35,139 nt of DNA, taken from a virus. The stretch is taken from IMG/VR virus record IMGVR_UViG_3300046007_000143, positions 1 to 35,139 of that record; one strand, 5' to 3'. The position numbers were made by a program, and so were the translations under genes. Shown here in pieces: positions 1-35,139 of this stretch (its first letter is position 1; every line of letters begins with the position of its first letter). Under the pieces are notes generated by a model. The model was given only the letters and a program-made list of their open reading frames with translations. It was not told the DNA's origin and did not search any database.

Positions 1-1
1 C

Positions 2-16
2 AATCTCCCCCAGTAA
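2..16 (+). CDS. 3' end of an upstream gene (partial)
   Basis: Reading from base 2, the frame gives Asn-Leu-Pro-Gln then TAA at 14-16, one base before the ATG of the next gene. This fits the last codons of an upstream late gene in the same operon, matching the tight packing elsewhere. Only four codons are visible, so the product cannot be named. A capsid or portal-type gene would be expected here from typical phage order, but that is inference. Confidence 0.3.
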   Translation, partial: NLPQ

Positions 17-17
17 G

Positions 18-251
18 ATGCCCGGCGGCAAAAAGAAAGCCCGTCGTGATGACACTGACTTCACCCAGTTCAAAGAGGGTGGTAAGGTCAACGCGGCGGG
101 TAACTACACGAAGCCAAGTCTTCGCAAGAAGATACTGAGCCAAGTCAAAGCCGCCGCGACTCAGGGTACGGGAGCTGGAAAATGGTCAGCCCGTAAAGCG
201 CAGCTTGTGGCCAAGAAATATAAAGCCGCAGGCGGCGGGTACAGGGACTAA
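18..251 (+). CDS. DUF5872-like protein, N-terminal half
   Basis: This 77-residue, lysine/arginine-rich protein has an N-terminal stretch with paired basic residues and a C-terminal block reading WSARKAQLVAKKYKAAGGGY. From memory, that block is the first conserved part of the DUF5872 family of small phage proteins of unknown function. Family members usually continue into a second block (KWRTKSGK...TGERYLP), but here the frame stops at TAA 249-251 and the second block is in the next ORF. The strong basic charge suggests nucleic-acid or virion-DNA association, which is inference. The ATG at 18 follows the upstream stop by one base. Confidence 0.75.
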   Translation: MPGGKKKARRDDTDFTQFKEGGKVNAAGNYTKPSLRKKILSQVKAAATQGTGAGKWSARKAQLVAKKYKAAGGGYRD

Positions 252-252
252 A

Positions 253-486
253 GTGAAAGCGCCGCAGAAATCCCTCAAGGACTGGGGCGACCAGAAGTGG
301 CGCACCAAGTCTGGCAAACCGTCTTCCAAGACGGGGGAGCGGTATTTGCCCGAGAAAGCCATACAATCACTCAGCCCTGCCGAGTACGCTGCAACCACAA
401 AGGCCAAGCGTGCCGGTAAAGCAGCAGGCAAGCAGTTCGTGGCGCAGCCCAAGCGTATCGCAAAGAAAACAGCAGGGTTCAGATAA
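253..486 (+). CDS. DUF5872-like protein, C-terminal half
   Basis: Starting from GTG at 253, one base after the previous stop, this encodes 77 residues with WRTKSGK, TGERYLPEKAI and a KQFV...PKRIAKKTA tail, the second conserved block of DUF5872-like proteins as I recall them. An AGGG at 243-246, six bases before the GTG, is a plausible ribosome-binding site, so separate translation is possible. The frame is also open upstream to an ATG at 205, but that segment is the wrong frame of the preceding gene. A +1 shift near 240-250 would fuse both halves into one normal-looking protein. The TAA overlaps the next start (TAATG). Confidence 0.7.
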   Translation: MKAPQKSLKDWGDQKWRTKSGKPSSKTGERYLPEKAIQSLSPAEYAATTKAKRAGKAAGKQFVAQPKRIAKKTAGFR

Positions 487-1187
487 TGGCAACTTCCGGC
501 ACCGCAGCATTCAACCTTGACCTGACAGAACTGGTCGAGGAGGCGTTCGAGCGCGTCGGTAGCGAGTTGCGTACGGGCTATGACTTAAAAACTGCACGGC
601 GTTCCCTGAACCTGTTGTTCGCTGATTGGGCCAACCGTGGCGTGAACATGTGGACGTTCGAGCAGGGCTCCATCACGATGGTTCCGGGCACAGCTACATA
701 CAACCTACCGTCAGACACCGTTGACCTTCTGGAACACGTCATCCGCACGGGAGCAGGTAACGCAGCCACACAGGCCGACCTGACCATCACGCGTATCAGC
801 GTCTCCACCTACGCCACCATCCCCAATAAGCTGGCCCAAGCCCGTCCGATTCAGGTCTGGATTGAGCGTCTTCAGGAGACTCCGCGCATTACCGTGTGGC
901 CCATCCCCGATGCCAGCCAGACCTACACGTTCGTGTACTGGCGTATGCGCCGCATTGATGATGCTGGTAGCGGTGTGAATACGATGGACGTTCCGTTCCG
1001 GTTTATTCCCTGCATGGTGGCGGGACTGGCCTACTACTTGGCCATGAAGGTTCCCGGTGGCGTAGAGCGTCTGGGCATTTTGAAAGAGCAGTACGATACG
1101 GCGTGGCAGTTGGCCGCTGACGAAGACCGCGAGAAGGCGTCTGTACGTTTCGTGCCACGTCAGATGTTCATTGGAAGCGGTACGTAA
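486..1187 (+). CDS. P22 gp4-like head-to-tail adaptor / DNA-stabilisation protein
   Basis: The 233-residue protein begins with an acidic helical segment (LDLTELVEEAFERVG at about 10-24) followed by TARRSLNLLFADWANRGVNMW. This N-terminal pattern is typical of phage adaptor proteins related to P22 gp4, which sit below the portal and close the head after packaging. The middle is beta-rich and includes VWIERLQETPRITVWP and a YWRMRRIDD segment, as in related podophage proteins. It is longer than P22 gp4 (166 aa). The start overlaps the preceding stop by one base. The gp10-like partner lies at 13904. Family assignment is by recall of sequence pattern, not by a search. Confidence 0.72.
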   Translation: MATSGTAAFNLDLTELVEEAFERVGSELRTGYDLKTARRSLNLLFADWANRGVNMWTFEQGSITMVPGTATYNLPSDTVDLLEHVIRTGAGNAATQADLTITRISVSTYATIPNKLAQARPIQVWIERLQETPRITVWPIPDASQTYTFVYWRMRRIDDAGSGVNTMDVPFRFIPCMVAGLAYYLAMKVPGGVERLGILKEQYDTAWQLAADEDREKASVRFVPRQMFIGSGT

Positions 1188-1580
1188 GTGGGAAACCGTT
1201 TCTCCTCTGGCAAGAACTCGATTGCCGAGTGTGATCGGTGCGGGTTTCGGTTCAAGCTGACTTCCCTGCGGAAAGAGACCGTCAAGACGAAGATACGCGA
1301 GATTCTGGTGTGCAGCAGTTGCTGGGACCCGGATCAACCGCAGTTGATGTTGGGCATGTATCCGGTAGATGACCCGCAGGCGGTTCGTGATCCCCGCCCA
1401 GACCGCAGCTACGTGGCCTCTGGCCTGTTGGCGGATGGTTACCAAGGGCAGGGTAGCCGGAACATCCAGTGGGGCTGGAATCCGGTCGGAGGTTCTCGGT
1501 TTTTTGATGACGCACTGACGCCAAACCTCTTGGCTTTAGGCGTGCAAGTTGGTACAGTCAGTATACAAATTGGAGCGTAA
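1188..1580 (+). CDS. zinc-ribbon phage protein
   Basis: A GTG immediately after the previous TAA starts a 130-residue protein opening MGNRFSSGKNSIAECDRCGF. Two CxxC pairs, C15/C18 and C42/C45, can form a four-cysteine zinc ribbon. A conserved-looking segment follows (WDPDQPQLMLG, DPQAVRDPRPD, and RNIQWGWNPVG near 91-101). I recognise this arrangement as a recurrent uncharacterised protein in phage structural operons. GGAAG about 12 bases upstream is a poor ribosome site, so coupling to the preceding gene is likely. Its position between two adaptor genes suggests a virion or assembly role, which is inference. Confidence 0.75.
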   Translation: MGNRFSSGKNSIAECDRCGFRFKLTSLRKETVKTKIREILVCSSCWDPDQPQLMLGMYPVDDPQAVRDPRPDRSYVASGLLADGYQGQGSRNIQWGWNPVGGSRFFDDALTPNLLALGVQVGTVSIQIGA

Positions 1581-1581
1581 A

Positions 1582-1770
1582 ATGGCATTCAAATCAGCAG
1601 CAGACGGCATAGCCTCCAAAGGCAAGACCAAGGGCAAGAATCTGGGCGACAGCGGCCCCTCCGTAGCCATTCAAAAAGGTGGCAAGGGCGGTAACGGTGG
1701 CAAGACCAACGAAGAGATGCTCAAACTGGGCCGTGGTCTGGCCAAGGTCGCAAACCAAAAGCGAGGTTAA
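1582..1770 (+). CDS. small Lys/Gly-rich phage protein
   Basis: This 62-residue protein is rich in lysine and glycine (KGKTKGKNLGDS, KGGKGGNGGK) and otherwise lacks recognisable domains. The frame is open upstream to 1549, but the ATG at 1582 is preferred because GGAG lies at 1572-1575 and the earlier start would overlap the zinc-ribbon gene by 32 bases. The composition resembles small basic, possibly disordered proteins often found next to phage head or adaptor genes. No function is assigned. It ends two bases before the next ATG. Confidence 0.6.
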   Translation: MAFKSAADGIASKGKTKGKNLGDSGPSVAIQKGGKGGNGGKTNEEMLKLGRGLAKVANQKRG

Positions 1771-1772
1771 TC

Positions 1773-2018
1773 ATGGCTACAAAGAACAACTTGTCGGCTG
1801 CGTCCTACGCCAAGCCCCACACCATGTCAGGTAAACCCGTGACTGTGGAAGCCAATCCGGGTAAGCTGCCAAACCGCAGCAAGCTCGATACCGTTGACGC
1901 AACTGTGGGCAACATCAGCAAGTCCGCCGGTAGCGAGACAACCAAAACTGCGGGCACTGTGACTCGCGGTAACGGCTGCGCTACCAAGGGCATCACCGCC
2001 CGTGGGCCAATGGCATAA
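1773..2018 (+). CDS. small hypothetical phage protein
   Basis: This 81-residue protein is rich in Thr, Ser, Lys and Gly, with no membrane segment or catalytic motif. The sequence contains KPHTMSGKPVTVEANPGKLPNRSK and a Gly/Thr-rich second half with a single Cys (GNGCATKG). GAGGTTAATC before the ATG provides a GAGG ribosome site at suitable spacing. I do not recognise a named family. Its location between small structural genes suggests a minor virion or assembly component, which is inference. Confidence 0.6.
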   Translation: MATKNNLSAASYAKPHTMSGKPVTVEANPGKLPNRSKLDTVDATVGNISKSAGSETTKTAGTVTRGNGCATKGITARGPMA

Positions 2019-2031
2019 CTAGGGTTTACCC

Positions 2032-2745
2032 GTGAACTATACGCAGCTCGTCGCGGCCATTGAGTCGTACACGGAGAACCAGTTCCCAGTCACGTACTTG
2101 GCGGACGGCTCTACCGTGTCCAGCACACAGCAGATTAACCGTCTGATTGAGCAGGCCGAGCAGCGTATATACAACTCGGTGCAGTTCCCGTCGATTCGCA
2201 AGAATGTGACCGGCAGCATCACGGCCAACAACAAGTATTTGGCTTGCCCAAACGACTTTCTGGCGGTGTATTCCATTGCGGTAATTGACTCGCTGGGTGT
2301 GTATGAGTTCTTGCTGAACAAAGATGTGAACTTCATCCGCCAAGCATATCCCCAGCCAACAGATACGGCGCAGCCCAAGTATTACGCATTGTTCGGGTCG
2401 CAGACCAACGACCCAAATGAGTTGACGTTCATCCTTGGCCCCACACCGAACCTAACGTATGGTGTTGAGCTTCACTATTACTACTACCCTGAGTCAATTA
2501 CAACTGTTGCCTCTGGTCAGACATGGCTGGGCGATAACTTTGACTCTGTGCTGCTGTATGGCAGCTTGGTCGAGGCGTACACGTACATGAAGGGTGAAGC
2601 TGACCTTGTTACGCTGTACAACACCAAGTACAACGAAGCCCTTGCTCTGGCTAAACGACTTGGTGATGGACTTGAGCGGTCCGACAGTTATAGAAGCGGG
2701 CAATACCGTGCTCCGCCTTTGCCCCGAAACAATGGGGTCGCGTAA
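2032..2745 (+). CDS. SU10-type phage adaptor protein
   Basis: The 237-residue protein starts at GTG 2032, seven bases after AGGG. It has an N-terminal helical pattern (INRLIEQAEQRIYNSVQFPSIR, about 36-57), a beta-rich middle (ANNKYLACPNDFLAVYSIAV, YEFLLNKDVNFIRQAYP) and a helical C terminus (LLYGSLVEAYTYMKGE, LYNTKYNEALALAKRLGDG). The pattern of a Pro-ended initial helix followed by FLAVYS and Y-rich strands matches proteins annotated as phage adaptors of the SU10 type, which join portal and tail. With the gp4-like gene this would be a second tail-interface protein. The stop overlaps the next start in TAATG. Confidence 0.65.
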   Translation: MNYTQLVAAIESYTENQFPVTYLADGSTVSSTQQINRLIEQAEQRIYNSVQFPSIRKNVTGSITANNKYLACPNDFLAVYSIAVIDSLGVYEFLLNKDVNFIRQAYPQPTDTAQPKYYALFGSQTNDPNELTFILGPTPNLTYGVELHYYYYPESITTVASGQTWLGDNFDSVLLYGSLVEAYTYMKGEADLVTLYNTKYNEALALAKRLGDGLERSDSYRSGQYRAPPLPRNNGVA

Positions 2746-3374
2746 TGGTAAGGCACAATCGCCAAGCAGCCAAAGCCTTAGGACTACCCAAGTGTTACGG
2801 CTCTCCCTGCCATAAACACCCAGAGCTTGAGGGCTTTCGTCGAGTGTCCGGCGCATGTGTTGCCTGTGCCAAGCAAAATCTGCAAAACAGTCGAGCGGCA
2901 AATTTAGAACGTACAAAAGTGCAACAGGATAAGGACCGCATCAAGCTGTTGCAAAACCCAGTTTATGTTGCTAAGAAACGCATTAGTGATACTGCCTACC
3001 GAGCCGCAAACAAGGCGCAATGCCGTGCAGTTATCGAGGCATGGAGCGCACGCAACCCCGAAAAGGTAAAAGCGTACGCAAAGAAGACCAAAGCGTTTAA
3101 CTCTGGTCGTGTGCTTGCACACACTGTAAAACGCCGCTTGGCAAAAATAAAGCGCACCCCCGTGTGGCTAACATCAGATGACCACTGGATGATTGAGCAA
3201 GCATACGAGTTGGCCGCAGTCCGTACCAAAATGTTTGGTTTTGCTTGGCACGTTGACCATATCGTCCCGTTGCAAGGTAAACTCGTCTCAGGACTTCACG
3301 CCCCCAATAACTTGCGTGTCATACCCGGCGCTGAGAATATACGGAAGTCCAACCACTTTCAGGTAGCTACATGA
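2745..3374 (+). CDS. free-standing HNH endonuclease
   Basis: The 209-residue protein ends in an HNH module: HVDHIVPLQGK (H169, D171, H172), then SGLHAPNNLRVIP and NIRKSNHF (N198, K201, N203). An N-terminal cysteine set (C17, C22, C38, C41) could bind zinc, and the middle is basic and helical. Such proteins nick or cut double-stranded DNA and in phages often act as homing endonucleases, or sometimes in packaging. Here it overlaps the adaptor by one base and the next gene by four, inside the structural operon, which suggests a mobile insertion. Base composition is lower in GC than its neighbours (about 40% at 2941-3000). Confidence 0.85.
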   Translation: MVRHNRQAAKALGLPKCYGSPCHKHPELEGFRRVSGACVACAKQNLQNSRAANLERTKVQQDKDRIKLLQNPVYVAKKRISDTAYRAANKAQCRAVIEAWSARNPEKVKAYAKKTKAFNSGRVLAHTVKRRLAKIKRTPVWLTSDDHWMIEQAYELAAVRTKMFGFAWHVDHIVPLQGKLVSGLHAPNNLRVIPGAENIRKSNHFQVAT

Positions 3375-3817
3375 CCATCGCACAAACAGCAACGACCAGC
3401 TTTAAAATTGAACTGCTTCAGGCAGTTCATAGCTTTGGCCCCACGTCCCCTGACACGTACAAGATCGCGCTTTACACGGCGCTGTCAACGATTGGTCCCG
3501 GCACTACTGTATATACAACAACGGCTGAAGTTGTCGGTACGGGCTACACGGCTGGGGGTAACACACTTGTAATCTCTACAAGCCCTACGTCTGGCAACAA
3601 CAACCTTGGAGTTCCCACTGCCTTCATCAGCTTTGCCAACTCATCTTGGCCTGCCTCGACATTTACAGCCCGTGGTGCATTGATCTACAACAGCACTGAA
3701 AGCAACAAATCTGTAGCGGTGCTGGATTTCGGCGCGGATAAGACCGTTTCTAACGACACGTTCCAAATCATTTTCCCAACCGCCGATGCCACCAGCGCAA
3801 TCGTGCGAATCAGCTAA
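3371..3817 (+). CDS. conserved phage virion protein, beta-rich
   Basis: This 148-residue protein is Thr/Ser-rich and almost entirely beta-strand-like. It opens SFKIELLQAVHSFGPTSPDTYKIALYT and contains VVGTGYTAGGNTL, a pattern I recognise from a common uncharacterised family in phage tail-gene regions. No catalytic residues or membrane segments are visible. The ATG overlaps the HNH gene stop (ATGA), so translation is probably coupled. A minor tail or head-decoration role is likely from context only. Confidence 0.65.
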   Translation: MTIAQTATTSFKIELLQAVHSFGPTSPDTYKIALYTALSTIGPGTTVYTTTAEVVGTGYTAGGNTLVISTSPTSGNNNLGVPTAFISFANSSWPASTFTARGALIYNSTESNKSVAVLDFGADKTVSNDTFQIIFPTADATSAIVRIS

Positions 3818-3829
3818 ACAGGAGCTTAC

Positions 3830-4402
3830 ATGCCAATCGAAAACAGCCAAACTCAAGATGCCGTGCAAGCAGGCATGATCGCCAACAAAGCGTCAACTGA
3901 GCAAATGGGGGCCGGTGGCGTATACACCGTTGAGTGCGTCGGCGCTGACGGCCAAGTCAAATGGACCGACACGTTCCACAACCTCGTGATGAACGAAGGC
4001 GTGCAGGACATGAACGCCAAGTACTTTAAAGGCGCTACGTACACAGCCTCGCCCTTTCTTGGTCTTGTCACTGGCCCCGGCTCGGGAACTACATTTGCCG
4101 CAACAGACACGTTAGCATCCCATATTGGCTGGACTGAGAGCACGGATTACGCAGGCGCACGCAAAGCAGTCACGTTTGGCACGGCTACAACAGCTAATCC
4201 ATCAGTTATATCTAACTCTGCGTCCCCATCGTCGTTTGCCATGAACGCCACAGTTATTGTTGGCGGTGCCTTCCTGTGTACAGTGTCGAGTGGTACGTCC
4301 GGCATCTTGTTTTCCGCTGGTGACTTTACGGGCGGCGACAAGCTCGTAGACAGCGGCGATACACTGAATGTCACATACACTTTTTCGCTGACTGCTACTT
4401 AA
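3830..4402 (+). CDS. conserved phage structural protein
   Basis: This 190-residue protein has a polar N terminus and then VYTVECVGADGQVKWTDTFHN followed by LVMNEGVQDMNAKYFKG. That is a recurring signature of an uncharacterised family in phage structural operons. The rest is beta-rich and Ala/Thr/Ser-rich, ending in alternating strands (LNVTYTFSLTAT). AGGAG lies five bases before the ATG. It is probably a virion component attached to the tail or fibres, from context. No enzyme motif is seen. Confidence 0.65.
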   Translation: MPIENSQTQDAVQAGMIANKASTEQMGAGGVYTVECVGADGQVKWTDTFHNLVMNEGVQDMNAKYFKGATYTASPFLGLVTGPGSGTTFAATDTLASHIGWTESTDYAGARKAVTFGTATTANPSVISNSASPSSFAMNATVIVGGAFLCTVSSGTSGILFSAGDFTGGDKLVDSGDTLNVTYTFSLTAT

Positions 4403-4413
4403 AAGGCGGCTAG

Positions 4414-5139
4414 GTGTTTGGTGATGCAGCTTTTGCTCAAGCTCCTTTCGCCGCACTTGGCGCGAGTGGTATTGCCTATGACGTAGAGGTAGCCGAGACG
4501 GGGACCGTGATATCGGATTCTGCTTTGGCAGCAACGTTTTTTGTAGCTACGAATACCGAAAGTAGCTCTGGTGTAGCCGCAGTTAACACGATCAACAACA
4601 TCTTCAATAGCCTACTTTCTGGGGCGGCATCTACGGCGTCCACTCAGGCGGTACAGGTAGATTTTGCAGGGTTAATAGCAGAGGCGGCTTCCACCCAAGC
4701 AGCCCAGACGGTTATTGCAACGATGTTGGCAAACGCATCTGAGAGCGTTACAGCACTTGCTACACCTACAGCTAACTCGGTAGTTTTTGCAAGTATTTTG
4801 GAAGCAGTTTCAGGGGCAGACGCAAATATTGGAACGAGAACCTTCCTTGTCGGTATAACCGAAGCGGCTTCCGGGGGGAGTGTTGTATCAACCAGCGCGG
4901 TCTTTGTCGGAACAGTAGCGGAAATGGCTTCCGCAGTCTCTGCGCTGACGGTTTTGCGAGAAGCTAACGTATACCCTAACGGAGTTCAGCTTTACGTTTA
5001 CATCGGCGGCGTGCTTGTTTGGGCAACAATCAACGACAGTCAGACGCCAAACTGGCAAAATATAGGCAGTACGCAGACCCCCGGCTGGAGCGTTGTAGTG
5101 GACACGCAGGCTCCCGGCTGGACCATCCTGCCATCGTAA
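4414..5139 (+). CDS. phage structural protein with C-terminal Trp repeats
   Basis: The GTG at 4414 (AAGG at 4403-4406) starts a 241-residue protein opening MFGDAAFAQAPFAALG, a start seen in many phage tail-region proteins. Residues 20-200 are Ala/Ser/Thr/Val-rich, with loosely repeated blocks built around Glu-Ala-Ala/Val-Ser (AEAAST, LEAVSG, TEAASG, AEMASA). The C-terminal 40 residues contain three short Trp repeats (TPNWQNI, TPGWSVV, APGWTIL). These suggest a trimeric beta structure or attachment segment. It precedes the major fibre by nine bases and is probably fibre- or tail-associated. No function is proven. Confidence 0.6.
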   Translation: MFGDAAFAQAPFAALGASGIAYDVEVAETGTVISDSALAATFFVATNTESSSGVAAVNTINNIFNSLLSGAASTASTQAVQVDFAGLIAEAASTQAAQTVIATMLANASESVTALATPTANSVVFASILEAVSGADANIGTRTFLVGITEAASGGSVVSTSAVFVGTVAEMASAVSALTVLREANVYPNGVQLYVYIGGVLVWATINDSQTPNWQNIGSTQTPGWSVVVDTQAPGWTILPS

Positions 5140-5148
5140 GGAACAAAA

Positions 5149-8100
5149 ATGGCTTTAGTTGTAAAAGATCGCGTACAAGAAACCACGACTGTAGTCGGCA
5201 CGGGGACAATGACTCTTGACGGTGCAGTCCTTGGCTTCCAAACATTCGCCATCATAGGTAACAGCAACACAACATACTACGCAGTTGCAGACGCCATCAC
5301 AGGGGACTGGGAAGTTGGCATTGGTACGTACACTTTGTCTGGGACTACGCTGTCTCGTACAACGGTATTGGAGTCCAGCAACGCTGGGGCGCTGGTTAAC
5401 TTTGCCGCAGGCAGCAAGAACGTATTCTGTACGTACCCAGCAGAGCGTTCGGTGTACTTGGACTCAGCAGGTTCTTACCCTGTACAGAGCACATTCAACG
5501 CTATTACAGCCGCATCCATTGCACTGACTACTGGAACCATTACCACAGCACCAGCCGTTAGCGATGACATAGCAAATAAATTCTATGTGGACTCTATTGC
5601 GGCGCTGGGTATTGTCTACCATGAGCCTGTTTTTGTAGAGTCTCCAGTTGCTGCGGGTAATCTGAATGCCACGTACAACCAGCCGGGCGGCGCAGGAGAC
5701 GGAGTTGGGGCCACGCTGACCAACGCAGGAACGCAAGTTGCGTTGACTATTGACGGGGTGTTGATGACTACGGGTAAGCGGGTGCTGATTCACAACCAGA
5801 CCAGCGCATTCCAGAACGGCGTTTACACGGTTACGACTGTCGGCACTGTCTCAACTAACTGGGTTTTGACTCGGGCAACGGACGCAGACACTTACGCGGT
5901 TAATAGCCCTGACTCATTGGGTCAGGGGGATGCGTTCTATGTCCAAGCAGGCGATACGGGCGCTAGTAACCTGTATGCTGTAAACACTGTTGGGACTATC
6001 ACGTTTGGCACGACTGCCATTACGTTCGCGCTTATTAGCGCGGCTTTCCCATACCTTGCGGGTACGGGTCTGAACCTGAGTCCAGCCACTACGTTCAACA
6101 TCTCCAATGTTGGCACAGCAGGCACGTATGGCTCCTCGTCCAACGTCCCTGTATTCGTCACCAACGCGCAGGGTCAGGTAACGAGCGTCACGAACACGGG
6201 CATCGCCATCACATCTGCGGCAGTCTCTGGGCTTGCAGCATCAGCTACAACAGACACAACCAACGCAGCCAACATAACCACTGGCACACTTCCAGCAGGT
6301 CGTATTGCAGGCACGTATAGCAACCTCACAGGTACGGGCGCACTGGCAGCGGGTTCGTTGGCAACAGGGTTCACGGCAGTCTCCGCCCCACTGGGCGGCA
6401 CAGGCTTAAGTTCCTACACCATCGGCGACCTGATTTACGCAGACACATCAACCTCCTTTGCCAAACTGGCTGACGTAGCTGTAGGTAATGCCTTGATTTC
6501 TGGCGGTGTCGGCTCGGCCCCAAGCTGGGGCAAGATTGGCGCAGCTACTCACATTGACGGTACGCTGCCCGTACTCAATGGCGGCACAAGTCTGACGAGT
6601 CTGACGGCTAATAATGTCATCTTGGGCAACGGCACAGGCGCACCGCTGTTTGTATCTCCGGCTACATCGGGTAATGTGCTTACTGCTAACGGCACAACTT
6701 GGATATCGGCACCAGCAGGTGGTGGTGGGGGCCTGACGTACGTCTACAAAACAGCCAACTACACCGCCGCAAGCAACGAAGGCGTGCTCTGTGACACCTT
6801 GGCTGGCGCTTTTACGGTAACGCTGCCCGCTACACCCGCTGTAGGTGTTCAAGTAATAGTTGCGGATGCTGGTGGTGCTTGGGGTACGAATAACCTCACT
6901 GTGGACCGCAATGGCTCGCTTATCGCTGGCCTAGCCGAAAATCTGGTCTGTGACATTGCAAGCGTAAGTGTCCAGCTTGTTTACGATGGCACGAGTTGGG
7001 AAGTCTACGCGCAGATTGGCGTTAACGGTGGCACACTGGTAACGCTCAATGATATTCAGACACTGACGAATAAAGACCTGACTTCGGCGACCAACACTTT
7101 CCCGACGAGCTTGGCTACTCTTGTCGGCGCACAGACATTAACAAACAAGACTATTGCCTTTGCAAATAACACCTTGACTGGTGTGCAAGCCGAACTGGTC
7201 TCCGGCAGTAACATTAAGACGATAAACGGCACGACCCTGCTCGGCGCAGGCGATTTAGTTGTGGCGTCAGGTATCCTCACCATCAACAATAAAGTTGCCG
7301 CCTATACCGTAGTTGCTGGCGATCTGGGTAAGGTTATCAACTGCACCAGCGGCACGTTCACGGTATCGCTGACGGCTGCGGCCACGCTTGGGGCTGGGTT
7401 TAATGTTACGATTTGGAATACTAGTGCAACCTCAACTGATGTAATTACTATTGACGCATTTGCGTCGGAAACAATTGACGGTTTGCAAGCGGTAATTCTT
7501 CGCCGTGGCGAAGGTATGGAGATTGTTTCTGACGGCTCAAACTGGCAGACGGGTAACAAAAAGGTAATGCGGGCATACGCGGAAAATATGCTTAGTACTG
7601 CCTTTAGACCAACAGCTTCTGGAAACGGGGCACTAGCTATAAGCTCAGGCGGACTTACATCCATCGCCTCTAATTCTGGCGCTATAAATATTGGCGGAGG
7701 TACTTCGTCTGGAACAAATTCACTTGGCATTTTAGGAAGCCCCTCCGGTACCAATAGCACGGCTATTGGACTTAACAACGGTTCTCAGTATGCCGTCGCT
7801 ACCGGCTCCGGCGCAGTGTCTCTTGGCGGCTCTTACGCATCTGGTACGGATACGTTTGCTGCTGTTATTGGAACCAGCTCAAGCTCTTACGGAACTTCGA
7901 ACTCACTCGCTATTGCAATGGGCTATATTGCAAAGGCTGCATATGCTAGCGTTGCCATTGGGGCAAGAGCAGTAGCCTCCGTATCTAACTCGATATCTAT
8001 TTGTAGTAGTTATTCAAGTTTTGGAAATGTGTCTTCTGGATTTAATTCAATTACTTTAGGGGATGGCAACGCTGCAGCCGGTACAAGCTCTGTTGCATGG

Positions 8101-8583
8101 GGGTTCGGGGCAAATGCCAGATATATTAATGGAAAACAGGTATGGGCTGGCGGAAGTTTTAATTCTACCAATGCTGAAGGAAGTTCGCAGACGGGGCAAA
8201 TAGTTTTGCGCGGGGCTACAACAACCGCGATTGCGGCGGTTATGTCTTCTGATACTTCAGCAGCTTCTACCATCAACCAAGTTATTCTCCCCAACGACAG
8301 CACCTTTATTTTTAGGGGCCAACTTGTTGCTCGCAATACGGGCAGTGATACAGATAGCATGGTTTGGGAGTTTAAAGGTGGTATTCGTAGAGGAACTTCC
8401 GCTGGCACAACAACTTTAATTGGAACGCCAAGTATCGACCTTATTGCATCTGATGGGTCGGCATGGACGGTTGCACTAACCGCAGACACTACTAACGGCG
8501 GACTGGCAGTTACGGTTACTGGCGAAGCTGCAAAAACCATTCGCTGGGTTGCAACCGTCCGGACAACAGAAGTTACTGGATAA
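5149..8583 (+). CDS. large tail fibre with YadA-head-like repeats
   Basis: This 1,144-residue protein shows fibre architecture. The N-terminal part (about 1-110) has a typical virion-anchor look (MALVVKDRVQETTTVVGTGTM, then FAAGSKNVFCTYPAERSV). Long Gly/Thr/Ser/Asn-rich repeats follow, including GGTGLSSYTIGDLIYA, LTANNVILGNG and several TLTNKT segments. Residues about 825-1015 carry short repeats with S-x-AIG/AIAMG-x-x-A patterns like left-handed beta-roll heads of YadA-type trimeric adhesins. A compact C-terminal beta domain of about 120 residues follows and probably binds the receptor or folds the trimer. AAGGA precedes the ATG. The region from about 7560 is more AT-rich than the N-terminal half, suggesting separate acquisition. 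Confidence 0.85.
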   Translation: MALVVKDRVQETTTVVGTGTMTLDGAVLGFQTFAIIGNSNTTYYAVADAITGDWEVGIGTYTLSGTTLSRTTVLESSNAGALVNFAAGSKNVFCTYPAERSVYLDSAGSYPVQSTFNAITAASIALTTGTITTAPAVSDDIANKFYVDSIAALGIVYHEPVFVESPVAAGNLNATYNQPGGAGDGVGATLTNAGTQVALTIDGVLMTTGKRVLIHNQTSAFQNGVYTVTTVGTVSTNWVLTRATDADTYAVNSPDSLGQGDAFYVQAGDTGASNLYAVNTVGTITFGTTAITFALISAAFPYLAGTGLNLSPATTFNISNVGTAGTYGSSSNVPVFVTNAQGQVTSVTNTGIAITSAAVSGLAASATTDTTNAANITTGTLPAGRIAGTYSNLTGTGALAAGSLATGFTAVSAPLGGTGLSSYTIGDLIYADTSTSFAKLADVAVGNALISGGVGSAPSWGKIGAATHIDGTLPVLNGGTSLTSLTANNVILGNGTGAPLFVSPATSGNVLTANGTTWISAPAGGGGGLTYVYKTANYTAASNEGVLCDTLAGAFTVTLPATPAVGVQVIVADAGGAWGTNNLTVDRNGSLIAGLAENLVCDIASVSVQLVYDGTSWEVYAQIGVNGGTLVTLNDIQTLTNKDLTSATNTFPTSLATLVGAQTLTNKTIAFANNTLTGVQAELVSGSNIKTINGTTLLGAGDLVVASGILTINNKVAAYTVVAGDLGKVINCTSGTFTVSLTAAATLGAGFNVTIWNTSATSTDVITIDAFASETIDGLQAVILRRGEGMEIVSDGSNWQTGNKKVMRAYAENMLSTAFRPTASGNGALAISSGGLTSIASNSGAINIGGGTSSGTNSLGILGSPSGTNSTAIGLNNGSQYAVATGSGAVSLGGSYASGTDTFAAVIGTSSSSYGTSNSLAIAMGYIAKAAYASVAIGARAVASVSNSISICSSYSSFGNVSSGFNSITLGDGNAAAGTSSVAWGFGANARYINGKQVWAGGSFNSTNAEGSSQTGQIVLRGATTTAIAAVMSSDTSAASTINQVILPNDSTFIFRGQLVARNTGSDTDSMVWEFKGGIRRGTSAGTTTLIGTPSIDLIASDGSAWTVALTADTTNGGLAVTVTGEAAKTIRWVATVRTTEVTG

Positions 8584-8597
8584 TTAAAGGAAAAATC

Positions 8598-8897
8598 ATG
8601 GCAATTCAAATCGACCTCCAGCAATCAAACTTTGGCGTCCCATTTGCGGGCGCGTACTTCCGCATTGTCACCGCATCAATTAGCCGCCAACGTCAGGAAA
8701 CCCCCCGCCACAGCGTGATGATTGACATAGTGGGGTATGCCACCCAGCCAACCAACGAGGACACCAAGGACGTAGATTTTCGCCGCTACCACGTTGCCGC
8801 CTCTGAGGTGTACGCGCAAGCAGGTGATAACTTCTTGGCCCAGTGTTACGCATGGGTGATGGCACAGCCTGATATGGCTGGCGCAACAGGAGTGTGA
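8598..8897 (+). CDS. small phage protein between fibre genes
   Basis: This 99-residue protein opens MAIQIDLQQSNFGVPFAGAYF. It has an N-terminal beta pattern with basic residues (SISRQRQETPRHSVMIDIVGYA) and a C-terminal region rich in aromatic and Ala residues (YHVAASEVYAQAGDNFLAQCYAWVM). I have seen this type beside phage fibre genes but know no function. AAAGGA gives a strong ribosome site. It lies between two fibre genes with a one-base gap downstream, so a small fibre-linked structural or assembly role is likely by context. Confidence 0.6.
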   Translation: MAIQIDLQQSNFGVPFAGAYFRIVTASISRQRQETPRHSVMIDIVGYATQPTNEDTKDVDFRRYHVAASEVYAQAGDNFLAQCYAWVMAQPDMAGATGV

Positions 8898-8898
8898 A

Positions 8899-9942
8899 AT
8901 GGCAGTACTTTCAAACATCATCACGCCGTCAAACGTCTTGACGGCTACCAACACCGCTACGCTGACAAACAAGACCATCAGCGGTGCAAGCAATACGCTG
9001 TCCAACATATCTGTAGCCAGTGGCGGCACCGGGGTTGCATCGCTGACAGCTAACAACGTCATCTTGGGCAACGGTACGGCTGCGGTTCAATTCGTGGCCC
9101 CCGGAACAGCGGGCAATGTTTTAACCTCTGACGGCACGACATGGAGCAGTTCTTCCGGCGCTGGAAGCCCGACAGGACAGGCTTTTTATGGTTTTGGTGC
9201 TGGCGCATATTCATGGACGGTCCCTGCGGGTGTAACTAGTGTTTGCGTGGTTTGTATTGGCGCTGGTGGAGGTAGTCAGGGCTCAACATGGTCGAGCGGT
9301 GGCGGTGGAGGCGGTGGACTGGCATACAAAAACAATATCGTAGTTGTTCCCGGACAAGTCTGGACGGTAAACGTCGGACTCGGTGGCGATGTTGGCCGTG
9401 GCATTCAAAACGGTGGAAGCAGTTCTTTTGTAAGCCCCACCTTCGTGCAAGAGTGCGTAGCAAACGGCGGCGGATCCACTAGTGGTGGTAGCGGTGGCAC
9501 TGCCCTTGGCTATGATGGCGGTGGAAACGGTGGAGGCGGAAACGCCAACTATGGCGGCGGCGGAGCAGGCGGCTACTCCGGAAACGGCGGCAGTGGTAAT
9601 GCCTCCGGTTCGGGGGGAGGCGCAGCGGGCGGTATTACTTACAGCTCCACTTACGGATCAGCCGGTGGCGGGGGTGTGGCACCTTTTGGGCAAGGTACTT
9701 CAGGGAGTCTTAACTATGGGGGTGCCGGAGGTTCTGGCGGAGAAACAGCTTCAGCGGGACAAAACCCGTATACCTCCTTTGGTAATGTTACTCGCCCCGG
9801 CGGTCGTTATGGTGGCGGTGGCGGTGGCAGTGGTACTAGCGACCCCGTAGGCCGGGGTACTCACCGAGGCGCTGATGGCTGTGTTCGTATTATTTGGGGC
9901 ACTGGACGGTCCTTCCCCTCAACTGGTACAGGAGATATGTAA
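8899..9942 (+). CDS. glycine-rich tail fibre / adhesin
   Basis: The 347-residue protein starts with a short linker (TNTATLTNKTISGASNTL) and a LTANNVILGNG...GNVLTSDGTTW module shared with the large fibre. From residue about 118 to 336 it is extremely glycine-rich, beginning WTVPAGVTSVCVVCIGAGGG and ending GADGCVRIIWG. Proteins with this frame are annotated as glycine-rich domain fibre proteins. Phage adhesins such as S16 gp38 fold comparable Gly-rich repeats into polyglycine-II helix sandwiches that contact the host receptor. The next gene is a tail-assembly chaperone-like protein, consistent with a fibre tip. AGGAG is the ribosome site. Confidence 0.8.
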   Translation: MAVLSNIITPSNVLTATNTATLTNKTISGASNTLSNISVASGGTGVASLTANNVILGNGTAAVQFVAPGTAGNVLTSDGTTWSSSSGAGSPTGQAFYGFGAGAYSWTVPAGVTSVCVVCIGAGGGSQGSTWSSGGGGGGGLAYKNNIVVVPGQVWTVNVGLGGDVGRGIQNGGSSSFVSPTFVQECVANGGGSTSGGSGGTALGYDGGGNGGGGNANYGGGGAGGYSGNGGSGNASGSGGGAAGGITYSSTYGSAGGGGVAPFGQGTSGSLNYGGAGGSGGETASAGQNPYTSFGNVTRPGGRYGGGGGGSGTSDPVGRGTHRGADGCVRIIWGTGRSFPSTGTGDM

Positions 9943-10308
9943 ATGCACCACGTATTATTCAACTATGTCGTGGACGGGGTAGTGATTGAAGGACCCATAT
10001 CCTATGCAACCGTTTGTGAACGCACGGGGCTAACAGACACGCCGGGCTTTGCAGAGCTTGGTTACCATGAGCACATGCCTGTTCCAGAATTCATACCTCC
10101 TACCAGCGAACAAATAGCTATGGCTGTGCGGAATATTCGCAATCACCTTCTACAACAGTCCGATTGGACACAGTTTGTCGATTCCCCCCTTGCCAGTGAA
10201 GAAAAAGCACTGTGGGCCGCATACCGTCAGCAACTTCGTGATATGCCTGCAACCAGCGCTCAAGTGGCGACTCTTGAAGAGATTACTTGGCCTGTTGCAC
10301 CTGCTTGA
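9943..10308 (+). CDS. phage tail assembly chaperone-like protein
   Basis: The 121-residue protein carries in its second half IRNHLLQQSDWTQFVDSPL followed by EKALWAAYRQQLRDMP and a final ITWP segment. This RN-x-LL-x-x-SDWTQ / WAAYRQxLRD pattern is the signature of the Phage_tail_APC-type and tail fibre assembly proteins that assist fibre folding. The N-terminal half (about 1-60) is a small beta-rich domain. It starts directly after the stop of the glycine-rich fibre, with AGGAG inside the fibre's last codons, so the two are likely co-translated and work together. Confidence 0.75.
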   Translation: MHHVLFNYVVDGVVIEGPISYATVCERTGLTDTPGFAELGYHEHMPVPEFIPPTSEQIAMAVRNIRNHLLQQSDWTQFVDSPLASEEKALWAAYRQQLRDMPATSAQVATLEEITWPVAPA

Positions 10309-10345
10309 GTAAATCTGCCAAAATACCCTGAACTGAAGGACTTAC

Positions 10346-11413
10346 ATGTCAAGCACCTACTCCCCCGATTTACGCATTGAACTCATTGGCCCCGGCGATC
10401 AAGCGGGCACATGGGGAACCACGACCAACACCAACCTCGGCACTCTGATTGAAGATGCTATCGCGGGTTACGCTACGGTGTCGGTTACTTCGGCGGACCA
10501 AGCATTCACTGCACTGGACGGGGCCGCTGACCAAGCACGAAACGCAGTCATCGCCCTGACCACCACTACCACGGCAAACTTTGCCGTGTACACGCCACCC
10601 GCGTCTAAACAGTACATCATCTACAACACCACCGCCTACACGGCCACGATCTACAACTCCACAGTGATTGGCAATACAACGGCTGCGGGCTTGGGAGTTG
10701 CAGTACCGGCGGGGTCAAAGCTGGCAGTGTTCAGTAACGGGACTAATTTCCGTTCTGTCGATGCTCCCGGTTTTGTTGGCGTGCTTCCAGTGGCCAACGG
10801 AGGTACAGGACTTAGCACCACTCCGAGCAACGGTACGTTGCTAATTGGCAACGGGTCAGGCTTCTCCGCCGCTACCCTGACGGCAGGGGCCAACGTGACA
10901 ATTACCAATGGCGCTGGTTCTATTACCATTGCGACCACTTCCGCCAGCGCTCCCATTCCTTCGGGCACGGTGATGTTGTTTGTCCAGTCTTCGGCTCCTA
11001 CGGGGTGGACTAAAAGTGTTTCCCACGACAACAAAGCCCTGCGGGTGGTGAACGGCAGTGTCTCTTCCGGGGGCTCGGTTTCGTTTTCAACGGCTTTTTC
11101 AAACCAGTCGGTTAGCGGCTCTGTTGGCTCAACAACACTCAGTACTTCGCAGATGCCATTCCACAACCACAGTGCAAGTGTCAGTGATCCTAGTCACGTA
11201 CATCAAAACGGGTTTGATGCGTTTGGAGTAAATGGGTATGCGGGGGCATTTGGCGGAAACGGCATAATTACTAATACCGCAGCCGCTGTTACAGGTATTT
11301 CTGTAACCGTTGGTTACGAAGGCAGCAGCGGCTCGCACAACCACTCGTTTTCTGGAACCTCAATTAACTTGGCGGTGCAGTATGTTGACGTGATTATCGC
11401 TACGGCTAACTAA
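10346..11413 (+). CDS. tail fibre with collar-like C-terminal domain
   Basis: This 355-residue fibre opens with a common podophage fibre start (STYSPDLRIELIGPGDQAGTW, about 3-23). It has a beta-rich shaft and a VLPVANGGTGLSTTPSNGTL linker at about 145-165. From about 203 a tail-collar-like domain begins (IPSGTVMLFVQSSAPTGWT) with a C-terminal His cluster: HNH near 272-274, HVH near 284-286 and HNH near 333-335. Paired HxH motifs bind iron in T4 gp12 and lambda-type fibre tips, so a metal-stabilised trimer tip is likely. AAGGA is the ribosome site. This is a third, distinct fibre tip in the cluster. Confidence 0.8.
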   Translation: MSSTYSPDLRIELIGPGDQAGTWGTTTNTNLGTLIEDAIAGYATVSVTSADQAFTALDGAADQARNAVIALTTTTTANFAVYTPPASKQYIIYNTTAYTATIYNSTVIGNTTAAGLGVAVPAGSKLAVFSNGTNFRSVDAPGFVGVLPVANGGTGLSTTPSNGTLLIGNGSGFSAATLTAGANVTITNGAGSITIATTSASAPIPSGTVMLFVQSSAPTGWTKSVSHDNKALRVVNGSVSSGGSVSFSTAFSNQSVSGSVGSTTLSTSQMPFHNHSASVSDPSHVHQNGFDAFGVNGYAGAFGGNGIITNTAAAVTGISVTVGYEGSSGSHNHSFSGTSINLAVQYVDVIIATAN

Positions 11414-11424
11414 AAGGATCGAAT

Positions 11425-11679
11425 ATGCGTGTAACTATTATTTACCCAGACCGGGCCGTCACCAAAGACGGGCTGACATACAGTAATTTAGCCTTTACGC
11501 TTCCCAACAACATCCACGCCGTGCAGTGGTTTGAAACGGAAGGCGAAGTGGAAATCTGCGATGCGCAAGGCCGGATGGTGGAAAACAAAACGATAACAGA
11601 CATAAGCCCGTTTCAATCAGCGCTCGATGCTTGGCAGCTTCGTCACGATACCCCCGCTCCTGCGCCCACACCCGTATGA
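11425..11679 (+). CDS. small hypothetical phage protein after fibre
   Basis: This 84-residue protein has strands MRVTIIYPDRAVTKDGLTY and NNIHAVQWFETEGEVEICD and a Pro/Ala-rich end (PAPAPTPV). I recognise the type from phage fibre/lysis junctions but not a function. AAGG precedes the ATG, and the TGA overlaps the next start in ATGA. It may be a small fibre-associated or assembly protein. Confidence 0.6.
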   Translation: MRVTIIYPDRAVTKDGLTYSNLAFTLPNNIHAVQWFETEGEVEICDAQGRMVENKTITDISPFQSALDAWQLRHDTPAPAPTPV

Positions 11680-11987
11680 AACTAGAAAAGGGCAATTTTT
11701 GTCCCCTCATTAAAAAAGACTGCGTAGGACTTCAGTGCGCTTGGTTTGTTCAGGTCCGTGGGCACAATCCTAATACGGGGCAAGAAGTTGACGAATGGGC
11801 CTGCTCGATTGCGTGGATGCCCATCTTGATGATCGAGAACAGCCAGCAACAACGCCAAACCGGGGCTGCGGTTGAAACTTTCAGGAACGAGATGGTCAAA
11901 GCCAACGACACCAATCTGCGTGTGTTAGCCCATACTGCAAACATGATTACGTCGAACGCGCCGCCACCTACCAAGGCGCTTGAGTAG
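11676..11987 (+). CDS. small Cys-containing phage protein
   Basis: Reading starts at ATG 11676, overlapping the previous TGA (ATGA). The frame is open upstream to 11631, but that extension would lie inside the preceding gene. The 103-residue protein has four cysteines (C9, C15, C21, C43) in its first half (FCPLIKKDCVGLQCAWF, EWACSIAWMPILMI), then a polar helical second half. A zinc- or disulfide-stabilised fold is possible. I recognise similar proteins near phage lysis genes but know no function. Confidence 0.6.
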   Translation: MKLEKGNFCPLIKKDCVGLQCAWFVQVRGHNPNTGQEVDEWACSIAWMPILMIENSQQQRQTGAAVETFRNEMVKANDTNLRVLAHTANMITSNAPPPTKALE

Positions 11988-11998
11988 AACCCAGCTTT

Positions 11999-12487
11999 AT
12001 GATCGACCCCTTCACAGCCCTAGCGGCAATACAAACGGCTGTGAAGCTGGTGAAGACGGCTGCCCAAACCGTCAAAGATGTGGAGTCGCTCGGCCCTGTA
12101 CTGGGTAAGTTTTTCAGCGCCAAATCAGACGCCATCAAGGTTGTCCAGCAGTCCAAGACCAGTGGATTCAAGGGCTCTGCGATGGGTAAAGCCATCGAGC
12201 TTGAGCTTGCCATCGAGTCAGCCAGAGCGTTTGAGGAAGAGATCAAGATGCTCTTCTTCCAGAGCAACAAGATGGACGTGTGGGCCAAGATTCTGGCCCG
12301 CGCTGCAAGTATCGACAAAGAAGCAGCACATGAGGCCAGACGCCAGCGCGAGGCGGCTGCAAGGCACAAGAAAGAGATGGATGAGGTTATCACCCTTGTC
12401 CTGATGTTTGTGGTTCTGGCGCTGGTCTGCGGCGGTGTCGGCTGGATCATCTACAAAGCTGTGCAAGAGTGCGGCGGTCGGTGCTGA
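11999..12487 (+). CDS. single-span membrane protein of the lysis region
   Basis: The 162-residue protein has an amphipathic, helical, charged region (about 1-128, including AHEARRQREAAARHKKEMDEV) followed by one strong membrane segment at about 130-152 (ITLVLMFVVLALVCGG). It ends in a short Cys-containing tail (QECGGRC). It lies three genes upstream of the endolysin, so a role as an auxiliary holin, antiholin or membrane anchor is possible but unproven. No strong ribosome site precedes the ATG. The TGA at 12485-12487 lies just before the next gene's start. Confidence 0.65.
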   Translation: MIDPFTALAAIQTAVKLVKTAAQTVKDVESLGPVLGKFFSAKSDAIKVVQQSKTSGFKGSAMGKAIELELAIESARAFEEEIKMLFFQSNKMDVWAKILARAASIDKEAAHEARRQREAAARHKKEMDEVITLVLMFVVLALVCGGVGWIIYKAVQECGGRC

Positions 12488-12489
12488 TT

Positions 12490-12969
12490 GTGAGTAATGA
12501 AAATATGTTTTCTAACTTTGACCTGACTAAAGCCATTGGCGCAGTTGCTGCCAGTATTGCCGCGCTTGGCGGCGGTTACACCTTGGCCGACAAAATTGGG
12601 TGGTTTGACAGGGCCATTATTGAGTGGACACCAGAGCATTTCAAGATTGTTGCAGAGGCTGGACAGCCCATCAACGTAACGGTTGCCCGTATTAAAAAGC
12701 GTGATGACTGCTCAGTGGAGGGCTTTACCCCAAGCATCAGAGACGCAGCAGGTATGCTGCATGAAGCAACAACCACGGCGAGCAAGTTCAGCGGCCCAGC
12801 CGGGCCAGAGATTGACACGTTCACCTACCAGTTGACGATGGTGCGAAAAGAAAAGATTGCACCCGGTAAAGCCACCTTGCTGGCGACCATCAAATACAAA
12901 TGTCCAGAGGGCGAGCGTATCGTTCAGTACCCTCGCCATGCAAATCTAAGTTTTGACTTGAAAGGCTAA
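12490..12969 (+). CDS. membrane-anchored protein, lysis region
   Basis: Starting at GTG 12490 gives 159 residues; ATG at 12505 (MFSNFDLTKAIGAVAAS) is an equally possible start, and in-frame GTGs exist at 12469 and 12481. A hydrophobic segment at about 15-33 (AIGAVAASIAALGGGYTLA) is followed by a beta-rich domain with only two cysteines (C74 and C138), which could pair if the domain is periplasmic. It lies between a membrane protein and the holin. A role in host-envelope disruption is inferred. No spanin-like lipobox or proline-rich segment is visible, so spanin identity is not supported. Confidence 0.6.
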   Translation: MSNENMFSNFDLTKAIGAVAASIAALGGGYTLADKIGWFDRAIIEWTPEHFKIVAEAGQPINVTVARIKKRDDCSVEGFTPSIRDAAGMLHEATTTASKFSGPAGPEIDTFTYQLTMVRKEKIAPGKATLLATIKYKCPEGERIVQYPRHANLSFDLKG

Positions 12970-12971
12970 AT

Positions 12972-13385
12972 ATGTTCCCCCTTACAGCACTATTTGAAAT
13001 CGGCGGCAAGCTCATTGACAAGCTCATCCCAGACCCTGAAGCCAAGGCCAAGGCCCAGATGGAATTGGGGAAGATGGTTCAAGACGGTGAACTTGCCAAG
13101 ATGGCGAACGACACCAAGCTCTACGAAGTCGAGCAGGAGAACATCACAGACCGCTGGCGCTCAGACATGGGCAGTGACTCTTGGATGTCTAAAAACATCC
13201 GCCCAATGGCTTTGATTGCTATCTTTGTGGCCTTCTTCCTGTTCACCATGATGTCTGCGTTTGGCTACAACGCGCAGGAGTCTTACGTCCAACTGCTGGG
13301 CCAGTGGGGGCAGATCATCTTCCTTGCCTACTTTGGCGGACGCACAGTTGAGAAGTTGGCTGACATGAAAATGGGTAAAAAATGA
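12972..13385 (+). CDS. holin, GTA/3TM-holin-like
   Basis: The 137-residue protein has a charged N-terminal helix (KLIDKLIPDPEAKAKAQMEL at about 13-32), then DRWRSDMGSDSWMSKNIRP (about 60-78), then membrane segments at about 78-97 (MALIAIFVAFFLFTMMSAFG) and 107-124. This IPDPEAKA / DRWRSDM-SDSWxSKNIRP pattern matches the holin family first described in gene-transfer agents. It probably permeabilises the inner membrane so the endolysin, whose ORF has no signal peptide, reaches peptidoglycan. Its stop overlaps the endolysin start (ATGA). AAAGG is the ribosome site. Confidence 0.85.
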   Translation: MFPLTALFEIGGKLIDKLIPDPEAKAKAQMELGKMVQDGELAKMANDTKLYEVEQENITDRWRSDMGSDSWMSKNIRPMALIAIFVAFFLFTMMSAFGYNAQESYVQLLGQWGQIIFLAYFGGRTVEKLADMKMGKK

Positions 13386-13894
13386 AAGAGAACTTTCCCG
13401 CAGCTTTAAACGCCCTGTTGAAACACGAGGGCGGCTACGTAAACCATCCGTCTGATCCGGGCGGCATGACCAACCTTGGCGTTACTAAGCGCGTCTGGGA
13501 GGAGTGGGTCGGCCACAAGGTGGACGAGAAGCAGATGCGTGCGCTGACCCCTGAGCTTGTGGCCCCCTTGTACAAGAAGAAGTACTGGGATAAGGTCTGC
13601 GGTGACGAGTTGCCGACTGGTTTGGACTTGGCTGTGTTTGATCTGGCCGTTAACTCAGGTCCGGGCCGCGCTGCCAAGATGCTGCAAAAGGTGCTGGGCG
13701 TACCCCAAGATGGTGCTATCGGCCCGCAGACGCTGGCAAAAGCGGTAAATGTTGATAGCAGTAAACTCATAGCCGATTACAATGCTGAAAGGCTGGCGTT
13801 CTTGCAAGCCTTGCCTACATGGGGCACCTTCGGCAAAGGTTGGGGTCGCCGCGTTGCTGAAGTCACTGAGCAAGCTACCCACATGACTGCGTAA
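13382..13894 (+). CDS. endolysin, glycoside hydrolase family 108
   Basis: This 170-residue protein opens with ALLKHEGGYVNHPSDPGGMT, the GH108 signature, with E16 in HEGGY as the expected catalytic acid. It continues NLGVTKRVWEEW and, at about 100-130, a C-terminal peptidoglycan-binding-type part (LQKVLGVPQDGAIGPQTL). Members hydrolyse the glycan strand of peptidoglycan (N-acetylmuramidase activity). No signal peptide is visible, so export depends on the holin encoded just upstream. The length is normal for single-catalytic-domain phage members. Confidence 0.92.
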   Translation: MKENFPAALNALLKHEGGYVNHPSDPGGMTNLGVTKRVWEEWVGHKVDEKQMRALTPELVAPLYKKKYWDKVCGDELPTGLDLAVFDLAVNSGPGRAAKMLQKVLGVPQDGAIGPQTLAKAVNVDSSKLIADYNAERLAFLQALPTWGTFGKGWGRRVAEVTEQATHMTA

Positions 13895-13903
13895 GGAGTC
13901 CCC

Positions 13904-15862
13904 GTGCCACTACAAAAACTCCAGTTCCGACCCGGTGTAAACAGGGAATCGACCACGCTTACCAACGAAGGCGGATGGTTTGAGAGCGACAAGGTGCGTT
14001 TTCGTTCGGGTTCGGCTGAAAAAATTGGCGGTTGGGTTTCAGATGTTGGGGTATCTAACGCTGTGCTACAACCCCCAATAGGCTCGTTCTGGGGTGTCTG
14101 CCGTTCATTGTGGAATTGGATTACGCTGTCCAGCTACAACTTGCTGGGCCTCGGAACTAACCTTAAATACTATATCCAAAACGGCACCGGCGGTTTTTTC
14201 TACGACATCACGCCAATTCGCCAAACCACCACAGCGGGGGATGTAACCTTCGCAGCCACGACGGGCTCCACAACCCTGACAATCACCGATGCCGCGCACG
14301 GAGCGCAAGCTGGGGATTTTGTGACGTACAGCGGCGCGGTGAGCTTGGGTGGGGTCATCACAGCCACCGTGCTCAATAGAGAGTATCAAGTAGTGGCCGT
14401 CACCAGCAATAACGTCTACACAATTACTTCTGCGGTTGCAGCAAACGCTTCGGACATAGGTAACGGGGGCTCGTCTGTGGTTGGCGCGTATCAAATTACA
14501 ACGGGCTCGGACATCTACACCGTCAGTGTGGGCTGGGGTGCCGGTGGTTGGAGCGGAATTACAACGGGATTTACAAGCACTGGATGGGGTTCTCCTGCTC
14601 CGTCAGGTGTGGGCCTTGGCGTGCAGCTTCGTCTTTGGAGCCAGTCTAATTACGGTCAGAACCTTATCTTCAATCCCCGTGGCGGTGCGCTGTACTACTG
14701 GGCAGTGAACGCCAACCCCAACATATTTGACCGTGGTGGGATTCTCTCCTCCACAAGCTCGGGCGTTTTCCAAACAGATGTGGATTGCCCGTCGATATGT
14801 AACTTCACAATGGTGTCGGACGCCTCCCGCTTTGTGCTTTCGTTTGGCGTAAATGACTACGGTTCGGTGATTCAAAACCCATTGTTAGTGCGCTGGTCAA
14901 ACCAAGAAGACTACACAACGTGGACCCCTGCAATTACCAATCAGGCGGGTAGCTACCAACTTAGCCACGGCTCGTCCATCATTACGGCTTTGCAAGCCCG
15001 ACAAGAAATTTTGGTCTGGACGGACTCCGCGTTGTACTCGATGCAGTACCTTGGCCCCCCGTACGTCTGGGGCTTTCAAATCCTTGCGGACAATTTGTCG
15101 GTTGTTGGACCCAATGCGGCGGTGACAGCCAACAACATTACATACTGGATGGGTGTTGATAAGTTTTACATGTACTCTGGTCGCGTTGAAACGCTCCCTT
15201 GTACCCTGCGTTCGTTTGTTTACAACGACATCAACATGTCGCAAGCGTTCCAGTTCTTTGCTGGAACCAACGAGGGCTTTAATGAAGTCTGGTGGTATTA
15301 CTGCTCGGCCAACTCTACTGTCATTGACAGGTACGTTGTGTACAACTACCTTGAGCGTATCTGGTACTACGGCACGCTAAACCGCACAGCTTGGCTGGAC
15401 AGTGCCTTGCGTGTAGAGCCTATGGCGACAACGTATAACGCCCAGCTTTTGTACCACGAGACTGGTGTAGATGACGGCACAACCAACCCGCCTTCGCCTA
15501 TTACTGCGTACGTGCAGTCTTCTGACTTTGACATTGGGGACGGCCACAACTTTGGCTTTGTTTGGCGCATCATCCCAGACGTGACCTTTGATGGCTCCTC
15601 GGTAAATGCCCCCGCGCTGGACTTCACGGTTCGGCCACGGCAATTCCCCGGCTCCAACTACGGCAACTCAAACAACCCAACAGTCGTTAGCAATCAGTCT
15701 TACGCGGGACAGCGTACGTACAACGTGCAGCAGTTCACTGAACAGGTCTATGTCCGGGTCCGGGGTCGCCAGATGGCGTTTAAAGTTAGCTCCGACACGC
15801 TGGGCACGGCATGGCAATTAGGCGTCCCCCGCATTGAAGTGCGTCCGGACGGCAGGAAGTAA
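13904..15862 (+). CDS. P22 gp10-like tail hub / packaged-DNA stabilisation protein
   Basis: The GTG at 13904, five bases after AAGGAG, starts a 652-residue beta-rich protein. It opens LQKLQFRPGVNRESTTLTNEGGWFESDKVRFRSG with a KIGGWV segment, and this start (RPGVxRExT...EGGWxxxDKVRFRxG) is shared with phage stabilisation proteins of the P22 gp10 type. P22 gp10 forms part of the tail hub that plugs the DNA channel. Repeated WSNQEDYTTWTPAITNQAG and ALQARQEILVWTDSALYSM blocks in the middle resemble beta-propeller blades. It is longer than P22 gp10 (472 aa). A gp4-like partner lies at 486. Confidence 0.75.
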   Translation: MPLQKLQFRPGVNRESTTLTNEGGWFESDKVRFRSGSAEKIGGWVSDVGVSNAVLQPPIGSFWGVCRSLWNWITLSSYNLLGLGTNLKYYIQNGTGGFFYDITPIRQTTTAGDVTFAATTGSTTLTITDAAHGAQAGDFVTYSGAVSLGGVITATVLNREYQVVAVTSNNVYTITSAVAANASDIGNGGSSVVGAYQITTGSDIYTVSVGWGAGGWSGITTGFTSTGWGSPAPSGVGLGVQLRLWSQSNYGQNLIFNPRGGALYYWAVNANPNIFDRGGILSSTSSGVFQTDVDCPSICNFTMVSDASRFVLSFGVNDYGSVIQNPLLVRWSNQEDYTTWTPAITNQAGSYQLSHGSSIITALQARQEILVWTDSALYSMQYLGPPYVWGFQILADNLSVVGPNAAVTANNITYWMGVDKFYMYSGRVETLPCTLRSFVYNDINMSQAFQFFAGTNEGFNEVWWYYCSANSTVIDRYVVYNYLERIWYYGTLNRTAWLDSALRVEPMATTYNAQLLYHETGVDDGTTNPPSPITAYVQSSDFDIGDGHNFGFVWRIIPDVTFDGSSVNAPALDFTVRPRQFPGSNYGNSNNPTVVSNQSYAGQRTYNVQQFTEQVYVRVRGRQMAFKVSSDTLGTAWQLGVPRIEVRPDGRK

Positions 15863-15864
15863 GC

Positions 15865-16179
15865 ATGAGCAACCCCCTATTCCGTGCTCCCCGCCTACCC
15901 ACTCCCCCGGTTGAATACGATCAGAGGTTCATGGAGGCTTTGCTTAATGCCTTTCGTCTGTACTTTAACCAGTTGGACAACCCCGGCTCCGTTCTGGCCT
16001 CAACGCAGGAAGTCAACGGGCTGATTACCACTGCGCTAAGTTTTAGCCAGCCAGACCCCACGACACCGGGGACTTTGCGAATTAGCTTGCCAACCCAAGT
16101 AAATTTAGCGGCTGGCGATCTAAAGACAGGTGACGTTTACTACGACACCTCCACATTTGTGTTAAAGGTAGCCCCGTGA
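15865..16179 (+). CDS. small conserved phage structural protein
   Basis: The 104-residue protein opens NPLFRAPRLPTPPVEYD and continues with a helical MEALLNAFRLYFNQLDNPG segment, a pattern I recognise from small proteins placed right after gp10-like genes in many environmental phages. The C-terminal part is beta-rich, with DLKTGDVYYDTSTFVLKVA resembling a short fibre-attachment strand. AGGAAG is the ribosome site. A tail-tip or hub accessory role is likely by position, with no biochemical evidence from sequence. Confidence 0.65.
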   Translation: MSNPLFRAPRLPTPPVEYDQRFMEALLNAFRLYFNQLDNPGSVLASTQEVNGLITTALSFSQPDPTTPGTLRISLPTQVNLAAGDLKTGDVYYDTSTFVLKVAP

Positions 16180-16213
16180 TACCATCAAACTACCCCCGAT
16201 TTCAGAGGCAACC

Positions 16214-18205
16214 ATGAATCAAACTGCACAAGGGCTTGCTGCGCTTGGCCGAGGCCCAGACACCATGCTCGTCCACATGGCCCCGAGCGAAGTTGCGAGC
16301 CTACAAGCCCTTGCGGAGAAGCACGGAACCTCCTTGACAATCAATCCGGAAACAGGTTTGCCGGAGGCACTCAGTCTAAAATCCCTTTTGCCAATGGTGG
16401 CGGGTTTTGCGCTTGGCCCTGCGGGCTTTGGACTGATGTCTTCTGTTGGCGCGGGCCTTACAGTTGGCGGCATTTCGGCGCTCACATCGGGCAGTTTGCA
16501 AAAAGGCCTGATGGCAGGTCTGGGCGCGTACGGCGGTTCTGGACTAGGCGAAAGTTTGATGGGCGCAGGTACAAACGCGCTGTCTTCTTCCGCCGGAACT
16601 AACGCAGTTGTACCCCCCGCCGCTGAATCAATTGTTCCCCAAGCCGTTATGCCTGCGACGACTAATGTTGCGGCGGCAACTCCGGATATTTTTGGGGGCA
16701 CGGCAAACGAAGTGGCTAGCGCATATGGGTATTCACCAATACCCGCAACCAATGTGGCGCAAGCAGTCACAACAACAACGCCAGCACCTAATTTAGCGGA
16801 TTTGGTTCCGCAAGCCGGACCTTCGACCGGCGATTTTGCGCGTTTTGACCGCGCTTTTAGCCCCGGCTTAGGTGCCAGCCCAACGGACAAACTCGGCGCG
16901 GGTTTTCAGGCGGTAACAGACAGCCCCGGTGCCGCGTGGGAGTTTGCTAAAAAGAACGCCATGCCGCTCGGTGCTCTTGGTATTGCGGCGCTTTCCGGTA
17001 TGGAGCAAGAGGGAGGCGGCGAAGGACCACCACAACATCCGGGCATGATTCGTCCGTACACGTACTCCCGTACCAAAAACAAAACCGCGTTCCAAGACGT
17101 GGCGGGCGCACCGATGTCGTCCAAAGAGCGTCAATACTTCAATGATGCGTACATAGCAGGGACTCCCTACAAGGCTCCCGGCCCTGAATACATGGCTGCT
17201 GGCGGTCCCGTTGAGGCTATGTCGAACGCAAACGTAATTGGCTCCGACACGGGCTACCCGCAGTCAGACATTCGTAATGGTGCGTATTCCAATCCGTACC
17301 AACAGCCCGTGGCTCAGAACGTAGTAACCGGCGTGCAAGGCGCGGGCATTAACCCGTACACGGGGCAGATGGCGTTTGCTGGCGGGGGAATTGTGAATTT
17401 TGACAATGGCGGCTCTGTTGGTGGTTACACGTTTAACCCGAATACATCCTTATACGAGCGCGACGCCAACGACTCTATTTACGAAAACGACAGCATTGGC
17501 GGGTACGCATTTGACCCCCGCACCGGGACGTTTACAAAGGCAGGGCTTAAACCCGTTGTAGCACCTGCACCCACTGCAACTGTTGGGGATATGAGTGTTG
17601 GCGGTGGCGGTAGTGACAGCTATTACAACCCAACTCCCGGCCCAAGCCAGTACTCAAGCCCATACGCTGCAAATTCTTTGACCGGCGGATTGGTGCCGAG
17701 CCTCATAGGTATGCAAGAACCCGCGTTTAATGTGCCAGTGGAAGATATGGGAACGTACGCCGCCGCAAAAAATGACGCTATAGCCGGGCTTTCTGCGCAT
17801 CAATCTGCTCAAGCCGAGGGCGGTGAAGGCATTGGAGGGGGGGATATTAGCGGCCAAAGCGAAGGAACTCCAGCACTTGCGCGTGGTGGTTTAATGGCAC
17901 TTGCCCAAGGTGGCATGTCCAATCTTGGCAGTTACTCCGATGGCGGCAGGCTTCTGCGCGGCCCCGGTGATGGCGTGTCTGACAGCATCCCTGCAATGAT
18001 TGGCCGGAAACAGCAAGCCCGCCTTGCCGATGGTGAGTTTGTGGTGCCTGCGCGTATCGTGTCCGAGCTGGGTAACGGCTCCACCGAAGCTGGCGCTCGT
18101 CAGTTGTACGCCATGATGGATCGGGTGCAGAAAGCCCGCAAGAAGTCGATTGGCAAGGGCAAAGTAGCAACAAATTCCCGCGCAGCAAAGCTGCTGCCAG
18201 CGTAA
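16214..18205 (+). CDS. probable internal virion / ejection protein with Gly-Gly motifs
   Basis: This 663-residue protein has an N-terminal hydrophobic Gly/Ala-rich region at about 60-130 (FALGPAGFGLMSSVGAGLTV and AGLGAYGGSGLGESLMG) that could insert into a membrane. A long low-complexity Pro/Gly/Asn/Tyr-rich middle follows. FAGGGIVNFDNGGSVGGY is near 388-405. The C-terminal block (about 590-650) reads DGVSDSIPAMI, ADGEFVVPARIVSELGNGS and LYAMMDRVQKARK, resembling C-terminal motifs seen in tape-measure-like or ejection proteins. It starts a three-gene set of virion proteins and probably is ejected with the DNA to help cross the envelope. AGAGG is the ribosome site. Confidence 0.6.
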   Translation: MNQTAQGLAALGRGPDTMLVHMAPSEVASLQALAEKHGTSLTINPETGLPEALSLKSLLPMVAGFALGPAGFGLMSSVGAGLTVGGISALTSGSLQKGLMAGLGAYGGSGLGESLMGAGTNALSSSAGTNAVVPPAAESIVPQAVMPATTNVAAATPDIFGGTANEVASAYGYSPIPATNVAQAVTTTTPAPNLADLVPQAGPSTGDFARFDRAFSPGLGASPTDKLGAGFQAVTDSPGAAWEFAKKNAMPLGALGIAALSGMEQEGGGEGPPQHPGMIRPYTYSRTKNKTAFQDVAGAPMSSKERQYFNDAYIAGTPYKAPGPEYMAAGGPVEAMSNANVIGSDTGYPQSDIRNGAYSNPYQQPVAQNVVTGVQGAGINPYTGQMAFAGGGIVNFDNGGSVGGYTFNPNTSLYERDANDSIYENDSIGGYAFDPRTGTFTKAGLKPVVAPAPTATVGDMSVGGGGSDSYYNPTPGPSQYSSPYAANSLTGGLVPSLIGMQEPAFNVPVEDMGTYAAAKNDAIAGLSAHQSAQAEGGEGIGGGDISGQSEGTPALARGGLMALAQGGMSNLGSYSDGGRLLRGPGDGVSDSIPAMIGRKQQARLADGEFVVPARIVSELGNGSTEAGARQLYAMMDRVQKARKKSIGKGKVATNSRAAKLLPA

Positions 18206-18222
18206 ATACTTGAGGAATACAG

Positions 18223-19323
18223 ATGACTACACCAACACAATCAACGATAACGCAGACCAGCATCCCAGACTACGCCAAGCCGTATGTTGAAAAAATGCTC
18301 GGCAAAACGGAAGCGCTTTCTGAGACTCCTTACCAGACCTACGACCGCGAACGTATAGCCGGGTTTACCGACTTGCAGAATAAAGCGTTCCAAGGCGCTC
18401 AAGGGATGCAAACTTCTGGCCTAACGGGTCTTGGCGGGCAGTATGCGGGCGCGGCCACATTGGGCGCGTTGGGGACAAACTACGACCCGACCCAGTTTCA
18501 AGCGGGATTCAATCCGTCACAATTTCAAGGCGGACAGTTTGGGCAGCAAGATGCCCAGCAGTACATGTCTCCGTACATGCAAAGCGTTGTTGACATACAA
18601 CAACGAGAAGCCCAGCGCCAAGCAGACATTGCCGGTACTGGCCGCGCTGCGCAGGCTACACAACAAGGTGCGTTCGGTGGTGGCCGTCAAGCCGTTATGG
18701 AAGCCGAAGCTGCGCGTAATCTGGCAACCCAGAAGGGCGACATCCAAGCGCAGGGCTTGCAGTCCGCTTACCAGCAGGCTCAGGCGCAGTTCAATGCAGA
18801 CCAAGCCCGCCGGATGCAGGCCCAACAGTACGGAGAGCAATCCAGACAGTACGGCGCTGGTCTTGGTATGCAAGCGCAGCAGCTTGGCGAGCAGTCCAAA
18901 CAGTACGGCGCTGGTCTCGGTCTCCAAGGTCTTCAAACGGCTCTTCAAGGTGCCGGTCAATTAGGTGCGCTTGGCGGCCAGCAGTTTGCTCAGGGCATGG
19001 ACATCAACAAGCTCCAACAGTCTTACGGCACGCAGCAACAGCAGCAACAGCAGAACATCCAGTCGCAACAGTACCAAGACTTCCTGAACCAGCAGAACTA
19101 CCCGTACAAGCAGTTGGCGTTTCAATCCGATATGCTGCGCGGTTTGCCGCTGTCACAGGCGTCTTCACAGATTTATCAAGCACCTCCATCGGCACTTTCT
19201 ACAGCAGCAGGTCTGGGTACGGCTGCACTGGGTGCGTCTAAACTAGGAATGTTCGCCAAAGGCGGCGCAGTGCAACAACGCCCTGCCGGGCTGGCCGAGT
19301 TGGCAATTTCCAGAATGGCGTAA
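18223..19323 (+). CDS. Gln-rich internal virion protein
   Basis: The 366-residue protein has a conserved-looking N terminus (about 10-60, PDYAKPYVEKMLGKTEALSE) and a long Gln/Ala/Gly-rich region. A tandem 18-residue repeat (EQSRQYGAGLGMQAQQLG, then a diverged copy) covers DNA 18835-18930. A run of seven Gln lies near 270, and the end reads MFAKGGAVQQRPAGL. I recognise this style from podophage virion proteins that follow the gp10-like gene and presumably enter the head as internal proteins. No enzyme motif is visible. GAGGA is the ribosome site. Confidence 0.6.
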   Translation: MTTPTQSTITQTSIPDYAKPYVEKMLGKTEALSETPYQTYDRERIAGFTDLQNKAFQGAQGMQTSGLTGLGGQYAGAATLGALGTNYDPTQFQAGFNPSQFQGGQFGQQDAQQYMSPYMQSVVDIQQREAQRQADIAGTGRAAQATQQGAFGGGRQAVMEAEAARNLATQKGDIQAQGLQSAYQQAQAQFNADQARRMQAQQYGEQSRQYGAGLGMQAQQLGEQSKQYGAGLGLQGLQTALQGAGQLGALGGQQFAQGMDINKLQQSYGTQQQQQQQNIQSQQYQDFLNQQNYPYKQLAFQSDMLRGLPLSQASSQIYQAPPSALSTAAGLGTAALGASKLGMFAKGGAVQQRPAGLAELAISRMA

Positions 19324-19332
19324 GGGTAAACC

Positions 19333-20916
19333 ATGATTAACATTAGCCCAACAGAAAAGCAACTGATTGCGATGACGCCTTCGCAGCGGAAGCAGTACGT
19401 GCAAATGCACAAGAACAATCCGTACATCGTGTCTATGGCGCTGAACATCGACAACCACGAAAAAGCGATCCGCTTGGCGGATCAGGCACGCAATATACCT
19501 GCCGAGCAGCCCAAAGTTGTTGACCAGTTTCTTGCCCAAATGGGTACCCCTCCCCCGCCGCAGATGCCCCAAGCGCAAGCCCAGCCAATGCCGGAAGACG
19601 TAGGCATCGGCGCTCTCCCCGCGCCCAACATGCAGGGCATGGCCGAGGGCGGCATCGTAGCTTTTGGTAATGGCGGTGATGTGCCGGGCTTTGCGGGCGG
19701 TGTATATGTTGGTGAAGGCGGCGAGTATTCTGCGGACCCCCTGACTGCGGAAGAACTTGCCCAGCGCGACCCTCTTGCTCGCCTGAAACAGTTTAGCGCA
19801 TGGGCCGGACGAAACGTCGAACGCGACCCGGTTACGGGTGAGGTAACACGTAAAGCAAACATAGCAGCGCCCGTCATGGGGCCAGCAGTGTCTGCCGCCT
19901 ACCCAGATGAAACTCGTCGAGGCGCTGCCGCTAATTTGCTACCTGCCGCTCCCGGCGGCAAGCCTCCTCCCGTTGCTGGTGCTGGTGCTGGCCCCGGTGC
20001 TGGCGCTCCCCGTGCGGCTGCTGCCGCTCCGGCAGGCTTGTCGTACCTTGACCAGTTGAAGAAGGCCCAGACAGCGATGGGGCCAGCCGTGAACCCCGAG
20101 CAGGCGGCAATGGAAAAGCTCGTGGGCGAGCGCAACCTAGGCGCGACTGAAGCCAAGAAAGAACTTGAGGCTGACATTGCATCCCGTGCTGACCAGTTCA
20201 AAGGCCGGGAAGAACGTATCGGCAAGCGCGAAGCCGAGCTGGGCAAGCAAAAGGACTCGAACACAGGCATGGCATTCCTTGAAGCCGGTCTGGCCATGAT
20301 GCAATCCAAAGGTCGGGGCTTGGCTGGTATTGCCGAAGGCGCTGGCGTTGGCCTCAAACAATACTCGTCCGGCCTCAAAGACTTGAAAGCGGCGCAAGAG
20401 AAACTGGACGACGCCCGTGATCGCACAGACGAGTTGAAACAGAACCAGTCCACGATGGACAAGAGCGCCGTACGCGCCGCAAACAAAGACATTCGGGACG
20501 CGTCTATGGCCGGGCAGCAGTCTCTGATCGACGCTCGCATGAAGATTTACGGCGAAAATAAGGCAGATGCTCGCGCAGCGGTTACCAGTGACATGGCGGT
20601 TAGTCAGGCTGCATTGGATCGTCAGAACCGAATCCAAGTTGCCAGTATGCCGGGCGACCAGCAAAGAATGCTCACGGCGCTTGGCGGTAAAGGCGGGCTC
20701 GAAGCGGGTCTTGCAAAAATGCAGGAAATCCAAGCTGACAAGACCGGCGCTACTTACGCTAAGTTGTTCACAGAAACTGTGGCAGAAGCAAACAAAGCAG
20801 GCACAACCCCGCCGACAGCCGCACAGTTTGCAGCGAGCTTGCGCCAACTGGCAACGGCAATGAATCCTGCAAAAGTTCCTCCACCAGTAAACGCCACTAG
20901 TGCGTCACGCACCTAA
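19333..20916 (+). CDS. probable internal virion protein with coiled coil
   Basis: This 527-residue protein opens MINISPTEKQLIAMTPSQRK. It carries a Pro/Gln-rich linker (about 75-100), the Gly-Gly motif GGIVAFGNGGDVPGF near 106-120, and an Ala/Pro/Gly-rich segment near 205-235. A charged helical region then follows from about 250 to 460, including KAAQEKLDDARDRTDELK, and likely forms coiled coils. No catalytic motif is visible. It immediately precedes a hairpin terminator and the giant polyvalent protein gene, so it is probably a late virion protein ejected with DNA. AAGGG is the ribosome site. Confidence 0.6.
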   Translation: MINISPTEKQLIAMTPSQRKQYVQMHKNNPYIVSMALNIDNHEKAIRLADQARNIPAEQPKVVDQFLAQMGTPPPPQMPQAQAQPMPEDVGIGALPAPNMQGMAEGGIVAFGNGGDVPGFAGGVYVGEGGEYSADPLTAEELAQRDPLARLKQFSAWAGRNVERDPVTGEVTRKANIAAPVMGPAVSAAYPDETRRGAAANLLPAAPGGKPPPVAGAGAGPGAGAPRAAAAAPAGLSYLDQLKKAQTAMGPAVNPEQAAMEKLVGERNLGATEAKKELEADIASRADQFKGREERIGKREAELGKQKDSNTGMAFLEAGLAMMQSKGRGLAGIAEGAGVGLKQYSSGLKDLKAAQEKLDDARDRTDELKQNQSTMDKSAVRAANKDIRDASMAGQQSLIDARMKIYGENKADARAAVTSDMAVSQAALDRQNRIQVASMPGDQQRMLTALGGKGGLEAGLAKMQEIQADKTGATYAKLFTETVAEANKAGTTPPTAAQFAASLRQLATAMNPAKVPPPVNATSASRT

Positions 20917-20931
20917 CTGGCATAATTCCAA

Positions 20932-20964
20932 GCAGGGGCTAGTACGGCGCTACCCCTGCCTTTT
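20932..20964 (+). terminator. hairpin terminator or attenuator before giant gene
   Basis: A stem is formed by GCAGGGG at 20932-20938 pairing with CCCCTGC at 20953-20959, extended by TAG/CTA after one bulged C, with a 7-base loop. It is followed by CTTTTC, giving a short T tract at 20961-20964. This is the form of a Rho-independent terminator. It lies 15 bases after the preceding stop codon and 24 bases before the next ATG on the same strand, so it would reduce rather than abolish transcription of the giant gene unless bypassed or unless a promoter lies downstream. Confidence 0.7.
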
Positions 20965-20987
20965 CAGCCGAACAATTTGGTGAACAC

Positions 20988-23900
20988 ATGGCAAAAGCAC
21001 TCCCCCTTCCAGACGGCACAACTGTAGCTATTCGTGAGGGGGAAACCCCGGCCCAGACATGGGAGCGTGCGCAACGCATGTATCCCGAAGCGTTTGGAAA
21101 CGTAGAAGAAAAAGCCAAACCAACACAGGACACCACCGGATTTAAAGCCGCTGCTTCCGCTGGCGCTACTCGTTTGGGCGGTGAGTTTGAACTACTCAAA
21201 GGCAAGCTCGGCGTAAAGAGCGAAACCGAAGCGCAAAAAGAATACGAAGCCGCGCAAAAACGCGCACAAGAGCGCTTTACACCCACTGAAAAAGGCTGGA
21301 CGGAAGCGCCGTTCCAAAAGTTCAAAGAAACCCTTGGCGGCTCCGTTCCGTATATGGTAGCGCCTGCTGCCGCGGGTCTGGCCGCATTGGCTGCACCTGT
21401 AGCCGCTCCCGTAGCTGCCGGTCTTGGGTTGCTGGGCGCGGGTGCGGTATCTACCGGCCAGTTCACCGGCTCCAATCTTGCCGCGCAAATGGAAACAGGC
21501 AAGACGCTGGAGGAAGCCAGCCTCGGCAAGGCGGTCGGCGCAGCGATTCCACAGGCGTTGATTGATACGGCAGCTATGGCGCTCTTGCCCGGTGTGGGCA
21601 AGCTCTTCGGCTCTGTAGGCTCCAAGCTAACCGCAGAACAAGCCAAAGCAATCGCCTCACAGACACTGGCCCGCACCGTTGCGGATTACACAGCCAAGAC
21701 CGGCATGGCCATGGGGCGCGAAGGTGTTACGGAAGTTGCACAACAGGTTCTTGAGCGTTTGCAGGCAGGTTTGGAAATTACCGACCCCGAAGCCCGCAAA
21801 GAGTACATTGACAGCTTCATTGGCGGCGCTGTCTTGGGTGGCGCAATTGCCCCTGTTGGCCGTGCATTTGAACGCGGTGGTGCCAAAAGTCAGGCCGCTG
21901 CTGAAGACCGCAAAACAAAACTTGCTGCAAGCGCAGAAGAGCAGCGCGTTGCCTCTGAAGCCGCTGCCAAAGAGGAAGCGTTCAGAAATTCCCCTGACTA
22001 CGCGCTTAAAGTTGCAGAAGACTACGCCGCTGCCGAAAAAGCTAAAGCCGACTTACTGGCCCAAAAACGCACGATTGTTGAAGGGTCGCCTACTGAGACT
22101 GCGGACAAAGCGTTTAACACGATTATTACCAAACAGCTTCAAGCGCAAGCGCCGGAGCTTAAAGCGCTCGGTGACGAATATGTCCGCCTTGAGCCAACCA
22201 TCAAGGATGCTGCCGAGCAAAAGCGTATTGCGGCCCTGACGCCTGAAGAGTATTCGCTGGAGCAGATGAAGCAGGTCTCTGTACCCGAAGGCGTCTCGAC
22301 CACGACGGGCGAGCAAGAAAAAGCCGCGCCCCCGGAAGACGCATACGTGGCAGACCGGATTGCGCTGGCCAAAGACCAGACAAACGACACCGCCGATGTC
22401 GGTGACTATGTTGACTACTTGATGGCCAACCAGCGCATGGCGCAGAGTATCGTAGAGAATCAGACAGCGCTGCCCGGCCTCAATCGTGAGGAACAGAACG
22501 CTGTTCGCGGCGGTTTGAAACTGCAACTGCAAGAGGTTGCTCGGCAACGCGCTGCCGCAGCTCAAGCCGGTACTGCCGCATCTCAAGCTCGTGTTGGCAC
22601 CGTAGAGGAAGAAGAACAAGCCGCCATCGAAGAACAACGCCGTGCGGACGAAGCTGAAGCTACCCGCATGGGAACGGAACGCGCTGACGCAGAACGCCAA
22701 GTTCGTATCGCTCCTGAAGTTGAAGGTATTCAGCGTCTGGGCAAAGCGCCCGAAGGCACATGGAGTTCTGCTAACGCGGACGCTATTTTCCGCAGCATGT
22801 ACCAAAAGCAGGCGGACGAGAAGCAAGTTGATAAGCTTCTGTCAACGCTACCCATGCGCTCTATCAGCACCCCCGGTCAAATCTATTCCGGTATGGGGTT
22901 TGAGGCAGCAAGCCGCCGTGACTTGCTTACCCGCATGGCCGTTGCCAAAGCGCACGCTGGCGTGGAAGACGTGACGCAGCTTCGGCAAGAACTAGCCGCG
23001 CTCGACTCTCGCCCCGCGCAAAATACCGATATTGCGGAACGCCTCCCCGGTGAGGGCGTGCTTCCCGAAGCAGAAAAGAAAACCATTGCGGCTGAGAAAC
23101 ATGCTGACTGGCAGAGCCAGACCCTGCGCGAGTTCATTCGGTTCCTCCAAGACCGCAAGCAAGGCAAAGTGCGCGGCACGCTGCGGGCTAACCGCGAAGA
23201 ACGTTTGGCCAAGGCGTCTGTTGAATTCAAAGAGGCGTTTGCTAAAAGCCACCTTGAAGAGATTGGGGCGCGACTGGATGCGTTTGGCCTCCCACCACTG
23301 ACTGCGGTTGAGAAGAAGATTGCCGAAGGCCGCGTCATGCGAAACCTGAACGAGCTGGAACAACGCTGGGGCGAGGCTCCGGCCAAGGCACCTGCGGGAC
23401 AGAAAGCGTTTGCTGCGCCTGTGCAAGCTGTGGAAGTTCTGCAAGAGCAGATTCGCAGCGGTATGTTCAAAACGATCAACGATGCTGCTGAGCGAATCAA
23501 CTTGTCACGGCGTGGAGACAAGGCCGGAAAGACTCGCACGGCTGAAGGCGGCGCACGCATCGCTACGCCTGACGAACTCAAACTTCGCGCCGAGTCCACC
23601 GTTCCAAAAGACGACAAGCGTATTGCTACCGAGTTGGCAACGCAGTTGCGGGATACGCTGGATCAGCGAACTTATGCTACGCCAGAACAGCCATCACCCG
23701 CAGGCAAAGGGGGTTCTAATCGCGCAGACATGGCGCTTACTTTTGGCGCTCAAGAGCGCGGGATGCGTGCGGATATTGCCAGTCGCGCAGAGTCTCTAGA
23801 CGAAGACACCAAAGACTTTGTGCGCCTTGCAGCCGATACGTTAGACCAGATCGAGGACAAAGCGCTTATCACACGCCTCAAAGAAGGTTTGCAAGACGTG

Positions 23901-26900
23901 GCTGAAGGCCGCAAAGTCAGCGCACTGACGCAGCAAGAACTCAAAGACTTTGTAGCCACTCGTGCCAAGGATGTGCAGAGCACCACGCGCCCCGGCGCTA
24001 CCCCGGAAGAGTTGCAACGCACCAGCGCCCAGCCGCAAATGTCGTTGGCGGGGTTTGACGAAGTTGGAGAGCGTACTCAGCGTGCTACACCTAAGAACTT
24101 CCAGAAGATGCTGGACTCCAAGGATGTGCAGGGTATGCGTGCGGCCATTGCAAAAATGCGCACCGACAACATTGAAGCAATTCAAGAAGCCGCACGTAAC
24201 ACCCCGGCTGCGCTGCGTGCATCACGTACCGCCAAAGCTCGTGTAGCGTATAACGCGGCACTTGCACAGGAACAGAAAAACTCTTCAGTTGTCAGTAAGC
24301 TAAAAGCCGTGTTCACAGAAGAGCGTGCGGGCGCAAGAGAAGTTGTTGACGCGCTGCAAAATCAACTTGTTGGTTTGCAAAAAAGAATTGACGAAGTTGC
24401 CGAAGTTCGTTCGATGTTAGGAAAAGAAACAAACGACATGGCGTTGATGATACAAGCGCCAAGTGTTTTGGGGCAGGAAAAAGCACTTCAAAAACGTTTG
24501 AAAGAAACGCAGACTGCTTTGGATTTTGCTAAAGATTTGGTTGTTGCCGTAGACAAACAAAACGCTGCCAGTGCGACGTTGTATGACATGCTCACTAAAG
24601 AAGTCACAACTACTACAGAAGTTCAACGTACTAGAGCGGGTGGATTTAGATCAGCGGGGGGTAAGTTCCAAGCGTTCGAAAAACAGCAGCGGCGGGGCGA
24701 GCAAGCGGTTGAGGATGCGCGTAAAGAGCTAGATGCTGCTGAAAGGGCGGAGCGTGAAGCTGCCGTAGAGGTTAAAGAAACTAAGTCGGTACAGTCAGAG
24801 TTCCGCGATGCGGCGCAACGTGCTCGTGAAGGTTTGGACTTGCCCGGACTGCGCAGCACGGTTGATACGACCAAGATGCGGACGCAGATTAGCAACATCC
24901 GCAGCGCTATGGGATCGCTCGATGCTCAACTCAATGCGGAAACAGACCCCGTTAAGAAAGCAGCTATCCAAGCAAAGATAGACGCTACGGCGGCTAAGCT
25001 AGAAACTGTTTACGCGGACGCCCCGCGTATCACGACGGCTATTGCTGAAAAAGACCAGCTCTTGTTTGAGCAGACGTTTGACGACGTTCATATTGCCGCT
25101 TACGACAAGCAGATGGCCAAGGCACGCATCAAGGGCGGCGAGTACGGCCCCGCACTAGCCAGCCGCAAACAAGGCGCAGTTGCGCGAAGCGGCCCGTTGA
25201 CGGTACAGACCGGCGAGAAGCGTGCAACTCCGGCAACTGAAATGGCCGGTAGCGCTCTTGAACGCGTTGCGCAGGAACGTGCCGCGCTGCGTGAGTTGGA
25301 AGACCGCGTTGCGTTCTTGCGCAAAGAAGGCAAAGATAAAGTTAAGGGGCGGCTGACGGATGCCTTTAAAGCGCTGCAAGAGAAAGTTGCAAAACAAAAA
25401 GCGGTTGTTGCAGAAACGGAAGACGCACAGAAAGCCCTCGTTGCTGCTGTGCGCGATGTAAGTAAAGAAGGACGTGAAGCACGCAAAGAAACGGGCGGGA
25501 CTGAAGGCGGGCGATTCCCTGAACGTCGCGCAGGAAATGTTTTGTTCCGCACAACCACTCGTGGCGGTCCTACGTTGGCTACCGAAGAAGTGTCAGATAT
25601 TGCAGATCGCATCACCGCTGACTGGAAGAACGCTCCTGAAATTGTTGTAGTGGCAACGGAGAACGAACTGCCGCTGCGCATATTGGGGCAGCTTGTCAAG
25701 CGCGAAGCCACCAAAAACACGCCCGGCTTGTTTGATATTCCAAGTGGCAAAGTGTATTTAATTGCCAGCAATCTTCGTAGTGCCCAAGATGTGGTGCTTA
25801 CGGTTGCGCACGAAGCAACAGGCCACTACGGTCTGCGCGATTTACTTGGCGGCGACTACACCCGCACGATGGACAGCCTCTACGCAGGCAACCCGGATGT
25901 GCGTAAAAAAGCCGACGCGAAGCTGTCAAAAGAACCTGAACTAACTCAGCAGGTTGCCGTTGAAGAAGTGCTGGCCGACATGGCCGAGACGGGCGGTGTT
26001 ACGCCCGCTGAGAAAAGCGCCTTGCGCCGTATCTACGATGTTCTTCGTAACTGGTTCCGCACCACCTTCAAGCTGCCAAACGTCACCGATGCGGAAGTCC
26101 AACAGCTTGTTGCCAACGCCCGCAAGCAGGTCATTGAGGGCGGCGAGAAAGCAGAAGGCATGGCACCGAGCGGCGAAATACTGCGCCGCACTAAACAGAC
26201 GGAGCCAGCTAACGCACTTGAAGCGCTGGCGCGGGACATTACAACACAGCCCAAAACATTTAAGGAAAAGCTTGGCAGCAATTTTGCACTGCAAACCGAA
26301 ATGCAAGCCGTGGACATGCGTGCCGGTTTGCGCGAGACGCTCCGCTTTGGAGACGACAGTCTGTTTACCCAAGCCATGTACCATGTGCGCAAGGCCGAGC
26401 AAAAGATGGCGCAGATGTTCACGGTCATGAATAGCGGCCCGTTGGTGTCGTACAAAGACGAGAAAGGGCTTGTCGGCTACCGAAGCTCTAACCAGAACAG
26501 CGCTCGTGATGTGTTCGATGCCATCGCTGACATACCTGTGGACGACCCGCAGTTGAAAACCAACATCGCACAGGCGTATCTAGTTGCTATCCGCGCAAAC
26601 AACAAAGGGCTGTCGAAACTGGACCTCGGTGAACTGGGCGTTACACAAGAAGCCCTTGACGCTGCCTTGGCCGCTGCCGATGCCGACCCTGCCCTGAAAA
26701 CCGCACTGGAGACCGTGCGCCGCAAGTACAACGCTTACAACAAGGGCTTGATTGAGTTTCTTGCTTCGACTGGCCGCATCTCTAAGAAGACAGCAGCCGA
26801 CTTGCTGAAAGACGGCGATTACGTTCCGTACTACCGTGTGCGCGACAACGGCATGGCGGAGCTAAACTTTGGCAACAATGTCACGTTCAACGTGGGCGAC

Positions 26901-28841
26901 ATCCGCCGCCAGCCATACCTTGCGGAGCTTAAAGGTGGCCAGACCAAGTTGCTGCCCCTGAACGAAGCCATTCAGCAAAACACATTGTTGCTGACGGACA
27001 TGGCGCTGACCAACAATGCTGCGAAGAGCGTTGCGTACGGTTTGCAAGCGCTGGGCAAAGGCATGGGTCCAGTCGATCCCAGAACAGGCAAGCCTAGCAA
27101 CTTGATGCCAATTAAAACTGGTCCGGGTCCTGCTGACGCACGCACCATTCGTTTCTTCCAAGAGCCTGACCCAAGCGACCCGAAAGACACAGGCGAGCGC
27201 CACTTGCTTGTCAATACCAAAGGCACCGCAGCCGAAGGCATCCCCGCCGAGCTGGTCGTGCAAAGCCTGGAAGGAGCAAGCCTTGCGCTTCCCGGATTCC
27301 TCAAGCTGGGCGGAGCTGCTGCCGATCTGCTGCGTGCTGGTGTGACGCGCACGCCTTTGTACATTGCCCGCAAACTTGTTCGTGAGCCGATGGCTGCGGC
27401 CTTTACGGGTGGTCTGAACACCAACGCGTTCTCGGCGGTCTTCAAAGCAGGTGCTGAGTTTGTACGCATGAGCCGTGGCACTAGTGACGCACAGGTTAAA
27501 CTGATCGAGAAGGGCTTGATTCAGTCCAATATTTTCGCAGGCGACATGTCTGACATGAAGAAGATGGCTCTTCAGCTTGCCAGCGGCAAAGACCAGAGCG
27601 CATTCGACAAAGTACTGGCCGCAGCCGACCGATACGCAATGCGTGCTGATGCTGCCACACTGGCGCTGGTACTCAAGAACGCTGAAGAGAACGGGCTGTC
27701 AGAAGTCGAAGCCGACATGATGACGATGGAGTCGATGAACTTCTACAAGCGTGGGCTTTCGCCTACGCTGCAATACGCCAGCCGTTTGATCCCGTTCTTC
27801 AACGCGCAGATTCAAGGTCTGAACGTGTTGGTTAAAGCTGCACGGGGCAACATGCCGTTCGAGGAGCAGCAGCAAATCAAGCGCAAGTTCTTCAACAACG
27901 CCATGCTGCTAATGGCTACGGGTCTTGTGTACGCAATGGCGATGGAGGACGACGAGACCTTCCGCAACGCCCGCCCACGGGACAAGTACTCCAACTTCTT
28001 CCTGCCTATCCCGTTTGTGGATGAGCCAGTTAAACTGCCCATTCCGTTTGAAGCCGGTTACTTCTTCTCGCTGGCTGTGGCTGCCGTTGACGGTATGCGT
28101 GCCGAGACCGATGGCAAGGCGCAGTTTCAAGCGCTGCGTGACTTGTTTCTAGGTTCTATTCCCGGCTACTCGTCAATGGGCATTCCTCAACTTGTTAAAC
28201 CGGCGTTTGAAGTATGGGCCGACAAGAATTTACTGACAGGTGCCCCCGTGGAACCTCGCCGTTTGCAGGGCGTCAACATTGAGGAGCGGTACCTTGCGAC
28301 CACCACAGAGCTTGCCAAACAGATGAGCAAGGCGGTGCCAATCCTGTCGCCTGTTCAGATCGAGCACATTGTGCGCGGGTATCTGGGCGTGCTGCCCTTG
28401 GTGGCTGCGGCGGGAGCCAACAGTTTGTTTGAGGGTGAGAAAAAGGCGGAGAAACCCGAAAGCCGTGCGTCTGAGTTACCGTTGATTGGCACCGCGTTCC
28501 AAAAAAAGTACGGTGGTGGCGATGCCGACGTGGTATACCGCGAAGCGCAAGACGCCATTGAGGCTCGCAACACATTTAACAAGATGCTCAGAGAAGGCCG
28601 CAGAGAAGACGCCGTTGCTTACCGCGAGGAGAACAAGGCTGATCTAGCTATGGCTTCCGCTGCGGGGCAGTATCGGCAAGTGGTTGGTCGCATCAACGAG
28701 GACATCCGCCGCACGCAAGATCGCACTGACTTGACACCACAAGAAAAACGCATCCGTCTGGATGCGCTGGATAAAGCCAAACAGGAACGCGCCGATGCGT
28801 TTATTAGTCTTTCACGCAAAGTGGCGGAGCGAACAAGCTAA
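20988..28841 (+). CDS. giant polyvalent virion protein with zinc metallopeptidase and LPD38-like region
   Basis: This 2,617-residue protein has an N-terminal domain (1-50) and an Ala/Gly-rich hydrophobic segment at about 118-165 suited to membrane insertion. Long charged helical stretches (about 290-620 and 1030-1540) are likely coiled coils. It contains a zincin motif HEATGH (H1608, E1609, H1612), with E1659/E1660 in VAVEEVLADM as candidate third ligand. The C-terminal part (about 2100-2520) resembles LPD38, a domain of large phage polyvalent proteins, including RAGVTRTPLYIARKLVREP and SRLIPFFNAQIQGLN. Such proteins are thought to be packaged and delivered with phage DNA. The ribosome site is weak (GGTGA). 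No polymerase or transglycosylase motif was seen. Confidence 0.75.
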   Translation: MAKALPLPDGTTVAIREGETPAQTWERAQRMYPEAFGNVEEKAKPTQDTTGFKAAASAGATRLGGEFELLKGKLGVKSETEAQKEYEAAQKRAQERFTPTEKGWTEAPFQKFKETLGGSVPYMVAPAAAGLAALAAPVAAPVAAGLGLLGAGAVSTGQFTGSNLAAQMETGKTLEEASLGKAVGAAIPQALIDTAAMALLPGVGKLFGSVGSKLTAEQAKAIASQTLARTVADYTAKTGMAMGREGVTEVAQQVLERLQAGLEITDPEARKEYIDSFIGGAVLGGAIAPVGRAFERGGAKSQAAAEDRKTKLAASAEEQRVASEAAAKEEAFRNSPDYALKVAEDYAAAEKAKADLLAQKRTIVEGSPTETADKAFNTIITKQLQAQAPELKALGDEYVRLEPTIKDAAEQKRIAALTPEEYSLEQMKQVSVPEGVSTTTGEQEKAAPPEDAYVADRIALAKDQTNDTADVGDYVDYLMANQRMAQSIVENQTALPGLNREEQNAVRGGLKLQLQEVARQRAAAAQAGTAASQARVGTVEEEEQAAIEEQRRADEAEATRMGTERADAERQVRIAPEVEGIQRLGKAPEGTWSSANADAIFRSMYQKQADEKQVDKLLSTLPMRSISTPGQIYSGMGFEAASRRDLLTRMAVAKAHAGVEDVTQLRQELAALDSRPAQNTDIAERLPGEGVLPEAEKKTIAAEKHADWQSQTLREFIRFLQDRKQGKVRGTLRANREERLAKASVEFKEAFAKSHLEEIGARLDAFGLPPLTAVEKKIAEGRVMRNLNELEQRWGEAPAKAPAGQKAFAAPVQAVEVLQEQIRSGMFKTINDAAERINLSRRGDKAGKTRTAEGGARIATPDELKLRAESTVPKDDKRIATELATQLRDTLDQRTYATPEQPSPAGKGGSNRADMALTFGAQERGMRADIASRAESLDEDTKDFVRLAADTLDQIEDKALITRLKEGLQDVAEGRKVSALTQQELKDFVATRAKDVQSTTRPGATPEELQRTSAQPQMSLAGFDEVGERTQRATPKNFQKMLDSKDVQGMRAAIAKMRTDNIEAIQEAARNTPAALRASRTAKARVAYNAALAQEQKNSSVVSKLKAVFTEERAGAREVVDALQNQLVGLQKRIDEVAEVRSMLGKETNDMALMIQAPSVLGQEKALQKRLKETQTALDFAKDLVVAVDKQNAASATLYDMLTKEVTTTTEVQRTRAGGFRSAGGKFQAFEKQQRRGEQAVEDARKELDAAERAEREAAVEVKETKSVQSEFRDAAQRAREGLDLPGLRSTVDTTKMRTQISNIRSAMGSLDAQLNAETDPVKKAAIQAKIDATAAKLETVYADAPRITTAIAEKDQLLFEQTFDDVHIAAYDKQMAKARIKGGEYGPALASRKQGAVARSGPLTVQTGEKRATPATEMAGSALERVAQERAALRELEDRVAFLRKEGKDKVKGRLTDAFKALQEKVAKQKAVVAETEDAQKALVAAVRDVSKEGREARKETGGTEGGRFPERRAGNVLFRTTTRGGPTLATEEVSDIADRITADWKNAPEIVVVATENELPLRILGQLVKREATKNTPGLFDIPSGKVYLIASNLRSAQDVVLTVAHEATGHYGLRDLLGGDYTRTMDSLYAGNPDVRKKADAKLSKEPELTQQVAVEEVLADMAETGGVTPAEKSALRRIYDVLRNWFRTTFKLPNVTDAEVQQLVANARKQVIEGGEKAEGMAPSGEILRRTKQTEPANALEALARDITTQPKTFKEKLGSNFALQTEMQAVDMRAGLRETLRFGDDSLFTQAMYHVRKAEQKMAQMFTVMNSGPLVSYKDEKGLVGYRSSNQNSARDVFDAIADIPVDDPQLKTNIAQAYLVAIRANNKGLSKLDLGELGVTQEALDAALAAADADPALKTALETVRRKYNAYNKGLIEFLASTGRISKKTAADLLKDGDYVPYYRVRDNGMAELNFGNNVTFNVGDIRRQPYLAELKGGQTKLLPLNEAIQQNTLLLTDMALTNNAAKSVAYGLQALGKGMGPVDPRTGKPSNLMPIKTGPGPADARTIRFFQEPDPSDPKDTGERHLLVNTKGTAAEGIPAELVVQSLEGASLALPGFLKLGGAAADLLRAGVTRTPLYIARKLVREPMAAAFTGGLNTNAFSAVFKAGAEFVRMSRGTSDAQVKLIEKGLIQSNIFAGDMSDMKKMALQLASGKDQSAFDKVLAAADRYAMRADAATLALVLKNAEENGLSEVEADMMTMESMNFYKRGLSPTLQYASRLIPFFNAQIQGLNVLVKAARGNMPFEEQQQIKRKFFNNAMLLMATGLVYAMAMEDDETFRNARPRDKYSNFFLPIPFVDEPVKLPIPFEAGYFFSLAVAAVDGMRAETDGKAQFQALRDLFLGSIPGYSSMGIPQLVKPAFEVWADKNLLTGAPVEPRRLQGVNIEERYLATTTELAKQMSKAVPILSPVQIEHIVRGYLGVLPLVAAAGANSLFEGEKKAEKPESRASELPLIGTAFQKKYGGGDADVVYREAQDAIEARNTFNKMLREGRREDAVAYREENKADLAMASAAGQYRQVVGRINEDIRRTQDRTDLTPQEKRIRLDALDKAKQERADAFISLSRKVAERTS

Positions 28842-29035
28842 GCAGCGCGGTCGGGGAGGCGATAGAACCACACCCCGATGATGCCGTCCCGGATGCCCGC
28901 AATAGCGCGGGCATCTCGGTATCTAAGAGCTTGGTTAAGCCCCTTGACGCGCACGGCTTCCGTGTCGAGGCAGGGGACGAAGAACCCCTGCCCGCGTTCA
29001 GTCTTGTCCCACGGGAACTGAATTGAGTAGCTCAT
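28838..29035 (-). CDS. small conserved phage protein, replication module
   Basis: The 65-residue protein opens MSYSIQFPWDKTERGQGFFVPCLDTE and has a basic helical middle (AVRVKGLNQALRYRDARA), ending VWFYRLPDRA. I recognise the FPWDKxxxGQGFFVPCLDxE pattern from small proteins next to replication genes in many phages; function is unknown. GAGAAGG lies just upstream. The start lies inside the end of the primase-helicase gene, so they overlap by 38 bases. The stop overlaps the giant gene's stop in CTAA. Confidence 0.7.
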   Translation of the reverse strand: MSYSIQFPWDKTERGQGFFVPCLDTEAVRVKGLNQALRYRDARAIAGIRDGIIGVWFYRLPDRAA

Positions 29036-31931
29036 GGTCCTTCTCGGTTACAAGGCGTGAAATCTTCAGCACTGCCACGCGCATCTGAGGGCCACGGGTC
29101 TTGGCGGTCATGTCCTTCTTGGAGATTTCCGTCACCTTGAACATGTCCCCAAGCTGGCGCTTGAAGTCAGCGTAGCCGAAGCTCATGTTGGCGCAGCAAG
29201 CCTTGAGCATACTCTGCTCGATGAAGTAGTCGATGTACCCCGGCGTTGTGCCGTGCTCGATGCGCCCCATGATGCGTGAGCGGGTAGTCGAGTCATCGAC
29301 CTCCTTGCCGTTGCCAAGCTCTGCCAGAACGCGGTTGCCCTCGATGTGGCGGATAACGATGAAGTGGCCGTAGTGTTCACGGGTATAGGCGTTCAGGACA
29401 TCTTCAGCGCTGCGGGCGTTGCCCTTGATGTTGTTGCGCATACCTGTGACGATGCCGTGCAGGAACTCAATGATCTTGCCCATGGGGATGTCCACAACAC
29501 CCGCGTGTTCCTTGGACAACAAGATGCCAGCGCCGACCAACTCGGCAATACCCGCCATCCAGAAGCGCTCGTCATTGGTGGCGTCAAACTCTTTGTACAT
29601 GTTCGACACAATCTCGGGCACCAGCGTCTTGAGCATCTCGACGTTCTTGGCCATGTATTCGACCAGCATGTGGCCAGCCACAGCGTAGTTGTGCTGCAAA
29701 GACTTGACGATCTCGATCTCATGCGGCTCCCACTTCAATGGCTGGTCCATGATGAACTCCAGCAAGCGGCGCAGCTCGCCCTCGGATGCGTGGTTGCGGC
29801 CCCCAGTGAGCATGTCCACGGCGTGGGTGTTAGACGACATGATTGCCACGGTCATCCATGTGGACAGGTTCAGGCGCTCTTTGTTGGAGCCGGACTCCAT
29901 GCGCTCCTTGCCACGGCCCTCGGTCATATCCAGCAGGAACTCTGGGAACCACTCGAAGTTGTTGCGGTTCTTGCTGGTGATCTCGTCCGTAATCAACGGG
30001 TTGCTGTTGAGCAGGCCCAAGCGCTGCTGCATGGCTACGGGGGATGTGCCCTTGCCTGTGCGGTAGTGGGTGGGGTGGCCCCAGACGGATGCGGCTGCTT
30101 CCAGCGCCAGCGTCTTGCCCGTGCCGGACTCGGTTGAACCGCAGTGGTAGGTCATGCCGTAGATACCTGTGAAGCGCATCAGTGGCGCTCCAGCACCGGC
30201 AAGCATAACGGCCAAGTGGGCGTACATCTTCTTGTGGATGAGCAGGTTAATGAATGCTCGCCACGCCTCGATGGTGCCGGTCGGCTTGGTGTTTGCCACG
30301 ATGTTCTCCAGCCCCGCCATGGGGACCGAGACAGGCGCTGCTGTCTTGCTGTAAATCTTGCCAGCGAAGACGTAGGTATCGTCTTCTTGCCAGCCATAGT
30401 TTGATGGCACTTTAACGGCTGCCTTGCCGGTACTAGCTTGTTCCACACATGCCCTAACATATTCAAAAAGGTTTTTGTCGTTACCAGCGCCGAAGGCGGC
30501 GATGATGTTTTGTTGAGCCAGCGATTTAACTGTCTCGTCTCTGCTCACTACCGCCCGCTGCGGGATTGTGATTGTTGCTGGCCCCTCGGGTCTGAGCGCC
30601 AGCATGTGAACGGTGTGGTCACCGTTAGTGTTCAGGATGTCAACCACGAACAGGTCGTAAGGCAGGAGCATCACTTGCTTCTTGGATGTGTTGCCGTCGG
30701 CGTCTTCCATCGACTTCTCGGAGAACACGCCGCCCTTGGAGCCGTAGCCGAACCCACGCGGAGGCGTAGGGCGCAGCAGCTTCTTGACCTCGGGGGCAAT
30801 GCTCGGGCTTTCGGACGGGATGACGATCTCAATTTCCTTCTCCTCAGTCTCGACAGCGATCTCTCGCCCAAGCGCCAAGGGGTTGGTAATTTTGCCGAAG
30901 TGTTGACACCCGTCACACACGCCGGGGTTCTCGCTCTCGAACTTCACGCACGGGTACGGCCCCTTGATCTGGGCCTGCTTCTCGCGCATCCGCACCTCGT
31001 CGTAGGGATGCAACTCACTGAGCCACACCGCTGCGCGGTCGCCGTCCGAACACTTCTGGGCAATGCTCAACCAGCCACGCCAGAGCGGCTCCATGCCGTC
31101 ATCTTCTGCGTTCTCAACGAAGTGCTTGAGCTGGGCGCAGCCGATACCCTTCTTGGTCTTCAGGTAGATCGTGCCGAACTTGGTCGTGCTGTTCTCGAAC
31201 AGCTTGGCTCCGGCCATCGTTGCTGGTACAGCAGGCGCTGCATCTGGGCGCTTACCCGGCAGACCCAACGCGGACGTTGCCGATACTGGAGCAATCGTAG
31301 TCAGCTTGGCCGCAATGGCTTGGCTGATGGTGTCGAAGTCGAACCTGTCACCCTCGGCCAGCAGCTTGACCTGCTTGGGTTCACCATACTTCCACGACCC
31401 GTCATCGTTCTTCTTGAAGTTAAACGTGTCAGGGATGCGCAGAACTCGGGCGGCGTCCGCCGTCACAGTCATATCGATGTTGAGCTTTTGCTGCTTGCAC
31501 AGGCGCTTCAAGTTCTCGGCAGTGGGCTTCCACACAGCCACATCGATGTCTTCGGTGAGCGGCCAGTAGCAGTGCAACCCGCCGCCAGAGAACACGATCC
31601 ACGGAGCACCAAGCGCGTCCAAGCCAGTATCGGCAAGGAACGCACCAAGCGCCAGTGCAGCTTGCTTCTTGGAGGCGTAGCCGTCCATGTCGATAAACAA
31701 AGACTTGATGAAGCGTGCGTTCTCCGCAGTGCGCTTGCCTGCTGTCTCAAACGTAGCCAGCGCGAAGTAAACATCCTGCTGCGCTTCGACCCAGCCTTCT
31801 ACGGCAGGTGTGATCTCTTCCAGAGCGTTGACATATACGTGCTTCTTTTTGTTTTTGCTGAATCCTGCCGCACAGTAAACCCCTGTAGTCGGGGACGGCA
31901 GAACAACCGCAAGGAATTCAAGCGGGGTCAT
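28998..31931 (-). CDS. AEP-type primase-helicase
   Basis: This 977-residue fusion combines two replication activities. Residues 75-175 hold archaeo-eukaryotic primase motifs: FIDMDG (D81/D83), SGGGLHCYW (115-123), and D153 followed by RVLRIPDTFNFK. A Cys/His cluster (C329, C340, C343, H345) may bind zinc. The C-terminal half has a Walker A motif GSTESGTGKT (598-607, K606) and an acidic LITDEIT segment (Walker B candidate), as in phage DUF927-like or D5-like helicases. It would synthesise RNA or DNA primers and unwind the fork. AAGGA precedes the ATG. No separate primase or replicative helicase is visible, so this is probably the main fork enzyme. Confidence 0.85.
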   Translation of the reverse strand: MTPLEFLAVVLPSPTTGVYCAAGFSKNKKKHVYVNALEEITPAVEGWVEAQQDVYFALATFETAGKRTAENARFIKSLFIDMDGYASKKQAALALGAFLADTGLDALGAPWIVFSGGGLHCYWPLTEDIDVAVWKPTAENLKRLCKQQKLNIDMTVTADAARVLRIPDTFNFKKNDDGSWKYGEPKQVKLLAEGDRFDFDTISQAIAAKLTTIAPVSATSALGLPGKRPDAAPAVPATMAGAKLFENSTTKFGTIYLKTKKGIGCAQLKHFVENAEDDGMEPLWRGWLSIAQKCSDGDRAAVWLSELHPYDEVRMREKQAQIKGPYPCVKFESENPGVCDGCQHFGKITNPLALGREIAVETEEKEIEIVIPSESPSIAPEVKKLLRPTPPRGFGYGSKGGVFSEKSMEDADGNTSKKQVMLLPYDLFVVDILNTNGDHTVHMLALRPEGPATITIPQRAVVSRDETVKSLAQQNIIAAFGAGNDKNLFEYVRACVEQASTGKAAVKVPSNYGWQEDDTYVFAGKIYSKTAAPVSVPMAGLENIVANTKPTGTIEAWRAFINLLIHKKMYAHLAVMLAGAGAPLMRFTGIYGMTYHCGSTESGTGKTLALEAAASVWGHPTHYRTGKGTSPVAMQQRLGLLNSNPLITDEITSKNRNNFEWFPEFLLDMTEGRGKERMESGSNKERLNLSTWMTVAIMSSNTHAVDMLTGGRNHASEGELRRLLEFIMDQPLKWEPHEIEIVKSLQHNYAVAGHMLVEYMAKNVEMLKTLVPEIVSNMYKEFDATNDERFWMAGIAELVGAGILLSKEHAGVVDIPMGKIIEFLHGIVTGMRNNIKGNARSAEDVLNAYTREHYGHFIVIRHIEGNRVLAELGNGKEVDDSTTRSRIMGRIEHGTTPGYIDYFIEQSMLKACCANMSFGYADFKRQLGDMFKVTEISKKDMTAKTRGPQMRVAVLKISRLVTEKDHELLNSVPVGQD

Positions 31932-31945
31932 TAAAGTCCTTGGGG

Positions 31946-32128
31946 TTACACGAACAGGTCGAGCTGCTTTTCGTCGCGGACAGGGTGTTCGTTGATGGGC
32001 GCTATGCGGCAGAAGCGTGAGTACAGTTCAAACTGGAGGTCAGTAGGCAGACCCGCCATAGTCCACTGGTTGTCGCAAGCCAAGATCAGCTCGCGGTTGC
32101 TCAGGCTTGAAGGTTGTAGTGATGACAT
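31946..32128 (-). CDS. 60-aa protein ending in a beta-clamp-binding motif
   Basis: ATG at 32128 is preferred because GGGG lies about seven bases upstream; an ATG at 32140 would have GAGG too close. The protein has a helical middle (NRELILACDNQWTMAGLPTD) and ends EKQLDLFV. QLDLF at 55-59 fits the bacterial beta-sliding-clamp pentapeptide QL[SD]LF exactly, at a flexible C terminus as in clamp-binding partners. It lies directly upstream of the primase-helicase and just after a helix-turn-helix gene, so a replication role is plausible. The clamp interaction is inference. It overlaps the helix-turn-helix gene's end. Confidence 0.7.
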   Translation of the reverse strand: MSSLQPSSLSNRELILACDNQWTMAGLPTDLQFELYSRFCRIAPINEHPVRDEKQLDLFV

Positions 32129-32379
32129 ATTTTTCCCCATGCCTCGTCGGCAGAGCGTGAATCTTGAAGGAACTTGAGCAGCGTTTCAACGCGGTGCTCG
32201 TACGCAGGGAAGATGTCCCCGCCTGCGAACCAGTTGTATGCGGTCTGGCGTGTGACGCCTAGCGCTATTGAGATGCGAACGACAGAAAAGTTATGGTGAA
32301 CAGCCCAACGTCCGAGCTGATTGCCCGGAGTCTTTGGCGCACGCATAACCATGTCGATTGTTTTTTGTGAGTAAGCCAT
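32101..32379 (-). CDS. helix-turn-helix DNA-binding protein
   Basis: The 92-residue protein contains a helix-turn-helix at about 31-52 (VVRISIALGVTRQTAYNWF), with the spacing of Cro/CI-type or YdaS-like phage regulators. A basic N-terminal segment precedes it (RAPKTPGNQLGRWA) and a helical C terminus follows. It probably controls the replication module. No clear Shine-Dalgarno lies before the ATG (TACCACT), so initiation may be leaderless or weak. An alternative start at residue 10 also lacks one. Direct repeats at 32459 and 32480, upstream of this gene, are candidate operators. Confidence 0.75.
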   Translation of the reverse strand: MAYSQKTIDMVMRAPKTPGNQLGRWAVHHNFSVVRISIALGVTRQTAYNWFAGGDIFPAYEHRVETLLKFLQDSRSADEAWGKICHHYNLQA

Positions 32380-32514
32380 AGTGGTATTAAGAGCGCTGGG
32401 ACACGCAGGGCAGGAAACGCAGTCATGGATGTGTAAGTCTGTATTTAACGACGCAATTTACAACCGCCGACCCATGCAATACAACCGCTGCCTGCGGCCC
32501 AGCGAAACTTTTAT
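32380..32514. other. intergenic gap upstream of HTH gene
   Basis: This 135-base stretch separates the 77-aa gene's end from the helix-turn-helix gene's start. It holds the TACAACCGC direct repeats and no ORF with a ribosome site on the minus strand. The + strand ORF beginning at 32381 lacks a Shine-Dalgarno and continues antisense into the 77-aa gene, so it is not accepted. Regulatory DNA is the most likely content. Confidence 0.5.
32459..32488. promoter_or_regulatory. direct repeats, candidate operator
   Basis: The 9-base sequence TACAACCGC occurs at 32459-32467 and again at 32480-32488, start to start 21 bases apart, two helical turns. They sit 80-110 bases upstream of the helix-turn-helix gene and 27 bases beyond the end of the upstream 77-aa gene. 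Spacing on one DNA face suits a dimeric or cooperative regulator. Function is inferred. No convincing -35/-10 pair was found in this 135-base gap. Confidence 0.35.
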
Positions 32515-32748
32515 TTACGGATTAACTGTACTCACAGATCCCGTCTTGCCGCGTGTCCACAGCATGAGGCTGATCCGTTTAGCTCCCGCCTTCAACAGAT
32601 CATCAACCGTGTAGACGGCGATGCCCTGCCTTGGGTAGCCGGGGCCGACAAAGAGACTGTCATTGCGGTAGTGTGGAAGATATGTCACACCATTAACTTG
32701 GTAGCCGTAGTTGTCCACGCGAGGCGCGGTGTCGTGTGTTGTTGTCAT
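32515..32748 (-). CDS. small hypothetical protein, replication module
   Basis: The 77-residue protein has an N-terminal polar end, a Tyr/Gly-rich beta segment (YGYQVNGVTYLPHYRND), FVGPGYP and a short helix (TVDDLLKAGAKRI) before a basic tail. AAGGA lies five bases before the ATG, a strong ribosome site, and it follows the SSB-like gene by 22 bases. I do not recognise a family. It may be a regulator or host-takeover protein, but there is nothing in the sequence to decide. Confidence 0.65.
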   Translation of the reverse strand: MTTTHDTAPRVDNYGYQVNGVTYLPHYRNDSLFVGPGYPRQGIAVYTVDDLLKAGAKRISLMLWTRGKTGSVSTVNP

Positions 32749-32770
32749 TTTTTTCCTTTGATGTTAAGGG

Positions 32771-33745
32771 TTACTCGTCATCCCAGTCAGCGACCACATC
32801 GGCCAGCGCTTTCTTGCCGGGCACAGCGGTTGGCTTTGCCGCCGCTGCCTTCTTCACGACTGGCTCTTCGTCTTCCTCGTCTGCCACTTCAACCACGGGG
32901 GCTGGCTTGGCCTTGGCCTTTGGCTTCGGTGCGGGTGCTTCGTCTTCTTCCTCGACTTCTGGTGCTGGTGCAGCCTTGGCAGCGGGAGCCTTGCCCTTGA
33001 GTGCGTCCGCAGGCTTGCCCATGTCCATACCAGCGGCGTCCATCGTGATGGCCTTCTTGGCTTCGGCGGTGTCGCCCTGCTTGGTGGCTTCAGTGAACTC
33101 GTCATCGGTCAACCAGCGCATGGCTTTGAAGAACAACTTGGGGGACTCGCTGGCAGTGTCGAACTTCATACGGGTCACAACAGTGCTGGGGTCAACGCCT
33201 TGGGCCACGAGCCAGCGAGCGTACGCTTGCAGTGGGCGGTTGTCGCCTTCTTCCTTGCCGAAGATCGAGGTGGCTGGCAGGGACAACTGCATCACATCGC
33301 CTTCAATGTTGTTGGCCAGCGTCACGGCCAAGCGCTGCTGATAACGGCAGGCACGGCTATTGCCTTGACCGGAGCCCGCCACGTTCTGTGGGCAGGAGGC
33401 GCAGGTGTCGGACTGCTTGGCCTTGCTCTTCGGGTCAGGCTTGTCGCCGTCATTGGACTGGCAGTCAGGTGCGGTAGCGGTTGCGTCCTTGTCGTACTTG
33501 GCTGCGTAGAACACGCGGGCCACCTTCGGGGCGGCCTTGACGATCACCACATCGAGGAAGCGCTCATCGACTGCTGCGATTTCTTTGCCGTCAGAGATCA
33601 GACGGAACACACCGCCTTTGATCGACACGCGCTTACCGCTGGCACCAGCACCGCCACCCGCAAGGGCTTTGGCAATGTCAGACATCTCGGCCTTGCGTGC
33701 AAACGCTGGGACTTGGGAGGGGTTAAAAAGGGCTACGTTGCTCAT
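32771..33745 (-). CDS. probable single-stranded DNA-binding protein
   Basis: The 324-residue protein has an N-terminal beta-rich region (about 36-80, RVSIKGGVFRLISDGKEIAA), then C95 and a cluster C115-x2-C118...C133 suited to zinc. A disordered Ala/Lys/Pro/Glu-rich tail from about 230 ends in VVADWDDE. An acidic tip with an aromatic residue is how SSB proteins recruit partners. Its place between the helicase and primase fits an SSB. The beta core does not match standard SSB by eye, and T4 gp32-like zinc SSBs are the closest analogy. Confidence is moderate; other DNA-binding roles are possible. Confidence 0.65.
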   Translation of the reverse strand: MSNVALFNPSQVPAFARKAEMSDIAKALAGGGAGASGKRVSIKGGVFRLISDGKEIAAVDERFLDVVIVKAAPKVARVFYAAKYDKDATATAPDCQSNDGDKPDPKSKAKQSDTCASCPQNVAGSGQGNSRACRYQQRLAVTLANNIEGDVMQLSLPATSIFGKEEGDNRPLQAYARWLVAQGVDPSTVVTRMKFDTASESPKLFFKAMRWLTDDEFTEATKQGDTAEAKKAITMDAAGMDMGKPADALKGKAPAAKAAPAPEVEEEDEAPAPKPKAKAKPAPVVEVADEEDEEPVVKKAAAAKPTAVPGKKALADVVADWDDE

Positions 33746-33756
33746 GGGGTTCTTTC

Positions 33757-34161
33757 TTACTTGCTTGGTTTGCGAACGGAAATATCGTACTCAGCGTTGG
33801 AGTTGAGTCCGGGTGGCAGGGTGCCGGGGTTTTCTTCGAGGAACTGCTTCATGTTGCCCTGAGCAATTCGTTTCTCGAACAGATCGAGCGCGTCATGCTG
33901 CGTCACAAAGGTCTTGAACGAATCCCAGTCCGATGTTGAGTAGCGTGTCTTGATCGACATGACAACTGTGCCTTGCGGCGTGTTGACGGATGTGACACCA
34001 AGCGCTTGCATCTGGTCTTTCATTGCGTGCTTGATGTCGTCTTGCGTGGCCTTGAGCATCTCCACTTTCGTGTCGTACTCCTTGGTCAGCAGTTCGATTT
34101 CGCTGCGAATCTTTCGGTAGACCTTCGCCAGCTTGTCGAGGGGGATGACTGGTGTAGTCAT
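33757..34161 (-). CDS. conserved phage replication-module protein
   Basis: The ATG at 34161, six bases after AGGAGA, is preferred over an upstream in-frame start at 34224. The 134-residue protein has an N-terminal coiled-coil-like helix (LAKVYRKIRSEIELLTKEYD, 9-28) and continues helically through KVEMLKATQDDIKHAMKDQM. A beta part follows (TPQGTVVMSIKTRYSTSDWDS), then LFEKRIAQGNMKQFLEENP and LPPGLN...ISVRKPSK. I recognise this pattern as a widespread phage protein of unknown function near replication genes. The shape resembles host-nuclease inhibitors such as Gam, but no residue evidence supports that. Confidence 0.7.
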   Translation of the reverse strand: MTTPVIPLDKLAKVYRKIRSEIELLTKEYDTKVEMLKATQDDIKHAMKDQMQALGVTSVNTPQGTVVMSIKTRYSTSDWDSFKTFVTQHDALDLFEKRIAQGNMKQFLEENPGTLPPGLNSNAEYDISVRKPSK

Positions 34162-34196
34162 GGGCTTCTCCTGTTGTTGTTTGTCTAAGGTTGGAC

Positions 34197-34224
34197 AGTG
34201 TACACACGTTCTGGTTCTTTGCAA
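34197..34224 (-). promoter_or_regulatory. candidate sigma-70-like promoter
   Basis: On the minus strand TTGCAA (34224-34219) and TACACT (34202-34197) are separated by 16 bases and match four of six positions of each bacterial consensus. The predicted start lies about 29 bases before the ATG at 34161, with a good Shine-Dalgarno between. The palindrome GTGTACAC (34198-34205) overlaps the -10 and could be an operator. It would transcribe the SSB and downstream replication genes. The only intergenic gap here is 68 bases. Confidence 0.45.
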
Positions 34225-34229
34225 CTCCT

Positions 34230-35139
34230 TTATTTTTTAATTTCCATGTTGAACATTTCGGTCAAAAGTGAGTGGCTGCTCACATTACTTTGCAGTGCCT
34301 TGAACATCTTCTTCTCGATGGGACTGCCCTCGATGTGGATGACCGTCACCTTGTCAGAGTCCTGACCCTTCCTGTCAGCTCGTGCAATGCACTGAACGTA
34401 CTGCTCAACAGACATCAACGGTCCGTAGAACACAACGGTGTCAGCAGCAGTTAGGGTAATCCCGTGTGCCGATGCTTGCGGTTGCATCACGAGGACTCGC
34501 GGGTCGGCTTCCGTTTGGAAGCGCCTGATGATGTCCGCACGCTTGGTCGGTGTCACGCCGCCGTGGATGCACTCAGCGCTGATGCCCTTCTTGCGCAAGT
34601 GCGTATGCAGTGCGTCAATGCTGGAGCGGAACAGCGCAAAGATCAAAACCTTGCGGTCAGTCTCCTCAAGGATTTCTTCAATGACACTCATGCGGGGGCT
34701 GGCGTCAAACTCTACTACCTCATGGTCGTCCGTGTAGGCAGCGCCGCAACTGATCTGGAGCAGCTTGGACACGCTAGCTGCGGCATTGACCGCGCTGATT
34801 GTCTCCCCCGCCGCATGGATCATCATGCTGTCCTTGAGCAAGTTGTAGTACTTGGCCTGCTGCGGCGTGAGCGCTACCTCTCGCGTTACTGTGACGACTG
34901 GCGGCAAGTCCAGACACTGCGCTTTGGTGAACCTGATGGCCGGTTGTAGCGCGTCATGCACTAGGTTCTTTGCGTCAGGCTTTGGTGCCCACTTGAACAT
35001 GGTGATCTTGTTCATCACTTTGTCGCGCCATGCTGTGAAGAACTTCGGAACGCCCTCCGGGTTCACCAGCTTGGCCAAGCCATACGCATCGACCGGGGAC
35101 TGTGACGCTGGAGTTCCCGTCATCATCCACAAAAAAGTC
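34230..35139 (-). CDS. SNF2-type helicase, C-terminal part (partial)
   Basis: The gene runs off the window end; about 303 residues remain. The visible part begins just before motif III (LWMMTGTPASQSP) and has a RecA-like C-terminal domain with KVLIFALFRSSIDALHTHL (motif IV), ECIHGGVT, VLVMQPQASAHGITLTAADTVVFY (motif V region, within 20-residue steps) and QCIARADRKGQ (motif VI). SNF2-family proteins are ATP-driven DNA translocases and occur in many phage replication modules. Walker A and DExx motifs would lie beyond the edge. A TTG at 35132 is not a real start because the frame stays open to the edge. Confidence 0.85.
   Translation of the reverse strand, partial: TFLWMMTGTPASQSPVDAYGLAKLVNPEGVPKFFTAWRDKVMNKITMFKWAPKPDAKNLVHDALQPAIRFTKAQCLDLPPVVTVTREVALTPQQAKYYNLLKDSMMIHAAGETISAVNAAASVSKLLQISCGAAYTDDHEVVEFDASPRMSVIEEILEETDRKVLIFALFRSSIDALHTHLRKKGISAECIHGGVTPTKRADIIRRFQTEADPRVLVMQPQASAHGITLTAADTVVFYGPLMSVEQYVQCIARADRKGQDSDKVTVIHIEGSPIEKKMFKALQSNVSSHSLLTEMFNMEIKK

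Follow-up and report, generated by a model that had tools for sequence, protein, structure and literature searches.

The DNA analysed here, which we refer to as the window, is a stretch of 35,139 nucleotides from a virus. Between positions 5149 and 11413 the window contains three long open frames, which encode the fibres A, C and E. The open frames of the cassette are closely packed and each fibre is followed by small helper genes: B lies 3′ of A, D lies 3′ of C, and both F and G lie 3′ of E (Table 1). The start of G overlaps the stop codon of F as ATGA. The original prediction for this region, that three different fibre tips are found in one cluster, holds up well: the three frames are open and the order of their N-terminal roots recurs in relatives beyond chance. 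The only helper that it mentioned was D, with B, F and G absent.

Table 1. Genes, modules and motifs of the fibre cassette, in window coordinates
Feature	Positions	Strand	Description
A fibre	5149..8583	+	1144 aa; N-terminal root aa 1-110, spacer domains, shared shaft module about aa 465-525, YadA-type head about aa 830-1015, C-terminal domain ACt aa 1010-1144
A tip, exchangeable module (neck, YadA-type head, ACt)	7306..8580	+	Based on the domain map and the YadA matches of homologues
B	8598..8897	+	99 aa; without a named family; partner of the YadA/ACt tip
C fibre	8899..9942	+	347 aa; short root aa 1-42, shared shaft module, glycine-rich tip aa 96-347
D	9943..10308	+	121 aa; tail-fibre assembly chaperone (Phage_tail_APC)
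E fibre	10346..11413	+	355 aa; root aa 1-145, shaft, HxH tip aa 204-355
HxH motif 1	11162..11170	+	E residues 273-275; invariant in 44 tips of alignment A3
HxH motif 2	11195..11203	+	E residues 284-286; variable part of the tip
HxH motif 3	11336..11344	+	E residues 331-333; invariant in 44 tips of alignment A3
F	11425..11679	+	84 aa; accompanies the HxH tip; may be a Tfa-like protein
G	11676..11987	+	103 aa; invariant cysteines C9, C16, C21 and C43

The related loci that we compared are the best 80 of 147 for B, of 474 for E, of 361 for G and of at least 565 for the tip profile, which restricts the counts to close relatives. The same contig can appear under more than one identifier. As duplicates or copies of the window, 11 to 18 identifiers were dropped from the analyses of root order, helper versus tip, tip neighbours, B-ACt adjacency, fusions and distances. 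For the non-redundant G-tip set 21 identifiers were dropped, and 172 G genes were reduced to 123 pairs. The members of the alignments were chosen by us, namely 44 of 66 (A1), 44 of 86 (A3) and 36 of 59 (A4) non-redundant sequences, and 25 of 25 (A2).

Fibres A and C and their small neighbours

A YadA-head-like fibre had been predicted, and the homologues of A confirm it. The A tip of the window has no Pfam match of its own; Pfam YadA_head is found in 33 of the 36 homologous tips of alignment A4. A profile of these homologues matches solved YadA-type heads in the PDB (7o23, BpaC, 3e-13; 1p9h, 1e-10; 3ntn, UspA1, 3e-7). The C-terminal membrane anchor domain of the YadA-type trimeric autotransporters was not found in the 36 tips scanned (Pfam, E<=0.01), and so we describe A as a phage fibre with a YadA-like head and not as a member of the trimeric autotransporters.

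Gene B is a frequent neighbour of the ACt domain. From the best 80 of 147 B loci, and including the window's own population (L002, L003 and L082), 73 of 86 B genes start no more than 150 nt from an ACt gene. A universal partnership between the two was ruled out: among 51 loci fetched with ACt, an HMM detects B in only six, all with a YadA head, thus ACt alone is no predictor of B. Of the rest, 40 are without B (six of these with a YadA head), two are edge cases and three lack an ACt HMM match. Exactly one B is found in all eight loci with two ACt genes, where most multi-copy loci were fetched through G or B. There is no tblastn match to B among 50,697 phage records. The AF2 model of B (pLDDT 78) has no fold match in the PDB at E<=0.001, the best being VIA at Z 3.7, and the fold search returned two uncharacterised viral models at E<=0.001.

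We also considered an insert in the A gene of L002 and L003, which give matches of about 4,005 bases versus 3,432 in the window. This was rejected, as a single match covers 10-11 kb of DNA at 99.9-100% identity; the greater lengths are likely explained by matches joined to the next gene.

The second predicted tip, a glycine-rich adhesin with its own chaperone-like neighbour, is well matched by C and D. C carries Pfam Gly_rich_2 (PF21722, E 1.2e-14), with 35% glycine over residues 96-347, and its best PDB match by phmmer is a lectin at a non-significant E of 0.65. The Pfam match makes C a candidate for the glycine-rich fibre tips, of which Pam3 gp24 and S16 gp38 are examples. D carries Phage_tail_APC (E 1.4e-18; 67 bits against a curated cut-off of 26.6) and matches 2kz6 in the PDB at 9e-10. 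A chaperone-like neighbour is not unique to this tip, as the other two tips also have small partners (B, F and G). D lies behind four of 14 genes that match the glycine-rich HMM, the window included, where 12 have room downstream. D may be the helper of the glycine-rich tip, with thinner evidence; the helper-tip statistics are better for the YadA/ACt and HxH tips.

The HxH tip and its four-cysteine partner

Fibre E had been described as a collar-type fibre with HxH motifs. The motifs are there, and two of the three HxH pairs are invariant across the 44 aligned tips of A3. The collar label finds no support, as E matches no Pfam family at E<=1, collar families included. As a single query E finds nothing in the PDB at E<=1. 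The A3 profile matches two solved tail fibres, 9qgo (4.1e-6) and 9nxk (1.4e-4), with the HxH motifs aligned, and T4 gp37 is not among its PDB matches. By analogy with T4 gp37, we suggest that the HxH tips bind iron.

Two small genes follow this tip. F is located behind HxH tips in relatives and matches no family, APC and Tfa included. Three relatives (L175, L323 and L237) carry a fusion of an F-like region with an assembly-chaperone-like (APC-like) domain, and judged by sequence F is possibly Tfa-like. The four cysteines of G are invariant in 44 aligned proteins, at least four are found in each of 123 non-redundant G proteins, and they are kept where their spacing changes. A candidate variant with three cysteines and a histidine (C3H) was discarded, because a stop-to-stop reading gives four cysteines in L350, L353, L354, L359, L360 and L362. 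Searches with G found no Pfam or NCBIfam family at E<=1, no PDB match with a profile, and weak matches only among PHROGs (0.013 and 0.17). A single-query search of the PDB gave one artificial-looking repeat protein (0.004), with no stretch significant alone.

The pairing of G with the HxH tip is near-obligate in both directions. Among loci fetched through G (best 80 of 361, many of them near-identical), G lies behind the HxH tip family in 76 of 77 and behind an HxH-rich gene in the other. Among loci fetched through the tip (best 80 of at least 565), G is no more than 1,500 nt away in 76 of 78. At least two HxH are present in 115 of the 123 non-redundant G-tip pairs, and the pairing is seen in 29 of 31 bacterial contigs. 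G occurs in marine phage isolates, P-SSM2 among them, as well as in viral contigs and contigs from bacterial genome assemblies; all 11 records of named phages with a tblastn match over the tip region fall among the 12 that hold G. Where a locus has at least two tip genes, there is a single G (36 of 36 loci, 28 of them fetched through G), and this suggests that G may act in trans. Co-evolution of G with tip alleles was not found: the distances of G and tip are barely correlated (r 0.02-0.22, none below p 0.05), thus individual tip alleles do not carry their own G with them. The distances of G follow those of the E root (r 0.48), of H (0.27) and of the 13904 gene (0.27).

Our reading is that G is a putative metal-binding assembly factor, which perhaps loads iron into the HxH tip. 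As an iron-loading factor, i.e. a metallochaperone or Fe-S protein, G would insert iron at the HxH sites while the trimeric tip is being assembled. The invariant cysteines, the two-way pairing within the best-80 sets and the single G per locus with several tips all point in this direction, as does a separate Tfa-like chaperone gene 3′ of G in Prochlorococcus phage P-SSM2 and in Roseobacter phage CRP-361, where G is gp40. Other observations weigh against it. In L357, G sits next to a member of the tip family that lacks HxH, and in L330 and L291 next to tips with one HxH (none of the three is in A3). G does not follow single tip alleles, and its AF2 model is of low quality (pLDDT 69, pTM 0.30). 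T4 gp37 is stated to bind iron (PMC11705849). T4 is not known to have a G gene, and taken together these two points count against loading by G. We hold iron loading to be unlikely.

A structural zinc-type chaperone, or a transient cap, would instead recognise the conserved frame of the tip and carry a metal of its own, unrelated to the HxH iron. G stays with the tip frame after HxH loss in L357, tips change over a resident G, and many of the best-conserved polar residues fall within a long helix that AF2 predicts at residues 44-93 with low confidence. On the other side, G has no sequence match to a solved fold and its model is of too low quality to search for related folds. We consider this a serious possibility, somewhat short of an even chance.

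If G is a metal-binding assembly factor that does load iron, it could found an unnamed family of phage-encoded metal-delivery proteins that load iron into receptor-binding HxH tips, in other words a phage-owned iron step. We regard this as distinctly doubtful. No G-like metal helper of phage fibres was recognised in the titles and abstract openings of the papers listed. As far as we know, the route of iron into HxH tips has not been worked out so far. G, a small four-cysteine protein that accompanies most members of one large family of HxH tips, offers this question a concrete and testable gene.

Helper type tracks tip type on recurring roots

The type of helper (B, or F and G) tracks the type of tip and not the root, while tips change on recurring roots. 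In relatives, the A root is followed by the E root in 42 loci, by C and E roots in seven (including the window and its copy L002) and by two C roots and an E root in one. HxH tips are found on A-type roots (e.g. L011, L174, L177, L191 and L226) and on E-type roots (the window, L014, L168, L169 and L175). With edge cases left out, G or F accompanies the A root in 14 of 18 cases with an HxH tip versus 0 of 40 with other tips, and the E root in 16 of 17 versus 5 of 52. Likewise, B accompanies the A root in 7 of 12 cases with an ACt tip versus 0 of 46 with other tips. Fisher p values for the three contrasts are 3e-10, 2e-10 and 3e-6. This rule offers a means of annotating unnamed small genes adjacent to fibres and of predicting which type of fibre is present.

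The C-terminal tips are exchangeable, and the N-terminal roots presumably fix the fibres to the tail. Each tip type has its own helpers, B for YadA/ACt, F and G for HxH and, with thinner evidence, D for glycine-rich tips. These may be assembly factors, either chaperones or transient caps, that act in trans. The joint reading, a host-recognition cassette of a tailed phage with exchangeable tips and tip-type-specific helpers, is in our view quite probable, and the phage is probably short-tailed.

A module shared between A (aa 465-525) and C (aa 28-89; 50 and 52 bits) was considered as the junction for these swaps. It is a weak candidate, as it occurs with only 30 of 159 tip genes. The same module could mean that A, C and E are one composite or branched fibre, with C and E docked on A to form one recognition organelle. 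Each of the three has its own recurring N-terminal root, which argues against docking, as does the low number of tip genes with the module, and we consider a composite fibre improbable.

Receptor use and related systems

The original interpretation, that several receptors may be recognised, is supported in part. The virion may display more than one tip and so be able to use more than one receptor, which is plausible. Three open genes, recurring roots and tip types from distinct families are consistent with all three fibres being on the virion and binding different receptors. Against this, six loci other than the window and its copy have all three roots, and in four of them the C-rooted frame is short (L009 and L013, 64 aa each; L056, 121 aa; L069, 123 aa), being long in L007 and L018 only. 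In those four the middle fibre may thus be interrupted or a relic. Furthermore, the S-SCSM1 record marks the fibre SSCSM1_244 as a virion protein, but neither of the adjacent products, SSCSM1_245 of the tip family and the G protein SSCSM1_246. The short C frames lower our estimate, for all three fibres being on the virion with different receptors, from an even chance to just below it.

Modules of a fibre and its cognate chaperone are already published as common to unrelated phages (PMC10579305). For the Alteromonas phages A5 and V22, one such module is described across distantly related phages, with one fibre type in the available text; here the tips are of three types, and on two different roots the kind of helper goes with the kind of tip. 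The pair of C and D resembles gp24 of Pam3 and its chaperone gp25, where a glycine-rich tip precedes a two-domain Tfa chaperone (PMC9608196). The Pam3 fibre is described there as a one-protein fibre, whereas here there are three fibres, and C has no significant PDB sequence match. The Tfa families of Mu and lambda, which are named in the same paper, are matched by neither B nor G, whereas D bears a related assembly-chaperone domain by Pfam.

Pairs of HxH with proposed iron sites are described for the tail fibres of T4 (gp37) and Alteromonas phage R22Y (PMC11705849). In contrast, there are three HxH in E, which is paired with a four-cysteine protein, and the word 'cysteine' is absent from the main text of the R22Y paper. 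The available text also presents the Trojan Horse idea, in which phage tails are proposed as iron carriers in seawater. Finally, fibre A is like the YadA-type adhesins and a pelagiphage fibre with a YadA domain (PMC3909814) in that the head repeats of the phage fibre lie close to its C-terminal end, but here an additional domain, ACt, and then gene B come after the head.

Fibre cassette and its three tips

The window's record is linear, 35,139 bases, and likely comes from a short-tailed phage: genes similar to the 13904 gene occur in Phage DSL-LC04, pelagiphage HTVC023P, Roseobacter phages CRP-901 and CRP-902 and many Pseudomonas phages, and an upstream gene matches the SU10 adaptor family. 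Seven same-strand genes, A to G, span 5149-11987.

Features of the window discussed here
Feature	Coordinates	Description
Adaptor gene	2032-2745	SU10 adaptor family (Pfam)
Putatively inserted ORF	2745-3374	209 aa; paired cysteines and HNH-like C-terminal stretch, by eye
Gene 3' of the ORF	3371-3817	
Gene directly 5' of A	4414-5139	No significant family match
A	5149-8583	Fibre; YadA-type head, then domain ACt
B	8598-8897	Small helper
C	8899-9942	Fibre; C-terminal Gly_rich_2 domain (Pfam)
D	9943-10308	Putative tip-assembly helper, by family
E	10346-11413	Fibre; HxH tip
F	11425-11679	Small helper; ATGA overlap with G, read in the sequence
G	11676-11987	Small helper; 103 residues
Conserved DNA 3' of the variable cassette	12469-12969	No known family in family searches
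13904 gene	13904-15862	
Large protein	20988-28841	2617 aa; LPD38 domain near its end

The original prediction of three different tips is borne out, although its 'collar' label for E is not, as a Pfam scan shows no collar domain there. Pfam YadA_head is found in 33 of 36 homologous A tips (the window's own A tip is without a match), and a profile of the 36 matches solved YadA-type heads in the PDB. For E, all 44 chosen sequences of the tip alignment keep the HxH pairs at 69/71 and 127/129, with a variable middle between them, and the profile matches two solved tail fibres. Two HxH-family tips (L330 2696-3961 and L291 2637-3965) have arginine-rich repeats in place of the first HxH region, their sole remaining HxH being the last.

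Some neighbouring genes also deserve mention. The ORF at 2745-3374 looks like an inserted homing endonuclease, since counterparts of its two neighbours directly adjoin in loci L069 and L056. The gene 5' of A is kept in relatives, some with two to three domain copies, and often immediately precedes an A-rooted or E-rooted fibre gene; its product is possibly a fibre-attachment part. Just 3' of the cassette, DNA identity at 12469-12969 is 80-82% in six of the seven relatives with a match and 71% in the seventh.

Exchange of tips and the helpers that follow them

Relatives have fibre genes that begin with the N-terminal roots of A (about 110 residues), C (about 40) and E (about 145). The A root precedes the E root in 42 loci, all three stand in the window's order in seven (including the window and its copy L002), and one locus has two C roots between the others. 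Four of the six other three-root loci have a short C-rooted frame (64 aa in L009 and L013, 121 in L056, 123 in L069), which may be a split gene or remnant; in L007 and L018 this frame has 350-503 aa. The same root carries differing tips across relatives. The HxH tip, for example, is found on the A root (L011, L012, L174, L177, L191 and others), on the E root (the window, L014), on both (L168, L169, L175, L202), or as its own frame directly 3' of the E root (L015, L170, L180).

Helper type follows tip type. With identical root-and-tip pairs taken once and 17 edge cases omitted, G or F lies downstream of 14/18 A-rooted genes with an HxH tip versus 0/40 with other tips, and of 16/17 versus 5/52 E-rooted genes. 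B lies downstream of 7/12 A-rooted genes with ACt versus 0/46 of the others. Some misses come from tandem pairs of tip genes with one common helper, in which the first gene counts as a miss. Exactly one G is present in all 36 loci with at least two HxH-tip frames (28 fetched via G, many near-identical), and one B in all eight with two ACt genes (most fetched via B); loci being stretches rather than genomes, these counts show the absence of a second helper nearby. That one helper would serve several clients suggests action in trans, in the manner of a chaperone. D shows only a thin association with glycine-rich tips (4/14, window included).

Of the 86 B genes in the pooled set, 73 begin no more than 150 nt from an ACt gene. 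Four others are at contig edges, one has a 513-nt gap (L117), and in L026, L027, L144 and L157 the frames overlap, start-codon choice alone having masked the pairing; L098, L116, L138 and L158 have no ACt match upstream. The rule does not hold in reverse. Among 51 ACt-fetched loci B adjoins in six, each with a YadA head, while 40 have no B by HMM (six with a YadA head), two are at edges and three are without an ACt HMM match. Two of the 14 B-less loci viewed (L379, L386) have a short frame that is B-like by eye. No phage record out of 50,697 gives a tblastn match to B, nor does Pfam, PHROGs or NCBIfam give one. AlphaFold models B with fair confidence (pLDDT 78, pTM 0.70); at E<=0.001 the model has no PDB match (best VIA Z 3.7) and two viral relatives, both uncharacterised.

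It is well known that a phage can have several fibres. Published work already describes phage fibres with YadA heads (PMC3909814), Tfa chaperones accompanying glycine-rich tips (PMC9608196) and the sharing of fibre-chaperone modules (PMC10579305). As far as the open-licence literature shows, mostly in titles and the starts of abstracts, what is new is the families B and G, neither of them named, and the rule linking helper type to tip type.

Gene G and the HxH tip

Cysteines C9, C16, C21 and C43 of G are invariant in 44 aligned members, and all 123 non-redundant members have at least four cysteines, counted over the matched stretch and the 14 residues ahead of it. Searches of Pfam and NCBIfam place G in no family (E<=1), a PDB profile search gives no relative, and PHROGs scores are only marginal.

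Among 77 loci fetched with G (from the best 80 of 361, the window's own three copies excluded), G lies behind a tip-family gene with at least two HxH in its last 220 residues in 74, behind one with fewer HxH in two, and behind an 11-HxH gene missed by the tip HMM in one; of the other same-strand frames of at least 200 residues, 9/219 have at least two HxH. In bacterial-assembly contigs (prophage or binned phage), a gene with at least two HxH lies within 900 nt upstream of G in 29/31, the exceptions being L357 (tip family, zero HxH) and L360; in L353 the upstream HxH gene has no tip HMM match. Pooled and non-redundant, 115/123 G genes have such a partner; the eight exceptions are L330, L291, L329, L331, L204, L357, L360 and one contig edge. 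Conversely, among the loci that the tip profile fetched (78, from the best 80 of at least 565, partly the same contigs), G is within 60 nt in 69 and within 1,500 nt in seven more, and there is no G in two (L459, L486).

G is present in 12 named-phage records, which include all 11 that match the E tip region by tblastn, some of these being versions of one genome. Five were viewed: G follows a fibre gene in P-SSM2, CRP-361 and S-SCSM1, is on the opposite strand at the fibre-gene end in RN05-S, and is apart from the fibre in S-SCSM2R, which has two tips elsewhere. Oxygenase genes of the 2OG-Fe(II) type lie near G in cyanophages (loci L327, L329 and L330): several in S-SCSM1 and S-SCSM2R, and in P-SSM2 piuC, another gene of this type. 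For S-SCSM1, mass spectrometry is reported to have identified 45 virion proteins (PMC9602691). In the phage's record SSCSM1_244 carries a virion-protein mark, and SSCSM1_245 (tip family) and SSCSM1_246 (G) do not; as the tip is likewise unmarked, this says little on G.

Possible roles of G

Tail-fibre tips are trimers and are frequently helper-dependent. F is probably the HxH-tip chaperone, because F-like regions are fused to an assembly-chaperone-like domain in L175, L323 and L237, and G would be a further protein beside it. Four invariant cysteines in a cytoplasm-made protein point to a bound metal in G. Its putative client, the tip, has HxH pairs of the kind through which T4 gp37 is stated to hold iron (PMC11705849). 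A bold reading is that G delivers iron to the tip. However, G is kept beside a tip that has lost both pairs (L357) and beside tips with one left (L330, L291), and to our knowledge T4 does without G. Nor do G distances track tip distances (r 0.02-0.22, no p <0.05, 19-39 loci); they track the E root (r 0.48), gene H (0.27) and the 13904 gene (0.27), which argues that tips have been exchanged over a resident G. Such exchange fits a generic service by G to the conserved tip frame.
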